Source: Mesorhizobium sp. NFR06 (GTDB lineage: Bacteria > Pseudomonadota > Alphaproteobacteria > Rhizobiales > Rhizobiaceae). From it: a stretch of DNA of 64,000 nt. A program made the translations under genes and the position numbers. Of the stretch, positions 1 through 64,000 are shown piece after piece; position 1 is the first letter of the stretch, and each line of letters opens with the position of its first letter. The notes under the pieces are model-generated. The model made no database searches and was not told the origin of the DNA. It worked only from the letters and a program-made list of their open reading frames with translations. The stretch spans positions 1 to 64,000 of the forward strand of contig NZ_FOVT01000018.1 in assembly GCF_900115245.1 (NCBI RefSeq), read 5' to 3'.

Positions 1-1
1 C

Positions 2-340
2 GCCATGAACGGCAACGTGTTCCTGGCCTATGTCGAGCAGGTGCTGGTCCCGACATTGTCGGATGGCGACGTAGTCGTCATGGACAACCTGCCCGCCCAT
101 AAGGCCGCCGGCGTGCGCGACGCGATTGAGGCCGCAGGCGCGAGCCTGCTCTACCTGCCGCCCTACAGTCCCGACTTCAATCCGATTGAGAACGCCTTCG
201 CCAAACTCAAGGCGCTGTTGCGAGCAAAGGCCGAGAGAACCATCAAGGCTCTGTGGGACGCGGTCGGCGCGGTCGTCGACCTCTTCACCCCAGTCGAATG
301 TGCCAACTACTTCAAAGCCGCAGGATATGAACCGGATTAA
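2..340 (+). CDS. IS630-family transposase, C-terminal part (runs off the left edge)
   Basis: The protein carries the last two acidic regions of the IS630/Tc1 DDE transposase fold. [11 protein letters not shown] motif supplies the second Asp. [21 protein letters not shown] motif contains the PxxSPxxNPIE signature with the catalytic Glu. These enzymes cut and join the ends of the insertion sequence at TA targets. The frame stays open to the window edge, so the N-terminal half and left inverted repeat are missing from view and the true start is outside. The stop is TAA. A CTAG lies about 14 bases downstream and could mark the element end, but no inverted repeat can be paired here. Family call is secure; completeness cannot be judged. 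Confidence 0.88.
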
Positions 341-513
341 ACAGGACGTGCTCTAGCCTGCCGCAGAGCATGGCCATGGTCTCGAAGTCTTCGGCGCTGC
401 GCGCCGGCAAAACTGAAATCATCACTCGCCCCCGCGCGGAAACGCACCACCATACCACACGCGGGGCCTTGGGCGCGAACGCCCCAGAGAGCGCGTTTGC
501 TCCGGGTCGGGCG

Positions 514-2043
514 TTACGCCGCCTGCGCCATCCGCTCCGCACTCATCCGGTAGGAAATCGCTTCGGCGAGATGGATGCGGCCGACCGTCTCGCTGGCGTC
601 GAGGTCGGCCAGCGTGCGCGCCACTTTCAGCACGCGGTGATAGGCCCGCGCCGAAAAGCCGAGTTTTTCGCTGGCGTCCTTGAGCAGCGTCAGGCCGGCC
701 GTATCGGGCTTGGCGATCGCCTCGATGATCGACGGCGGGCAATGTGCGTTGGTGGTGGCGCCGGCGCCCAGCTTTTCCAGCCGCTCGCGCTGCATGGCGC
801 GGGCGCGGGCCACGCGCTGCGCCACCGAAGCACTCGTCTCGGCCTTGTCCGGCCGGATAAGATCGTTCGCCGAGACCGCCGGCACTTCGATCCTGAGGTC
901 GATGCGGTCGAGCAACGGGCCGGAAATGCGCGCCTGATAATCGGTGCGGCAGCGGTCGCCGCGCAGGCAGCGATAGCCAGGTTCCCCCGACATGCCGCAG
1001 CGGCACGGGTTCATCGCCGCCACCAGCTGGATGCGCGCCGGATAGGTGACGCGGTGATTGGCGCGCGCGATCATGCAGTCGCCGGTCTCCAGCGGCTGGC
1101 GCAGCGCATCCAGCGTCTGCGGCGCGAATTCCGGCAATTCGTCGAGGAACAAAACGCCGTGATGGGCAAGCGAGACCTCGCCCGGCCGCGCGCGTATGCC
1201 GCCGCCGACCATCGCCGCCATCGAGGCGGAGTGGTGCGGGGCGCGGAACGGCCGCCGGTCGGTCAGCTTGCCTTCGCCAAGCTCGCCGGCAACGGAAGCG
1301 ATCATCGACACTTCGAGCAGCTCCTTCGGCGCCAGCGGCGGCAGGATCGAGGGCAGGCGCTGCGCCAGCATCGACTTGCCCGAGCCTGGCGGGCCGGCCA
1401 TCAGCAGGTTATGGCCGCCGGCGGCGGCCACTTCGAGAGCCCGCTTGGCGCTCTCCTGGCCCTTGATGTCGGCGAGGTCCGGCAGGTCGCGCGCCGCGAG
1501 CTGGATGCCGGCTTCGGGCCGCGACAGCACCTGCGTGCCGCGAAAATGGTTGGCGACGGCGATGAGGCTGCGCGGCGCCAGTATGTCGAAATCCTTGCCG
1601 GCCCAGGCAGCCTCTGGGCCGCAGGCGAAGGGGCAGATCAGGCCCTTGCCTTCGGCATTGGCGCCGATCGCCGCCGGCAGCGCGCCGGCCACGCCGGCGA
1701 TGGTGCCGTCGAGCGACAACTCGCCCAGCACCACATAGCCGGTGAGCATGTCGCCCGGAATGGCGCCGAGCGCCGCCATCAGCCCGAGTGCGATCGGCAG
1801 GTCGTAATGGCTGCCTTCCTTGGGAAGATCCGCCGGCGCTAGGTTCACCGTGACCTTCTTCGACGGCATCGACAGGCCCGAGGCATGCAGCGCCGCCTGC
1901 ACGCGCTCACGGCTCTCGGCCACCGCCTTGTCCGGAAGGCCGACGATCTGCATGCCGACCTTGCCAGGCCCGACCATCACCTGGACATCGACCGGCACGG
2001 CCTCGATGCCCTGGAAAGCCACCGTGCGAACCCGCGCCACCAT
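514..2043 (-). CDS. comM: YifB/ComM family Mg-chelatase-like AAA+ ATPase
   Basis: About 509 residues, normal for the family. The N-terminal third is a Lon-protease-like S5 fold (VDVQVMVGPGKVGMQIVGLP and the following region). The middle is the AAA+ module with Walker A GPPGSGKSM and Walker B LFLDELPEF. The C-terminal Mg-chelatase cap carries a Cys cluster (NPCRCG, CLRGDRCR). ComM is a hexameric helicase that promotes branch migration during natural transformation in other bacteria; the role in rhizobia is less clear. I chose the ATG giving MVARVRTVAFQG, the usual family N-terminus, over a TTG three codons upstream. comM next to gshB is, from memory, a common rhizobial arrangement, which makes the intervening GT8 gene and island look inserted. 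Confidence 0.93.
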   Translation of the reverse strand: MVARVRTVAFQGIEAVPVDVQVMVGPGKVGMQIVGLPDKAVAESRERVQAALHASGLSMPSKKVTVNLAPADLPKEGSHYDLPIALGLMAALGAIPGDMLTGYVVLGELSLDGTIAGVAGALPAAIGANAEGKGLICPFACGPEAAWAGKDFDILAPRSLIAVANHFRGTQVLSRPEAGIQLAARDLPDLADIKGQESAKRALEVAAAGGHNLLMAGPPGSGKSMLAQRLPSILPPLAPKELLEVSMIASVAGELGEGKLTDRRPFRAPHHSASMAAMVGGGIRARPGEVSLAHHGVLFLDELPEFAPQTLDALRQPLETGDCMIARANHRVTYPARIQLVAAMNPCRCGMSGEPGYRCLRGDRCRTDYQARISGPLLDRIDLRIEVPAVSANDLIRPDKAETSASVAQRVARARAMQRERLEKLGAGATTNAHCPPSIIEAIAKPDTAGLTLLKDASEKLGFSARAYHRVLKVARTLADLDASETVGRIHLAEAISYRMSAERMAQAA

Positions 2044-2171
2044 TTGTCTCAAGCCCCCGATACCGGCTCGCCGCGGCCTGCGATCAGGCCGCGAGCGAAG
2101 TCAGGTAAGACAACCACAGATTTGTGGCTTAGGCAAGAACATTACGGGAACATAGGTAATTGCGAGTCTCG

Positions 2172-3122
2172 TTACGGCGCGGCAGTCGAACCTTGCCCGG
2201 GCAGCGGCGCCTTCGACAGCATCCTGTCCAAGCTTCGTAGGTGCGGCTTTGTAAATCGCCGGCGGTAGTAGTAAATTGCCAGGGCGGAAGACCAGTATTT
2301 TCTTCTCAGCCCTAGAAGACCGAGTATCATCTTCCGCCTGCGGGCGGATTTTAAGACCAAAGTCCCCCCAGGAATATTCAATCCCGACATGATTCTGTAG
2401 AAATTGAAAATATCTGCAAAAGGCACGCGCTTGTAGCGCCAGGGCTTGGCCGATCCCGCATAGTGGATCACCTTGGGAGGCCGCCGTTCGATCTGCATAT
2501 ACCGCTCTGAAAAGAAATTCCATTCCCTGTCCAGGAAGAGAACTCGTCCGCGCACCACCGTATTCAAGGCCGTCTGGTCGAGGTATCGCGAATTGGCGGT
2601 TTGCCGAACTTTTGCAAAGATCCTGTCCGCAATGCCGTCCCTGCGCCAGGCGGCGAGGTTCATCGTAAGAACGCCGGAATTGATGTATTCATTCCGGGAC
2701 ATTCCGACGTCATCGAGTTCCTCCTGCTCGACGAAGCCGTCAATCACGCCGGCGACCAAGTTGTCGCCCAAGTCCGCCGACCAGAGGCCGCTGAGATCGG
2801 ACACCACCAGCGTATCTGCATCCATGTAGATGGCCTTGTCGCAATCAGGCAACATCTCCGGAATGAGTATCCGGGCATATGCGGCAGTCGTCAGCAGTTT
2901 GCCTCTTGTCGGCAGATCGGAAATCCGCTTGCCGTCTGCTTGGACAAGCTGACAATCAATTCCGTTTTGTTCACAAAAACGGCGAAGCTGTATCGCGGCG
3001 GCAGGCTCTATTCCTGCGTCTATAACGAAGAATGTCGCGTCGCGATTATGAATCCAGGCAGAAAAAATAAATAAAAAAAGGCCGGGTACAAAGTTATTGT
3101 CACTTGCAGTAACAATTATCAT
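2172..3122 (-). CDS. Glycosyltransferase family 8 (LgtC/GspA-like)
   Basis: About 316 residues from the chosen ATG. The N-terminus MIIVTASDNNF is the standard GT8 start, so the 25 codons available further upstream are probably not translated. The DxD metal and nucleotide-sugar motif is present as YMDADTLV, followed by INSGVLTMNL and the C-terminal HYAGSAKPW (HxxGxxKPW) signature of retaining GT8 galactosyl- and glucosyltransferases. It probably adds a hexose to a surface polysaccharide or LPS core at the cytoplasmic side of the membrane. The gene and its 5' flank are visibly AT-richer than the neighbours (a run of A near 3060-3080), suggesting transfer. Donor and acceptor cannot be told. Confidence 0.85.
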   Translation of the reverse strand: MIIVTASDNNFVPGLFLFIFSAWIHNRDATFFVIDAGIEPAAAIQLRRFCEQNGIDCQLVQADGKRISDLPTRGKLLTTAAYARILIPEMLPDCDKAIYMDADTLVVSDLSGLWSADLGDNLVAGVIDGFVEQEELDDVGMSRNEYINSGVLTMNLAAWRRDGIADRIFAKVRQTANSRYLDQTALNTVVRGRVLFLDREWNFFSERYMQIERRPPKVIHYAGSAKPWRYKRVPFADIFNFYRIMSGLNIPGGTLVLKSARRRKMILGLLGLRRKYWSSALAIYYYRRRFTKPHLRSLDRMLSKAPLPGQGSTAAP

Positions 3123-3336
3123 GAAATTCCGGGCCCCGGGAAAGCGGGTAGCTAAACCCGGCTGTGGTGGATGGATCGCGAGCACGCTCGCGGTCAAGGT
3201 AACACGTTAAAGTGTCCTCTAATGTATCATGCCCCGTCGATCCCTGGAAATGAAAATGGGCAGCGAAGTCGAACGCGCTCGCCGCCGACTGTCGCCATCA
3301 TATGAATGACAACGATGGTTCCGCCGCGATCGCGCG

Positions 3337-3937
3337 CTACCCCCGCTTGCCTTCCACGCAGTCCCAGAACAGGCTGGCGATGTCGGCGCCGCCGAAGCGC
3401 TGCACCTCGCGCACGCCGGTCGGCGAGGTGACGTTGATCTCGGTCATGTAGTCGCCAATGACGTCGATGCCGACGAGGATGAAGCCGCGTTCCCTGAGTG
3501 CCGGCCCGTCGATCAGGATGATGCGCTTGTCGCCCTTGCGCACGTCCTTGAGATAACGCTGCACGATATAGGGCTCGCGGAACAGCTGGCCGAACATTTC
3601 GAGGAGCGAGGCGAGGTTGCGGTCGGCCTCGTGCAGGTGGAAGATGCCGGCACCGCCATTGCCGTAGAGCGGCTTGACGATGATGTCGCCGAACTCCTTG
3701 CGGAAGGCGGCCACCTCCATCGGGTCCTTGGTGATCAGCGTCTCCGGCATCAGGTCCGGGAATTCCGTGACGAAGATCTTTTCCGGGCTGTTGCGCACCC
3801 AGGCCGGGTCGTTGACCACCAGCGTCTTCGGATGGATGCGCTCCAATATGTGCGTGGTGGTGATGTAGTTCATGTCGAAGGGCGGGTCTTGCCTCAGCAG
3901 CACCACGTCCATCTCGGAGAGGTCGGTGCGCCCCAAT
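3337..3937 (-). repeat. Left arm of gshB direct repeat (partner about 14206-14930)
   Basis: Both arms lie in the same orientation, about 10.9 kb apart. At the 3' side similarity begins around the stop codon (shared CGCTTGCCTTCCACGCAG). At the 5' side it ends abruptly after GGTCGGTGCGC. The left arm lacks the 126 bases corresponding to 14378-14503; the junction shows a short CCG microhomology. Same-orientation repeats of this length are substrates for homologous recombination that would loop out the intervening cyclase genes. Confidence 0.85.
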
Positions 3938-3948
3938 TGGAACGTCAC
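3337..3948 (-). pseudogene. gshB fragment: 3' copy of glutathione synthetase with internal 126-bp deletion
   Basis: This frame matches the intact gshB at 14206-15147 almost base for base, with only scattered substitutions. It covers only from about codon 73 ([11 protein letters not shown]) to the stop. The first seven or so codons (MTFQLG...) come from unrelated sequence. An in-frame deletion joins IILIDG directly to PALRERG near position 3507, removing 42 residues that include the conserved INRVPAE / RSNMHVGG part of the ATP-grasp active site. With the substrate-binding N-domain and that segment gone it cannot be a working synthetase, although the remaining frame is open. It is best read as one arm of a duplication bracketing the island to its right. 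Confidence 0.9.
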
Positions 3949-4168
3949 AGAAGGGTCAATCCTTCCGGTTTCGCGAACGCGAAGGTCGCGCCATATCCGG
4001 ACCTTGCAGTGATGCAGTGAATGTTAAGGCCCGATGCGGACGTTGCGCCCGAGTTCGAAGACTGACCGCGACTGTTCCGCTACCTTCGCATCGATAGCGC
4101 CAATGAGCGGCGTCTCACGTCCTACTCCTTGCCTCCATCGGGAGGGATCGTTGTGGACCAGGCCCTGC

Positions 4169-6688
4169 TTACCCGGGCTTGTGACAGACCCGATCCAGCG
4201 CGTCTCGAAGCGCGGTGGCGGCATCGCCACGCTCGTCAGGGGACATCAGCTCCGGTTCAAGTTCCAGCCTGAGGTGCGGCAGCTCGGTTCGAACAGCACG
4301 ACGAGCGGCCGCCAGATTGGCCTTCAGATCGATGACGCGGTAGGTGGCGACGGGATAGGCGATCCCCTTGACCTGGACGTGCCCCAGCTCCTCACAGTCG
4401 ATTGAGTCCTTCACTTGCGCAAACGTCTCGTAGGAAATGAGGATGGCCCCCGGCGGCGCCTCCTGCTCCAGGCGCGAGGCGAGATTCACGGCGCCGCCGA
4501 TTATCGTGTAGTCCATCCGGTCCTCGCTGCCGAAGTTGCCGACGGTGCAGTAGTCGGTATGGATGCCGATGCGACAGCGCAGTGGTGCCTCAATTCCGAT
4601 GTCGCGCCAGATTTCGGCAAGTTCGCTCATCCGCTTCTGCATGGTTAGAGCCATCTGCACGCAAGCCAGCGCGTCCTCCTTGACGCCGCGAGTCTCGGGA
4701 TCGCCAAAAAACATCAGGATCGCGTCGCCGACATATTTGTCGATCGTCGCGCCGTGATCCGAAGCAATTCTCGACATTTCCGTCAGATAGTGATTGAGGA
4801 GTTGGGTGAGATCCTCGGATTCCATCTTGTCAGTGGTCTCGGTAAAGCCGGCGATATCGGAGAAGCATATTGTCAGTTTCTTCCGCTGGCTGGCGATCCT
4901 GACCTCCTGGCGGCCGGTGAATATCGAGCGGTACACTTGGGGCGCCAGATACTTCGCCAGCTTGCTGGAAAGCGCCTCCAGAACCACGGATTTCTCGGCG
5001 AGGTTCTCCTCCCTTTGCTTCAGCTCGGTGATGTCCGAATAGACGGCGACCGTGCCGCCGGCGCTGATCCGCCGCTCGCTGATCATGACCCATCGCCCGT
5101 CGCCTCGCCGCTGCACCCAAGGTTCGCCAGGGTTGCGGTGCCGCGAGAGGCGCTCGGCGACCCACTCCTCGACCCGCCCCTCGGCGTCCCTGATGTAGCC
5201 GCGCTCGGCGGATCGGCGAATGATTTGCTCGAATGTCGTGCCGGGCGTCAGTTCGGTCTCCAGACCGGTGTAGAGCAATTCGCGGTAGCGGCTGTTGCTG
5301 AGGACGAGCCGGTCCTCCCAGTCGTACAGAGCGAATCCTTCGGAGATGCTTTCGATGGCATCGATGAGCCGCTGACGAGCTTCCGCAACGTCGCGCAGGT
5401 TCTTTTCCTCGACCTCGACAGCAGTATCCCGGAACAGTCTCAGCGCTTCGGCCATGCGCCCGATTTCGTCGCTGCCCGCGGCTGGCAGCGGCGCACGAAG
5501 GTTGCCCCCCGCAATCTCGAGCATGCCCTGGCTCACGGCCCCCAGTCGGGCGAGGAGGCTGCGGTCGACATAGAGCCAGACAACCAGAACCGAACTCAGG
5601 AGGCTGAGGAAGGCGGAGCCGAGCACAACCGCGGTGCCGTAGCGCTGGACGAGCGCGGCTTCGCGACCGGACGCAGCGATCTCCTGGTCTGCCGTGGCGA
5701 CCAGGCGATCGACGCCAGCGGTGAGGTTGCGCGACAGTCGATTGTTCTCGGCCAGAAGCCTTTCGCCCTGTGCCAGGACAGCAAACTCGTCCCCCCGCGC
5801 CTTGGGGATGCTATCCTCGCCGTCGGTCAAACCTTTGAACTCGTCGACACGCTGCCGGAAGCGGGTCCGCAACTTTTCGTCGATCTCCATGGAAACCTTT
5901 TCAAGAGCAGTGAGCGAACGGCGTAGCGGAAAAAGCATCAGCGCCAGGTCGCCCGGCGTCGGCGCGTTCGCGATCTTCACCAGCGCGTCGTTGACCGCCG
6001 AGATCTCCAGCTGCGCCTTCTGCTGAGGGATGTAGGCCGCAATCGCCTGGACCAGGTCGGCCATCGCCGCTGCGCGTCGATCGGGCGACAGCGACGTGTC
6101 GGCCGCGACCGCCTGCCATTGCGGGAGCCTGGAATCCATCACCAGGATGCCGGTGGCGACAAGGCGCTGGCTTCCGGTCGTCGTCGCGGCGAGGCGGTTC
6201 AGGAGCTCCTCCTTGCGGGCGACCACGTCGAGCCGGGCGACAACAAGGGAGTCGAGCTCCTTCAGGTTGCGCCTCAGAACGATCGCGGCTTCCTCGATCT
6301 CGGCCAAAGGCACCGTGCCCAAGGTGGCATCCCGGAGGTCCGTGCGCAGGGCCTCGAGGCGGGACATCTCGAGCGCGACGGCAGCCGAGACCTCGCTGTG
6401 CTGAGCCCTGCTTGTCGCTGCCAGCACCGATGGCGCGGCAGCAGCGACCCGTTCGGCCTGGCGCGACAGCTGGAGGGAAGCGAGCGCCGACGGCACGCGA
6501 TCCGTGGTAATTCGGTCGACGACATCGCCAACCTGGAGGAAGGCATAAAGCGCAGCAGCGGTCGCTAGCAACGCAAGGGCGCTGATCCCGAAAAAGGCGA
6601 GCAGCAGCCGGCCGCGTATGCCGAGGCGTTCAAGCATCTCGGCGAGTCGGGACAGTCCGGCCACACTGGTCTGCATCAGACTAGACAT
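4169..6688 (-). CDS. Membrane-bound class III adenylate/guanylate cyclase with HAMP and PAS domains
   Basis: 839 residues. A transmembrane helix lies at about 29-52, then a helical periplasmic domain of roughly 295 residues, a second helix at about 350-373, and a HAMP linker ([16 protein letters not shown]). A PAS-type domain at about 440-550 ([19 protein letters not shown]) is followed by a class III cyclase at about 595-785. The cyclase has both metal Asp residues ([20 protein letters not shown]), the adenine-selecting Lys and Asp (DKYVGD, MDYTIIG) and the Asn/Arg pair (VNLASRLE). It should therefore be catalytically competent, most likely making cAMP. The binding-protein gene ends only 22 bases upstream on the same strand, so the two are probably co-transcribed and the periplasmic domain may sense that protein. 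The exact ligand is unknown. Confidence 0.92.
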
Positions 6689-6710
6689 CTCAGCCGGCGA
6701 TCAGCGAACC

Positions 6711-7805
6711 CTATTCAACCGGCACGTACTCTCCGCCGCGCCAGACGTACCAAACCCAGCTCTGCTTCGTGAGGTCGCCCTTGTCGTCGAAATCGACCCG
6801 GCCGATGACGGTGTCGAATTCCTGTTCGTGCAGTGCCGCAATGACGGCCTTCGGCTCCAGCGAACCTGCCTTCGAGACTGCTTGGGCCCAGGCCTGGACG
6901 GCGCCGTAGCTCAACAGCGTGTAGCCCGCGGGCTCGAAGTTCTCGGCACGGAACTGTTCAACGACCGCGGCCGCTTCGGGGCTTCGCCTCGGGTCCGCCG
7001 GGAACGTGAAGAGGGTCCCCTCCGCCGCGGGGCCGGCGATCAGGGCAAATTCCTCGGTCGCCAAAGCATCTCCGGATATGAGCTGAACCTTGTAGCCCCT
7101 GTCGTGTGCGGCGCGAGCAATCAGCGCAACCTCGGCATGATACCCACCTACATACAAGGCGGAGACGCCGGCGGTCTGCAACGCAGCGACCTCGGCTGAA
7201 TAGTCATCCTTCCCGGGCGTGTAGGCGTCGTAAACGGCCTCAGTCACGCCCCGCTTGTTCAGCTGCTTCCTGGTCTCGTCGGCGAGACCCTTCCCATAGG
7301 TCGAGTTGTCGTGGAGGATCGCAATCTTCTTGCTGCCCCAATGATCGGCAAGGTAGTTGCCGGCGATGAAACCTTGCGCGTCATCGCGGCCAATGGTGCG
7401 AAAGACATTGGCACGGCCCTGTTCGGTCAGCTGCGGATTGGTCGAGCCTGGGGATATCTCGACGACGCCCGCCTCCTCGTACACTTTTGATGCGGGGATC
7501 GAGGCCCCGGAGCAATAATGCCCGACGACGAGCACGACCCCGTCAGCCACCAGCTTCTTGGCGGCCGCTACAGCTTGCTCGGGATCGCAGAAGTCGTCGA
7601 CCGAGATGAGCCTCACCTTCTGGCCAAGCACGCCGCCCGCCGTGTTGACGTCGGCCACGGCCATCTCCGCGCCGCGCTGTCCCTGCTCGCCGATCCAGGC
7701 GAGGCGTCCCGTCATCGCAGCCGAGACGCCGATCAGCACCTCCGCCCGCGCGGCGCTGAACATGGCCGCGAGAACTAAGATCGCTATGGCGATGATGCGG
7801 TGCAT
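6711..7805 (-). CDS. Periplasmic branched-chain amino acid-type ABC substrate-binding protein (orphan)
   Basis: 364 residues with a clear signal peptide (about residues 1-21, cleaved after AARA). The mature part is a LivK-type type I binding protein: IGVSAAMTGRLAWIGEQ, the GGVLGQKVRLISVDDFCDP segment, GHYCSGASIPASKVYEEAG, and IAILHDNSTYGKGLADE. No permease or ATPase gene is near it, which is unusual for a transport component. Instead it sits directly upstream of the membrane cyclase, so it may present a ligand to the cyclase's periplasmic domain rather than feed a transporter. The ligand could be an amino acid, amide or short organic acid and cannot be inferred from sequence alone. Confidence 0.9.
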   Translation of the reverse strand: MHRIIAIAILVLAAMFSAARAEVLIGVSAAMTGRLAWIGEQGQRGAEMAVADVNTAGGVLGQKVRLISVDDFCDPEQAVAAAKKLVADGVVLVVGHYCSGASIPASKVYEEAGVVEISPGSTNPQLTEQGRANVFRTIGRDDAQGFIAGNYLADHWGSKKIAILHDNSTYGKGLADETRKQLNKRGVTEAVYDAYTPGKDDYSAEVAALQTAGVSALYVGGYHAEVALIARAAHDRGYKVQLISGDALATEEFALIAGPAAEGTLFTFPADPRRSPEAAAVVEQFRAENFEPAGYTLLSYGAVQAWAQAVSKAGSLEPKAVIAALHEQEFDTVIGRVDFDDKGDLTKQSWVWYVWRGGEYVPVE

Positions 7806-8128
7806 GGGTGCATCCCTGTCGGTAGCTTACGCCAAACCCGTCAGAGCCGACAGCCCCTTGAGCAAGCGCGAGCACCCCGGCTGTGACCACAGTGCAATTG
7901 GCTAAGCGATCCTTCGCTTGAATGGCGCGGCATAACTTCGTTCGCTGGGGTCGGATTCGCGCGCCGAATCCAGACATTCCACTGGCCGGAGGGGAAGGTG
8001 CCGTTGGCTGCAGTCGACTGCGAACGGCTTGGAAATGACCGCCATAGGATCCAATACGCGCCTTTGCGACTAACTCGTTGTGCTGCGGCATAGCCGGTTA
8101 GGTCACCAGCCACGGGCGTTTGGCGACA
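7806..8128. other. Intergenic region, 323 bp, no gene recognised
   Basis: This lies between the stop of the large cyclase-WD40 gene and the start of the binding-protein gene, both on the minus strand. It should hold the promoter of the binding-protein/cyclase pair. Short open frames exist on both strands, but none has a credible start site or a recognisable domain. No terminator with a T-run is visible. Confidence 0.5.
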
Positions 8129-11100
8129 TCAACTTGGACAATCGCTAACGTCGCCTTCGACGGGAAGGAAGAAGCGAAGCCGTTCGCATGCGGTCAGTTC
8201 GCGTGGCACAGTTTGCTTCGCGAAATCGATGAGATCTTGGGGTGTCTGAAAAACCCGTATGACGCGAACGTCTTCTTCATAGGACACGATCACGATCCTC
8301 GTTCCATCTGAATTGAAGGCCGCGCGTGTCGGTGCCGGCCGCTTGTTCTCCTCCTTCGGACTGGCAAGCACTGCCATCTCGCGCCCCGCCCGCGCGGTCC
8401 AGAGCCGGGCCGTTCCGTCCTGAGTCGAGGCTGTCAGGACATAGAGACCGTTAGGACTGAATTGCGCGCTGGTCACTGCGCCGGTGTGCCCCCTGAGAAC
8501 GACCCTTTCCGTTCCGTCTGGGACGCTCCAGATTCTTACGGTGCCGTCGCGTGAGGCAGTCAGGAGTGACTGACCGTCCGGGCTGAACGCGACTTCGGTG
8601 AGCTGATCGCCATGACCTCTTAGGATCGCGACGGTGCTTCCGTCCTTGACCGACCAGATCCGCGCGGTGTGGTCGAGTGAGGCTGTAGCGACCAGTTTGC
8701 CGTCCGGACTGAATGCCGCCCCGGTGACTCGGCCCTCATGCCCGACCAGTTCCTTCAGTTCGGTCCCGTTCGTTTCCAACAGGTGCGCGGCGTTGTCGCT
8801 GGTCGCGGCGAGGACGAGATCGCCGTCCGGGTTGAAAACAACCTGCCTCCCACTTGTCTGGATAGTGGCGACTTCGGCGCCAGTTGCTGTGTTCCACAAC
8901 CGTGCCGTGCCGTCAGTCGAACTCGACGCCAGGATATCTCCTTTCGGACTGAACTGAACTTGAAGGAGCCCGAGAGGATATTGGAGGCGCGCGATCTCGC
9001 GTCTGCCCGCAACGTCCCAGATGAGAACTCGGCCCGAAAGGGATGCGGTTGCAACGCGACTTCCGTCAGGGCTGAACGTCGCACCGTTGACAATCTCGCC
9101 TGTGTCGAACTCGGCTATTTCATGGCCGGCTAAATCCCACAGGTGCCCTTTGGCGTCCCCGCCTCCGGTCAGAAGATGCACATTGTCAGGACTGAACACC
9201 GCAAAGGTCGGCGGATACTCGTTCATCAGATCGGTCGTGAGAACCCCGTCGACGTCCCAAAGGCGGGCGGTGCCATCGTGTGAAGCCGTGAGAAGAATAT
9301 TGCTGTCGACTGGATTGAACTCGAGGTGCTCGATCAAGGCACGATGGCCGGTGATGGTGGTGAACAGCGACGCTCGACCGACGTCCCAGATGCGTATTGG
9401 ACCGTTCATGGAAGCGGTGGCCAAAAGGCGATCGTTGGGGCTGAACGCGCTGTTCATTTCGACATCACGGTCGTCCCGATCGATGTCTTTCAGTTTCAAG
9501 TTGGGGGACTCTTGACCGAGAACGTCAAGCAAGAATCCCGACTTTCCGTCCCAGATTCGTGCGCTGCCATCGAGCGAGACCGTTGCAATCCGGCGGCCGT
9601 CGTGACTGAACGTTGCGCCGTGTAATTGGGTGTCGCTCTTGTGGCCAAGGAGCCTTGCGATTTCGGTTCCGTTCGATGGGTCCCAAAGCGCAGGGAAGTT
9701 GCCGTATGAAATATCCCCCCACGAGCCTACCAACAGCCGACTTCCGTCCGGGCTGAATGTGAGTGTGGATGCGTAAGTGTTAACGCGGCATTCACGGATC
9801 AGCGCGCCATCCGCGGCATTCCAGACGAAGACCTTCCGTTCTTGTGAGGTCACAAAGCTGCGACCATCCGGATTGAAGCCAGCCAATCCGTCTCCAGTGC
9901 TGGCTACGCTCAGGAGTTTCGTTCCCGTCCGGGCATCCCAGAGTGAGGCGTGACTGTTCTGCCCCGCCGTCAACACCCGGTCGCCGTTCGAATCGAACAC
10001 AGCCGTTGGATAATCGCCGACCGGCGCAAGCACAGCACGCTGCGCTCCAGAGTCGGCATCCCAGATGCGCGCGGTGCCGTCCCTTGCGGCCGTAATGACC
10101 CGGCGTCCGTCCGGACTGAATCCGGCTCTCTCCACGGGTCCCTGGTGGCCCTTCAAGTTTGCAATCTCGCTACCCTTCGCGACGTCCCAAATGCGTGCGG
10201 TCTTATCGTAGGACGCGGTGACAATGCGATCACCCGTCTGATTGAAGGCTGCCTGAGTCACCCCGGCGTCGTGTTTGAAGACCGCTGTTTGGTGGTGCAC
10301 CAGCAGAGCGTTGAAAAGTGCGGCCTCGGCTTCAAAGAGATATGGCCGCGCGGGCCCCGATCCACCCTTCGGCAGCGCTTCCAGCGCCAACAGGATCGCG
10401 GCCTCCGTATCACCGCTCGCCGCGGTCTGCTGCGAAAGAAACGAAATCGAAAGAGACTGATTGCGGAGCGCCTGATCGCGCGCCTCGAGGGCCTCCTTTT
10501 CGGCCGACCTCGCCTTGTCTGCGCTCTGCTCCGCCAACTCCGCTTGCCGCGTTGCTTCCTGTTGTGCTCTGAACCCGAAGAACGCGCCTGCGCCGGCCAT
10601 GAGAGCCAACGCCGTCGCAACGAGGGCCGCATAGCGCGTGCGCTGCGCGAGCCGGCTCGCCGCCGCGGCCGCAAGACTGCGGCGTTCGGCCTCACGCTCG
10701 AGGCGCTCGCGTCTTGCAGCTTCGGCCGCCTCGATCCATGCCCGCTCCGCTTGTCGGTCCTTCTCCTCCCTCTGTTTCTGGGCACGAGAAGACTCTTCGA
10801 TGTATTCGATGACATGATCGTCGACTTCTTCCCGTCTCGACTGCAGCAGTTCCTCGCCTTCGGCGAGACGCTTGCCGGATGGTAAGAGAAGTTCCTGGTT
10901 CCTGTTATCCGAATGCCAGCGATCGGCGTCAGCCATGAGCCGAGCCCGGGTCTCGAGGAAGCTTCTGTTTGAATTGACAATGTCGCTAGCGCGCGGCCAG
11001 CGGCCCAACAAAGCTTCGTGTGCCACGCGAACGAAGACGTGGCCTGCGGCATCCTCATCACTGACGAGGAGGCGAGCGGCGACCAACGCCTCAACGAGAG

Positions 11101-12691
11101 CCAATCGTTGAGGCGTGCCCGTGACTTCGGCGCGCAAGGCCGGACGTGCCGCAACAGTTTCATCGCCTGGGCGCACCGTGGTTAGGGCACGCAACACTAT
11201 CGGCAGCTCCTCCTGGATGTCCGGCGGGAGAGCGTCTACGACTTCGTCGGCGCGGCGCGCGATCGCCCCATCGAGGCCGCCAAGTGCCTGATATGCAGCA
11301 AAGGTGAGGATCCGGCGCTCCCGTCCGGTCTCGTACAGAGCGTCGAGCACAAATTCGAGAAGCGGCAAAGATCTGGGATCAGCAGCTGCCGCATCCTGCA
11401 GCACATCGTCGAGCCGTCCTCGATCAGGACTCTCCTCGAAGCGGAGCCCCGCGGCGCGGGGCGGCTCGCGGATAATCTGGGCGATCTCAGGGCCGGATGG
11501 CGGCAAGAGTTCGTAGCTGGCGAGCCCATCCTTCAGCCCCGAGAAGCCGGGGACTTCGCCGCAACGGTGAAAGAAATCCGATCGGATCGTCGCAATCACC
11601 CAAGCCAGTCCACTGCCGGCGAGTGCCGCGAGGAGCCGTACCAGCACTTCGCGCGATGCCGGCTTCTCCTCCGTCGTGAACAACTCCTCCATCTGATCGA
11701 CGGCAACTATCAGTCGCAGTTGCGTAGGGACCGAACCTGCGGACGCCGCGGCTTTGGCGTGGGCTTGCCGTATCAGCGCCAGAGCTCGATCGGGTGAACT
11801 CCAACAGAGTTGAGCCAGCGCTGCCGGTTCGCAAGCCAGCTCAGGGAGGGCGCCTTGGTGAAGCAGCCCCGCGGCCAGTGATGTGACCGGATCAGGACCC
11901 TCCGATGGGCGGACCAGACAGCGGCGCCAAAAATTGATGCCAGCCACTGCGCCAGGCCGAGTGATGGAAGGCAGCAGCCCTGCTCGCAGGAGAGAGGACT
12001 TGCCCGAGCCGCTCATACCATAGATGAGCAGGAATGCCTTGCCATTGGCAGCTTGCTGCTCCAGGCGTTCTATGCAGGCAGCAGTCGCCCGAGCTCGTCC
12101 GAAGAAGAGTTCAGCGTCTTCGAACTCGAAGGGGTTGAGACCTCGAAAAGGTGACGTGACCTGCTCCTCCGAAGGGAGAGGCACGCGGTAAGCGTGCACA
12201 GGCCGGGCGATGTTCTTCACCCTGTGCTCGCCAAGATCGACGAATTCGAGCGAGAGCCGATCGCGGGCCTGTGCGTAGACCGCTTCCGAAATGCACATTC
12301 CACCCGGATGTGACAGCGCTTCCAGACGGGCGGCGACGTTCACACCGTCGCCCATGAGATTGTCACCCTCGACGACAACATCGCCGAGATTGATGCCGAT
12401 GCGAAAGCGTAGCCGGCTCGCCTCGGAGAGTTCGGCATTTTGTTTGTCGACTTCGAATTGGATTTCGGTGGCGCACCGAACCGCTTCGACTGGGCTCGCG
12501 AACTCGGCGACGACGCTGTCCCCAGCGCTGCCGAACACTCGGCCCTCATGTTGCTCGATCACCCGGTCAATGACCTGACGATGCGCCCGAAGTGTCGCAA
12601 TCGCCCCTTCCTCGCCTCTGCCAGTCAGACGGCTGTAGCCAACTGCGTCGGCGGCGAGGACAGTGGCCAATCTGCGGTGAACGCGATCCAA
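8129..12691 (-). CDS. Giant class III cyclase - nSTAND NTPase - transmembrane - WD40 protein
   Basis: About 1520 residues. Residues 1-170 are a class III nucleotide cyclase with metal Asp residues (LAADAVGYS, GSAGDSVVAEF) and the Asn/Arg pair (VNVAARLEA). From about 185 a STAND NTPase follows, starting PFRGLNPFEFEDAELFFGR, with Walker A GMSGSGKSS and Walker B LIVAVDQMEELF. One membrane helix at about 684-705 (ALVATALALMAGAGAFF) is followed by a charged coiled coil. The C-terminal half holds about 15-16 WD40 units (typical FSPDGxxxxTASxDGTARIWD), enough for two beta-propellers. The start is the TTG giving LDRVHRRLATVLAADAVGYS, because a GGGAGGG Shine-Dalgarno lies 9 bases upstream; an ATG 42 codons earlier has no such support. 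It probably couples propeller-sensed signals to cAMP. Partners are unknown. Confidence 0.9.
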   Translation of the reverse strand: MDRVHRRLATVLAADAVGYSRLTGRGEEGAIATLRAHRQVIDRVIEQHEGRVFGSAGDSVVAEFASPVEAVRCATEIQFEVDKQNAELSEASRLRFRIGINLGDVVVEGDNLMGDGVNVAARLEALSHPGGMCISEAVYAQARDRLSLEFVDLGEHRVKNIARPVHAYRVPLPSEEQVTSPFRGLNPFEFEDAELFFGRARATAACIERLEQQAANGKAFLLIYGMSGSGKSSLLRAGLLPSITRPGAVAGINFWRRCLVRPSEGPDPVTSLAAGLLHQGALPELACEPAALAQLCWSSPDRALALIRQAHAKAAASAGSVPTQLRLIVAVDQMEELFTTEEKPASREVLVRLLAALAGSGLAWVIATIRSDFFHRCGEVPGFSGLKDGLASYELLPPSGPEIAQIIREPPRAAGLRFEESPDRGRLDDVLQDAAAADPRSLPLLEFVLDALYETGRERRILTFAAYQALGGLDGAIARRADEVVDALPPDIQEELPIVLRALTTVRPGDETVAARPALRAEVTGTPQRLALVEALVAARLLVSDEDAAGHVFVRVAHEALLGRWPRASDIVNSNRSFLETRARLMADADRWHSDNRNQELLLPSGKRLAEGEELLQSRREEVDDHVIEYIEESSRAQKQREEKDRQAERAWIEAAEAARRERLEREAERRSLAAAAASRLAQRTRYAALVATALALMAGAGAFFGFRAQQEATRQAELAEQSADKARSAEKEALEARDQALRNQSLSISFLSQQTAASGDTEAAILLALEALPKGGSGPARPYLFEAEAALFNALLVHHQTAVFKHDAGVTQAAFNQTGDRIVTASYDKTARIWDVAKGSEIANLKGHQGPVERAGFSPDGRRVITAARDGTARIWDADSGAQRAVLAPVGDYPTAVFDSNGDRVLTAGQNSHASLWDARTGTKLLSVASTGDGLAGFNPDGRSFVTSQERKVFVWNAADGALIRECRVNTYASTLTFSPDGSRLLVGSWGDISYGNFPALWDPSNGTEIARLLGHKSDTQLHGATFSHDGRRIATVSLDGSARIWDGKSGFLLDVLGQESPNLKLKDIDRDDRDVEMNSAFSPNDRLLATASMNGPIRIWDVGRASLFTTITGHRALIEHLEFNPVDSNILLTASHDGTARLWDVDGVLTTDLMNEYPPTFAVFSPDNVHLLTGGGDAKGHLWDLAGHEIAEFDTGEIVNGATFSPDGSRVATASLSGRVLIWDVAGRREIARLQYPLGLLQVQFSPKGDILASSSTDGTARLWNTATGAEVATIQTSGRQVVFNPDGDLVLAATSDNAAHLLETNGTELKELVGHEGRVTGAAFSPDGKLVATASLDHTARIWSVKDGSTVAILRGHGDQLTEVAFSPDGQSLLTASRDGTVRIWSVPDGTERVVLRGHTGAVTSAQFSPNGLYVLTASTQDGTARLWTARAGREMAVLASPKEENKRPAPTRAAFNSDGTRIVIVSYEEDVRVIRVFQTPQDLIDFAKQTVPRELTACERLRFFLPVEGDVSDCPS

Positions 12692-13362
12692 GGCGCTACC
12701 CTCCCGCGATTGCGGAACATAGTAAAGGAAATGGCGCCTAGTGGGGAGAGGCACCGAATTGACCGCAAGGGGTCCGCTTCTGGTGTGCAACCCGACATTC
12801 CGCTTGTGTGGCGGCAATGACCGAGTTGGGTTGGACTATACCGTTTGAGCCGGCGACCGGAATGGACAGCTAGCGCCAGCTCCCGACATTGCCGGCCAGC
12901 CTCGCAAGTGTCGCGATACGATCCGTTGACGACCCTGGTCGCCGCAGACTTCAGCGTCAAAACAAGCTTCGGAACCTGACCTTCAGCACAGCAATTCGGG
13001 AGTGCTACCGAGTGAAATTCATTCGCCACATTGGCTCCGGTCACATCGAAGCTGCCCAAGTTTCAAGACGTTGGGCACCGTTAGAACGCGCATCTGAAAG
13101 ATCCTGTCGGTCTCGCCCCTGTGGTCGTCCCATGGCACGGATGAGGACGACCACTGTTTGCCGCGGCGCCCGAGACGGCTCGCGATACGCGTGAGCCGCA
13201 GATGCTTTTCCGTGCTATGATGGGCTTGCAATCTTGACCTCGGCAATATGGCAGAGGCCGAACGCTGTTTGCTCTGGCGCGGGAGTTGCGCCCAGCACGG
13301 GCCCAACCCGGAATGTGGTGTTGCTGCCTTTTGCCGACTGAGCTTGGGCGAGGAGTTTGTCC
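12692..13362. other. Intergenic region, 671 bp, divergent promoters, no gene recognised
   Basis: The giant cyclase (minus) and the peroxiredoxin (plus) are transcribed away from this stretch, so both promoters should lie here. Open frames in it lack ribosome-binding sites and resemble no family I know; several are antisense to the neighbours. I saw no tRNA-like fold, tandem repeat or insertion sequence. Confidence 0.5.
12701..12707 (-). promoter_or_regulatory. Shine-Dalgarno deciding the TTG start of the giant cyclase
   Basis: On the minus strand GGGAGGG precedes GCC TTG GAT CGC with normal spacing. The residues following the TTG match the usual N-terminus of rhizobial cyclases of this class, while the 42 codons upstream encode nothing recognisable. 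Confidence 0.65.
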
Positions 13363-14007
13363 ATGTCCATGTGTAGTGTTGACCGCCAACTGCAGCCGGG
13401 CGACCCAGCGCCCAATATAGTGCTCGATGCTATCTCGCGCGAAGGCAAGATTGCGCTCGATGATTTTCGAGGCCGTAGCCCGTTGTTGATCGGTTTGTTT
13501 CGCGGTCTGCACTGTCCGTTCTGCCGCCGTCACGTCGCGACCATGGCGCAACTCAATCCGGCTCTGCATGAGAAAGGCGTCGAATGCCTGGCAGTGGTCA
13601 ATACGCCGGTCGAACGGGCAAGGCTCTATTTCCGCTACCACCCGATGCCCCACCTTCTCGCCGCGTCCGACCCGGAGCGGACCTCGCATCGTGCTTTCGG
13701 CTTGCGCGAGGTCGGGATGGACACGGTCACGGCGATACGGATTGACCTTCCGGGCGAGTTGCCAGAGCCTATGGACGTGATGGCAATGAACGAGTTTCTC
13801 AACAAGAAGGAAGGATATGAGATTACGGAAGCCGATCAGCAGATGATGGCTTCCGGCCAGGGGCAGCTTGTCGGTCAGTTCCTAATCGACCGGGAGGGCA
13901 TCGTGCGCTGGAGCTTCACTGAAGTTCTGGAGGTTGGTCTCCAAACGTTCAGGGCGCCGAAACCCGAGGAACTGATATCGGTAGCGTCCCAGGTCGCACA
14001 TCAATAG
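13363..14007 (+). CDS. Peroxiredoxin-like AhpC/TSA (redoxin) family protein
   Basis: About 214 residues with a thioredoxin fold: LQPGDPAPNIVLDAISREGK, the strand SPLLIGLFRGLHCPFCRRH, and ATMAQLNPALHEKGVECLAVV. A CxxC pair (HCPFC) replaces the single peroxidatic Cys of classical 2-Cys peroxiredoxins, so it may act as a peroxidase or a disulfide oxidoreductase in the cytosol; no signal peptide is present. The start is the ATG seven bases after AGGAG; a TTG two codons earlier and an ATG two codons later are possible. It is the only plus-strand gene inside the gshB-bracketed island. A link to glutathione metabolism is tempting but unproven. Confidence 0.85.
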   Translation: MSMCSVDRQLQPGDPAPNIVLDAISREGKIALDDFRGRSPLLIGLFRGLHCPFCRRHVATMAQLNPALHEKGVECLAVVNTPVERARLYFRYHPMPHLLAASDPERTSHRAFGLREVGMDTVTAIRIDLPGELPEPMDVMAMNEFLNKKEGYEITEADQQMMASGQGQLVGQFLIDREGIVRWSFTEVLEVGLQTFRAPKPEELISVASQVAHQ

Positions 14008-14205
14008 GCTGCCGAGAAATTCGCTCGACGACCGCGCCCTGTAACGACCTGGTCCAGAACGTATTGGAACGAATCCGTCACGAAGCCGATTTCGACGCCA
14101 TTCGTGCGGCTTCTTCGTTCGCTTGGCTTGTGACGCACAGCTGCCCCGGACGGGCGCCGATCTGCATCAGAATCTGAAGGTCCTGCGAAGCAGACGGGGA
14201 GTTGA

Positions 14206-14930
14206 TTACCCTCGCTTGCCTTCCACGCAGTCCCAGAACAGGCTGGCGATGTTGGCGCCGCCGAAGCGCTGCACCTCGCGCACGCCGGTCGGCGAGGTGA
14301 CATTGATCTCGGTCATGTAGTCGCCAATGACGTCGATGCCGACGAGGATGAAGCCGCGTTCCCTCAGCGCCGGCCCGATGCGGGCGCAGATCTCGCGTTC
14401 GCGCTCGGTCAGCTCGGTCTTCTCGGCGCGGCCGCCGACATGCATGTTGGAGCGGGAATCGTGCTCGGCCGGCACGCGGTTGATGGCGCCCACCGGCTCG
14501 CCGTCGATCAGGATGATGCGCTTGTCGCCCTTGCGCACGTCCTTGAGATAACGCTGCACGATATAGGGCTCGCGGAACAGCTGGCCGAACATTTCGAGCA
14601 GCGAGGCGAGGTTGCGGTCGGCCTCGTGCAGGTGGAAGATGCCGGCACCGCCATTGCCGTAGAGCGGCTTGACGATGATGTCGCCGAACTCCTTGCGGAA
14701 GGTGGCCACTTCCATCGGGTCCTTGGTGATCAGCGTCTCCGGCATCAGGTCCGGGAATTCCGTAACGAAGATCTTCTCGGGGCTGTTGCGCACCCAGGCC
14801 GGGTCGTTGACCACCAGTGTCTTCGGATGGATGCGCTCCAATATGTGGGTGGTGGTGATGTAGTTCATGTCGAAGGGCGGGTCTTGCCTGAGCAGCACTA
14901 CGTCCATCTCGGAGAGGTCGGTGCGCACCT
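14206..14930 (-). repeat. Right arm of gshB direct repeat
   Basis: This is the part of intact gshB that is duplicated at 3337-3937, from the stop back to about codon 73. It retains the 126 bases (about 14378-14503) that the left arm has lost. Confidence 0.85.
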
Positions 14931-15147
14931 TCTCGCCCAGCCAATAGTGGTTGCCCTTCTCGTCGCGCACCTGCATCTCCTCGACGCGCGCGAACACCTT
15001 GCCGTCACGCATCGACAGCCGGTCGGGCGTGTAGTGAAAAAGCTTGTGGCCGCGCCGCTGCGCCTCCAGCGACAGCGCGAAGCTCGTGTCGCCGGCGATC
15101 GACACGGTGGAGACATGGTCCATCTGGACAGCGATATTCAACGGCAT
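14206..15147 (-). CDS. gshB: Glutathione synthetase (intact)
   Basis: 313 residues, full family length. It joins glycine to gamma-glutamylcysteine using ATP in the cytosol, the last step of glutathione synthesis. The N-domain starts [20 protein letters not shown]. The ATP-grasp part shows [15 protein letters not shown], the conserved [18 protein letters not shown] segment, and the C-terminal [14 protein letters not shown] with metal-binding Glu and Asn. A damaged partial copy lies 10.9 kb downstream, and this copy retains everything missing there. No gshA is in view. The gene is separated by about 80 bases from the gtrA/gtrB pair upstream on the same strand. Confidence 0.97.
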
Positions 15148-15226
15148 TTTGCGCTCCGGCGATCTTGGTCGCCCGATATAAGGAAATCGGCGGCGTCTGC
15201 CAATCGTGCTTGCTTGGTGCAGAAGC

Positions 15227-15604
15227 TTAGCGGTCGAAGACTAGGCGCGAATAGCCGAAGAACGAGAGCGTCATGGCGATGATCGAGGCCAAGGCGAGCG
15301 CCGCCAGCGGCGGCAAGGCCGGCAATGCGAAGAGCAGGGCGCAGTAGACCATGTAGTTGACGATGCTGGTGGCGACGCCGACGCCGCCATAGCGCGCGCC
15401 TTCCTGCGCGATGCCCCGGCTCGACGGCGAGAAGGTCATACGGCGGTTGACCTGCCAGGTGACGCAGAGTGCGAAGCCGATCGACAGCGCGCGCGCGCCC
15501 AGGGGCCCGAGCGGCGTGGCGGAAAGCAGCAGCCAGAGCGCCGCCGCGTCGGCGACGAAGCCGATGCCGCCGGCGAGGGCGAAGCGGACGAGGCGGCCCA
15601 TCAT
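15227..15604 (-). CDS. GtrA family membrane protein
   Basis: 125 residues with four predicted membrane helices, the normal GtrA layout: [39 protein letters not shown], an [19 protein letters not shown] helix, and a last helix ending [11 protein letters not shown]. GtrA proteins are thought to flip polyprenyl-phosphate-linked sugars across the inner membrane. Its ATG overlaps the stop of the GT2 gene just upstream on the same strand, so the two are translationally coupled and probably act on the same lipid-linked sugar. It completes a Gtr-like set with the divergent large membrane protein beyond. Confidence 0.87.
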
Positions 15605-16605
15605 GCCGCCCGCGGGGCCTTGCCCGGCTCGCTCTTCGGCAAGGCCTGCCCGGATACAACGCGCTCGGCGCGGCCGGAGGAAATCGACAGATAGAAGATG
15701 CGCTTCTGCTCGGCCCGGCCGCGCGAGACGGAATCAAGGATCAGCCCCGTCATCATCGACAGCATCGCCAACAGCAGCATACCGATCGACAGCACCCAGG
15801 TCGGCATGCGCGGCACCAGCCCGGTCTCGGCAAATTCGACCAGCACCGGGATCATCAGTCCGATGCTGGCCGCCAGGAAGAACAGCGCGAAGGTGCCGAA
15901 GAAGCGCAGCGGCTGCGTCTCCTTCACCAGCATGGCGAACATCCACAGGATCCTGGCGCCGTCGCGGAAGGTCGACAGTTTCGACGACGAGCCTTCCGGG
16001 CGGCGGCCGTAATCGAGCGCCATCTCGCTCACCGGCAGCTTGAGCTGCGAGGCATGCACCGACATCTCCGTCTCGATCTCGAAGCCCCCGGATACGGCCG
16101 GGAAGCTCTTGACGAAGCGGCGGGAAAAGACCCGGTAACCGGAGAAGATATCGGTGAAATCGGTCCCGAACAGGCCCTTGTAGAGCCGGTTGAAGACGCG
16201 GTTGCCGAAGGCATGGCCGTTGCGGCCGGCATCGTCGGTCACGCCGCGCCTTGTGCCCACCACCATGTCGGAGCGTTCGGTTTGCAGAACGTTGATCAGC
16301 TGCGGCGCATCTTCGGGCGCATAGGTGCCGTCGCCGTCGGCCATCACATAGATGTCCGCGTCGATGTCGGCGAACATGCGGCGCACCACATTGCCCTTGC
16401 CCTGGCGCGGCTCGCGCACGACGATGGCGCCGGCGGCGCGGGCTTTCAGCGCCGTCAGGTCCTTGGAATTGTTGTCGTAGACATAGATCGCGGCCGAAGG
16501 CAGGGTCTCGCGAAACCGTCGCACGACCTCGCCGATCGTCAGTTCCTCGTTGTAGCAAGGCAGGAGCACGGCGATGACCGGCTCGTGGCGGACTGCATGC
16601 GGCAT
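15601..16605 (-). CDS. GtrB-like family 2 glycosyltransferase (polyprenyl-phosphate sugar synthase)
   Basis: 334 residues. The N-terminal GT-A domain has IAVLLPCYNEELTIGEVVRRF, the YVYDNNSKD nucleotide contact and the DxD motif VMADGDGTY. The C-terminal part has two hydrophobic helices (FGTFALFFLAASIGLMIP and LSIGMLLLAMLSMMTGLIL) that anchor it to the inner membrane, as in GtrB/DPM1-like enzymes. It likely transfers a sugar from a nucleotide donor to undecaprenyl phosphate. It is the first gene of a two-gene unit with gtrA. The sugar cannot be predicted. Confidence 0.9.
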   Translation of the reverse strand: MPHAVRHEPVIAVLLPCYNEELTIGEVVRRFRETLPSAAIYVYDNNSKDLTALKARAAGAIVVREPRQGKGNVVRRMFADIDADIYVMADGDGTYAPEDAPQLINVLQTERSDMVVGTRRGVTDDAGRNGHAFGNRVFNRLYKGLFGTDFTDIFSGYRVFSRRFVKSFPAVSGGFEIETEMSVHASQLKLPVSEMALDYGRRPEGSSSKLSTFRDGARILWMFAMLVKETQPLRFFGTFALFFLAASIGLMIPVLVEFAETGLVPRMPTWVLSIGMLLLAMLSMMTGLILDSVSRGRAEQKRIFYLSISSGRAERVVSGQALPKSEPGKAPRAA

Positions 16606-16730
16606 GTCTGTCTCCGGGCGCGCGACCAGCCTCCGGCAGTCGCTGCGCCGGCCCGTCGGGCTGCTTTACTATTTATTGAAGCCGTTAAGGCTAGGTTTAA
16701 ACCGATCCTCTCCCTTCAAAGGCTACGGCA

Positions 16731-18527
16731 ATGGGCAAAGCTGAAAGCGGCGCCGCCACCTGGAAGTCCGATCTCATGCTGGCGCTGCTGGCTGCCTCGC
16801 TCGCGTTCGCGCTCGATGCGTGGGCCGGCTTCGGCCAACTGACCGATGCAGGCGGCGACAGCGACAATCTGCTGCGCCTCGTCGAGGTCCGCGACCTGCT
16901 CGCCGGCCAGGGCTGGTTCGACCTGCACCAGTACCGGATGGGGCTGGAAGGCGGCTTCGTCATGCACTGGTCGAGGCTGGTCGACGCGCCGATCGCCGCC
17001 ATCGTCCTTGCCGCCTCCGCGCTCACCGGCAGCAGGCCGCTTGCCGAGGATGTGGCGCAGGTGCTGTGGCCGGCGCTGCTGCTCTGGTCGACCTTGTTCT
17101 TCACGGCCCGCGCCGCGCGCTCTTTCGGCGGCGGCGCCGCGGTGCTGCCTGCCATCCTGATCGGTGGCGCCGGCTATTATTTCGTCGGCATCTACGATCC
17201 CGGCGCGCTCGATCACCATAACGTCCAGCTGATGCTCACCATGGCGAGCCTCGCTTTGCTGCTCGAGGCGCCGGCGCCGCGCGGGGCAGCGCTGTTTTCC
17301 GGCCTCTGCGCCGCGCTGACGCTCGCCGTCGGTATGGAAACCGTGCCCTACGTCGCCACCATCGGCGTGTGCGTGTCGCTGCTGTTCGTTGTCGATGCGG
17401 GCAGCGAGCGGGCGATCGCCCGCGATTTCGGCCTCGGCTTCGCCGGCATCGCGGCGCTTGTCTTCGTCACCACCATCCCGCCTTCCGCCTGGGGCGTGGC
17501 GCAATGCGATGCCTTTTCGGTGGCGCAGTTCGCAGTCGCGGCAATTGCCGGCACCGGCCTGGCGGCGATCGCCTCGATCGAGCCCGCCGCCCGCCGCTGG
17601 CAGCGCAGGCTGGCGTCGCTCGCCGCGCTCGGCGTCGCTCTCGCCGTCGTCGTGGTGGCGCTGTTCCCGCAATGCCTCGCCGCGCCTTATGCCAATCTCG
17701 ACCCGCGCCTCAAGGAATTGTGGCTCGACCATATCGACGAGGCCCAGTCGCTGTTCACGCTGCTTGTCCGCGATCCGGCGCGCGTCGCGGCGCGCTACGC
17801 GACGCCGCTGGTCGCGATCATCCTGATGGCGCAGCACTTCCGTCGCGGCGGCTGGCGCCGGCAGGACAGCCTCGTCGCCGCGCTGCTCGTCGTCGCCTTC
17901 CTGGTCGGCGCCTGGCAGGTGCGCGGCACCACCTTCTCGATCGCTTTCGCGGTCATTCCGCTGTCGGCATGGATCGCCAAATGGCGGGCGCGGGCCGAAA
18001 CCAGCTCTTCGCCCGGCGTGGCGCTGCGGCTGGCGGCCGTCTGGCTGGTTTCGATCAACCCGGTCTGGACCGGTGTTGCCGCCGCCGCCTCGGTGGCGTT
18101 TGAAAAGGGCACGGCCGTCGGCGACGGCGGTGCCACGGACAAGACATGCGAGAAAAAGGCCACCTTTGCGCCGCTTGCCGGCATGACCGGCACCACCGTG
18201 CTGGCGATCTCCAATCTCGGCGCGCCGGTCCTCGCCTATAGCGGCCACCGCGTCTTCGCCGGTCCTTATCACCGTAATGTCGCCGGCAATCTCCTGGCCC
18301 TCGACGCCTTTCTCGGCTCGGCCGATGACGCGCGCGCAATCGTCGAGTCGCATCGTGTCGGCCTCGTCGCCATCTGCCCCGGCAACGGCGAGAACCGGAT
18401 CCTGACTCAGAAGGCGCCGCAGGGCTTCCTTGCCGGCTTGCTGCGCGGCAGCGTCCCGGACTGGCTCGAGCCGGTCAGCGGGAAGGGCAGCCCGATCGAG
18501 CTCTACCGCGTCAGGCAAGCCGGCTAA
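16731..18527 (+). CDS. Large polytopic membrane protein, GT-C glycosyltransferase-like
   Basis: 598 residues with about eleven hydrophobic segments and a C-terminal soluble tail of about 150 residues. The first luminal loop holds acidic residues (DAGGDSDNLLRLVEVRDL), followed by HWSRLVDAP and a DPGALDHHNVQ motif. This arrangement is seen in GT-C enzymes that take sugars from polyprenyl phosphate. I cannot assign it to a named family with certainty. It is divergent from gtrB/gtrA, sharing a 125-bp promoter region, which fits a three-part system: GtrB loads the sugar, GtrA flips it, and this protein transfers it outside the membrane. Acceptor unknown; LPS or another surface glycan is likely. 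Confidence 0.75.
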   Translation: MGKAESGAATWKSDLMLALLAASLAFALDAWAGFGQLTDAGGDSDNLLRLVEVRDLLAGQGWFDLHQYRMGLEGGFVMHWSRLVDAPIAAIVLAASALTGSRPLAEDVAQVLWPALLLWSTLFFTARAARSFGGGAAVLPAILIGGAGYYFVGIYDPGALDHHNVQLMLTMASLALLLEAPAPRGAALFSGLCAALTLAVGMETVPYVATIGVCVSLLFVVDAGSERAIARDFGLGFAGIAALVFVTTIPPSAWGVAQCDAFSVAQFAVAAIAGTGLAAIASIEPAARRWQRRLASLAALGVALAVVVVALFPQCLAAPYANLDPRLKELWLDHIDEAQSLFTLLVRDPARVAARYATPLVAIILMAQHFRRGGWRRQDSLVAALLVVAFLVGAWQVRGTTFSIAFAVIPLSAWIAKWRARAETSSSPGVALRLAAVWLVSINPVWTGVAAAASVAFEKGTAVGDGGATDKTCEKKATFAPLAGMTGTTVLAISNLGAPVLAYSGHRVFAGPYHRNVAGNLLALDAFLGSADDARAIVESHRVGLVAICPGNGENRILTQKAPQGFLAGLLRGSVPDWLEPVSGKGSPIELYRVRQAG

Positions 18528-18773
18528 AAGCAGCGGCCCCCGGTCCGGAGTTGCTTGAAGACAGAAGCCGGACTCCCAGGAAAGAAAGTATTCGGCATTT
18601 AAATTAGAGATTTCGCATAAACGAATATTCGAGGCGGGTCCGCGTTCCTTGCCGAAAGCTGAACCCCTTCCGCGACGAGGCAGCTTTTGGGCGATGGAAA
18701 ATCGATTTTCCGATACTCTTCCTAAACGCTTTGCTGCCAGTCTGGCCGACAATACCGACATAAGAACAGAGGC

Positions 18774-20126
18774 ATGATGCAAACGACCTTTGGCACCGGT
18801 CAGCCAGGCAAGGAAAACACGGATCTGGCCTTCACCGATCCGTTGACCGGGCTTGGCAATCATCGTCGCTTCTTTGACAAGGTCGATCGCCTGATCAGCG
18901 ACCGCGCCGACGATCCCGCGCCCTTCACGGTCGGCATCCTCGACCTCGACGGCTTCAAGCCGATCAACGACCTGTTCGGCCACAAGGCCGGCGACGACAT
19001 CCTGATCCAGGTGGCGATGCGGCTGCGCGCCTCGATGGACGGCCATTCCGCCGTCTGCCGCATCGGCGCCGACGAGTTTGCCTATCTTTATCCAATGGTG
19101 TTCAGCGAGGAGCAGGCGGCCGAGAAATCGCGCATGCTGATCGAGATCCTGTCGGCGCCTTATGACGTCGGCGAGCGCACCGCCAGGCTCTCGGCCTCGG
19201 TCGGCTGCTCGCTGTTCTATTCCGGTGACGAGACCACCGAGATCCTGATCAACAAGGCCGAGACCGCGCTCTATCACGCCAAGCGTTCGGGCCGCGGCCG
19301 CGTCGTCGTCTACACCCGCGAGATGGAGGAGGCGGCCAAGCGCGTCACCCGCATCGAGCAGGCGCTGCGCCGCGCCGTCTCGGCCGGCGAGGTCGAGCCG
19401 CATTTCCAGCCCATCGTCGACTTGAGCAGCCGCCGCACCATCGGCTTCGAGACGCTGGCGCGCTGGACCGATCGCGATCTCGGCGTCGTGCCGCCCAGCG
19501 TCTTCATCCCGATCGCCGAGGAGCGCGGCATCATCGGTCCGCTGTCGCAGCTGGTGCTGCGCAAGGCGGCCGAAGCGGCGCGCAGCTGGCCGAAGGAGCT
19601 GTTCCTCTCCTTCAACCTGTCGCCCTCCCAGCTCGTCGACCAGAACACCGGCTTGCACATCCTGGCCATCCTCGACCGCACCGGCTTCGATCCGCGCCGG
19701 CTGGAGATCGAGATCACCGAAACCGGCCTGATGAACGATCCGGCCTCCGCCGAGAAGATCGTCGAGGACCTGCGCCGCGTCGGCATCCGCGTCTCGCTCG
19801 ACGATTTCGGCACCGGCCAATCGTCGCTTGGCCGCCTGCGCGAGTTCCATTTCGACAAGCTCAAGATCGACCGCGCCTTCGTCTCCTCCATCCTCGACGA
19901 CCGGCCATCGGAACACATCATCCGTGCCATCCTCGCCATGTGCGAAGGGCTTGGCATGGATGTCGTGGCCGAGGGTATCGAGGACGAGGCGCAGGCCGAC
20001 CGTCTCGTCCAGTTCGGTTGCGCCGGCGGGCAGGGTTATCTGTTCGGCAAGCCGGTCGATGCCGACGCCACGCTAGGCTACCTGCGCGATTCCTATCGCG
20101 GCGCGTTGCACGCCAAGGCGATCTGA
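18774..20126 (+). CDS. GGDEF-EAL protein, probable c-di-GMP phosphodiesterase
   Basis: 450 residues and no membrane helix, so probably cytosolic. The GGDEF domain (about 20-175) starts DPLTGLGNHRRFFDKVDRL, but its signature is IGADEF and no RxxD inhibitory site precedes it, so synthase activity is doubtful. The EAL domain (about 190-440) has ETLARW in the EAL position and keeps the metal and catalytic residues: NLSPSQL, IEITETGLM, SLDDFGTGQSSL, KIDRAFV, AEGIED, and GYLFGKP. Hydrolysis of c-di-GMP is therefore the likely activity, perhaps tuned by GTP binding to the GGDEF part. A second ATG follows immediately and has slightly better spacing from GAGG. A strong terminator lies 30 bases after the stop. 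Confidence 0.92.
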   Translation: MMQTTFGTGQPGKENTDLAFTDPLTGLGNHRRFFDKVDRLISDRADDPAPFTVGILDLDGFKPINDLFGHKAGDDILIQVAMRLRASMDGHSAVCRIGADEFAYLYPMVFSEEQAAEKSRMLIEILSAPYDVGERTARLSASVGCSLFYSGDETTEILINKAETALYHAKRSGRGRVVVYTREMEEAAKRVTRIEQALRRAVSAGEVEPHFQPIVDLSSRRTIGFETLARWTDRDLGVVPPSVFIPIAEERGIIGPLSQLVLRKAAEAARSWPKELFLSFNLSPSQLVDQNTGLHILAILDRTGFDPRRLEIEITETGLMNDPASAEKIVEDLRRVGIRVSLDDFGTGQSSLGRLREFHFDKLKIDRAFVSSILDDRPSEHIIRAILAMCEGLGMDVVAEGIEDEAQADRLVQFGCAGGQGYLFGKPVDADATLGYLRDSYRGALHAKAI

Positions 20127-20156
20127 CGGCTATCTCCCAACTGGCGTCGATCGGAG

Positions 20157-20184
20157 CGCCCTCGCTCGGGCGCGAGGGCGTTTT
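20157..20184 (+). terminator. Rho-independent terminator after the GGDEF-EAL gene
   Basis: A perfect nine-base-pair stem (CGCCCTCGC / GCGAGGGCG) with a six-base loop is followed by TTTT. It lies between the c-di-GMP gene and the sugar-acid operon, both on the plus strand, so it separates the two transcripts. Confidence 0.85.
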
Positions 20185-20272
20185 GTCCGACATAAGGTTC
20201 GGAATCCGCGCTTTGGCCCTTGCCCCAAGGGCCGGCATGGCTAGGATGCGCGCCGGCCAAATGGGAGAAAAG

Positions 20273-21043
20273 ATGATGATGCCATCGGCGCGGTTCGCCG
20301 ACCTCGACGGCGCCTCGGTGCTGATCACCGGCGGCGGCTCCGGCATCGGCGCGGCGCTGACCGAAGGCTTTATGCGGCAGGGCGCCCGGGTTGCTTTCAT
20401 CGACATAGCCGACAAGTCCAGCGCGGCGCTTGCCGACCGGCTGGAAAAGGAGCTTGGCCGCCGCCCGCTCTATATCAAGGCCGACCTGCGTGACGTCGAG
20501 GCGCTGCGCGCTGCCGCGGCAAAGGCAGCCGAAGCGCATGGCGATGTCACCGTGCTCGTCAACAACGCCGCGCTCGACGACCGTCATGCGGTGGAAGACG
20601 TCACGGTCGAGTTCTGGGACAACAACCTCGCCATCAATCTGCGGCCGCATTTCTTCACCGCGCAGGCGGTGGCGCCCGGCATGAAGCGCGCCGGCGGCGG
20701 TTCGATCGTCAACTTCACCTCCACCTCCTACCTCATCAACCACCCTGACATGCCGGCCTATACCGCGGCCAAGGCGGGTATACTCGGCCTCACCAAGGGC
20801 CTCGCCGGCAAGCTCGGCGCCGACCGTATCCGCGTCAACGCGGTGGCGCCCGGCTGGGTCATCACCGAGCGCCAGCGCGAGCTCTGGGTCACGGATGAGG
20901 GGCTCGCCGCCCATGTCGCCAAGCAGTGCATCAAGGAGGTCATGCAGCCCGACGACATGGTGGGCACGGTGCTTTTCCTGGCCTCGGACGCCTCGCGCAT
21001 GCTGACCGCCCAGATGCTGATCGTCGACGGAGGCTTCCTGTGA
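20273..21043 (+). CDS. SDR-family NAD(P)-dependent oxidoreductase (probable sugar dehydrogenase)
   Basis: About 256 residues, the classical SDR size. The cofactor loop is LITGGGSGIGAALTEGF, then NNAAL, the catalytic Ser region IVNFTSTSYLI and YTAAK (YxxxK), ending with the LxxxGRM-like region and IVDGGFL. Three consecutive ATGs lie after GGGAGA; the second or third has the best spacing. Its stop overlaps dgoK (GTGA). In this operon the natural role is oxidation of an aldose to its lactone, the first step of a De Ley-Doudoroff type route; galactose is the best guess. Substrate is inferred only from neighbours. Confidence 0.88.
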   Translation: MMMPSARFADLDGASVLITGGGSGIGAALTEGFMRQGARVAFIDIADKSSAALADRLEKELGRRPLYIKADLRDVEALRAAAAKAAEAHGDVTVLVNNAALDDRHAVEDVTVEFWDNNLAINLRPHFFTAQAVAPGMKRAGGGSIVNFTSTSYLINHPDMPAYTAAKAGILGLTKGLAGKLGADRIRVNAVAPGWVITERQRELWVTDEGLAAHVAKQCIKEVMQPDDMVGTVLFLASDASRMLTAQMLIVDGGFL

Positions 21044-21975
21044 GCCCGGCGCCCGCGGTTGCCGCGCTCGACTGGGGCACGACGCGGCTCAGGGCCTGGT
21101 TGCTCGACGGCGCGGGCAAGGTGCTTGCTGAGCGCCGCGGCGACGACGGGCTGATCACCGCGCGCGAAAAAGGTTTTGCCAAGGTGCTGGAAGGTCACCT
21201 TGCCGCCTTGGGTGCGCCGCAGACGCTGCCCGTCATCATCTGCGGCATGGCCGGCTCGCGCCAGGGCTGGATCGAAGCGCCTTACGTCACGGTCCCGGCG
21301 CCGATCGGCGCCATTTTGCGCGGCGCCGCCCGCGTCGAAGGCTCGAGCCGCGACATCCGCATCGTGCCCGGCCTCGCCCAGCGTCTGGCCGACGCGCCGG
21401 ATGTGATGCGCGGCGAGGAAACCCAGCTTGCCGGCGCCGGTTTGCCGGCAAAAGGACGCCATCTCGTCTGCATGCCGGGCACGCATTCGAAATGGGTCGC
21501 GGTCGGGGACGGCGCGGTCGAGGGCTTCGGCACCTGGCCGACCGGCGAGCTCTATTCGGTGCTCTCCGCGCATTCGATCCTCAAACATTCGCTGGGCGAG
21601 CATCCGGCGCCGGTTGCGGCAGACAGCCCGTTCTTCGCCCAATGGTGCCAGCGCGCGCTTGGCGAGGGCGGCGACATCACTTCGAAGCTGTTTGCCATTC
21701 GCGCCGCCGGCCTTCTGCAGCATCTGCAGGCCGACGATGCCGCGGCATGCCTGTCCGGACTTTTGATCGGCGGCGAGATCGCCTCGGCGAGGCGACGCTA
21801 CGGCGCAAGCGAGGCGCCGGTGGCGCTGATCGCCTCCGGCGCGCTGGCCACGCTTTATGGGGCGGCGCTCGACCTTGCCGGCCTTGCCTTTCGCACGGTG
21901 GACGCCGATGAAGCGGTGCGCGCCGGCCTTGTCGAGGCCGCGCGCGAGAACGGCATGATTGGAGACGCCCAGTGA
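21040..21975 (+). CDS. dgoK: 2-dehydro-3-deoxygalactonokinase
   Basis: About 311 residues. It phosphorylates 2-keto-3-deoxygalactonate with ATP. The FGGY/actin-like phosphate loop is seen as VAALDWGTTRLRAWLLD. PGTHSKWV and WPTGELYSVL are hallmark DgoK segments, and SGLLIGGEIASARR lies in the C-terminal half. The GTG start sits inside the upstream gene's stop (GTGA), giving tight translational coupling, and the gene ends with the same overlap into dgoA. Confidence 0.92.
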   Translation: MSPAPAVAALDWGTTRLRAWLLDGAGKVLAERRGDDGLITAREKGFAKVLEGHLAALGAPQTLPVIICGMAGSRQGWIEAPYVTVPAPIGAILRGAARVEGSSRDIRIVPGLAQRLADAPDVMRGEETQLAGAGLPAKGRHLVCMPGTHSKWVAVGDGAVEGFGTWPTGELYSVLSAHSILKHSLGEHPAPVAADSPFFAQWCQRALGEGGDITSKLFAIRAAGLLQHLQADDAAACLSGLLIGGEIASARRRYGASEAPVALIASGALATLYGAALDLAGLAFRTVDADEAVRAGLVEAARENGMIGDAQ

Positions 21976-22613
21976 CCCAGACCCAGACCGCAGCTTTCCC
22001 GAAATTGAGGCGCGGCCTTGTCGCCATCCTGCGCGGTTTGAAGCCCTCCGAAGCGGTGGCGATCGGCCGGGCGATCCATGACGCCGGCATCGAGGCGATC
22101 GAAGTGCCGCTCAATTCGCCGGAGCCGTTCGCCTCCATCGCCAGCCTCGTCGAGGCGCTTCCGCAAACGGCGCTGATCGGCGCCGGCACGGTGCTGAGCG
22201 CCGCCGATGTCGACGCCTTGCACGAGGCCGGCGGGCGCCTGCTGGTCAGCCCCAACATCGATGCCGAGGTCATGGGCCGCGCCATGCATCACGGCATGGT
22301 GACGATGCCCGGCGTGTTCACGCCCACCGAAGCCTTCCAGGCGATCCGGCTCGGCGCCTCGGCGCTGAAATTCTTTCCAGCGAGCGTGCTGGGATCGAGC
22401 GGCATCGCTGCGATCCGCGCGGTTTTGCCACCGACCACCTTGATCGGCGCCGTCGGCGGCGTTTCCGACAAGGATTTTGCCGGCTACAAGCCGGTTGGCG
22501 TCAGCGTCTTCGGCTTGGGCTCGAGCCTCTACAAACCGGGGGCGACGGTCGCCGACGTGAGCCAGCGCGCCCGCGCCGCGGTCGCCGCCTGGGACGAAGC
22601 CTTCGGAGGATGA
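21972..22613 (+). CDS. dgoA: 2-dehydro-3-deoxy-6-phosphogalactonate aldolase
   Basis: 213 residues of the KDPG/KDPGal aldolase TIM-barrel family. It splits KDPGal to pyruvate and glyceraldehyde 3-phosphate. Key segments are LVAILRGLKPSEAVAIGRA, EVPLNSPEPFASI with the catalytic Glu/Arg environment, the GAGTVLS strand, and ALKFFPAS with the Schiff-base Lys. Start GTG overlaps the dgoK stop; the ribosome-binding GGAGG for the next gene lies in its last codons. The kinase neighbour supports galactonate rather than gluconate. Confidence 0.92.
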   Translation: MTQTQTAAFPKLRRGLVAILRGLKPSEAVAIGRAIHDAGIEAIEVPLNSPEPFASIASLVEALPQTALIGAGTVLSAADVDALHEAGGRLLVSPNIDAEVMGRAMHHGMVTMPGVFTPTEAFQAIRLGASALKFFPASVLGSSGIAAIRAVLPPTTLIGAVGGVSDKDFAGYKPVGVSVFGLGSSLYKPGATVADVSQRARAAVAAWDEAFGG

Positions 22614-22615
22614 AC

Positions 22616-23488
22616 ATGGATGGCGTTTCGGTTTTTTCCGACCATATCTGCGAGCTCGGCGAGGGACCGAGCTACGATCCGGGCACCGACACGCTGTTCT
22701 GGTTCGACATCGTCAACGGCAAGCTGCTCGAAAAACCGCTCGCCGGGGCGCTGAAAGTCCATGATCTCGGCGTCATGGCCAGCGCCATCGCCGTCATCGA
22801 CGACGATAGGCAACTCATCGCCACCGAGATCGGCTTGCAGGTCAGGGACGTCAAGACGGGCAAGCTGACCTTGCACACGCCGATCGAGGCCGACAATCCG
22901 GCGACGCGTTCCAACGATTCCCGCGTCCATCCTTGCGGCGCCTTCTGGACCGGCACGATGGGCAAAGGCGAGGAGAAGGGCGCCGGCTCGATCTACTGGT
23001 TCTTCAAGGGCGAGCTGCGCCGGCTGTTTTCCGACATCACCGTGTCGAACTCGATCTGCTTTTCCGAAGATGGCGCGACCGCCTATTACACCGACACCGC
23101 GACCGGGCTGCTGATGCGCGTTGTCTGTGATCCGGCGACCGGCCTGCCCGCGGGCGAACCGAAGGTCTTCGTCGATCATCGCTCCTCGAAGGGTTATGTC
23201 GACGGTTCCGTCGTCGACCGCGACGGTGTGCTGTGGAACGCGGTCTGGGGCGGCAAGGCGGTGAAGGCCTATTCGCCGGACGGCGCGCTGCTGCGCGAGA
23301 TCGCGATGCCGGTGACGCAGGCCTCTTGCCCGGCTTTCATTGGCCAGAAGGCCGACCGCCTGGCGGTGACCTCGGCCTGGAAAGGCAAGGACGAAAAGCA
23401 GCGCGCCCTCGATCCGCAGGCTGGCATGACCTTCCTGCTCGACATTCCGGTCAGGGGCCGCCTCGAGCCGCGCGTGCTGATCGCCTGA
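22616..23488 (+). CDS. SMP-30/gluconolactonase-like sugar lactonase
   Basis: About 290 residues of a six-bladed beta-propeller lactonase. ICELGEGPSYDPGTDTLFWFD carries the metal-binding Glu. The NDSRVHPCGAFWTGTMG segment supplies Asn/Asp ligands, and the YVDGSVVDRDGVLWNAVWGG region the catalytic Asp. It should open a sugar lactone (galactono-, arabinono- or gluconolactone) in the cytosol, linking the SDR dehydrogenase to the acid branch. I prefer the ATG six bases after GGAGG; an ATG two codons earlier overlaps the aldolase stop as ATGA but has no spacing. No dehydratase gene follows. Confidence 0.9.
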   Translation: MDGVSVFSDHICELGEGPSYDPGTDTLFWFDIVNGKLLEKPLAGALKVHDLGVMASAIAVIDDDRQLIATEIGLQVRDVKTGKLTLHTPIEADNPATRSNDSRVHPCGAFWTGTMGKGEEKGAGSIYWFFKGELRRLFSDITVSNSICFSEDGATAYYTDTATGLLMRVVCDPATGLPAGEPKVFVDHRSSKGYVDGSVVDRDGVLWNAVWGGKAVKAYSPDGALLREIAMPVTQASCPAFIGQKADRLAVTSAWKGKDEKQRALDPQAGMTFLLDIPVRGRLEPRVLIA

Positions 23489-23578
23489 TCTATCACGCAA
23501 CCGCCCGGCCCGGTCGGTTTCCCGCAAGCCGATCGCAACGGCTATGCGATGGTAGCGCCTGATGCGCTGGGGACTTCC

Positions 23579-24637
23579 ATGCCGCTTGACGGGCCGACGC
23601 TGATCCTCGTCCATGAGCCGGAAAAGGCCTGTTTCGACCGGCTTGTCGCCGATGGCTACCCGGCGGAGCGCGCCACCGAGATTTCGTCCTATCTGGCCCA
23701 GTCGACCGATCTGGCTCCGGAATTTGGCTTGCTTGCAACGGCCTGCGAAGAGCGCGGCCTCGCTTTCATGGCGGTCGAGCTCGACGACGCGGCGCCGGTG
23801 CTGGCAAAGGCCGATCCGGCCTCGACGCTGGTCTGGACACTGACCGACGGCATCACCTATTTCCGTGGCGGCGCGGCGCCCGCTTTGGCGCGGCTGCACG
23901 GATTGCGCACCGTGGGCGCCGACGATTCGCTGTTCGCGCTCTGCCAGGACAAGTTCCGTTCCGGCGCGGTGCTCGGCGCCCTCGGCCTGCCGGCGCCGGC
24001 GGCCGGCATGGCGCGCAACGGCGAATGGCTGGTCGAGCCGCCGCCATCGGCCGACGGTTGGTTCGTCAAGCCGAACCGGCTCGGCGCCAAGATCGGCATC
24101 TGGCCGGATTCACGCATCAGCGATCTCGGCCATGCGCTGGAGCTTAGCCGGCGCGTGTTTTCCCATTATCGCGACGATGTCGTCGTCCAGCCCTATGTCG
24201 CCGGCCGCAACGTGCGCGCCAGCTTCCTGGGGTTGAAGCAACAAACCGGCGTCGAGGCGCTCGGCGTCGTCTTTGTCGATTCCGGCGGCGACTTTCAGAC
24301 CATGGCCGACTCGATGGCGCTCTATGGCGACACCGGCCACGCCGCAAGGGCTGCGGGAACCTATGTCGAGCCGGAGCTCGAGCCTGTCGGCTCGAGCCAG
24401 CCGGCCGCCGACCGCAAAATCCGCGCCATCGCGCAAAAACTGATCAGGGGCCTCGGCCTGAAAGATGTTTTTTCCATCGATTTCAGGGTCGAGGCCGACG
24501 ATACCGTCCATCTCATCGAGTTCGAAGTCTGCCCCGGCCTGCCCTGCTTCGATTTTCGCGACTATTGCCGCAAGCAATGGGGCATGGGCCTTGCCGACGC
24601 GATGGCCGAGACGGCCGCCAACAGGGTCTTTGGCTAG
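23579..24637 (+). CDS. ATP-grasp (D-Ala-D-Ala ligase-like) protein of unknown substrate
   Basis: About 352 residues. The C-terminal two thirds is an ATP-grasp fold: GWFVKPNRLGAKIGIWP with the ATP-binding Lys, VVVQPYVAGRNVRASFLG, DVFSIDFRVEADDTVHLIEFEVCPGLPCFDF with the metal Glu residues. The central domain has FALCQDKFRSGAVLGALGLP, typical of D-alanine-D-alanine ligase relatives. It probably joins a carboxylate to an amine with ATP, but it is not the cell-wall Ddl enzyme by context. The start after GGGGA (MPLDGPTLILVHE) is preferred over an ATG ten codons earlier. Its TAG stop is the first triplet of an interspersed repeat. Confidence 0.8.
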   Translation: MPLDGPTLILVHEPEKACFDRLVADGYPAERATEISSYLAQSTDLAPEFGLLATACEERGLAFMAVELDDAAPVLAKADPASTLVWTLTDGITYFRGGAAPALARLHGLRTVGADDSLFALCQDKFRSGAVLGALGLPAPAAGMARNGEWLVEPPPSADGWFVKPNRLGAKIGIWPDSRISDLGHALELSRRVFSHYRDDVVVQPYVAGRNVRASFLGLKQQTGVEALGVVFVDSGGDFQTMADSMALYGDTGHAARAAGTYVEPELEPVGSSQPAADRKIRAIAQKLIRGLGLKDVFSIDFRVEADDTVHLIEFEVCPGLPCFDFRDYCRKQWGMGLADAMAETAANRVFG

Positions 24638-24738
24638 AGCATTTCACCGGTTCACGGAAACGGCGAAACGCTCCATCTCTTTGTTTTGACGCAATTCCTG
24701 ACGGAAAACCGTGTCACAATTTTCCTGGAATTGCTCTA
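24635..24738 (+). repeat. Interspersed palindromic-ended repeat, copy 1
   Basis: About 104 bases with inverted ends: TAGAGCATTTC on the left and GAATTGCTCTA on the right. The body contains AACGGCGAAACGCT, CATCTCTTTGTTTTGACGCA and CCTGACGG. A shorter relative occurs at 42049-42119. From memory, similar elements are widespread in Mesorhizobium genomes. It supplies the stop codon of the ATP-grasp gene and ends at the DUF1330 stop on the other strand, so it fills a convergent gene junction. Confidence 0.75.
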
Positions 24739-25023
24739 AATTCCCTCGACCAGCACGATCTCGCCGTCGGCCACTTTCTGGCGGATGGCGGCGGCGCGCT
24801 GGTATTCCGGCGAATGGTAGCAGTCATGCGCCGCCGCCAGCGATTCGAACTCGATGATCACGTTGCGGGCGCGGCCCGGTCCCTCGGCCTTCTCATGCTC
24901 GCCGCCGCGCGCCAGGAACTTCGCGCCGAAGCGGTCGAATGCGAGCTTTGCAGCGGCGACATAGTCCTTGTAGCCCTCGGCGTCGCGCACATCGACACGG
25001 GCGATCCAATATCCTTTTGGCAT
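24736..25023 (-). CDS. DUF1330 family protein
   Basis: 95 residues, one ferredoxin-like dimeric alpha-beta barrel. It begins GYWIARVDVRDAEGYKDYV and has the family's VIIEFESLAAAHDCYHSPEYQ motif. No enzyme activity is established for the family. A GGAGAAG ribosome-binding site precedes the ATG by about eight bases. The gene follows pyrF closely on the same strand and is probably in its operon. Confidence 0.9.
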   Translation of the reverse strand: MPKGYWIARVDVRDAEGYKDYVAAAKLAFDRFGAKFLARGGEHEKAEGPGRARNVIIEFESLAAAHDCYHSPEYQRAAAIRQKVADGEIVLVEGI

Positions 25024-25046
25024 TCTTTCTTCTCCGGTTCGAAAGA

Positions 25047-25745
25047 TCAGGCGGACCGCATTTCGGCGAGTATCGCCTCGGCCGCGGCGCGACGGTCTGG
25101 GGCCGCCACGACCGGCCGGCCGACGACGAGGTGGCTGGAGCCGTTGCGAATTGCCTGCGCCGGCGTCACCACGCGTTTCTGGTCGCCATGGTCGCTGCCT
25201 GCCGGCCGGATGCCCGGCGTCACCACCGCCATGTCCGGTCCGACGATACGGCGCACCGCCTCAGCCTCCTCCGCCGAGCAGACGATGCCGCCCATGCCGG
25301 CATGCAGCGCCTGTTCCGAGCGCCTGAGCACAAGCGTGTGCGGGTCGTATTCGTAGCCGGCGTCGATCATGTCCTGCTCGTCCATCGAGGTCAGCACCGT
25401 CACTCCGAGCAGGCAGAGCTCGCTGCCCTTGGCCGCCTCGACCGCCGCTTTCATGGTTTTGGGGTAGGCATGCAGCGTCAGCATCGTCACACCCATTCTG
25501 ACGATGTTCTCGACGCCCTTGGCCACCGTGTTGTCGATGTCGAGCAGCTTCATGTCGAGGAACACCTTGATGCCGCCGCTGGCCAACTCGCGCGCGAAAT
25601 CGAGCCCGCCGGCGAAGGCGAGCTGATAGCCGATCTTGTAGAAGGAAACGGCGCCTTCGAGCTCGCGCACAGCCTTCTCGGCTTCCTTCAGCGTCGGCAC
25701 GTCGAGGCCGACGATCAGCCGCTCTTGCATGGATTTGGCGCGCAT
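25047..25745 (-). CDS. pyrF: Orotidine 5'-phosphate decarboxylase
   Basis: About 232 residues of the OMP decarboxylase barrel; it makes UMP, the last step of de novo pyrimidine synthesis. The catalytic Lys-Asp array is [13 protein letters not shown], with the substrate Lys in [10 protein letters not shown] and the phosphate loop [18 protein letters not shown]. Several in-frame starts exist. An ATG at 25769 overlaps the upstream reductase stop (TGATG) and would couple translation. The one chosen gives [15 protein letters not shown] after CGAGG and fits family length better. Upstream extension into the reductase gene is unlikely. Confidence 0.94.
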
Positions 25746-25768
25746 CGTATCGGCCTCGGCGAATTGCA

Positions 25769-26365
25769 TCACGTCTCTATCCGGGTCGACAGCATGCGCG
25801 AGGTTTCGATCAGTGTACGGCATAGGCGCTCCATCGATTGGTGTAGTCTGTCGTCCCTGAATTGTCCGTCCTCGGCGAAGGCATCGCCGGCCTCGGAGAC
25901 CGAGCATTCCGGCGTGATCACCTCCATCTGGCAGCGCACCAGCACCGCGCGCAGATGGTTGATGCAGCGTATGCCGGCGAACTTCCCCCCGGAGGATGAG
26001 CAGAGCCCGACCGGCTTGCCGGCAAGCGGCCTGAACGTCCGGCTGCCGGCGCGCCGTATCCGGCTCACCCAGTCGACCGAGTTCTTGAGCAGTGGCGGGA
26101 TCGAGCCGTTATACTCGGGCGTCGCGATCAACAGCCCGTCATGCGCCGCGATCTGACGGCCGAGCCTGACGGCGTTCTCGGGAACGCCTGTTTCCTTTTC
26201 CAGGTCCTCGTCCATGATCGGCAACGGATAGTCGCCGAGCGAGATGCGCGTCACCTCAGCGCCCTGCATGGCGAGTTCCTTCTGCGCGACATCCGCCGTC
26301 CGGCCGCTGAAGGCGCCGGCGCGGACCGAGCCGGCGAAGACGAGGATTCTTGGGATTACTGCCAT
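25769..26365 (-). CDS. NADPH-dependent FMN reductase
   Basis: About 198 residues with a flavodoxin-like fold. The FMN phosphate loop is [20 protein letters not shown], and [22 protein letters not shown] is the signature of this reductase/quinone reductase family, with [12 protein letters not shown] in the second flavin loop. It probably transfers hydride from NADPH to FMN, quinones or chromate-like acceptors in the cytosol. The start [10 protein letters not shown] is chosen over one eleven codons earlier because AAGGGTGG precedes it. It leads a likely three-gene unit with pyrF and DUF1330. Confidence 0.9.
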
Positions 26366-26424
26366 CGGCCACCCTTGTTCCGGGACAGGTACAGCCAAGG
26401 GACGCGCAAATCAACGACTGGATA

Positions 26425-26520
26425 GGGAAACAGGAGTAGGCAGTAGCCAGTAGGCAGTAGAGGAATGGGCGGCTCAATTTCCAGACGTTTCCCTACTCCC
26501 TATTGCCTACTGCCTATTCC
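26425..26520. repeat. Purine-rich AGTAGGC heptamer repeat with inverted arms
   Basis: The left arm (26425-26460) contains AGTAGGC/AGTAGCC heptamers in tandem. The right arm (26488-26520) is its imperfect reverse complement (CCCTACTCCC, TTGCCTACTGCCTATTCCC). A 27-base spacer separates them, so a long imperfect hairpin could form. It sits between two minus-strand genes (pmtA and the FMN reductase) and codes for nothing. It may be a small mobile repeat or an attenuating structure. Confidence 0.6.
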
Positions 26521-26527
26521 CTTATCT

Positions 26528-27133
26528 CTAATGCGCCTCACGCCGGTAGATCCACAGCTGCGTCGGCGGAATGTTGCGGATGATGAAGTCGAAATGCTTG
26601 ACCGTGTAGTCGCCGCGGCCGGGCGGGATCGGCGATAGCGGGCCGTAGGTCAGCTGCACGATCGGCCGGCCGGCGGGGATGCGGTCGAGCAGGCTTTCGA
26701 TATAGGCGATGCGCCGGGCGACCGGGAAATTGAGCAGCGGCACGCCCGAGACGACGGAATCGAAAACCATGTCGCGCTTGTCGCCGAGCGTGGCGTCAAG
26801 ATTGAAGGCGTCGCCCTCGATGACGTTGACGCGCGGATAGAGCCGGCGCAGGTGGCGCACGAAATCGGTCGAATATTCGATCGCGTAGAGGTTTTCCGGC
26901 TTCACGCCCTGGGCGAGGATGGCGCGGGTGATGACGCCGGTGCCGGGGCCGACCTCGAGCACCGGCAGGCCCGATCTCGGATTGACGATCGAGGCCATCT
27001 TGCGCGCGGTGATGGAACTGGTGGGAACGATCGAGCCGACCGCTTTCGGCTTGTCGATCCAGCCTTTGAAGAACTTCAGCTCGTCGTCGAATTTTTCCGC
27101 CAGCGCTTTGCGCAATCCGGGACCACGTGCCAT
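26528..27133 (-). CDS. pmtA: Phosphatidylethanolamine N-methyltransferase, rhizobial PmtA type
   Basis: About 201 residues, a class I SAM-dependent methyltransferase. Motif I is VLEVGPGTGVITRAIL, then NLYAIEYSTDFV and VIEGDAFNL for the adenosine pocket. The N-terminus KFDDELKFFKGWIDKPKAVGSIVPTS is typical of the small soluble PmtA enzymes that convert phosphatidylethanolamine to phosphatidylcholine at the inner membrane. The related family member is 16S rRNA dimethyltransferase-like, so the substrate is inferred. The ATG seven bases after GAGGAG is preferred over one five codons upstream. Confidence 0.82.
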   Translation of the reverse strand: MARGPGLRKALAEKFDDELKFFKGWIDKPKAVGSIVPTSSITARKMASIVNPRSGLPVLEVGPGTGVITRAILAQGVKPENLYAIEYSTDFVRHLRRLYPRVNVIEGDAFNLDATLGDKRDMVFDSVVSGVPLLNFPVARRIAYIESLLDRIPAGRPIVQLTYGPLSPIPPGRGDYTVKHFDFIIRNIPPTQLWIYRREAH

Positions 27134-27278
27134 GCGAGCTCTCCTCAATGCTCACCCCCCGACCCGCTACTTAGCAGTTGGGTGGGACAAGGCAAGGCGT
27201 CAATCTGGCATAAGATGTTGACGACGCTCGCGAAGCGCCCGCATCTCGAATACCGGTGCGAAATGCGGGGCACGCCGA

Positions 27279-28409
27279 TCAGCCTTCGCCGAACGACTCG
27301 AAGAAGTCCTTCATGCGGGCGAAGAAGCCGCTCGACTGCGGCGAGTTGTCCTTCGAGGAGAGCTGCTCGAACTCCTCCAGCAATTCGCGCTGGCGGCGCG
27401 ACAGGTTCTGCGGCGTCTCGACCGCCGTCTGGATATAGAGGTCGCCGACATTGGGCTGGCGCAACACCGGCATGCCCTTGCCCTTGAGCCGGAACTGGCG
27501 GCCGTTCTGCGTGCCTTCCGGCACTTTCACCTTGGTCTGCGTGCCGTCGAGCGTGGTGACCTCGAACGAACCGCCAAGCGCCGCCGTCGTCATCGAAATC
27601 GGCACTTTGCAATAGAGATCGGCACCGTCGCGCTGGAAGAATTCATGCGGCTTCACCGCCAGGAAGATGTAGAGGTCGCCGGACGGCCCGCCGCGCAGGC
27701 CGGCCTCGCCCTCATTGGCAAGCCGGATGCGAGTGCCGTCCTCGATGCCGGCCGGGATGTTGACCGACAGCGAGCGCTCCTCGGTGACGCGGCCCTGTCC
27801 AGCGCATTTCGGGCAGGGGTCCTTGATCGTCTGGCCGCGGCCCTGGCATTGCGGGCAGGTGCGCTCGATCGAGAAGAAGCCTTGCGTGGCGCGCACCTTG
27901 CCGTGGCCGTGGCACATCGAGCAGGTCACCGGCTGCGTGCCGGGCTTGGCGCCGCTGCCGGAGCATTCCGTGCATGAGATCGAGGCCGGCACGCGGATTT
28001 GCGCCGTCTTGCCGGAAAAGGCCTCTTCGAGCGTGATTTCCATGTTGTAGCGCAGGTCGGCGCCGCGTTCGCGGCCGCCGGAAGAACGGCGCTGGCGGCC
28101 GCCCATCATGTCGCCGAAGATGTCCTCGAAGATGTCGGCGAAGCCGCCGGCGCCAAAGCCGTGCGCGGCGCCGTTCATGCCGCCCTGCTCGAAGGCGGCG
28201 TGGCCGAAGCGGTCATAGGCGGCGCGCTTCTGCGGGTCCTTCAGCGTCTCGTAGGCTTCGTTGATTTCCTTGAATTTGTGCTCGCAGGCATGGTCGCCGG
28301 GATTGCGGTCGGGATGGAACTGCATGGCGAGCTTGCGGAAAGCGCTCTTGAGTTCCTTTTCGTCGGCGCCTTTTTGCACGCCCAGCGTTTCGTAGAAATC
28401 AGCTTTCAT
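27279..28409 (-). CDS. dnaJ: Chaperone DnaJ
   Basis: 376 residues. The J domain (1-70) has HPDRNPGD, the HPD triad that stimulates DnaK. A Gly/Phe-rich linker follows, then four CxxCxGxG zinc repeats ([32 protein letters not shown]) at about 140-210, and the two C-terminal substrate domains. It delivers unfolded proteins to DnaK in the cytosol. It lies about 200 bases downstream of dnaK on the same strand, with a terminator between them, so it may depend on read-through or its own promoter. Confidence 0.98.
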
Positions 28410-28558
28410 TTTTTCCCGCTGTCCGGATGCTCAATGTCTTCAAGCATTGTTGGCGACGTTTGCCGGCACGTTCTTGGATTTAGGAGCGATGTTTCCCGGA
28501 TGCTAGTACCAGGCCATGCGCGATCCGGGTTTTCCGTCACTTTTTCAGGCAGGGTTGC

Positions 28559-28584
28559 AAAAAAGCCCGGCTTTGCGCCGGGCT
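28559..28584 (-). terminator. Rho-independent terminator after dnaK
   Basis: On the minus strand an eight-base-pair stem AGCCCGGC / GCCGGGCT with a GCAAA loop runs into TTTTT, about 27 bases after the dnaK stop. Because dnaJ follows on the same strand, this hairpin probably lowers dnaJ transcription relative to dnaK. Confidence 0.88.
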
Positions 28585-28610
28585 CTTCGCATATTCTGCC
28601 GTCGACCGGC

Positions 28611-30527
<1,917 letters not shown>

Positions 30528-30647
30528 TGTTCTAGTCTCTCCTCAAAGCAGGCTCTCAGGACCCTTCAAAAGGCGTTCCGACGAAAGCCCCTGTTCACAA
30601 GAAATCCCATCGCGGTCCCCGCTTTTCAGGGCCGGACGGCTGGCGCG

Positions 30648-30677
30648 TATATAAGAACAGGCGAGACGGGGCGCAAG
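30648..30677 (-). promoter_or_regulatory. RpoH (sigma-32) type heat-shock promoter for dnaK
   Basis: On the minus strand CTTG is followed by 18 bases and then CTTATATA. This matches the alphaproteobacterial RpoH pattern CTTG-N17/18-CYTATNT closely, and it lies upstream of dnaK in the correct direction. The transcript would carry a leader of roughly 110-115 bases. Confidence 0.75.
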
Positions 30678-30890
30678 CATTCTGCGCAAGCTGTCCAATG
30701 TCTCGACAAGGACCGGAGCGCGAGGTGCCGCGATTCGCAACGGGATCGGCGTGCCATCGTTCTATCCAGTTGTTCCGCCTTGAGTTTTTGGAATTGATGC
30801 CGCTGGCTGCGCTCAAATTCGCGATCCGGCAAGGGCCGGGCTTGCCCCGGCAGGCGTGACTTTCGGTCGCGAAAGAGCGGAAATTCAGCC

Positions 30891-30921
30891 TTGCCGCCAG
30901 GCGTTTGGCATCTGGCGGCAA
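30891..30921. repeat. Perfect 10-bp inverted repeat (hairpin)
   Basis: TTGCCGCCAG and CTGGCGGCAA flank an 11-base loop. It lies about 70-100 bases beyond the stop of the sugar-binding protein gene, downstream of a second hairpin. No T-run follows on either strand, so it may protect the mRNA 3' end rather than terminate by itself. Confidence 0.6.
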
Positions 30922-30948
30922 GCTGTGGAGAGCGCCTGGCGCTCCGGC

Positions 30949-30982
30949 AATCCCTGCCGGACGAGGTCGCCCGGCAGGGATT
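30949..30982 (-). terminator. 12-bp stem-loop at the end of the sugar ABC operon
   Basis: AATCCCTGCCGG and CCGGCAGGGATT form a perfect twelve-base-pair stem with a ten-base loop, starting six bases after the stop of the binding-protein gene on the minus strand. The T-run expected of a classical terminator is absent, so it could act with Rho or as a stabilising 3' structure. Confidence 0.6.
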
Positions 30983-30988
30983 GTGAGC

Positions 30989-31957
30989 TTAAAGCCCGTT
31001 GTCCTTGAGGATCTTGGCCGCGTTCTCCTTGGTGATCCTTTCCGTCGGCAGGGTGATGGTCTTTTCGACCTTCTCGCCATTCAGGAACTTGATCGCCTGG
31101 CGCAGGCCCTCGGCGCCCGGAGTGACATAGGTGAAGGTCGCCGTCAGCTCGCCCTTGTTCACCATTTGCACACCTTCGTTGGGCAGGCCGTCGATGCCGA
31201 TGAACTTGATGTCCTTTTCGCGCCCGACGTCCTTGGCCGCGAGATAGGCGCCATAGGCCATCGGATCGTTGTGGCCGTAGACGAGGTCGATCTTCTCGTT
31301 GGTCTTCAGCGCGTTGGCCATGATGTTGTAGGCCTGGTCCTGCTTCCAGTCGCCCGACTGCTGGTCGAGCAGGTACTTGATGCCCGGCTCCTTGTCGGTG
31401 AACTCGTGGAAGCCGTCATGGCGGTCATGCGCCGGCTGCGTGCCCATGCCGCCCCAGATCTCGACGACGTTGCCGGCCGCCTTGCCCTTGCCGCCCAGGA
31501 GCTCGACGGCATATTCGCCGGCCGCGCGGCCGATCAGCTTATTGTCGCCGCCGACGAACTGCGTGTAGTCCTTGGTGTCGACATTGCGGTCGAGCACGAA
31601 GACCGGGATCTTGGCATCGATCGCCTGCTGCACCACGCCGGTGAGGCCGGCCGATTCCTTCGGCGACACCAGCAGCGCGTCGACCTCCTGGCGGATCAGG
31701 TTCTCGACGTCGGCGACCTGCTTTTCGGTCTTGTCCTCGCCGTCGGTGATGATCAGCTCGACGTCAGGATGCTTGGCGGCTTCGGCGATGATGTCCTTGT
31801 TGAACTGGGCGCGCCACGGTTCGATGGTCGTCACCTGCGAGAAGCCGATCTTCCACTTCTTGTCCTGGGCAAAGGCATGGCTGCCGGAAAAGAGCGCGGT
31901 GGTCGTCGCAAGCGCCGCCGCGAAGGTGGCGAGCTTCAGCATGTCACGTCGTTTCAT
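30989..31957 (-). CDS. Sugar ABC transporter, periplasmic substrate-binding protein (ribose/galactofuranose type)
   Basis: 322 residues. A signal peptide of about 30 residues begins MKRRDMLKLATF, and its twin Arg could direct it to the Tat route. The mature protein is a family 1 sugar-binding protein: WKIGFSQVTTIEPWRAQFNKDI, LLVSPKESAGLTGVVQQAID, IPVFVLDRNVD, and FIGIDGLPNEGVQMV. It delivers a sugar to the permease encoded upstream. It is the last of three co-directed genes (ATPase, permease, binding protein). The sugar is unknown; YtfQ-like galactofuranose proteins are among the closest in pattern. Confidence 0.92.
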   Translation of the reverse strand: MKRRDMLKLATFAAALATTTALFSGSHAFAQDKKWKIGFSQVTTIEPWRAQFNKDIIAEAAKHPDVELIITDGEDKTEKQVADVENLIRQEVDALLVSPKESAGLTGVVQQAIDAKIPVFVLDRNVDTKDYTQFVGGDNKLIGRAAGEYAVELLGGKGKAAGNVVEIWGGMGTQPAHDRHDGFHEFTDKEPGIKYLLDQQSGDWKQDQAYNIMANALKTNEKIDLVYGHNDPMAYGAYLAAKDVGREKDIKFIGIDGLPNEGVQMVNKGELTATFTYVTPGAEGLRQAIKFLNGEKVEKTITLPTERITKENAAKILKDNGL

Positions 31958-31975
31958 GTCCTGTTTCCTCCGGGA

Positions 31976-33267
31976 TTATAGAGACGAGGTCTCCTGTGAC
32001 GGCCGCTTGGCTGCGGCCGTTTCCTTTTGCGCCGTCCGTCGGCCGGGCAGGCGCAGATAGCTTAGAAGATCGCCGGCATTGCGCTCCTGCACGAGCACGG
32101 TGCCGATGATGATCGCGCCCTTCAGCACCAGCTGAAGGTTCGAATTGATGTTGTGCAGCTGCAGGATGTTGGACAGCAGCCCGAAAATCAGCACGCCGCA
32201 GAAGGTGCCCATCAGGCTGCCACGCCCGCCCATCAGGCTGGTGCCGCCGATCACCACCGCGGCGATGGCATCGAGCTCCAGCCCGGCGCCGGCATCGGGC
32301 TTGCCTTGCCGGTATTGCGCCACGTAAAGCACCGCCGCGATGCCGGCGAGCAGGCCCGACACGGCATAGGTGACGATCTTGACGCGCCCGGCCGCGATGC
32401 CGGAAAGCCGCGCCGCCTCCTCGTTGCCGCCGATGGCGTAGACGTAACGCCCAAAGGGCGTGAAGCGCAGCACCGCGCCGTAGATCACGATCGCGCCGAG
32501 GAAGAACAGGCCGGGCATCGGCACGATGCCGAACACCAGCGAGCGCAGGATCTCGAATTCGGCGGTGGCGTTGGAGCCGGTATAGACCGGCAGCACGGCG
32601 TTGTTCTGGCCGGCCGTCAGCCTGGCGATGCCAAGCGCCGTCACCATCATCGCAAGCGTGACGATGAAAGGCTGCAGGCGGCCGGCAACGATGATGAAGC
32701 CGTTGATGGTGCCGAACAGAAGGCCGACGCAAGGCGCGACCAGAAGCACGCCCAGCACGCCGAACTTGGTCTCGACCTGCGGCAGCAGGTACCATAGCGA
32801 AAGGCAGCACAGGATCACGCCGACCACACCCGGAATGACCAGCCCGCGCGCCTTGTCCAGCCGCACGTCGCGGCCGGCTTCCGCGCCGGCGCGGGATTTC
32901 TCGATGTTGAGCAGGATGAAACGCGTGGCCAGCGCGCCGAGGCAGAGAGCGACCAGCGCGGTTGTCGGCACGCCGAGTGCCGCCGACGGCGTGACGCCCG
33001 GCACGGTCAACAACATGGCGCAGACCACCGAGCAGATCGCCATCAGCGAGCCGACGGAAAGATCGATGCCGCCAGTCAGGATCACCGCGGTCATGCCGGT
33101 GGCGATGAGCCCGGTGGTCGACACCTGGCGCAGCACGTCGAGCAGGTTGCCGTAGGACAGGAAGATATTGTTGCCCTTGGAGCTGATCGGGGAGCCGAAC
33201 ACGCCGATCAGGAAGATGGCGATCAGCCCCCAATAAAGCTTGGTGCGGGAGAGCAGGCTGATGAGGT

Positions 33268-33271
<4 letters not shown>
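31976..33271 (-). CDS. Sugar ABC transporter permease (RbsC/YtfT-YjfF type)
   Basis: About 431 residues with roughly ten or more membrane helices. The family signature GGIDLSVGSLMAICS is near the N-terminus, and later come GTINGFIIVAGRLQPFIVTLAMM, GRYVYAIGGNEEAARLSGIA, and AIAAVVIGGTSLMGGRGSLMGT. It is longer than RbsC because of an insertion of about 100 residues after the second helix pair, as in XylH-like permeases. Its ATG overlaps the stop of the ATPase gene (ATGA). The open frame continues upstream through the ATPase gene but that part is an out-of-frame shadow. Confidence 0.93.
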
Positions 33272-34863
<1,592 letters not shown>

Positions 34864-34911
34864 GACAAAGGACGGCCTCCCTCCGTCGTCTTCGGCTGCC
34901 TCGAACGCTAA

Positions 34912-34925
34912 TCGAAACGTTTCGA
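34912..34925. promoter_or_regulatory. LacI-type operator 1 (ABC operon side)
   Basis: TCGAAACGTTTCGA is a perfect 14-bp palindrome centred on CG, the classic LacI/PurR half-site layout. It lies about 49 bases upstream of the ATPase start, where it could block the operon promoter. Confidence 0.82.
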
Positions 34926-35019
34926 ATGTGTCAAGCGCATATCTGGTCACCGAGGATTGATCCAATTCAATTCTTGCGAAAAATGCCGAGTTTACGTAGG
35001 TTTAGCCAAACAAGGGTGG

Positions 35020-35031
35020 CGAAACGTTTCG
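35020..35031. promoter_or_regulatory. LacI-type operator 2 (regulator side)
   Basis: CGAAACGTTTCG repeats the same palindromic core, three bases before the lacI-type ATG. The two sites are 107 bases apart centre to centre, close to ten helical turns, which would let a tetramer or two dimers loop the region. The position implies autorepression. Confidence 0.8.
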
Positions 35032-35034
35032 AAA

Positions 35035-36102
35035 ATGACAGTGTCAGGGCGGAAAAAACAGCGGAAATCCACGGCGCCGACGATGCTGCACGTGGCCGAG
35101 GCGGCGCGTGTGTCCGTGGCCACCGTGTCGGCATTGCTCAACGGCACCGCCACCGTCAGTCCCGAGCTTACGCAGCGCATCGAGCAGGCGATCCGCGACA
35201 TCGGCTACAAGCGCAACGCCATTGCCCGCAGCCTCAAGATGGGCACCACGCGGACCATCGGGCTCACCGTGCCGCACATCACCAACCCGTTCTTCACCGA
35301 TGTCGTCTCGGTCATCCAGCAGGCGTTCGACCGTGCCGGCTATGCCGTCATGCTGTGTTGCACGGACGAGGACCTGAACACGCAGGACGAGCAGATCCGC
35401 CTGCTGCTCGACCGCATGGTCGACGGGCTGATCGTGGCGCGCGTCGGCGATGGCGGCATCTTGAAGGGCATCGTCGAGGACGCGAACGTGCCGGTGGTAC
35501 TGCTCGATCGCCTTTGCGAAGGCGTCGACACCGACGCGGTGGTGCTGGACAATCAGCGCGCCGTGTTCGACGCCGTCACCTATCTTATCCACCTTGGCCA
35601 TCGCCGCATCGGCTACATCACCGGCACCTCCGACATATCCCCCATGCATGACCGCATGATCGGCTACCGCGAGGCGCTGCAGGCCGCCGGTCTGCCCGTG
35701 GCGGAGGAGCTGGTGCGCTCGGGCAACTTCCACGAGATCGACGGCTACAACGCCACCATGCAGCTGCTGTCGCTGCACGACCGGCCAAGCGCGATCTTCT
35801 CGGCCAACAACCCGATGGTGATCGGCACCATGAAGGCGATCCGCGACATCGGCCTCAACTGCCCCGAGGACATTTCGGTCGCCTGTTTCGACGATTTTCC
35901 GTGGTCGGACGTGTTCGCGCCGCAACTGACCACGGTGGCGCAGCCGGTACAGGCGATCGGCGAGCAGGCGGCGAGCCTGCTGCTCGACCGGCTGGCCGGT
36001 AACCGCGACGCGCCGCCGCGCAAGCTCGTCCTCAAGGGCCGGCTGATGATCCGCAATTCCTGCAGGCCGCTGGGCGCGGTCGCGCAGACCGTCAGCGCGT
36101 AA
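35035..36102 (+). CDS. LacI-family transcriptional regulator of the adjacent sugar ABC operon
   Basis: About 355 residues. The N-terminal helix-turn-helix is TMLHVAEAARVSVATVSALLNGTATVSPELTQRI with the hinge NAIARSLKMGTT. The effector domain follows: TIGLTVPHITNPFFTDVV, DGLIVARVGDGG, RIGYITGTSDIS, SVACFDDFPWSDVFAPQLTTV. It should repress the divergent ABC operon and itself through the two palindromes. The start is the ATG right after operator 2; an ATG 16 codons later is possible, and no strong Shine-Dalgarno marks either. The 3' end overlaps the convergent phosphatase gene by 11 bases. Confidence 0.92.
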   Translation: MTVSGRKKQRKSTAPTMLHVAEAARVSVATVSALLNGTATVSPELTQRIEQAIRDIGYKRNAIARSLKMGTTRTIGLTVPHITNPFFTDVVSVIQQAFDRAGYAVMLCCTDEDLNTQDEQIRLLLDRMVDGLIVARVGDGGILKGIVEDANVPVVLLDRLCEGVDTDAVVLDNQRAVFDAVTYLIHLGHRRIGYITGTSDISPMHDRMIGYREALQAAGLPVAEELVRSGNFHEIDGYNATMQLLSLHDRPSAIFSANNPMVIGTMKAIRDIGLNCPEDISVACFDDFPWSDVFAPQLTTVAQPVQAIGEQAASLLLDRLAGNRDAPPRKLVLKGRLMIRNSCRPLGAVAQTVSA

Positions 36103-36892
36103 GTCCGAAAGCGGTCTCGCAGAGCAGTTGCAGCCTCGGAAAAATGTGCTTGCCGCCGGTGATCACTTGCGTGCCCTTGCCGAGCACCGTCTTCGGATCC
36201 GCCTTCAGCACTGTGCCGCCCGCCTCTTCGACCAGCAGCATGCCGGCAAGGCAATCCCAGGCATTCATGTGCTCCTCGACATAGCCGAGCAACCGGCCTG
36301 CGGCGGTGTAGGCGAGCATCAGCGCGCCCGAGGCATTGCGGTAGAAGACCCCACCCTCGGCCATTATCAGACTGACGAGGATGACTACATTCTTGGTCGA
36401 GGCGCGGTTGGAAAGCCCGGTGCCGATGGCGCCTTCGGAAAGCGATGCCGCATGACTGGCCTTGATCGGCTTGCCGTTGACGAAGGCGCCGCCGCCGCGG
36501 CGGCCGTAAAACGTCTCGTCGGTCGAAGGCTCGTGGATGACGCCGACCATCGTCTGGCCATCCCTGGCGCAGGCGATCACCACGCACCAGGCGGGAATGC
36601 CGCGCACGAAGTTGGCGGTGCCGTTGATCGGATCGATCACCCAGACATGACCGGTCGTTCCGCCCACGGCCGCGTGCTCCTCGCCGACGATGCCGTCCTG
36701 CGGATAGGCCTCGGCAATCAACGCGCGGATGAACAGCTCGACCTCCCGGTCGCCTTCGGAAACAAGGTCCTGATGGCCCTTGCTCTCGACGGTCAGGTTG
36801 TCGAGGTCGCGAAAATATTTCAGTCCAAGATCGCCGGCGCGCCGCGCCAGGTCGATGGCAAAATGCATGCGGTCGTCGAGATCGTCGGTCAT
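36092..36892 (-). CDS. Inositol monophosphatase family protein
   Basis: 266 residues of the Mg-dependent sugar phosphatase fold. LVSEGDREVELFI and GIVGEEHA supply the first metal Glu residues. The main motif reads VWVIDPINGTANFV, where the second Asp of the usual DPIDGT is Asn. The C-terminal motif MNAWDCLAGMLLVEEAGG is intact. It probably removes phosphate from an inositol or sugar phosphate, or from NADP or PAP, in the cytosol. The D-to-N change hits a metal ligand and may lower activity. It sits beside a sugar import system, which may indicate the substrate type. Confidence 0.88.
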   Translation of the reverse strand: MTDDLDDRMHFAIDLARRAGDLGLKYFRDLDNLTVESKGHQDLVSEGDREVELFIRALIAEAYPQDGIVGEEHAAVGGTTGHVWVIDPINGTANFVRGIPAWCVVIACARDGQTMVGVIHEPSTDETFYGRRGGGAFVNGKPIKASHAASLSEGAIGTGLSNRASTKNVVILVSLIMAEGGVFYRNASGALMLAYTAAGRLLGYVEEHMNAWDCLAGMLLVEEAGGTVLKADPKTVLGKGTQVITGGKHIFPRLQLLCETAFGLTR

Positions 36893-36965
36893 GAATACGC
36901 TCGCGCCTGGGGCAGGGAAGCCTGCCCTTAGCAGACGAGCATGTCAGGCAAAAGCGGCTATGCGA

Positions 36966-37964
36966 TCAGGCCGCCTTCGACATCGATTTATGCACGTCGG
37001 CGAGGATCTCGAAGGAGCGCACGCGCGCCGCGTGGTCGAAGCACTGCGCCGTCACCATCAATTCGTCGGCGCCGGTGCGGCTTATGAAGGCGTCGATGCC
37101 CTGGCGCACCGTTTCCGGCGAGCCGACTACGGCGCAGGACAGCGCCTGGGCGAGCATGGTTTTGGCGGCGGGATCGAGATCGCGATCGTAATGTTCGACC
37201 GGCGGCGGCAATTGCCCGGGCCGGCCGCTGCGCAGGTTGACGAAGGCCTGCTGCAGCGAGCTGAACAGCAGCTTGGCCTCGGCATCCGTCGGCGCGGCAA
37301 AGACATTGAGGCCGAGCATCACATAGGGCTTGTCGAGCTGCGCCGAGGGCTGGAAGCGCGTGCGGTAGACCTCAAGCGCATGGTCCAGCTCGGCCGGCGC
37401 GAAATGCGAGGCGAAAGCGTAAGGCAGGCCAAGCAATGCGGCGAGCTGCGCGCCGTAGAGGCTGGAGCCGAGGATCCAGACCGGCACGTCCTGGCCTTCG
37501 CCGGGCACGGCGCGGATGCGCTGGCCCTCCTCGGCCGGCTGGAAGTAGCCCATCAGCTCGACCACGTCCTGCGGGAAGTTGTCGGCGCTTTCGAGATTGC
37601 GGCGCAAGGCCCTTGCGGTGAGCATGTCGGTGCCCGGGGCGCGGCCGAGGCCGAGGTCGATGCGGCCGGGAAAAAGCGCGGCCAGCGTGCCGAATTGCTC
37701 TGCGATCACCAGCGGCGCATGGTTGGGCAGCATGATGCCGCCGGCGCCGACGCGGATGGTCCTGGTGCCGCCGGCGACATGAGCGATCGCGACGGAAGTC
37801 GCCGCGCTGGCGATGCCCGGCATGTTGTGGTGCTCGGCCAGCCAGTAGCGCGTATAGCCCAGCCGCTCGGCATGGCGGGCAAGGTCGAGCGAATTGGCAA
37901 GCGACTGCGAAGCGTTGCTGCCTTGCGTGATCGGCGACAGGTCGAGAACCGAAAGGGCCGTCAT
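36966..37964 (-). CDS. Luciferase-like (LLM class) flavin-dependent monooxygenase
   Basis: 332 residues, TIM-barrel bacterial luciferase family. It begins [13 protein letters not shown] and shows the [20 protein letters not shown] segment and [19 protein letters not shown] for flavin binding, with [14 protein letters not shown]. It probably oxidises a small organic molecule with reduced FMN and O2. Its ATG lies four bases upstream of the end of the N-acetyltransferase gene, so the two belong to one unit. Substrate unknown. Confidence 0.9.
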
Positions 37965-37967
37965 GGG

Positions 37968-38786
37968 TCAGGTCTCCACGATGCGTTTTTGCCGCAGCCT
38001 TGCCTCGAACGCGGCGCGGTCGGGAATGACGATGGCGAGCTGGTTCTCCAGCACGTCGGCGAGTTCGGCCGCCGTCGCGATCTCGCGCTGCTCGCTGCGG
38101 CCGCCGGCATGATGCGTCGACAGCCGGTTGTTGCGCAGCGCGTAGCGGCGGTCGGGCAGGGCGAGCGCGGCGACCAGGGTCGACAGGAAATGCGAGCTCG
38201 GATGCGTCGACAGGAAATGGCTGCTGACCAGATAATCGACCTCGTAGGCCTGCTGCATGTCGAAGCGGTAGAGCGTGCGCCAATCACCGCCGATATTGGC
38301 CTGCAGCCGGAATTGGTCACCTGTTGCAATCAGGCGGAAGGTTTCATGCGGCGTCTGCTGCTCAAGTCTGGGCTCCAGCAGCAGCGGCGCCGTCAGCGTC
38401 AGGCCGCCGAAACCGACATCGGCGATGTAGGTGCGGCCGCCAAGCTCGATGCGCAGCAGCATGTGGCTGCGCGCGGTAATGGCGTCATCCGGCTGGCCCC
38501 ACAGCACGCGGGCGGCAAGCCCGCTGACCGTGAAGCCAAGCGTCTTCAGCGCATGCATGAAGATGAGGTTGTGCTCGAAGCAATAGCCGCCGCGGCCCCG
38601 GCTTAAGATCTTGTCCTGCAGCGAAGCCAGGTCGAGCCCGACCGAAACGCCCATCAAGGCATCGATATTCTCGAACGGGATCGCCCGCGGGTGGGTGGCA
38701 TGCAGCGCCTGCAGCGTGGCGAGCGAAGGGTCGGTCGGTCCGGCGTGACCGATGCGGGCGAAATAGCCATCGAGATCTAAGCTCAT
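37968..38786 (-). CDS. nat: Arylamine N-acetyltransferase
   Basis: About 272 residues. It moves acetyl from acetyl-CoA to aromatic amines or hydrazines. The Cys-His-Asp triad is visible: [17 protein letters not shown] and [10 protein letters not shown]-terminal landmarks are [17 protein letters not shown]. The start [13 protein letters not shown] matches family N-termini; earlier frames would overlap the neighbouring permease gene. A nine-codon tandem duplication produces SSHFLSTHP followed by SSHFLST, at 38179-38220, which is unusual within this fold. It is followed after three bases by the luciferase-like gene. Confidence 0.92.
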
Positions 38787-38874
38787 GCGGGCAGGGTCCG
38801 GCTTGACCGGTCCGATATAGGCACTCGCCATCGGCACCGCAAACAAGGGGCGGGGTTCGAGATTGGGCCAGGCG

Positions 38875-40044
38875 TCAAGGCGCGGATTGGTGGTTATTCT
38901 CGACCGGCTCGTCGTCAACGACGGCGGTATGTTGCGCCGCGAGGAAGTTGCCGACCGGGGTCAGACTTTCGAAATGGTCGCAGAAGACCTTGATCACCAC
39001 CAGCAGCGGCACCGCCATCAGCGCGCCGACGAAGCCCCACAGCCATGACCAGAAGGCGATGGCGATGAAGATCGCCACCGCGTTGATCTCGAGGCGGCGC
39101 CCGACAATCGTCGGCGTCACGAACTGGCCTTCGACGATGTCGCACAACACCACGAAAGCCGGCGCCAGCAGCGCGTAGGAGATTGAATCGAAGCTGATCA
39201 GCGCAATGGCTGCGACCAAGAGGACGGTCATCAGCGCGCCGACATAGGGCAGGAAATTGAGCAACGCCGCCGTCGCCCCCCAGACCAGCGGATTGGGCAT
39301 GCCCAGCCCCCACAAACCCAGCCCGATCACCGTGCCGAGGCCGGCGTTGATGACGGAAACCGTGAGCAGGTAGTGCGAGATTTCGCGCTCGACGTCATAG
39401 ACGACGCGCAACGCCCGCTTCTTCTTGGTGAGGCTGGTGAAGGACTGGACGATCTTCTCATAGAACAGCGTGCCCGAGGCGAGCAGGAACAGCGACAGCA
39501 CGAAGACGATGGTGATCGAGGTGCCGGCTTCGATGATGTTGCTGGCGGCCGTGGACAGCATGCCGGAAGGCGCCACCGAGACCCGCTGCACGCCCGGCTC
39601 CTGCGATGTCTCGGTCAGCGCTTCCAATTGATGCGAGAGATCCATCACCCGCTCGAGCGGTCGCTTGAACGGCGCCAGCCGCTCGGTGAGCTGCTGGCCG
39701 ATCGAGTAACTGTTGTTGATGAGATCGATGACCGGGCCGCTGAGCAGGTAGCCGGCGCTGACAAAGACGAAGATGGAAAACAGCACCAGGAGCGTCGCCG
39801 AAACCACCTCCGGAATGCCGCGCTTGCGCAGGAAGCGCACGATCGGCGTCAGCATCAGCGCCAGCAGGAAGGCAAGCACCACCGGCATGAAGAAGGCGCG
39901 GGCCAAATAAAGCGCGGCGGTCGTCATTAGAATGAACATGCCGATCACCAGCGACCGCATCAGGTGCATGTCCGCCCAGGCATCGGCGCGCGGATCAGGG
40001 CTTTCGGCAACGCTCGCGCCCGAAGCGATCGGTTCGGCCTTCAT
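38875..40044 (-). CDS. AI-2E family transporter (YdiK/PerM type)
   Basis: 389 residues with about eight hydrophobic segments: [63 protein letters not shown], and the family motif [17 protein letters not shown] near the last helices. Members export varied small molecules or ions; the autoinducer-2 link is historic and not shown here. About 90 bases separate it from nat on the same strand. Confidence 0.92.
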
Positions 40045-40142
40045 CGGTTCCCCTCAAGGGCACCGCAACCGGTGCAATCGTCGGGAGAACGTACTCGCCG
40101 CGCCAAGGTTCCGTTAGCCGGTGATCACGCAAGCTCCGTGCC

Positions 40143-41204
40143 TCAACCGGCCGGCACCGCCGCTGCGGCTACAGCCTTCGCTACCTCCTTGCGCACGATC
40201 GGCGCCACCTTGGTGCCGTAGAGCTCGATCGCCTTCATGATCTTGGCATGCGGCATGGTGCCGATCGCCATCTGCAGCAGGAAGCGGTCGTTGCCGAAGA
40301 TCCTGTGCTGGGCGACGATCTTTTCCGCCACCTGCTCGGGATTGCCGACGAACAAGGCGCCGCTGGGGCCCCGCGCGTGGTCGAAATGCGCCCGCGAGGT
40401 CGGGCCCCAGCCGCGCTCGCGGCCGATGCGGTTCATCACCTCGGCCTGCGGTCCGTAGAAATCGTCAGCCGCCTGCTCGGTCGTCTCGGCAATGAAGCCG
40501 TGCACGTTGAGGCTGGTGGCGAGGCTGGCCGGGTCGTTGCCGCCGCGGCGCGCCGCCTCGCGATAGATCTCGAACAGTGGCGCGAAACGCGCCGGCTCGC
40601 CGCCGATGATGGCCAGCGCCAGCGGCAGGCCGAGCACGCCGGCGCGGGCGGCGGATTGCGGCGTTCCGCCGATGGCGATCCAGATCGGCAATTTTTCCTG
40701 GAGCGGGCGCGGATAGACGCCGCGACCGTTGATCGGTGCGCGCAGCTTGCCCTGCCACGTCACGTTCACCTGATCGCGGATCGCGAGCAACAGGTCGAGC
40801 TTTTCGGCGAAGAGCTCGTCATAGTCCTCGAGATTGTAGCCGAACAGCGGGAAGGATTCGATGAAGGAACCGCGTCCGGCCATGATCTCGGCGCGACCGT
40901 TGGATAAGAGGTCGAGTGTCGCGAATTGCTGGAAGACGCGCACCGGATCGTCGGAGGAGAGCACGGTGACCGCGCTGGTGAGGCGGATGCGATTCGTGCG
41001 CTCGGCCGCAGCCGCCAGCGCCACGACCGGCGCCGAGGCGGCGTAGTCGGGGCGGTGATGTTCGCCGAGGCCGAACACGTCGAGGCCGACCTGGTCGGCC
41101 AGCTCTATTTCCTCGATGAGGTTGTGCAGCCGCTCATGCGGGCCGATCGCGCCGGGACCCGGCTCCGGGCTGACATCGGCGAAAGTGTAAAGACCGAGTT
41201 CCAT
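40143..41204 (-). CDS. Luciferase-like (LLM class) flavin-dependent oxidoreductase
   Basis: 353 residues, second luciferase-family protein in the window but of another subgroup. It begins [16 protein letters not shown], with [43 protein letters not shown], and [21 protein letters not shown]. The C-terminal [22 protein letters not shown] motif is the usual flavin phosphate region. It should use reduced FMN and O2 or F420-like cofactors on an unknown substrate. It stands alone, with the permease gene about 100 bases downstream. Confidence 0.9.
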
Positions 41205-41436
41205 CTGGTTGCATCCTGAAGGTGTTCATGTGGGTGTCGCTTGTCGGCGCTAGAGGTAACCATATGCCTTGCCGCCTGCCAGAGGTGCGATCTGTGAACA
41301 GTGCATCACGCGTTGCCGCAGCGTATCCCTGCGGCAACAAGCCCGTTTTTTTCATGGCTGGCATACCGTTTTGGCGCTTGAATTCGCCGCTTTCGCGCGT
41401 ATGTAAGCGTCGCGAATAGACTGCAGGGAAGTGGAC

Positions 41437-41865
41437 TTGGCTATCTACAGGGAAAAAGACATTTTCGAGCGGCGCAATGCCGCGAACGAGGCAAAGAAGG
41501 CGCTGCTCGAGCGCTTCAAGGCGAAGCCGGCGGCGGATGATCCGGCCGTGCAGGCCCGCCAGGCCGAACGCAAGGCGATCCTTGAGGCCCGCGCCATCCG
41601 CGAGGCCGAAAAGGCAAGAGTGAAGCAGGAGAAGCTGGCGCGTGAAGCGGCCGAAAAGGCCGAGCGCGACGCGCTTGCTGCGGCGGCGCGTCGTGCTGCT
41701 GAAGCAGCGGCGGCCGAAGAGGCCAAGCGCCGCGAAGCCGAGGAAGCCGAGCGCATTGCGGTCGAGCTTGCCAATGAGGCTGCGCGCAAGGCCAAGCGTG
41801 ACGCACGCTACGCCGCGCGCAAGTCGCGCGTCGGCAGGACCCCTCCGGGCTTCTCCGCCCGCTAA
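41437..41865 (+). CDS. DUF6481 family Ala/Lys/Glu-rich coiled-coil protein
   Basis: About 142 residues, almost entirely charged and Ala-rich helix: DIFERRNAANEAKKALLERF is the conserved start, then long runs of EAAEKAERDALAAAARRAAE. The whole chain should form a coiled coil, with a basic tail (AKRDARYAARKSR). Function is unknown; it is common in Rhizobiales. A TTG six bases after AGGGAA is the best start by spacing. A GTG two codons earlier is adjacent to that site and less likely. Confidence 0.8.
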   Translation: MAIYREKDIFERRNAANEAKKALLERFKAKPAADDPAVQARQAERKAILEARAIREAEKARVKQEKLAREAAEKAERDALAAAARRAAEAAAAEEAKRREAEEAERIAVELANEAARKAKRDARYAARKSRVGRTPPGFSAR

Positions 41866-42048
41866 TGTATGTCGCCCAGAAGCGCGCAGCGGTTCTGGGA
41901 CAACGACATGCATCGAGACAACGGCTTAAGGCGCGTCGCCTGACTCCGTGTCAGGCGCGATGCGCTCAAGTTCGGGTTCGTTGGAGAATTGTTCAGGGTC
42001 GCCGAAAGCGGCCCTGAACGTGTTTGCGCTTGCGGACAGTTAGTGGAC

Positions 42049-42119
42049 AGCATTTCACCGCCTCATGGCAACGGCGAAACGCTTCATCTCTTTGTTCTGA
42101 CGCAAGTCCTGACGGGCGA
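42049..42119 (+). repeat. Interspersed repeat, copy 2 (truncated)
   Basis: AGCATTTCACCG, AACGGCGAAACGCTTCATCTC, TTTGTTCTGACGCAAGTCCTGACGG match the repeat at 24635-24738, but the right end with GCTCTA is missing. It lies just downstream of the sugE stop on the other strand. Confidence 0.7.
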
Positions 42120-42125
42120 CACGCG

Positions 42126-42440
42126 TTAGGCGACCAGTTTCAGGCCGACGATGCCGCAGACGATCAGGCCGATGCAGGCGAGCCTGACAACGGTCGCGGG
42201 TTCGCCGAGCAGCCAGATGCCAAGCAGCGCCGTGCCGACAGTGCCGATGCCGGTCCACACCGCATAGGCCGTGCCGACGGGCAGTGCCTTCAGCGCCAGG
42301 CCGAGCAGGCCGAGACTGACGATCATCGAGGCAATCGTGAGAAGGGTCGCTAGCGGCTTGGAGAAGCCGTCGGTATATTTGAGGCCGATCGCCCAGCCGA
42401 TCTCGAACAGGCCGGCGAAGAAAAGAAAGATCCAGGACAT
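42126..42440 (-). CDS. sugE: SugE/Gdx small multidrug resistance family guanidinium exporter
   Basis: 104 residues with four helices. The signature Glu is in the first helix: [18 protein letters not shown], and the SugE/Gdx [11 protein letters not shown] segment follows. [22 protein letters not shown] is the family central motif. Gdx proteins are dimeric dual-topology antiporters that swap protons for guanidinium; the riboswitch upstream supports that role over a quaternary ammonium pump. The ATG has GGAG eight bases upstream. Open frame further upstream runs through the riboswitch and is not coding. Confidence 0.95.
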
Positions 42441-42484
42441 CAAATACACTCCGTCATTCCGGCATCGGTTGCGATGCTCGGTGT

Positions 42485-42533
42485 GGCGGGTCGTCCCGGC
42501 CGGTTGTTTCGGGGAAGCGAGGTCGTCCTCGGC
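42485..42533 (-). promoter_or_regulatory. Guanidine-II (mini-ykkC) riboswitch upstream of sugE
   Basis: On the minus strand two short hairpins stand in tandem, both closed on the loop ACGA: CGAGG-ACGA-CCTCG (42518-42531) and CGGG-ACGA-CCCG (42487-42498), with a 19-base linker. Tandem stems with ACGR loops define the guanidine-II riboswitch. The second hairpin ends about 45 bases before the sugE ATG, so ligand binding likely exposes the GGAG site. The gene it controls is exactly the expected guanidinium exporter. Confidence 0.88.
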
Positions 42534-42639
42534 GCTTTGACATAGGAAGCCCTGCTCGCCGATCAACAAAACACCGGCAGCATTGGCCATGCCGCCGGTT
42601 CAGAGCCTGCATTGAGCCGGATCGACCGAATTCGGTCGC

Positions 42640-42765
42640 CTACTTTTCCTTGATTCGCATCGCCTTGACCGGCGGCGCCTTCGGAGCCGGGGCCGCGGCG
42701 GGCTTCTTGGCGTCCTTCTTCGGCTTGCGGGCTTCCTTGCCCGCCTTCATCGCACCTTTAGCCAT
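42640..42765 (-). CDS. Small Lys/Ala/Pro-rich basic protein (41 aa)
   Basis: The chain starts MAKGAMKAGKEARKPKKD and continues with Ala-Pro-Lys repeats to KAMRIKEK, strongly basic and probably disordered. A strong ribosome-binding site, GGAGGAA, lies six bases before this ATG, so the 19 extra codons upstream are not needed. I recognise no family; a role in nucleic acid binding is only a guess from charge. Confidence 0.7.
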   Translation of the reverse strand: MAKGAMKAGKEARKPKKDAKKPAAAPAPKAPPVKAMRIKEK

Positions 42766-42997
42766 GATTCGTTCCTCCGATTTTGGGCATGTAAATGAAA
42801 CAAGAGAAACGGCGGACCGCAAGAGCCGTTCGCCGCTTCGAGAGCCGGCTAGCCGGATGTCAACCGATTTCCCGTCGACATGCCCGTGCGAAAGTCGCTG
42901 ACGTCGCTTGAACTTCGCGCCGGCCGCGCAATGTCTGTGGAGCTTCGGCCGGCGGGTCGCTAAGCTCGGGGCGTATCGGGCATGGCCGGGAGATCGG

Positions 42998-43957
42998 ATG
43001 GCAGGGCATTCCGGGTCGAGACGAGTGATCTACGCCGCGCTTGCCGGCAACCTGGCGATCGCGCTGACCAAATTCGCGGCGGCAGCCTTTACCGGTTCGT
43101 CCGCCATGCTGTCGGAAGGCGTGCATTCGCTGGTCGACACCGGCAACGGCGCGCTGCTGCTCTATGGCATGCACCGCGCCGCGCGGCCGCCCGATCGCGC
43201 GCATCCGCTCGGTCACGGGCGCGAGCTCTATTTCTGGAGTTTTATCGTCGCGCTTCTGGTGTTCGCGCTCGGCGCCGGCGTGTCCTTCTATGAAGGCGTC
43301 ATCCACATCATGGCGCCTGAGCCGGTCGTCGACGCCAAGATCAACTACATCGTGCTTGGTTTCTCCTTCCTGTTCGAGGGCAGCTCCTGGCTGGTGGCGC
43401 TGAAAGAGTTTCGTCAGCAGAAAGGCAAGCAGGGGTGGCTGCAGGCCGTGCAATCGAGCAAGGATCCGAGCGTCTACACGGTGTTGTTCGAGGATAGCGC
43501 CGCACTGCTTGGCCTGGTCGTTGCGTTCGCTGGCATCCTCGCATCCGAGCTGCTGGAAATTCCCGAGCTCGACGGCGTGGGCTCGATCGGCATCGCAATC
43601 ATTCTTGGCGCCACCGCTATCTTTCTCGCGCGCGAGAGCAAGGGGCTGCTTATGGGCGAGCCCGCCTCTCCTGAAGTGCAGCGCAAGGTTCTGGCGATCG
43701 CCGAGCAGGATCCCGCGGTGCAGCGGGCGAACGGCATATTGAGCGTTCACATCGGTCCGGAGGAAATCGTGGCGGGCCTCAGCATCGAGTTCGAGGACCA
43801 TCTGACTGCGCCGGAGATCGAGGCCTGCGTCGAGCGCCTGGAGGCGCGGTTGAAACAGGAGATGCCGGAGATCGCCAGGCTGTTCGTCAAGCCGCAGGCC
43901 ACTGGTACATGGGAGCTGCGGCGAAAGGCCATCGCAGAGGCATCGGAAGAGGGCTAG
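42998..43957 (+). CDS. Cation diffusion facilitator family transporter
   Basis: About 319 residues. Five or six helices carry the CDF metal site: SSAMLSEGVHSLVDTGNGALL in helix 2 and the later LFEDSAALLGLVVAF in helix 5, which should bind divalent metal ions such as Zn or Fe. The His-Pro loop HPLGHGRELYFWSF is also typical. A C-terminal cytoplasmic domain (VHIGPEEIVAGLSIEFED) follows. It probably exports divalent cations with proton exchange. The ATG after GGGAG is preferred over longer upstream frames. Confidence 0.92.
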   Translation: MAGHSGSRRVIYAALAGNLAIALTKFAAAAFTGSSAMLSEGVHSLVDTGNGALLLYGMHRAARPPDRAHPLGHGRELYFWSFIVALLVFALGAGVSFYEGVIHIMAPEPVVDAKINYIVLGFSFLFEGSSWLVALKEFRQQKGKQGWLQAVQSSKDPSVYTVLFEDSAALLGLVVAFAGILASELLEIPELDGVGSIGIAIILGATAIFLARESKGLLMGEPASPEVQRKVLAIAEQDPAVQRANGILSVHIGPEEIVAGLSIEFEDHLTAPEIEACVERLEARLKQEMPEIARLFVKPQATGTWELRRKAIAEASEEG

Positions 43958-43991
43958 GCTTAACGCCGCGAACCCGTAAGGAGAAAAACTC

Positions 43992-44396
43992 ATGAAGATC
44001 GACGGCGGGTGCCATTGCGGCGCCATCACCTATGAGGCGGAGGTCGATCCCGAAAAGACCTCGATCTGCCATTGCACGGATTGCCAGAAACTCACCGGCA
44101 CCGCGTTCCGGGTGACTGTTCCTGCATCGGAAAGCGACTACAGGATCACCAGCGGCACGCCCAAGGTCTACATCAAGACTGGATCGAGCGGCGCCAAACG
44201 CGCGCAAGCCTTCTGCGGCGACTGCGGATCGCATCTCTATGCCACGTCCGTGGGAGACGGACCGAAAATCTACGGCATCAGGGTCGGTACGGCGCGTCAG
44301 CGCCAGCAACTCGTCCCGAAAAAGCAGGTTTGGCACCGCTCGGCATTGCATTGGTTGCCAGAATTCGAAGGCATGACCACCGTTGAGGGTCAGTAG
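43992..44396 (+). CDS. GFA family protein (glutathione-dependent formaldehyde-activating fold)
   Basis: 134 residues of the zinc-binding Mss4-like fold. The Cys pairs are GGCHCGAITYEA, CHCTDCQKLTGTAF and AFCGDCGSHLYA. Gfa itself helps form S-hydroxymethylglutathione, but most relatives have no known reaction. AAGGAG precedes the ATG. It follows the cation exporter by 35 bases on the same strand and converges with rmuC. Confidence 0.9.
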   Translation: MKIDGGCHCGAITYEAEVDPEKTSICHCTDCQKLTGTAFRVTVPASESDYRITSGTPKVYIKTGSSGAKRAQAFCGDCGSHLYATSVGDGPKIYGIRVGTARQRQQLVPKKQVWHRSALHWLPEFEGMTTVEGQ

Positions 44397-44410
44397 CTAC
44401 TTGCGGCAGC

Positions 44411-45658
44411 TCAATCGTCGCCCTCGACGACGCGCAGCCTAAGCTGGCCCGTCTTGGAATCGGCCACGCGCGCGCCAGCCTCCACCTTGGCCGGCGGCGC
44501 CGCGGCTTCGCCTTCCGCGAATTCCAGCGCCTCGATCTTCTGGCTGCGCTTGGTGACCTTCGAAGTCGAAACCAGGATGTCGTCGATATCCTTGGCCGCC
44601 TGGCCGAAATGCGTCTGCAGGCGGCGCACGCGCTCGTCGACGCGCCCGACATCCTCCATCAGCCGTATGACCTCGCCCTGGATCAGATGCGCCTGCTCGC
44701 GCATGCGGGCGTCCTTCAGGATCGCCTGGATGACCTGGATCGACAGCATCAGCAGCGAGGGCGAGACGATGACGACGCGGGCGCGATGCGCCTTTTGCAC
44801 CACCGCCTCGAAATTCTCGTGGATCTCGGCGAACACCGATTCCGACGGCACGAACATGAAAGCGGTGTCCTGGGTCTCGCCCTGGATCAGGTATTTTTCC
44901 GCGATATCGCGGATATGCACCTCGATGTCGCGGCGGAAGACCTGCGCCGCCACTTTCTGCATATCGGCGCCCTCGGCGGCGCGGATGGCATTCCAGGCTT
45001 CGAGCGGGAACTTGGCGTCGATGGCAAGCATCGGCGCGCCGTTCGGCATCCGCACCAGGCAGTCGGGCCGGCTGCCGTTGGAAAGGCTTGCCTGGAACTC
45101 GTAGGCGCCGTGCGGCAACCCATCGGCGACGATCGCCTCCATGCGCGACTGGCCGAAGGCGCCGCGCGTCTGCTTGTTGGACAGGATTGCCTGCAGCTGC
45201 ACGACCTGGCCGGCTAAAGACTGGATGTTGCCCTGCGCCGTGTCGATCACCGCCAGCCGCTCCTGTAGCTTGGCCAGGCTTTCATGCGTCGACTTGGTCT
45301 GCTCGGTCATCGTTTGGCCGAGGCGGCCGGTCATGGCGTCCAGTCGCTGCCCGAGCGACTGGGTGAGCTCGGCCTGCCTTGCTCCGAACACTTCGGCGAT
45401 CGCGCCCATGCGGCCCTGCATCTCTGCCTGCGCCTGCATGATGTCGGCCATCCTCGCCTCGGCATCGCGGGCATGGTCGGCGGCTTCGGCGGCTGCCGCC
45501 GCGCGCGCCCCGGCGGCGCTCCACAAGGCGACGACGAGCGCCACGAACAGCACAAGCAGGAGGATCGCACCGAAAGCCAACGCCTGGCCAAGCGTGATCG
45601 TGGTGGCGCCGAGCCGCGCGACAGGCTCGGAAAGGATGGTGGTCATGGTGTCGTTCAT
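44411..45658 (-). CDS. rmuC: DNA recombination protein RmuC
   Basis: About 415 residues. An N-terminal membrane helix (LAFGAILLLVLFVALVVAL) is followed by a long coiled coil (about 50-150) and the RmuC nuclease-like domain with LPHGAYEFQASLSNGSRPDCLVRMPNG, the IDAKFPLEAWNAI core and VIVSPSLLMLSIQVIQAIL. RmuC limits inversions and other rearrangements; related proteins share a PD-(D/E)xK-like core. The start MNDTMTTIL is preferred; an upstream frame adds eleven codons. Confidence 0.94.
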   Translation of the reverse strand: MNDTMTTILSEPVARLGATTITLGQALAFGAILLLVLFVALVVALWSAAGARAAAAAEAADHARDAEARMADIMQAQAEMQGRMGAIAEVFGARQAELTQSLGQRLDAMTGRLGQTMTEQTKSTHESLAKLQERLAVIDTAQGNIQSLAGQVVQLQAILSNKQTRGAFGQSRMEAIVADGLPHGAYEFQASLSNGSRPDCLVRMPNGAPMLAIDAKFPLEAWNAIRAAEGADMQKVAAQVFRRDIEVHIRDIAEKYLIQGETQDTAFMFVPSESVFAEIHENFEAVVQKAHRARVVIVSPSLLMLSIQVIQAILKDARMREQAHLIQGEVIRLMEDVGRVDERVRRLQTHFGQAAKDIDDILVSTSKVTKRSQKIEALEFAEGEAAAPPAKVEAGARVADSKTGQLRLRVVEGDD

Positions 45659-45761
45659 GCCGGCAGCATAACCGATTCGGCCTGCCGGCACAGATCAAAA
45701 CGTGAACGGCGTGCGCATGCCCCCGTTGACGCTTTTCTAACGACGTCTTAGGTGAGACGCC

Positions 45762-46292
45762 ATGTCGATCAAGCCGCTCATCATCCTTCCCGATCCCATC
45801 CTGCGCCAGGTTTCCAAGCCGGTGGAGCGCGTCGACGACGACCTGCGCAAGCTCGCCGACGACATGCTGGAGACCATGTATGACGCGCCGGGCATCGGCC
45901 TCGCGGCTATCCAGGTCGGCGAGCCGCGGCGGCTGTTGGTCATCGATCTTGCCAAGGAAGGCGAGCCGCCGGAGCCGCACGTCTTCATCAATCCGGAAAT
46001 CCTCGAAAGCGCCGACCAGCGTTCGGTCTATGAGGAAGGCTGCCTCTCGATCCCCGATTATTACGCCGAGGTCGAGCGCCCGGCTTCGGTGCGGGTGAAA
46101 TATCTCGACCGCGACGGCAAATTGCAGGAGATACAGGCAGAAGGGCTGATGGCCACCTGCCTGCAGCACGAGATCGACCATCTCAACGGCGTGCTGTTCA
46201 TCGACCACATCTCGAAGCTGAAGCGCGACATGGTGGTGAGGAAGTTCAAGAAGCTCGCCAAGGACAAGGCGCCGGGCAAGATGGTGGGCTAA
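45762..46292 (+). CDS. def: Peptide deformylase
   Basis: 176 residues. It removes the formyl group from new N-formylmethionine using a metal, usually Fe2+. The three motifs are intact: [19 protein letters not shown] with the Cys ligand, and [12 protein letters not shown] with the two His ligands and catalytic Glu. In many rhizobia def is followed directly by fmt; here about 1.1 kb of foreign-looking genes intervene. Confidence 0.98.
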
Positions 46293-46295
46293 GCC

Positions 46296-46553
46296 TTATT
46301 CGAGTAATCCGCGCAGAACCCAATCTTTCCCCAGTTCGATGGCTTTGGAACCCAATTCCAACGCAAGTGCGCGGGATTCTGGCGAGAATATTAGAATCGC
46401 GACTACGGCAAGTGCGAACAGCGGCGTGAGATAGATAGCGAATGCTCGCTCACTCCTTTTGGACAACTCGCCTTTCGTAAACTCCTCCTCAAGCGATCTG
46501 AACTCAGCGATTGGCGCACGGCGTGTCCCAAATGTCTTTTTGCGGGCTTTCAT
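46296..46553 (-). CDS. Small hypothetical single-pass membrane protein
   Basis: 85 residues. The basic N-terminus (MKARKKTFGTRRAP) precedes one membrane helix at about 41-58 (LTPLFALAVVAILIF) and an amphipathic C-terminal helix. No family recognised. Its codons are AT-richer than def and fmt beside it. It is convergent with def and divergent from the toxin-antitoxin pair. Confidence 0.6.
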   Translation of the reverse strand: MKARKKTFGTRRAPIAEFRSLEEEFTKGELSKRSERAFAIYLTPLFALAVVAILIFSPESRALALELGSKAIELGKDWVLRGLLE

Positions 46554-46677
46554 ATGAATGGCTCCGAGGAGGCAAGCGGCCGAATCATATGAAGGAAGGT
46601 ATTTGAACTTAGTTAACGATCAGTCCTCAGCGCAGCGAAAGCCCTTATTAAGCCCGGTTGAGTAGAGCATCTTGTCG

Positions 46678-46693
46678 TGATATCATGATATCA
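46678..46693. promoter_or_regulatory. 16-bp perfect palindrome upstream of the antitoxin gene
   Basis: TGATATCATGATATCA reads the same on both strands and lies 15 bases before the antitoxin GTG. Ribbon-helix-helix antitoxins repress their own operon through such sites, so this is the probable operator. Confidence 0.72.
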
Positions 46694-46708
46694 AATCGGA
46701 GGCTGGCC

Positions 46709-46996
46709 GTGAGTGATATGCTAATCCGAAATGTTCCCGAGCCGCTAAAACGCGAAATTGAGCAGGCTGCCCGAAAGGTTGGCCAGAGCTTGTCGGGCAA
46801 AGCCATCGACCTTTTATGGAAGGGCATGATTGCGGAGAAGGAGGCGAGGCTGGAACCTAACCTATCCGCATGGGACAGTATTCGTTCTGCATTTGCAAAC
46901 GAAAGCGCAATTGACAACGAATTTGCCGATATAATGGCCGAAATCGAAGCCGAGAGGAAACAAGACTTCGGGCGCCGGATCGAGGATTTCGAGTGA
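46709..46996 (+). CDS. FitA/VapB-like antitoxin, ribbon-helix-helix
   Basis: About 95 residues. The N-terminus MLIRNVPEPLKREIEQAARK is a ribbon-helix-helix DNA-binding segment of the FitA plasmid-stability type. The acidic C-terminal tail ([16 protein letters not shown]) would wrap the toxin. The GTG start follows GGAGG by six bases. The last codons overlap the toxin start (GTGA), the usual antitoxin-first order. Confidence 0.85.
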   Translation: MSDMLIRNVPEPLKREIEQAARKVGQSLSGKAIDLLWKGMIAEKEARLEPNLSAWDSIRSAFANESAIDNEFADIMAEIEAERKQDFGRRIEDFE

Positions 46997-47418
46997 TAAT
47001 CCTTGATACAAATGTGGTTTCTGAAGCAAGCAGAACGACACCTGACCCGAAGGTGATCGAATGGTTTGGCAAACAAGAACTCCTCGATCTCTATCTTTGC
47101 GGCCCAGTCGTAATGGAGCAATCCTTTGGTGCCGAGAGGTTTCTGAACAAAACAGGATCCGAACGCCATATTCGCGCGCTAGACCGTCTGATCTCGGAGC
47201 AGTTCGCGGGCCGGATCGTTGAATTTTCTGGTCCCATCCCTCGTCTCGCTGGCAAGCTTCGGGCAAAGCGGGAAAAGATTGGTCGCCCTATCAGTCTTTC
47301 CGATGCGATGATTGCCGCGATCTGTTTGGTCCATGACGCGACGCTCGCGACCCGCAATGTGCGAGACTTCGACGAGCTTGACTTGAAGCTCGTGAATCCG
47401 TTCGAAGCGGACGCCTGA
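46993..47418 (+). CDS. FitB/VapC-like PIN-domain toxin
   Basis: 141 residues. The PIN ribonuclease acid residues are present: [12 protein letters not shown], the Glu in [26 protein letters not shown], and [10 protein letters not shown]. Such toxins cut RNA (often tRNA or mRNA) when the antitoxin is lost. Translation is coupled to the antitoxin by the GTGA overlap. Low GC and a position splitting def from fmt point to recent gain. Confidence 0.92.
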
Positions 47419-47429
47419 GGATCGCCACA

Positions 47430-48365
47430 ATGCCGCTTCGCGTCATCTTTATGGGCACGCCGGATTTTTCCGTGCCGACCTTACGCGCCATCGCCGGGGC
47501 CGGCCACGAAATCGCGGCCGTCTACACGCAGCCGCCGCGCGCCGCCGGTCGGCGCGGGCTGGAACTGACGCCTTCGCCGGTGCAGCGCGAGGCCGAAAGG
47601 CTGGGCGTCGAGGTGCGCACGCCGGGATCTTTGAAGGCGGAGGCCGAGCAGCGGGCCTTCGCGGCCTTGCAGGCCGATGTCGCCGCGGTCGTCGCCTATG
47701 GTTTGCTGCTGCCGAAGCCGGTTCTGGAAGCGCCCAGACTCGGCTGCCTCAACGGCCATGCCTCACTTCTGCCGCGCTGGCGTGGTGCCGCTCCCATCCA
47801 GCGCGCCATCATGGCCGGCGATACCGAGACCGGCATGATGGTCATGAAGATGGAAGAGGGCCTGGACACCGGGCCGGTGGCAATGGTTGAAAAATGCGCC
47901 ATCGCACCCGATATGACGGCCGGCGAATTGCACGACCGCCTGATGCTTCAAGGCGCTTCGCTAATGGTACGGGCGCTCGCGCAGTTGGGGATAAATTGTC
48001 TGACATTTACCCAACAGGCAACGGCAGGGGTGACCTACGCCCGAAAGATCGATAAATCGGAGACACGCGTGGATTGGACGCGGCCTTCTGGCGAAGTCCA
48101 CAATCACATTCGCGGCCTCTCGCCCTTTCCGGGCGCGTGGTGCGAGGTCGACATTGGCGGCCGCATGGAGCGGCTGAAACTGCTTCGCTCGACGCTATCG
48201 GATGGCGTCGGCGAGTCGGGAGGAATTCTCGATGACCGCCTCACGGTCGCCTGCGGGGCAGGCGCGGTCAGGCTGGTCGAAGTTCAACGGGCTGGCGGAA
48301 GGCCAGCCACCGCGCAGGAGTTTTTGCGCGGAGCCAAGATCGAAAAAGGAATGAAACTCAAATGA
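47430..48365 (+). CDS. fmt: Methionyl-tRNA formyltransferase
   Basis: 311 residues. It formylates Met-tRNAi using 10-formyltetrahydrofolate. Key motifs: [18 protein letters not shown], the folate loop with [21 protein letters not shown] (catalytic Asn and His), and [10 protein letters not shown] with the Asp. The C-terminal tRNA-binding OB domain ends the chain. The GNAT gene begins inside its stop (ATGA). Confidence 0.97.
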
Positions 48366-48868
48366 GCATGATGTCGATACGTGCGGCGACGCCGCGGGAT
48401 CGCGAGGCGATCCGCCTCGTCGAAGAACATGCCTTTGGCCAGCAGGCGGAAGCCGGCCTGGTCGACGCGCTTGTCACCGGCGGCGATGCCGTCGTCGAGT
48501 TGGTTGCCGAGGAAGACGGCCAGGTCGTCGGCCACATCCTGTTTTCCAGGCTTTACGTGCAGAATGGCGGCAAGCGTTTCGCGGCCGTGGCGCTGGCGCC
48601 GCTGGCGGTCGAGCCGTCTTTCCACGGCACCGGCATCGGCGGCGCGCTGATCCGCGAGGCGCATGTGCGCCTCAAGGAAGCCGGCGAGACGCTGGCCGTG
48701 GTTCTCGGCGATCCGGTCTATTACGGCCGCTTCGGCTACTCCCATGCCCGCGCCGGAAAGTTCGAAAGCGAATACCAGGGCGAGGCGCTGCAGGCTCTGG
48801 CCTGGGGCGACGCGCCTGACACCGGCAAGCTGGTCTACGCTTCGGCCTTCACCGCGCTGGCCGCCTAG
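48362..48868 (+). CDS. GNAT family N-acetyltransferase
   Basis: 168 residues. The acetyl-CoA site is [21 protein letters not shown], the QxxGxG-like motif A, after ALAPLAV strand 4. [10 protein letters not shown] is typical of YhbS-like members that acetylate unknown small molecules or peptides. The start overlaps the fmt stop. Its place between fmt and truA makes it an insertion in, or an addition to, the usual def-fmt-truA set. Confidence 0.9.
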
Positions 48869-48888
48869 GCGGCCAGCGCTCATCGCTT

Positions 48889-49644
48889 ATGCCGCGTTTT
48901 CGGCTCGACATTGAATATGACGGCAGCCAGTTCGCCGGCTGGCAGCATCAGGCCGACCAGCCCTCGGTGCAGCAGGCGATCGAGCAGGCGATAGAGAAGT
49001 TCTGCGGCGAAGCGGTAAGGTTGCGAGCCGCCGGCCGCACCGATGCCGGCGTGCACGCCACCGCCCAGGTGGCGCATGTCGATCTGGCCAGGGACTGGCC
49101 GGGCGACAAGGTGCGCGATGCCGTGAACGCCCATCTGCAGGCGGCCGGCGCGCGCGTCGCCATCCTCGAGGCGCGCGTCGTCGCCGACGGCTTCGACGCG
49201 CGCTTTTCCGCCACCGGCCGCCATTATCTCTACCGCATCCTCAACCGGCGCGCGCCATCGGCGCTGGAAAAGGGCAAGGTCTGGTGGGTGCCGAAACGGC
49301 TCGATGCCGAGGCCATGCAGGAGGCGACCAAAGTGCTGCTCGGCCGGCATGACTTCACCACCTTCCGCTCCACCCAATGCCAGGCCGAGAGCCCGGTGCG
49401 AACGCTTGGCCGTCTCGACGTCACCCGTTCGGGCGATCTCATCGAGGTGCGGACCTCGGCGCGCTCCTTCCTGCACAATCAGGTGCGCTCGATGGTCGGC
49501 TCGCTGCGGCGCGTCGGCGACGGCTCCTGGGGCGCGTCGGATCTCAAGGCGGCGCTCGAAGCGCGCGACCGCGCGGCCTGCGGCCAGGTTGCGCCACCGG
49601 ACGGGCTGTTTCTGGTGGGTGTCGATTACCCGGAAGGCAGCTGA
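48889..49644 (+). CDS. truA: tRNA pseudouridine synthase A
   Basis: 251 residues. It makes pseudouridine at positions 38-40 of tRNA anticodon arms. The catalytic Asp is in [20 protein letters not shown] (about residue 52), the [15 protein letters not shown] and [13 protein letters not shown] segments are also conserved. It begins 20 bases after the GNAT stop and closes the fmt-GNAT-truA run. Confidence 0.97.
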
Positions 49645-49751
49645 CCGCTGCATAGAGCATCAGCGCCGTAACCGGCAAACGCCTAGGTTCCAATCGGTGC
49701 CAAAGACGGCCAGTGTCGGCGCTCCGCGATCGACATAACTCCGGGCCACGG

Positions 49752-50363
49752 TCAGCCCGTCGTGGCGTCCGGTATGTCGATGCCGAGCAGCGCCTGCAGG
49801 CCGAACAGGACGAGCAGCGAGGCAATGAACATGCCGACAAAGACGGCGGTGCCCACGGTGGCGCCCCTGCCGATCGAAGCGTTGGTCATGCGCCAGGTCA
49901 GCACCATCGACAGGGCGAACAAAAGCAGCGACACCAGCCCGCTGACCTCGTTGGTCGAAGGCAGGAAGAGCCTCAGCAGCGCCGACGGCAGCATGAGCCA
50001 GGCGATGATCGCCGACGTCCAGTTGGAAGCGACGACATAGTGGACGAAGCGGCTGCCGATGCCGGCACGCGGCGCGACCAGCGCGAGCGCCACCAGCGGC
50101 AGTACCCAGGAGCCGATATCGACGGTGGCCAGCCGGATCAGCATGCCGAGGCGCCCGGCGAAGGCTTCGGGATCGCCGAGCTCATTGGCGATTCCGACCC
50201 AGCCGACGATCAGCGCCGGCGCCGCCACGATAATGGCGAAGAACGAATTCCAGAAACCGTCGGCCGAAAGGTCGAGCAGGCGCAGGCCGTCGGCCTTGCC
50301 GAACATCAGCCGCCAGGCGCCGGCCAGCGAAGCGTAGGTTTCGTCCGCCGAAAGCATGGTCAC
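49752..50363 (-). CDS. Hypothetical polytopic membrane protein
   Basis: 203 residues with five likely membrane segments, such as [35 protein letters not shown] and [20 protein letters not shown]. No enzyme motif is visible; it may be a Yip1-like or unnamed Rhizobiales family protein. A GTG overlapping the dapE stop (GTGA) has AAGG six bases upstream and is preferred to the ATG two codons later, so translation is coupled to dapE. Confidence 0.75.
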
Positions 50364-51559
50364 GAAAGGCCTTGTCCGAACCAGTCTTCGATGAAGCGTT
50401 CGTAGATTTGCGTCAGCGTCTCGAGGTCGGCAAGCGCGACGCGCTCATCCACCATATGCATGGTCTTGCCGACCAAGCCGAACTCGACCACCGGGCAATA
50501 ATCCTTGATGAAGCGCGCGTCCGAGGTGCCGCCGGAGGTGGAGAGCGCCGGGGTCTTGCCGACCACCGCCTTGACCGACTTGCCCAGCGTCTCGATCAGC
50601 TTGTCGTCGCGGGTGAGGAAGACATGGCTCGGCCGGTCGCGCCAGACGAGCTCATAGTCGACCGGCGTCGTCTTGCCCGGCCGGTATTTCTTGCGCCCCG
50701 CCGCCTTGTCGAGCCGGTTGTGGATCTCGGCCTGGACCGCTTCGGCATCCCATGTGTCGTTGAAGCGGATGTTGAAAATGGCCGTCGCCTTCGCCGGAAT
50801 GACGTTGGTCGCCGGGTTGCCGACATCGATCGACGTCACTTCGAGATTGGTCGGCTGGAAATCCCTCGTTCCCTTGTCGAACACCGGATGGAGCAGCGCG
50901 TCGACCAGGCTGATGAGCCCGCGCACCGGGTTGTCGGCAAGCTGCGGATAGGCGGCATGGCCCTGGCGTCCATTGACCGTCACGCTGCCCGACAGCGAGC
51001 CGCGCCGGCCGATCTTGATCATGTCGCCGAGCGCATTGGGATTGGTCGGCTCGCCGACGATCGAGGCATCCCACTTCTCGCCCCTGGCCGCCGCCCAGTC
51101 GAGCAACTTGGTGGTGCCGTTGATCGACGGACCTTCCTCGTCGCCGGTGATCAGCAGGGAGACCGAGCCCTTCGGGCCGCCATTCTTCTCGACATGGCGC
51201 GCCACCGCGGCGATGAAGCAGGCGATGCCACCCTTCATGTCGACGGCGCCGCGGCCGTACATCTCGCCATTGGCGATTTCGGCGGCGAAGGGCGGATGCG
51301 TCCAGGCCGCCTCGTCGCCCACCGGCACGACGTCGGTATGGCCGGCAAACATCAGGTGCGGGCCGTTGCCCGAACGTCGGGCATAGAGGTTTTCGATGTC
51401 CGGCGTGCCGTCTTCCGAGAACACGGGCCGTTCGACCGAGAAGCCCAGCGGCTTCAGCATGTCTCCCAGCGCCGCGAGCGCGCCGCCTTCGGCGGGCGTG
51501 ACGGAAGGGCAGCGGATCAGGGCGGCGAGATTCGCGGCGGGGTCGGTCGGCAATGTCAT
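50360..51559 (-). CDS. dapE: Succinyl-diaminopimelate desuccinylase
   Basis: About 399 residues, M20 metallopeptidase family with two metal ions. Motifs: [36 protein letters not shown] with the Asp ligand and [15 protein letters not shown] with the catalytic Glu. It converts N-succinyl-LL-diaminopimelate to LL-diaminopimelate and succinate for lysine and cell wall. dapD, an earlier step, is 2.2 kb away. [14 protein letters not shown] is chosen over a TTG two codons earlier. Confidence 0.96.
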
Positions 51560-51674
51560 GGGCAAGCGATAATCGAAAGCGTTTGTCGTGTCACGGTGGC
51601 AGATGATCGCCGGTCATCCCGCCGACAATATGGTTTTCGTCGCGTATAGTTGCGGGCCAAGCGAGAACGAATGC

Positions 51675-52709
51675 ATGGCCAGTGAAGCAAGCACCATCGC
51701 GATTGCCGGCGCTGGCAGCATCGGCTGCTATGTCGGCGGTTGCCTGGCGCTCGCCGGACGCAAGGTTGTTTTGCTTGGCCGCGGCCGCGTCGTCGAGACC
51801 ATGCGCCAGGGCGGACTCCGCGTCAGCGATCTCGACGGCCGCGATCGCCGCGTCGAAGCGCAGGCGATTTCAGCCACCGACGATCCGGCGACCGCGCTGC
51901 GTGACGCGGACATCATCCTGGTGACGGTGAAGAGCGGCGGGACCGCGGAGATGGCCAAGCTTATCGCCGCCCACGGGCGCCCGGATGCCGTCGTGGCCAG
52001 CCTGCAGAACGGCGTCGACAACGCGGACAGGTTGCGCGCCGGGCTCCCCGGCCGGCAAGTGCTGGCCGGCATGGTGATGTTCAACGTCGTCCAGTCGCCG
52101 GACGGCGAGGTGCCGTTCCGCGTTCATCGCGCCAGCCAGGGCGAGGTGATGATCGACGGCGGCATCGATGGCCTTGCCGATCGGCTCGACGTCGATGGGC
52201 TTGCCGTGGAAGCGCGCGCCGACATGAAGGCGGTGCAGTGGGGCAAGCTCTTGATGAACCTCAACAATGCGCTGGTGGCGCTCTCCGACCTGCCGCTGGC
52301 AAGGCAACTGGCCGACCGCCGCTGGCGCGTCATCCTGGCCGGCCAGATCGACGAGGCGCTCGCCGCGATGAAGGCTGCGGCTGTGGCGCCGGCGCGCATC
52401 ACAGGCCTGCCGCCGTCGCTGCTGCCGAAGGTGTTGCGGCTTCCCGACTGGCTTTTCGGGCTCCTGGCGCGCCGCATGCTGGCGATCGACGCGCAGGCGC
52501 GCTCCTCGATGTGGGACGACCTGAAGCGCGGTCGTCCGACCGAGATCGACGAATTGCAGGGCGCGGTCATTCGCCTGGCCAGGCAGACGGGCACCCCGAC
52601 GCCGATCAACGAACGCGTCATGGCGCTGGTGCGTCAGGCGGAAGCGGGCAAGCGTGGTCCGCCCGGGCTGACGCCCGATGCCGTCAACCCCGGTCCTCGA
52701 TCAGCGTGA
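51675..52709 (+). CDS. panE: 2-dehydropantoate 2-reductase family protein
   Basis: About 344 residues. The NADPH Rossmann motif is IAIAGAGSIGCYVGGCLA. VKSGGTAEMAKLI and SLQNGVDNADRL follow, and the catalytic Lys is in VQWGKLLMNLNNAL. PanE reduces ketopantoate for coenzyme A synthesis; paralogs act on other 2-keto acids. Longer upstream frames exist, but MASEASTIAIAG fits the family. The 3' end overlaps the convergent membrane protein gene by 26 bases. Confidence 0.9.
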   Translation: MASEASTIAIAGAGSIGCYVGGCLALAGRKVVLLGRGRVVETMRQGGLRVSDLDGRDRRVEAQAISATDDPATALRDADIILVTVKSGGTAEMAKLIAAHGRPDAVVASLQNGVDNADRLRAGLPGRQVLAGMVMFNVVQSPDGEVPFRVHRASQGEVMIDGGIDGLADRLDVDGLAVEARADMKAVQWGKLLMNLNNALVALSDLPLARQLADRRWRVILAGQIDEALAAMKAAAVAPARITGLPPSLLPKVLRLPDWLFGLLARRMLAIDAQARSSMWDDLKRGRPTEIDELQGAVIRLARQTGTPTPINERVMALVRQAEAGKRGPPGLTPDAVNPGPRSA

Positions 52710-53385
52710 TCTTTTGCCAGATTTTACGCGACAGGTTGGAGGCCAGGTTCTCGATGTCGTTGACGGCGTGGATGACGACTTCGTCATTGACCGACTGCGC
52801 GAACAGCGCCGCGATCTTGCCGGTGATCGACAGCATCTCCGAGCAATAGTCGAGATAGCGCGCAAGGTCGCCGGCGTTGGTGATGCGTTGCGGCGAATGC
52901 GCGGTCGGCTTGAAGTCGGCCGACAGCGCCGCCGGATCCTTGGTCAGCTGGTGCATGTCGATGACATGGATCAGCGAGCGCAGCCCGTGCAGTTGCCGGA
53001 ACACTCTCTTGCGCTTGATCCGCTCCTCGGCACGGACCAGTGCCAGCAGCCCGAGCACCGCCAGGATCACCGTGTTGATCGTCGCCTCGATGCCTTGCAT
53101 CGACTGCACGGCATCGTCGGTGCCCGAAATACGGTCGAGCGGCAGGATTGTGCCGACGAACAAAAACATCGCCACGCCGGCGACGAAAGCGGCGACGATC
53201 GCGATGCGCAACCACCAGATCGGCGCCTCCAACTCCCTGGCGGCCTTGGCGAGGTCCCGCGACAGCGACACCAGTTCGCCGGCGACGCCGCGCAGGCCGG
53301 TTTCCGGGAAACGGTCGCCGATCCGCCCTTCCAGCCTTTCGGCTGTCTCGATGATCAGTTGCGGGTCGAGCGCGCGGTAGCGCAT
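52684..53385 (-). CDS. Hypothetical membrane protein with two helices
   Basis: 233 residues. Two membrane helices lie at about 58-80 (WLRIAIVAAFVAGVAMFLF) and 105-118 (TVILAVLGLLALV). The C-terminal half is soluble and helical (RKRVFRQLHGLRSLIHVIDMHQLTKDP). No known family. It lies eight bases from a DUF805 gene upstream on the same strand, so the two are co-transcribed. Confidence 0.75.
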   Translation of the reverse strand: MRYRALDPQLIIETAERLEGRIGDRFPETGLRGVAGELVSLSRDLAKAARELEAPIWWLRIAIVAAFVAGVAMFLFVGTILPLDRISGTDDAVQSMQGIEATINTVILAVLGLLALVRAEERIKRKRVFRQLHGLRSLIHVIDMHQLTKDPAALSADFKPTAHSPQRITNAGDLARYLDYCSEMLSITGKIAALFAQSVNDEVVIHAVNDIENLASNLSRKIWQKITLIEDRG

Positions 53386-53392
53386 GACGGTC

Positions 53393-53764
53393 TCAGGAAT
53401 CGGCCGGCGCGTTGGTGCGCCTGCCGTAGCGGTTCGGTCCGGGATCGCTGCGGAAACAGGCGAGGATGATAAGCAGGATGGGACCGATGATAAGCGAGAT
53501 CAGCGCAAAATAGGTCGGCTTGCCGAAATCATGGAAGCGCTTTGCCGTCACCGCGAACGTGGCCCAGGCCGAGATCAGCAGCACGCCCCAGCATATCATG
53601 GCCCAGTTCTGGCTGGCGGAGGAGCCGAGCTCCACCCGGGCGAACTGGTAGAACGGAAAAAACTGGACAAGGATCAGCAAAATCCCGGCCAGCGCATAGG
53701 CGACCGGGCTCAGCCGCCCCGAAAGGCTGAAGAACAGCCAGAGGAATTGCGATCTGTCAGACAA
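53393..53764 (-). CDS. DUF805 family membrane protein
   Basis: 123 residues with four helices. The family motif FAVTAKRFHDFGKPTYFALI (RxHD) is plain, with LFFSLSGRLSPVAYALAGIL at the N-terminus. Function unknown. It follows dapD by about 25 bases on the same strand. Confidence 0.88.
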   Translation of the reverse strand: MSDRSQFLWLFFSLSGRLSPVAYALAGILLILVQFFPFYQFARVELGSSASQNWAMICWGVLLISAWATFAVTAKRFHDFGKPTYFALISLIIGPILLIILACFRSDPGPNRYGRRTNAPADS

Positions 53765-53788
53765 TGGCGTCCGCTCCGTTGTGGAGGA

Positions 53789-54643
53789 TCAATCGCGCAG
53801 CAATTCGTTGATCGAGGTCTTGGAACGGGTCTTGGCGTCTACCCGCTTGACGATGACGGCGCAGTAGAGGCTCGGGCCCGGCTCGCCATTGGGTAGCGGC
53901 TTGCCCGGCAGCGATCCGGCGACGACCACCGAGTTCGCCGGCACCTCGCCGTAAAACACCTCGCCGGTGGCGCGGTCGACGATCTTGGTCGACTGGCCGA
54001 TGAACACGCCCATGCCGAGAACGGAACCTTCGCGCACGATGCAGCCTTCGACCACTTCCGAGCGCGCGCCGATGAAGCAATTGTCCTCGATGATGGTCGG
54101 GCCGGCCTGCATGGGCTCCAGCACGCCGCCGATGCCGACGCCGCCGGAAAGATGGACGTTCTTGCCGATCTGGGCGCAGGAACCGACCGAGGCCCAGGTG
54201 TCGACCATGGTGCCGGTATCGACATAGGCGCCGACATTGACGAAGGACGGCATCAGCACCGCGCCCGGCGCGACATAGGCCGAGCGGCGCACGATCGAGG
54301 ACGGCACGGCGCGGAAGCCGGCCTTCTCGAAATCGACGGCGCTCCAGCCGTCGAACTTAGACGGCACCTTGTCCCACCACACGGCCTGGCCGGGACCGCC
54401 CTTGATGATCTCCATCGGGTTCAGCCTGAAGGAGAGCAGCACTGCCTTCTTCAGCCACTGGTTGACGTGCCATTTGCCGTCATCGTGCCGTTCGGCGACG
54501 CGGGCCACGCCACGATCGAGCAGGTCGAGCGCGGCCTGGATGGCCTCGCGTGCTTCGCCGCGCGTCGCGGTCGAAATCGCGTCGCGCTCCTCGAAGGCCT
54601 TCTCGATGGTCTTCTCGAGACTCGCCAGATCGGGCTTCGACAT
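53789..54643 (-). CDS. dapD: 2,3,4,5-tetrahydropyridine-2,6-dicarboxylate N-succinyltransferase
   Basis: 284 residues of left-handed beta-helix (hexapeptide repeat) trimer. It adds succinyl from succinyl-CoA to tetrahydrodipicolinate. [21 protein letters not shown] and the turn set [27 protein letters not shown] are diagnostic. First gene of a dapD-DUF805-membrane-protein run; dapE for the later step lies downstream beyond panE. Confidence 0.97.
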
Positions 54644-54665
54644 GATTTCGCTCCATTACCAAGCT

Positions 54666-54686
54666 GTTAAGGGGCTGCGCCTTAAC
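54666..54686. promoter_or_regulatory. 7-bp inverted repeat in the dapD/LOG divergent promoter region
   Basis: GTTAAGG and CCTTAAC flank a seven-base loop, 23 bases before the dapD ATG and about 90 before the divergent LOG gene. A further TGTTAAGGC lies 30 bases away. It could be an operator or an mRNA leader hairpin; no regulator is identified. Confidence 0.4.
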
Positions 54687-54778
54687 CTGTTTAAAAGTCG
54701 CGCGGACCCTATGTTAAGGCTCAATGGGGGTCAATCGCGCCTGCGTCACGGGACGGCGCAAGTAAGGGAATTGGACGG

Positions 54779-55627
54779 GTGGATTCGATGACTCCCATGG
54801 AAAAGGCAGGGTGGACGCCGCTGCCGCATTCGGACGAGGACCTGGAACGCTCGAAAAGCGTGCCGGATACTCCGCAAACGCGGGCCGAAACCTACCGGCT
54901 GGCCTGGAACGATCCCGGCTTCATGACGCGGCGAGAATTGCGCGCCGTGCGGCTGCAGCTCGAGCTCCTGAAGCCCGAAATGATCCTGGCCGAACGCGGC
55001 ATCCGCTCGACCGTGATCCTGTTCGGCGGCGCGCGCCTGCCCGAACCCGGCGGCGAGGCCTGGGCGGCCAAGAACGAGACGCAGAGGAAGAACCTCGAGG
55101 CAAACAGCAAATATTATGAGGAAGCGCGCAAATTCGCTCGCCTCTGCTCGCTGCAGTCCGCCACCTCCTATTATCGTGAGTACGTCGTCGTCACCGGCGG
55201 CGGGCCTGGTGTCATGGAGGCGGGAAATCGCGGCGCCGACGATGTCGGCGCACCGTCGATCGGCTTGAACATCGTGCTGCCGCACGAGCAGGCGCCCAAC
55301 GCTTATGTCACGCCGGAGCTCTGCTTCAACTTTCACTACTTCGCCATCCGCAAGATGCATTTCGTCATGCGCGCCAAGGCGGTCGCGGTGTTTCCGGGCG
55401 GCTTCGGCACGATGGACGAATTCTTCGAGACGCTGACCCTCATCCAGACCGGGCGCATGGAGCGCGTGCCGGTGATCCTGTTCGGCAAGGCATTCTGGCA
55501 ACGGGCGATCGATCTCGATTTCCTTGCCGAGCAGGGCACGATCTCGCCCGGCGATCAGGACATCATCGATTTCGTCGACACGGCCGACGAGGCCTGGGAC
55601 ATCATCCGCCGCTTCTACAAGCTGTGA
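54779..55627 (+). CDS. LOG family protein (TIGR00730, possible nucleotide phosphoribohydrolase)
   Basis: 282 residues. A Rossmann-like fold carries GGGPGVMEAGNRGADD and the hallmark PGGFGTMDEFFE. LOG proteins split cytokinin riboside monophosphates or related nucleotides; earlier annotations as lysine decarboxylase are wrong for most members. GTG and in-frame ATGs three and six codons later are possible starts. Transcribed divergently from dapD. Confidence 0.9.
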   Translation: MDSMTPMEKAGWTPLPHSDEDLERSKSVPDTPQTRAETYRLAWNDPGFMTRRELRAVRLQLELLKPEMILAERGIRSTVILFGGARLPEPGGEAWAAKNETQRKNLEANSKYYEEARKFARLCSLQSATSYYREYVVVTGGGPGVMEAGNRGADDVGAPSIGLNIVLPHEQAPNAYVTPELCFNFHYFAIRKMHFVMRAKAVAVFPGGFGTMDEFFETLTLIQTGRMERVPVILFGKAFWQRAIDLDFLAEQGTISPGDQDIIDFVDTADEAWDIIRRFYKL

Positions 55628-55641
55628 GGCGGTGCCGCTCG

Positions 55642-55788
55642 TCATTGCAGCTCGAGCAGCCAGCCGTTCGACTGCGCGAAACGGACGATTGCCGCGCGGC
55701 AGTGAAGCTCCGGCTTGTCCGTCGCCCTGGTCCGGTAGGTCTCGATGGTTTTTATGCCGAGGTTGAGCCGCGAGGAGATTTCCTCCGT
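55642..55788 (-). pseudogene. Remnant of a LuxR-family regulator (C-terminal HTH only)
   Basis: The minus strand reads EEISSRLNLGIKTIETYRTR then ATDKPELHCRAAIVRFAQSN and GWLLELQ to a stop. This is the GerE/LuxR helix-turn-helix (normally KEIAxRLNxSxKTVExHRxxxMxKL). Nothing upstream in this frame continues the HTH or a receiver domain, so the gene is a decayed 3' end. It fills most of the 311-bp gap between the LOG and nucleotidase genes. Confidence 0.72.
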
Positions 55789-55938
55789 ACATGATGCCGA
55801 AAAGCGTGAAGCAGTTTTCGGAGGAGATCGTGCTTCTATCTCTTTGATCTAGGCCCGGTTCGCTGGTTCGCGGAAACCGAATCATCCGCGCCACCGGAGG
55901 GCGTTGCGCCCCACGGCGCGTGGCAATCTGGAGTTGGC

Positions 55939-56646
55939 TCAGGCCATGACGTCGACGATCGCGGTCAGGAAACCGGCGAGATCGTCGGTGACGAAATCGA
56001 CGTCGTCCTCATTTGCCGGGTCGCGTTCCCAGATCTCCGAGAAGGTCGGTTCGAAATTGCGCGGCACCACCAGCACCGTCGTCATGCCAAGTGTTTTCGG
56101 CACGGCCAGATTGCGCGCCAGATCCTCGAACATCACCGCATTGTGTCCCGTCACGGAGTGCAATTCGGCAAAGCGCTCATAGGTCTGACGCTCCGGCTTT
56201 GGATTGAGCCCCGCCGCGACGATGTCGAAGATGGCGTCGAAATGCTCCAGTATGCCGAGCTGGCGCGCGGTGCGCTCGGCATGCCTGCGGTCGCCATTGG
56301 TGAAGATGAATTTGCGCCCGGGAAGCTGGCGGATCGCCGCGCCCAGCACCGGATCCGGCACCAGCCTCGAATAGTCGATGTCGTGCACCTTCTCGAGAAA
56401 ATCGTCGGGATCGATGCCGTGCCGCTTCATCAGCCCGTTCAGCGTCGTGCCGTATTCGAGGTAGAGCTCCTTTTGCAGCTTGCGCGCGTCATCGCGCGAA
56501 AGCGTCAGCAGCTCGCCGACATAGGCAGTCATCTTGACGTCGATCTGCGCGAACAGGTTCGAGTGATGCGGATAGAGCGTGTTGTCGAGGTCGAACACCC
56601 AATCCGTGACATGGGCGAAGCGGGCGGGATCGGGTGTCGTTGTCAT
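55939..56646 (-). CDS. Pyrimidine 5'-nucleotidase, HAD family
   Basis: About 235 residues. The HAD motif I is WVFDLDNTLYPHHSNLF, motif II is FIFTNGDRRHAERTAR, and the last acidic motif is VMFEDLARNLAVPKTLGM. This subfamily (SDT1-like) removes phosphate from pyrimidine nucleotides. The start MTTTPDPARFAHV is chosen over one 13 codons upstream. Placement near dapD and dapE is, from memory, usual in rhizobia. Confidence 0.92.
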   Translation of the reverse strand: MTTTPDPARFAHVTDWVFDLDNTLYPHHSNLFAQIDVKMTAYVGELLTLSRDDARKLQKELYLEYGTTLNGLMKRHGIDPDDFLEKVHDIDYSRLVPDPVLGAAIRQLPGRKFIFTNGDRRHAERTARQLGILEHFDAIFDIVAAGLNPKPERQTYERFAELHSVTGHNAVMFEDLARNLAVPKTLGMTTVLVVPRNFEPTFSEIWERDPANEDDVDFVTDDLAGFLTAIVDVMA

Positions 56647-56796
56647 AGGTCGCTTATGGCATGCCGACGCCGACTTTATCCACAACTTATGCGCGTCACG
56701 TATCGTGAAAATGGCGTCTCACTTCAAATTTTAAAAGTCCCGGAAAGGTCGCCTTTAATGCTTGCTGGCACAGAGGCTATCCGATGGGAGCAAGTG

Positions 56797-57558
56797 ATGA
56801 GTCGCATATTTCTGAAGGCCGCTGCCGTGGCGTTCGCCTCGGTCGCTGCCTCGCTGTTGTTGACGCTGATTGTGGTTCCGGCGATGGGCTTTGCCATGAG
56901 CCGCACCGTGTGGCTGGCATCGACTGTTTGCCCGCTGGTGCTCGCCTGGGCTGCCAGCGCCAGCACCTTCTGGCGGAGCGACCGGTTGCAGAATGCCCAT
57001 CGCGAGCTTGCCCGCGCCCACGCGCAGCTCGCCGCCGCGCACAGGCGTCTGTCGGACAAGGCAAGCCGCGACGACATGACCGGCATGCTCAACCGCGAAA
57101 CCTTCTTTGCCATGCTAGACGGTTCGCGGCGCAAGAGCGATCGCGGCGCGCTGCTCATCATCGACGCCGATCATTTCAAGAAGATCAATGACAGCTACGG
57201 TCATTTGACGGGAGACGAAGCGCTGCTTTTGATCGCCAGCGCCATCGAGCGCGGCGTTCGCAGCGGCGACGTGCTTGGCCGCATCGGCGGCGAGGAGTTC
57301 GGGGCCTTCCTGGTTGGCGCCAGCGAGCCGGAGGCCAAGCATGTCGCCGAACGCATCCGACGCGAGGTCGAGCTGATCCGCTTCCGGCCAGTTGATGAGC
57401 GCACCGTGCCGCTCACCGTCTCGATCGGAGGCATAACCTGCGGCGAGAGCGCGACCGTCTCCGATTTGATGCGTGCTGCGGATCGCAGGCTTTACGAGGC
57501 GAAGAACCGCGGCCGCAATCTTTCGATCCTCGACCGAGAACTTTCCGAAGCCGCATGA
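56797..57558 (+). CDS. Membrane-bound diguanylate cyclase (GGDEF)
   Basis: About 253 residues. Two hydrophobic helices (FASVAASLLLTLIVVPAMGF and STVCPLVLAWAASASTF) are followed by a short coiled coil and the GGDEF domain. The active site is RIGGEEFGAFLV (GGEEF), and an RSGD (RxxD) inhibitory site sits five residues before it. So it should make c-di-GMP and be feedback inhibited. The ATG is six bases after GGGAG; a longer upstream frame is not supported. The phosphodiesterase at 18774-20126 is the other c-di-GMP gene in view. Confidence 0.92.
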   Translation: MSRIFLKAAAVAFASVAASLLLTLIVVPAMGFAMSRTVWLASTVCPLVLAWAASASTFWRSDRLQNAHRELARAHAQLAAAHRRLSDKASRDDMTGMLNRETFFAMLDGSRRKSDRGALLIIDADHFKKINDSYGHLTGDEALLLIASAIERGVRSGDVLGRIGGEEFGAFLVGASEPEAKHVAERIRREVELIRFRPVDERTVPLTVSIGGITCGESATVSDLMRAADRRLYEAKNRGRNLSILDRELSEAA

Positions 57559-57724
57559 AGCTTCGCCGCAGGTGTCAGGAAAGCCCTAACCATGCCCATG
57601 CTCAATCTCGCTGAAACTTCCTGGTGTAACGCGGTTTTCATTTAGGTTTGGCACGGAATTGGCCTCCTCGGCGGCATGTGTGCCGATCAGGCACGGATCG
57701 ACGCCCTCTTTCGAGAGAGATGTC

Positions 57725-57883
57725 ATGAGCAATTTCATCAGAAAGATGTCGCGCCGCGCGATCGTGCAGGCGCTGATCGCGCTGCCCGCGCTGTCGCTGT
57801 TTCGAAGCCAGCCGGCGGTGGCCGACCCCGATGAAGTCGTCGAGATCAATGGCTGGATCCTGCGGCGGAGCGACCTCGCGTGA
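57725..57883 (+). CDS. 52-aa peptide with Tat-like signal, upstream of GMC oxidoreductase
   Basis: It begins MSNFIRKMSRRAIVQALIAL, with twin Arg followed by a hydrophobic core and an Ala-x-Ala-like site (PAVADP), then DEVVEINGWILRRSDLA. It ends at a TGA that overlaps the GTG start of the next gene. It is too short for a normal small subunit of a dehydrogenase. It may be a dedicated leader-bearing partner that takes the GMC enzyme through the Tat pore, or a signal peptide split off by a frameshift. Confidence 0.65.
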   Translation: MSNFIRKMSRRAIVQALIALPALSLFRSQPAVADPDEVVEINGWILRRSDLA

Positions 57884-59319
57884 TCTTCGATAGCTACGAG
57901 GCCTACAGGCAGGCCGGCTTCAAGCCCAAGGCCTGCATTCTCGGCTCCGGCCCGGCCGGCACGACGATCGCCAGGAAGCTCGGCGCCGCCGGCATTCCGG
58001 TCGTCGTCCTGGAGGCGGGCTCGCGCGAATTCAGCGACGAGTCGCAGGATTTCTACCGCGGCAAGACGGTCGGCGATTTCTATTTCGACCTCGACATCAC
58101 CAGGCTGCGCTTCATGGGCGGTTCGTCCAACCACTGGGCCGGCTGGTGCCGCGTGCTCGACAGCCAAGATTTCGAGCCCAAGGCATGGGCGCCCGATACC
58201 GGCTGGCCGATCAGCCGCGCCGACATCGAGCCATATCTTGGCGAAGTCCACGATATCCTCGAGCTGCCCGATTTCCGCCCCGACGTGCCGGTTTCGGACG
58301 ACATCCGCTGGGTGCAATTGATCAAGAGCCCCGCCGTGCGCTTCGGCGAAAAATTCGCCGACGAACTCGACAAGAGCAAGAACATCGCCGTCGTGCTCAA
58401 CACCTACGCCACCGAGCTTGCCGGCGACGGCAAGCGCGTCACCGGCGCGAAACTCTGGTCGAACGGGCAGGACGCCGGCACCTTCACCGCCGACTATTTT
58501 GTCACCTGCACCGGCGGCCTGGAAAACTCGCGGCTGCTGTTGTGGTCGAACCAGCGTTCGAACGGCGGTGTGGTGCCGAACGCGACCGCGCTTGGTCGCT
58601 ATTGGATGGAGCATCCGACCTTCCAGGGCGGCAATGCGATCCTGGCCAACTACAACGAGTTCGAGGTCGACGCCTCGAAGGAGGCCTTCTTCTCGCCGAC
58701 GCTGGCGGCCATGCAGCGCCTGCAGATCATGAATTTCGGCATCCGCCTGATCGAGTCGCCCTATCCCAATGTCAAGCGGCTGATCGCCGATCTCGCCTGC
58801 ACCGCGCCCGACATGGCGGAGTGGATGTCCTCCCAGCTCGACCAGAGGCTGCATTGCGCGGCCCAGCTTTACGTCGCCTGGGAGCAGGCGCCGCTTGCTT
58901 CCAACCAGATCGAGCTGTCGAAGGCCGATGTCGACCGCGCCGGCGTGCCGCGCATCGAATTGCACTGGAAGAAGTCGCCGCTCGAGCGTCGCACGCTTCT
59001 GGAAGGCCTGAGGCTTTTCGGCGCCACGATGGCGCGAAAGAATCTCGGCCGCGTCCGCATCGACGACTGGATCAGCAATGGCGACGATTACCCGACCAAT
59101 GAGGAGACGGCCGGCCACCACCATATGGGCGGCACCCGCATGGGCAGCGATGTCTTGAAGAGCGTCGTCGATGCCAATTGCAAGGTGCATGGCATGGACA
59201 ATCTTTATGTCGGCGGCTCCTCGGTGTTCTGCACCTCCGGCCAGTGCAACCCGACCACCACCATCACCGCGCTTGCCTGCCGGCTGGGCGAGCATCTCGG
59301 CAAGGTGATCGGGGTCTGA
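57880..59319 (+). CDS. GMC family FAD-dependent oxidoreductase
   Basis: 479 residues with no signal of its own. The FAD Rossmann motif is ACILGSGPAGTTIARKLGAAG, RLRFMGGSSNHWAGWC lies in the flavin-attachment loop, and HHHMGGTRMG plus GQCNPTTTITALACRLGEHL form the C-terminal His/Asn active site. It probably oxidises a sugar or alcohol at the periplasmic face, if carried out by the coupled Tat mini-peptide. GTGA overlap couples the two. Confidence 0.92.
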   Translation: MIFDSYEAYRQAGFKPKACILGSGPAGTTIARKLGAAGIPVVVLEAGSREFSDESQDFYRGKTVGDFYFDLDITRLRFMGGSSNHWAGWCRVLDSQDFEPKAWAPDTGWPISRADIEPYLGEVHDILELPDFRPDVPVSDDIRWVQLIKSPAVRFGEKFADELDKSKNIAVVLNTYATELAGDGKRVTGAKLWSNGQDAGTFTADYFVTCTGGLENSRLLLWSNQRSNGGVVPNATALGRYWMEHPTFQGGNAILANYNEFEVDASKEAFFSPTLAAMQRLQIMNFGIRLIESPYPNVKRLIADLACTAPDMAEWMSSQLDQRLHCAAQLYVAWEQAPLASNQIELSKADVDRAGVPRIELHWKKSPLERRTLLEGLRLFGATMARKNLGRVRIDDWISNGDDYPTNEETAGHHHMGGTRMGSDVLKSVVDANCKVHGMDNLYVGGSSVFCTSGQCNPTTTITALACRLGEHLGKVIGV

Positions 59320-59450
59320 CGCAATTGCGGGAAGGTGGTTGGCGGGTTCGTCCGGAATTGCGAGGAACAAAAGATAAAAGTGAGGCGACGCCGGCGCCTG
59401 GATGCAACCGGCGCCGCCTTGCCGCGCGTTTTGGCGAAGTTCGTTCGAGC

Positions 59451-59618
59451 TTACAGCCCGTAAACGGCGACGCGCACCAGCACGGCCGCAGCCGCCAACG
59501 AGACCAGCAGGATGCCGAGCCCGATGGGCGAGCCCCAGCCATACCATTCCATCGCCAGCTTGGCGTATTTGTACTCTTCAGCCGGGGTCATCGGCGCGCG
59601 GGTGGAGGTCTCGAACAT
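59451..59618 (-). CDS. Small single-pass membrane protein (55 aa)
   Basis: MFETSTRAPMTPAEEYKYAK precedes one hydrophobic helix (IGLGILLVSLAAAAVLVRVAV). GGAGA lies six bases before this ATG; 20 upstream codons are probably not used. Function unknown. It is divergent from the MarR gene with about 100 bases between, so MarR may control it. Confidence 0.65.
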   Translation of the reverse strand: MFETSTRAPMTPAEEYKYAKLAMEWYGWGSPIGLGILLVSLAAAAVLVRVAVYGL

Positions 59619-59719
59619 TGCATTCTCCGTGTTGGCGGCCGCGTTTGCCTCTTGCCTTTGCGGGAGTCGCGGTCGCATATTGCTACTCTCGTCTTAATGT
59701 TAGACAGATTGATAATTAG

Positions 59720-60208
59720 ATGATCGAAGTAAATTCGTCAAGCACGAAGCGTGATGCAATGGCAAAGGCCGTCGGCCTCGCCGTCATGCGCTGGCAGGAC
59801 GCGACGCAGGCCTATGATGAGGCGGTGGGCGCGCGGCTCGGGCTGATCGCGGCCGAACGCCATTGCCTGGGGCTGCTCTATGCCGGACCGCAATCGGCGG
59901 GCGCGGTGGCGGCGGCGACGGGGCTGACCCCGGCCGCGGTGACGGCCCTGATCGACCGGTTGGAGGCGCGCGGATACGTCACCCGCACCCGCAGCCTGGA
60001 GGACAGGCGCAAGGTGGTGATCGAGGCGACCGCGCTGACCAGGGAGTTGTCGGAGCGCTACTACGGCACGATAGCGCGGGAGGGCGAGAAGGTGGTGGCG
60101 AGCTTCAGCGATACCGAGCTTGCGACCGTGCTGCGCTTCATCAACGCCGCGCTCGATCTGCAGCGCGAACAGTTGGCCAGGATCAAGGCCGGGCCCGACA
60201 AGGCGTGA
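59720..60208 (+). CDS. MarR family transcriptional regulator
   Basis: 162 residues. The winged helix is GAVAAATGLTPAAVTALIDR followed by the wing TRTRSLEDRRKVVIEATALTR, standard for MarR. It is a dimeric repressor responding to small aromatic or oxidant ligands. An ATG 13 codons later is possible. AT-rich sequence upstream (TTAGACAGATTGATAATTA) could hold its site, but no clean palindrome is visible. Confidence 0.92.
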   Translation: MIEVNSSSTKRDAMAKAVGLAVMRWQDATQAYDEAVGARLGLIAAERHCLGLLYAGPQSAGAVAAATGLTPAAVTALIDRLEARGYVTRTRSLEDRRKVVIEATALTRELSERYYGTIAREGEKVVASFSDTELATVLRFINAALDLQREQLARIKAGPDKA

Positions 60209-60267
60209 TGATCCGCAAAAAACGCGGAGCGGCCCAGCCGCCTGGTGGCAGCTGAACCGCCCTGAAC

Positions 60268-60288
60268 GTCGGTTGGGCGAAAACCGAC
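60268..60288. terminator. Bidirectional hairpin between marR and phhA
   Basis: GTCGGTT and AACCGAC form a seven-base-pair stem with a seven-base loop, one base from the phhA stop and 60 after the marR stop. The genes converge here, so one structure could end both transcripts, although no long T-run follows. Confidence 0.5.
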
Positions 60289-60289
60289 C

Positions 60290-61126
60290 TCAGACCGTCG
60301 CCGGGTCGAGCGCCGGCTGAGCCTTGAACCGCGCCACGATTCCGGCAAGGTCGGCGCCGCCGAAGGCGTCGCGCAGCACGTCGAAGGACGGCAGCACGAA
60401 ATAGGCGCGCTGGAACTTGTCGATCTCATAGCCGGTGCGCATCACCGTCTCGAGGTCGAACGGCACATGGTGGGCGTCCTTGCTCTCCACCGCGAATTGC
60501 AGCTCGGTGAAGGACGACATCAGCCCGGCGCCGAAGGCTTTCAGCGGCTGGCCGGGCTCCTGGATGAGACCGTATTCGGCGCTGTACCAGTAGAGCCTGG
60601 TGATCATCTCGTCGCCGCCAAGCGCAATCATGTCTTCGGCCTTCTCGCCATACATCTGCATGAAATCGGCGAACACCGGCTGGGTCAGGATCGGCACATG
60701 GCCGAAGAAGTCGTGGAACATGTCCGGCTCGACGATGTAGTCGAGCTCCTCGCGTTTCCGCAGCCAGTTGGTGACCGGAAAGCGACGGTTGGCGAGATGA
60801 TCGAAGAACGGGCCGGCCGGGATCAGGCCCGGCACCGCGACGATCTGCCAACCGGTCAGCTTGGCGAGCTTCTGGCTCACTTGTTTGAAATCGGGAATCC
60901 GGTCGAGCAGCCCGAGCGCCGCGACGCCATCCAGGTAGGAACGGTGCGCCAGCTTTTGCGTCAGCTTCGTCTGGCGGTCGCACAGCGTGCGCCACACCGC
61001 CTGTTCCTCGGCTGAATAGTCATAACCCTGCGCCACGGTGAAATCGCTGCGGCACACCGAATAGTCGCCGCGAAGGCCCTGCGCCGCGCATTCGGCCGCG
61101 TAATCGGCAACGCTGATCGTCATCAT
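60290..61126 (-). CDS. phhA: Phenylalanine 4-monooxygenase
   Basis: 278 residues, the bacterial monomeric form. It converts Phe to Tyr with tetrahydropterin, Fe2+ and O2. The iron ligands are clear: PDMFHDFFGHVPILTQ gives His138 and His143, and WYSAEYGLI gives Glu184. GGAGGAGG precedes two consecutive ATGs; either may start. Divergent from an Lrp-type regulator that probably controls it. Confidence 0.96.
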   Translation of the reverse strand: MMTISVADYAAECAAQGLRGDYSVCRSDFTVAQGYDYSAEEQAVWRTLCDRQTKLTQKLAHRSYLDGVAALGLLDRIPDFKQVSQKLAKLTGWQIVAVPGLIPAGPFFDHLANRRFPVTNWLRKREELDYIVEPDMFHDFFGHVPILTQPVFADFMQMYGEKAEDMIALGGDEMITRLYWYSAEYGLIQEPGQPLKAFGAGLMSSFTELQFAVESKDAHHVPFDLETVMRTGYEIDKFQRAYFVLPSFDVLRDAFGGADLAGIVARFKAQPALDPATV

Positions 61127-61256
61127 ATCCTCCTCCGTGATCCGCGGATCTTGAAATGAAGTATAGCAGTGGCCGACGAGGCAAATCAGCCTTGTTTATG
61201 GTTGGGTGGCCGATTTTGAGGTAAAAGAACTCTGTTCAACAGGGAATCGAGAAGAC

Positions 61257-61733
61257 ATGCCTCAGTTCGACGATTTCGAGATAAGGATGCTCGACATCCT
61301 GCAGCGTGATGGCCGCAAGCCCGTTTCGGAGCTGGCGCAGGAGATCGGCCTGTCGACCACGCCCTGCGCGCGCCGTTTCGACGCCTTGCGCGAGACCGGC
61401 GTCATCAAGGGCTTTGCCGCGGTGCTCAGCCGCCGCGCCATCGGCCTGACGGTCGAGGTGTTCATCCAGGTGCGGCTGGTGAGCCACAGCGACGGGTCGC
61501 CCGAAAGCTTCATTGCCGCCGTGCAGCGCATGGACGAGGTCTCGTCCTGCTGGACGATGACCGGCGACCACGATTTCCTGCTGCATGTCATGGTGCCGTC
61601 GGTCGACGACCTGAACGCCTTCGTCATGCACCGGCTGATGCGGCTGCCCGGCGTCCGCGACGTCCACACGCAACTCGTGCTGCAAAACATCAAGGGCCCG
61701 GGTCACGTGCCGCTGGCGCATCTCAGGCGCTGA
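61257..61733 (+). CDS. Lrp/AsnC family transcriptional regulator (likely controls phhA)
   Basis: About 158 residues. The helix-turn-helix is EIRMLDILQRDGRKPVSELA with GLSTTPCARRFDALRETGVI, and the C-terminal RAM domain ends VRDVHTQLVLQNIKG. Lrp-type proteins sense amino acids. Divergent placement from phhA by about 130 bases suggests Phe or Tyr as the signal. The ATG MPQFDDFEIRM is chosen; 17 upstream codons would be extra. Confidence 0.92.
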   Translation: MPQFDDFEIRMLDILQRDGRKPVSELAQEIGLSTTPCARRFDALRETGVIKGFAAVLSRRAIGLTVEVFIQVRLVSHSDGSPESFIAAVQRMDEVSSCWTMTGDHDFLLHVMVPSVDDLNAFVMHRLMRLPGVRDVHTQLVLQNIKGPGHVPLAHLRR

Positions 61734-61935
61734 CGCAATTCCAAGGAAAAGTCCGAAGCAGTTGGGCTCGGCGACTTCCGCGTAGTTGGGCTAGGCGGCT
61801 TCGCCGTAGCGGATTGCCTCCGCACAAAAGACTGCGGACTTCTCCGACAAAGCTGCTTGGAAACTGCTGAACCGCGCCAAGGCGGCTTCGACATCGGCGA
61901 CTAGCACAAGCGGACCACAGCAATGGAGGTCCGCC

Positions 61936-63474
61936 TTGAACATCGTGCTGATCAATCCGCCGCACACCGCCATCGGCAGCCGCGTGCCCGACGATCACCT
62001 GCCGCCGCTCGGCCTTTTGGCGATCGGCGGTCCGCTCATCGATTCCGGCCACCTGGTGCGGCTGGTCGACGCCGAGTTCGGGCCGATGCCGCTTACGGTG
62101 CTAATCGACGATGCCCTCGGCGGCGACCCGGACTTCGTTCTGATCGGCCATTCCGGCTCGACCTCGGCGCATCCGACCGCTTTGCGCATCGCCGAACTGA
62201 TCAAGGCGCGCGCCCCGCACGTCATCATCATCTATGGCGGCGTCTTCCCGACCTATCACTGGCGCGACATCCTGGCCGCAAACGACGTCTTCGACTTCAT
62301 CGTGCGCGGCGAGGGCGAGGCGACCGCGACCGCGCTGGTCGAGGCCATCGAAATGCGCCAGCCGGTGGCGAGCGTCGCCGGCATCGCCTATCGCGACGAC
62401 CTCGGCCGCCCCGTCGCCACGCAGCCGGCGATGACCATTGCCGATCTCGATGCTTGGCGCGTCGGCTGGGAGCTGATCGACCATCGCCGTTATAGCTATT
62501 GGGGCGGCAAGCGGGCGGTCGTCATGCAGTTCTCGCGCGGCTGCCCGCATCTGTGCAACTATTGCGGCCAGCGCGGCTTCTGGACCCGCTGGCGCCACCG
62601 CGACCCTGTCAAATTCGCCCGGGAGATCGCCTGGCTGCATCGCGAGCACGGCGTCGAGCTGATCAACCTGGCCGACGAGAACCCGACCTCATCGAAGAAG
62701 TCCTGGCGCGCTTTTCTCGATGCCATGATCGCCGAGAACGTCCCGGTGCTGATCGTCGGTTCGACCCGCGCCGACGACATCGTGCGCGATGCCGATATCC
62801 TTGATCTCTACCGCAAGGCCGGCATCATCCGCTGGCTGCTCGGCATGGAGAACACCGACGAGGAGACGCTGTCGCTGATCCGCAAGGGCGGCAGCACCAA
62901 GTCCGACCGCGAGGCGATCCGGCTGCTGCGCCGGCACGGCATCCTGTCGATGGCGACCTGGGTCGCCGGTTTCGAGGACGAAACTCTGCGCGATCTATGG
63001 CGCGGCTTTCGCCAGCTCATCGCCTATGATCCGGACCAGATCCAGGCGCTCTATGTCACGCCGCACCGCTGGACGCCGTTCTTCCGCATCGCCTGCGACC
63101 GCAAGGTGATCCAGAGGGACGTCCGCCTCTGGGACTACAAGCATCAGGTGCTGGCGATGACGCGGCTGAAGCCCTGGATGCTGTTCTTCACCGTCAAGCT
63201 GATCGAAGTCGCTGTGCAGTCGCGGCCGAAGGCGCTGGCGCGCATCCTGTTCCATCCCGATCCCGAGCAGCGCCATTCGATGCGCTGGTACACCAAGATG
63301 GGCCGCCGCGTCTGGTTCCGCGAGGTCTGGGGCTTTCTCGCCCGCGACCGTCGCGAGACGGACGGGCCGACGCTCGCCGAATTCTGGGGCGCGCCGCAGG
63401 ACGCCGAGGAGGAATCGATGATCGCCCGGCGCCCGCCACGCAAGCCGGCCGACGCCACCGGAGCGATTTCGTAG
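61936..63474 (+). CDS. B12-binding radical SAM protein (BchE-like)
   Basis: 512 residues. An N-terminal cobalamin-binding Rossmann domain (NIVLINPPHTAIGSRVPDDH, HVIIIYGGVFPTYHWRDIL) is followed by a radical SAM core. Its iron-sulfur Cys residues are 203, 207 and 210 (SRGCPHLCNYCGQRGF). Relatives of anaerobic Mg-protoporphyrin cyclase methylate or cyclise unreactive carbons; the substrate here is unknown. The TTG start has GGAGG six bases upstream and no ATG fits. No other pigment or cobalamin gene is nearby. Confidence 0.88.
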   Translation: MNIVLINPPHTAIGSRVPDDHLPPLGLLAIGGPLIDSGHLVRLVDAEFGPMPLTVLIDDALGGDPDFVLIGHSGSTSAHPTALRIAELIKARAPHVIIIYGGVFPTYHWRDILAANDVFDFIVRGEGEATATALVEAIEMRQPVASVAGIAYRDDLGRPVATQPAMTIADLDAWRVGWELIDHRRYSYWGGKRAVVMQFSRGCPHLCNYCGQRGFWTRWRHRDPVKFAREIAWLHREHGVELINLADENPTSSKKSWRAFLDAMIAENVPVLIVGSTRADDIVRDADILDLYRKAGIIRWLLGMENTDEETLSLIRKGGSTKSDREAIRLLRRHGILSMATWVAGFEDETLRDLWRGFRQLIAYDPDQIQALYVTPHRWTPFFRIACDRKVIQRDVRLWDYKHQVLAMTRLKPWMLFFTVKLIEVAVQSRPKALARILFHPDPEQRHSMRWYTKMGRRVWFREVWGFLARDRRETDGPTLAEFWGAPQDAEEESMIARRPPRKPADATGAIS

Positions 63475-63501
63475 GGCGCCGACAGCTCTCGGCCTAACAA
63501 T

Positions 63502-63566
63502 ATACGCACCGTATGCGTATTGACATACGCGACGTATGCACCACATCAAACATACGGAGCGTATGT
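63502..63566. promoter_or_regulatory. Three copies of an ATACG-N3-CGTAT operator
   Basis: ATACGCACCGTAT (63502-63514), CATACGCGACGTATG (63524-63538) and ACATACGGAGCGTATGT (63550-63566) share the core ATACG-N3-CGTAT, with centres 23 and 27 bases apart. A TTGACA at 63520-63525 could be a -35 box inside the array, though the -10 is weak. Such spacing suits a TetR- or MarR-type dimer. Probable target: the ridA-like gene 130 bases downstream. Confidence 0.72.
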
Positions 63567-63693
63567 CAGTGCCCCGAACACTGGAGTGTGGCGACCGAAA
63601 ACCCTGACGCTCCTTGTCGGCTCTCGACCTGGTCGGTGAATCCAATTCGTGGATGCCGGGGAGCCGGCTTGCCTTGTCTGAAATGGAGTGAAA

Positions 63694-64000
63694 ATGACCA
63701 AACGCGACGCGATTTTCCCTGCCGGCCGGCAGGCTCTCTATGAAATCAATCGCTATTCGGCGGCGATCCGCTCGGGTGACTTGCTGTTCATCTCGGGACA
63801 AGTGGGCAGTCGCGAGGACGGATCGCCCGAGCCTCGCTTCGAAAAGCAGGTCCAGCTTGCCTTCGACAATCTGGCGGCGGTGCTGAAGGCCGCCGGCTGC
63901 ACGTTCGATGACATTGTCGACGTGACCACGTTCCACACCGATCCGGCAGCGCAGTGGGAAGCGATAACCGCCGTTCGGCTGAAAGCGTTCGGTGAGGCAC
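63694..64000 (+). CDS. RidA/YjgF family protein (runs off right edge)
   Basis: The visible part starts MTKRDAIFPAGRQALYEINR and has LLFISGQVGSREDGSPEPRFEKQ and LAFDNLAAVLKAAGCTFDDI, the RidA enamine/imine deaminase core. The C-terminal Arg and Glu motif lies beyond the window. GGAG precedes the ATG by five bases. RidA proteins hydrolyse reactive enamines from PLP enzymes; relatives act in degradation pathways. The three operators upstream suggest tight control. Confidence 0.88.
   Translation, partial: MTKRDAIFPAGRQALYEINRYSAAIRSGDLLFISGQVGSREDGSPEPRFEKQVQLAFDNLAAVLKAAGCTFDDIVDVTTFHTDPAAQWEAITAVRLKAFGEA

What the first reader, a model, noticed from the sequence alone, without database searches (positions are those of the whole stretch)
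8129..12691. Cyclase fused to a STAND NTPase, a membrane helix and two WD40 propellers
One chain joins a signal-making domain (cAMP or cGMP) to a switch NTPase used in immunity-like and stress sensing, then to about 15-16 WD40 units that could detect a partner. The catalytic residues of both enzyme domains are present. This could be a self-contained detector that raises a cyclic nucleotide alarm, possibly in phage or stress defence.
Basis: partly seen in the sequence, partly recalled or inferred. Interest (0 to 1): 0.72.

Follow-up and report, generated by a model that had tools for sequence, protein, structure and literature searches.

The report
Membrane STAND receptor with cyclase output
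A rhizobial bacterium carries one very large protein that looks like a receptor built on an immunity-type switch and wired to make a cyclic-nucleotide signal, and close relatives of the same protein have let the signal enzyme decay and carry a DNA-binding domain instead, which suggests that such receptors can exchange their outputs.

Summary
The ORF at 8129-12691 (minus strand, 1520 aa) is a class III cyclase + nSTAND1 NTPase + one predicted membrane helix + 15-16 WD40 units, in a Mesorhizobium genome with 28 cyclase matches and no other nSTAND1 protein over the cut-off. The architecture is patchy: 30 of 146 Mesorhizobium genomes, but only 9 hold the form with an intact cyclase. Copies at different sites share little beyond the gene, and this one fills a variable slot beside another cyclase, not a defence island.

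The main new result is a sister lineage (20 intact copies). All four metal and transition-state residues of the cyclase are gone in all 20, Walker A is invariant, an N-terminal winged-helix DNA-binding domain has been added, and a divergent DUF1194 (vWA-like) gene lies upstream in every locus examined. In the window's lineage the cyclase is the most constrained domain; in the sister lineage it is the least. Of 26 cyclase-less nSTAND1 relatives, 22 carry a DUF4062-like N-terminal motif.

Best reading: a transmembrane STAND receptor with an exchangeable output, here a cyclic nucleotide. A phage-defence role is possible but has almost no direct support. WD40 location, ligand and product are inferred.

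The parts
8129..12691 (-). whole gene, 1520 aa, TTG start
   Evidence: full-length homologues
12179..12691 (-). class III nucleotidyl cyclase domain, aa 1-171 (D15, D58, N118, R122; Gly54 at the Lys position)
10895..12151 (-). nSTAND1 NTPase, aa 181-599
11993..12019 (-). Walker A GMSGSGKSS, aa 225-233; K231 and S232 invariant in 33 of 33
11678..11698 (-). Walker B region DQMEELF, aa 332-338
10463..10819 (-). predicted continuous helix aa 625-743 running through the membrane segment
   Evidence: pLDDT about 81-91 up to aa 660, then falling to 44-75
10562..10627 (-). single predicted transmembrane helix, about aa 689-710; net charge +4 in the 20 residues before it, -1 after it
8252..10291 (-). 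15-16 WD40 units, aa about 801-1480 (two propellers inferred)
12699..12705 (-). ribosome-binding site GGGAGGG
   Evidence: read
12698..12831 (-). upstream stretch shared (82-84%) with three clade A copies at another site; likely part of the gene's own promoter region
8009..8128 (-). downstream stretch, about 120 bases, shared (72-77%) with four clade A copies at other sites; it ends close to the site boundary at 7991
7992..13177 (.). stretch holding the gene, absent at this site in 11 relatives in which the site can be seen; similarity ends at 7991-7995 in 8 of them

Best explanation
It is a one-gene transmembrane STAND receptor. The tandem WD40 propellers are the sensor. A single helix crosses the inner membrane with the N-terminus inside, which would put the propellers on the periplasmic side (inferred). 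Ligand or partner binding is passed through the long helix to the nSTAND1 NTPase, which switches and oligomerises (inferred from the STAND class and from Apaf-1) and brings the N-terminal cyclase domains together into the dimer that class III cyclases need. The cell then sees a pulse of cyclic nucleotide, read by general cNMP-binding regulators rather than by a dedicated effector. The chassis has an exchangeable output. In a sister lineage of the same genus the cyclase has lost its catalytic residues and a winged-helix DNA-binding domain sits in front, facing a DUF1194 gene. Shown: architecture, residues, constraint, swap, distribution. Inferred: topology, ligand, oligomerisation, product, downstream path.
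For: Domains and motifs. Catalytic quartet kept in 13 of 13 rows of clade A plus two outgroups; N118/R122 have the spacing of CyaC N491/R495, whose double mutant was silent (PMC10463352 passage). In clade A the cyclase is the most constrained of five segments, omega 0.090 against 0.144 for STAND and 0.24 for WD40; in clade B it is 0.381 while STAND stays 0.164. Clade B: Trans_reg_C E 2.2e-14 and cyclase 20.7 bits, under the cut-off, in the one row tested; divergent DUF1194 gene in 23 of 23 loci; conserved intergenic block in the 20 intact loci. Membrane segment with positive side inwards. Predicted helix through it. 28 cyclase and 10 cNMP-binding matches in the genome. Relatives with other N-terminal domains in front of nSTAND1.
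Against: Topology rests on hydropathy and charge only, and the helix model is weak there (pLDDT 57-69 over aa 681-710). The N-terminal model is middling (mean pLDDT 73, pTM 0.48), and its match list gives ORC/Cdc6 AAA+ folds long before plant NLRs. The WD40 part shows few variable sites, so nothing points to a fast-changing partner. No ligand is known. Gly54 replaces the usual Lys, so the product is open. The output could be that of one cyclase among 28 with little effect of its own. Most copies in the genus are the dead-cyclase form.
Confidence: 0.55

Rival explanations
1. A lone antiphage receptor: the WD40 part recognises a phage product, the STAND part assembles, and the cyclase raises a cyclic-nucleotide alarm that slows or kills the cell.
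For: Patchy, and copies at different sites share only the gene with short flanks. 22 of 26 cyclase-less nSTAND1 relatives have a DUF4062-like motif, and DUF4062 proteins are reported as antiphage NADases (PMC13174449). One copy (L144) lies 2.1-4.6 kb from PDC-M21B, PDC-M21A and pAgo matches. Tandem propellers resemble those of Apaf-1 among many others.
Against: No defence gene found around the window gene. The mad3, mad8 and PycC matches at other clade A loci that were traced are ordinary ABC ATPases and cyclases. No effector gene beside it. The sister lineage has a DNA-binding domain. Little WD40 variability. WD40 would lie outside the cytoplasm if the topology is right.
Confidence: 0.2
2. 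An Apaf-1-like layout: the hydrophobic helix only anchors the protein, the WD40 part stays in the cytoplasm and folds back on the NTPase as an inhibitor, and an internal signal releases it.
For: Apaf-1 chains are among the WD40 model matches (3shf rank 10, 3sfz rank 18). WD40 proteins are mostly cytoplasmic (recalled).
Against: One segment with hydropathy 1.9-2.7 in 33 of 33 rows, with more positive charge before it than after it, implies that the two ends lie on opposite sides. In clade B the partner gene starts with a signal-peptide-like stretch by reading.
Confidence: 0.2
3. The cyclase domain is only a dimerisation module here too, and the window protein makes no nucleotide.
For: Clade B kept a catalytically broken cyclase domain under weak constraint (omega 0.381). 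The base-selecting Lys is missing here.
Against: All four metal and transition-state residues are kept in 13 of 13 rows, and the domain has the lowest omega of the protein in clade A. Two other cyclases of this genome also have Gly there.
Confidence: 0.05

Closest known systems
nSTAND1 receptors (PF20703; clade named in PMC8195603, passage)
   Same: nSTAND1 domain; a hydrophobic segment (1.5 or more) within 30 residues after it in 21 of 26 relatives; WD40 in 2 of 7 tested and a PQQ-type propeller match in a third
   Different: 22 of 26 cyclase-less relatives have a DUF4062-like N-terminal motif. Many of these loci are cut off downstream, so their C-termini are incompletely seen
DUF4062 STAND proteins TEP1, NWD1, NWD2, and the Swarozyc DUF4062 system (PMC13174449, passages)
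   Different: output here is a cyclase; no defence shown
Apaf-1
   Same: N-terminal output, STAND NTPase, two WD40 propellers (passage in PMC13174449; fold match)
   Different: membrane helix, cyclase, bacterial nSTAND1 clade
Rhizobial cyclases (S. meliloti CHASE2 cyclases and CyaB, PMC13001267; CyaC, PMC10463352; passages)
   Same: class III cyclases in a genome with a very large set (28 in S. meliloti, 28 matches here)
   Different: those passages describe CHASE2, heme-binding membrane or sensorless forms; no STAND or WD40 part
Pycsar cyclases (PycC)
   Same: same catalytic fold; PADLOC PycC match E 6.9e-11
   Different: no PycTM or PycTIR gene found beside it
CadC/ToxR-type membrane winged-helix regulators (recalled)
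   Same: clade B: OmpR-type winged helix tied to a sensor by one membrane helix
   Different: clade B has a dead cyclase and a STAND NTPase in between

Membership tests
Class III nucleotidyl cyclase | two metal Asp and the Asn/Arg transition-state pair | tested here: met
   D15, D58, N118, R122; PDB 3mr7 E 3.5e-41, model Z 14.5, rmsd 3.3, 143 aligned
Class III nucleotidyl cyclase | canonical Lys for purine selection | tested here: not met
   Gly54; Lys there in 19 of 26 aligned cyclases of this genome (2 of the 28 were not aligned), Gly in 3 including this one. The family as a whole does not require it
Class III nucleotidyl cyclase | makes cyclic nucleotide | not testable with these tools
   needs an assay
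STAND NTPase, nSTAND1 clade | nSTAND1 profile over its cut-off, with Walker A and B | tested here: met
   E 3.3e-91; K231, S232, D332 and E335 invariant in 33 of 33
STAND NTPase, nSTAND1 clade | nucleotide-driven oligomerisation | not testable with these tools
   inferred from class
Antiviral STAND (Avs) and defence islands | defence-gene context | tested here: inconclusive
   not found in the window; a defence-type cluster at 1 of 10 clade A loci; 8 of 33 matched PADLOC families were not shown
Antiviral STAND (Avs) and defence islands | protection against phage | not testable with these tools
   needs phage challenge
Pycsar | adjacent cyclic-pyrimidine effector, PycTM or PycTIR (definition: PMC11224242, passage) | tested here: not met
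   the nearest genes are a LivK-like binding protein and a peroxiredoxin-like protein
Pycsar | pyrimidine-selecting pocket residues | not tested
   no structure named as PycC was listed up to E 10, so no alignment was made
Apaf-1-like tandem-propeller STAND | two WD40 propellers after the NTPase | tested here: inconclusive
   15-16 units, AF2 model mean pLDDT 81 but pTM 0.52; the split into two propellers is inferred from the number of units

The most novel reading that the evidence does not exclude
An NLR-like chassis has been turned from an effector switch into a transmembrane receptor whose output can be exchanged. nSTAND1 relatives elsewhere carry a NADase-like DUF4062 domain in front of the NTPase and a membrane helix behind it; Mesorhizobium clade A carries a second-messenger cyclase; clade B has let the cyclase die and uses a DNA-binding domain to control a secreted vWA-like partner gene. 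This would be a natural series linking immune-type receptors, second-messenger signalling and one-component gene control.
Probability: 0.4. Interest if true: 0.78.

Novelty: new variant of a known kind. Interest (0 to 1): 0.58.

Why it matters
STAND proteins are mostly studied as immune and death switches. This family offers a natural experiment: the same NTPase and propellers with an intact cyclase in one lineage, and with a dead cyclase plus a DNA-binding domain in its sister. It makes the question of how far STAND outputs are exchangeable directly testable in one genus, with a published S. meliloti strain that lacks all 28 of its own cyclases as a possible host (PMC13001267, passage).

Tried and rejected
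Operon with the downstream genes: rejected. No LivK match and no TorS-type cyclase beyond cyclase-domain cross-matches was found in the 34 homologue loci. The pair occurs without this gene at this site in 11 relatives; in a twelfth, L218, the contig ends before the site. Against this: in G461 a TorS-type cyclase orthologue lies about 14 kb from the clade A copy on one contig.

Defence island: not found in the window. For clade A, 102 of 132 listed neighbour ORFs (of 90 aa or more) were scanned; the 30 dropped were mostly short or orthologues of ones kept. Of 33 matched families 25 were shown. Traced: pAgo, PDC-M21A and PDC-M21B to L144; mad3, mad8 and AriA to ABC ATPases, PycC to cyclases. Not traced: mad1 (2 members), PDC-M21C, and the fourth members of mad3 and mad8. 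L145 gave nothing.

Hypervariable WD40 sensor: not seen. A DGR was not looked for.

Conserved small divergent ORF upstream of clade A: shared only within subgroups, looks spurious.

RNA families in 1-20000 and tRNAs in the window: none.

Ubiquitin-chain matches of the NTPase part: no stretch passed on its own; taken as chance.

DUF1194 genes of the own genome: three; by reading the ORF lists none has a STAND gene beside it; one faces a BTAD-type regulator.

In some searches only 3-4 candidates per genome were scored at strict thresholds (1e-55 to 1e-70), so weak fusions may be missed.

Full report
What is there. The minus-strand ORF 8129-12817 is open. The product of 1520 aa matches nSTAND1 at E 3.3e-91 and WD40 at 2e-91, and Guanylate_cyc at 41.2 bits, over its cut-off of 21.9. 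Reading the repeats gives 15 clear WD units and a partial last one. An AlphaFold2 model of aa 745-1520 (33 sequences, mean pLDDT 81, pTM 0.52) is three helices followed mostly by strands. Its best PDB match is a repetitive propeller, 2ymu; Apaf-1 comes at ranks 10 and 18 among many WD40 proteins. The model of aa 1-744 is weaker (pLDDT 73, pTM 0.48) and has one long helix from 625 to 743. The cyclase part matches 3mr7 (Z 14.5, rmsd 3.3, 143 aligned); the NTPase part matches ORC/Cdc6 AAA+ chains (best 1w5s, Z 14.1, rmsd 11.0, 253 aligned).

Membrane helix. A hydrophobic segment at about aa 689-710 has a counterpart in all 33 full-length rows (hydropathy 1.9-2.7). It is the top segment in 30 of them and second in three, among them the window protein. 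Net charge in the 20 residues before it is +2 to +5 in all 33 and lower after it; for the window protein it is +4 and -1.

Genome and distribution. The window lies in a 6.16 Mb genome with 28 cyclase matches, 11 nSTAND1 matches of which only this one is over the cut-off, and 10 cNMP-binding matches, 9 over the cut-off. Its genus is Mesorhizobium, judged from matching named contigs. The cyclase-like + nSTAND1 fusion is in 30 of 146 genomes of the genus, 34 copies. By clade, 9 genomes hold the intact-cyclase form (11 copies), 22 hold the dead-cyclase form (23 copies), and one holds both. Outside the genus it was rare. It was in 1 of 297 genomes sampled from the family, 2 of 297 from the order, 1 of 385 from the class and 1 of 378 from the phylum; in each, one hit is the window's own genome. 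The second in the order is G465. A MAG labelled Hyphomicrobiales (L062) also has it, among 18 loci. The samples overlap, thresholds were strict, and only 3-4 candidates per genome were scored.

Two lineages. Of the 34 copies 31 are full length. Three have broken frames in the WD40 part (assembly error not excluded) and were left out of alignment and tree; their upstream winged helix places them in clade B. With two outgroups there are 33 rows. The tree has the window's clade A (11 rows, 94/83) and clade B (20 rows, 100/100), with long-branch outgroups and a midpoint root. Walker A K231/S232 and D332/E335 are invariant in 33 of 33. D15, D58, N118 and R122 are kept in 13 of 13 rows of clade A plus outgroups and in none of the 20 clade B rows. 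Among 76 cyclase positions fixed in the 13 intact rows, 16 are absent from all of clade B. The four catalytic ones are all among them, against 12 of the other 72 (Fisher p 0.0014). The four were chosen for their known role, but after I had seen that they change. For STAND the figure is 5 of 154. The N/R pair has the spacing of CyaC N491/R495, whose double replacement was silent in a test strain (PMC10463352, passages).

Constraint. Median pairwise dN/dS in clade A is 0.090 for the cyclase, 0.144 for STAND and 0.24 for WD40; in clade B it is 0.381, 0.164 and 0.26-0.31 (NG86; pairs not independent; pairs with pS outside 0.1-0.6 dropped, 42-48 of 55 kept in A and 178-187 of 190 in B). The cyclase is the most constrained part where its residues are intact and the least constrained where they are lost. 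It is still under 1 in clade B, so it is probably kept as a structural link.

Output swap. Clade B frames run about 110 codons further upstream and encode an OmpR-type winged helix (Trans_reg_C E 2.2e-14 in L149, the one tested, whose cyclase scores 20.7, under the cut-off). This domain is constrained (omega 0.170). In clade A and the outgroups the frame runs only 10-82 codons further, with no such domain by reading. In 23 of 23 clade B loci, broken copies included, a divergent DUF1194 gene lies upstream (Pfam E 1.8e-68 for the one tested). By reading it has a signal-peptide-like start and the DxSxS part of the motif that PMC12282271 describes as a MIDAS site in DUF1194 proteins (passages). 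In the intergenic alignment of the 20 intact loci, 37 of 42 columns of one block are at least 95% identical (mean 0.963), against means of 0.684 and 0.788 in the non-coding stretches on either side. An equally conserved stretch (0.965) lies at the start of the winged-helix frame. I read the block as a candidate operator; this is not tested.

Chassis. Of 26 cyclase-less nSTAND1 relatives examined, 22 have a DUF4062-like N-terminal motif (a pattern search). One of the 22, L225, also has a protein kinase. Of the other four, L173 has a winged helix, one is truncated and two are different. Pfam DUF4062 hits on six N-terminal slices were all under the cut-off: E 1.8e-4 to 0.15 in five, none in one. 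A hydrophobic segment (1.5 or more) lies within 30 residues after the NTPase match in 21 of 26. WD40 was found in 2 of 7 tested, with a weaker propeller-type match in a third; several loci are cut off downstream. A 2026 preprint reports DUF4062 as a TIR-like NADase acting in antiphage defence (PMC13174449, abstract in listing and passages).

Place in the genome. Clade A copies at different sites share the gene with about 40-375 bases on either side and little more, while four loci sit at one common site. At the window's site, 12 relatives with the neighbouring LivK/TorS-type cyclase pair were compared; in one the contig ends before the site. In the other 11 the gene is absent at the site, and similarity ends at 7991-7995 in 8 of them. 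In 5 of the 11 the interval up to a peroxiredoxin-like gene holds a protein of 1104-1175 aa, and in 4 of these also one of 460-477 aa. In the one tested, L213, these are zinc-ribbon+cyclase+AAA+TPR and Fer2+cyclase+Rieske. The slot therefore seems to take cyclases. One other clade A copy (L144) lies 2.1-4.6 kb from PDC-M21B, PDC-M21A and pAgo matches.

Literature. Full-text searches for STAND or nSTAND1 with cyclase and/or WD40, and for Mesorhizobium with adenylate cyclase and WD40, found no paper describing this protein (listings, with passages read). PMC8195603 and PMC7159879 mention cyclase domains, some inactive, in other STAND or vWA conflict systems. The library lacks most subscription papers.

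Verdict. A real, patchy, probably mobile receptor-type protein: a new variant of nSTAND1 receptors with cyclase output, and a sister lineage in which that output has been lost and a DNA-binding domain gained. Defence is not excluded.

Noticed in passing
window 4169-7805 (-): A LivK-like periplasmic binding protein 22 bases upstream of a TorS-sensor-like + HAMP + PAS + class III cyclase protein: looks like a TorT/TorS-type pair with a cyclase in place of the kinase (TorT comparison recalled). Cyclase matches at E 1e-100 or better in 37 of 146 Mesorhizobium genomes.
   Followed up: partly
L213:5142-10358, same slot as window 7992-13177: In relatives the slot holds zinc-ribbon+cyclase+AAA+TPR and Fer2+cyclase+Rieske proteins; a variable cyclase slot.
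   Followed up: partly
L138:4633-14816: Two clade A copies side by side on one strand in one genome (about 82% and 75% identical to the window protein); recombination not tested.
   Followed up: no
intergenic of 20 clade B loci, e.g. L149 upstream of 7118: A 42-column block between the winged-helix STAND gene and DUF1194 with 37 columns at least 95% identical.
   Followed up: partly
L144:13342-15847: PDC-M21B, PDC-M21A and a 361-aa pAgo-like protein in a row.
   Followed up: no
N-termini of L223, L167, L065, L170, L226 and others: DUF4062-like domains in front of nSTAND1, with a GTEWEFE-type motif in 14 of 26, those tested all below Pfam's cut-off: possibly a large unlabelled set of NADase-type STAND proteins.
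   Followed up: partly
G000 contig 13, 63-78 kb: Four class III cyclase matches within 15 kb of the same genome.
   Followed up: no
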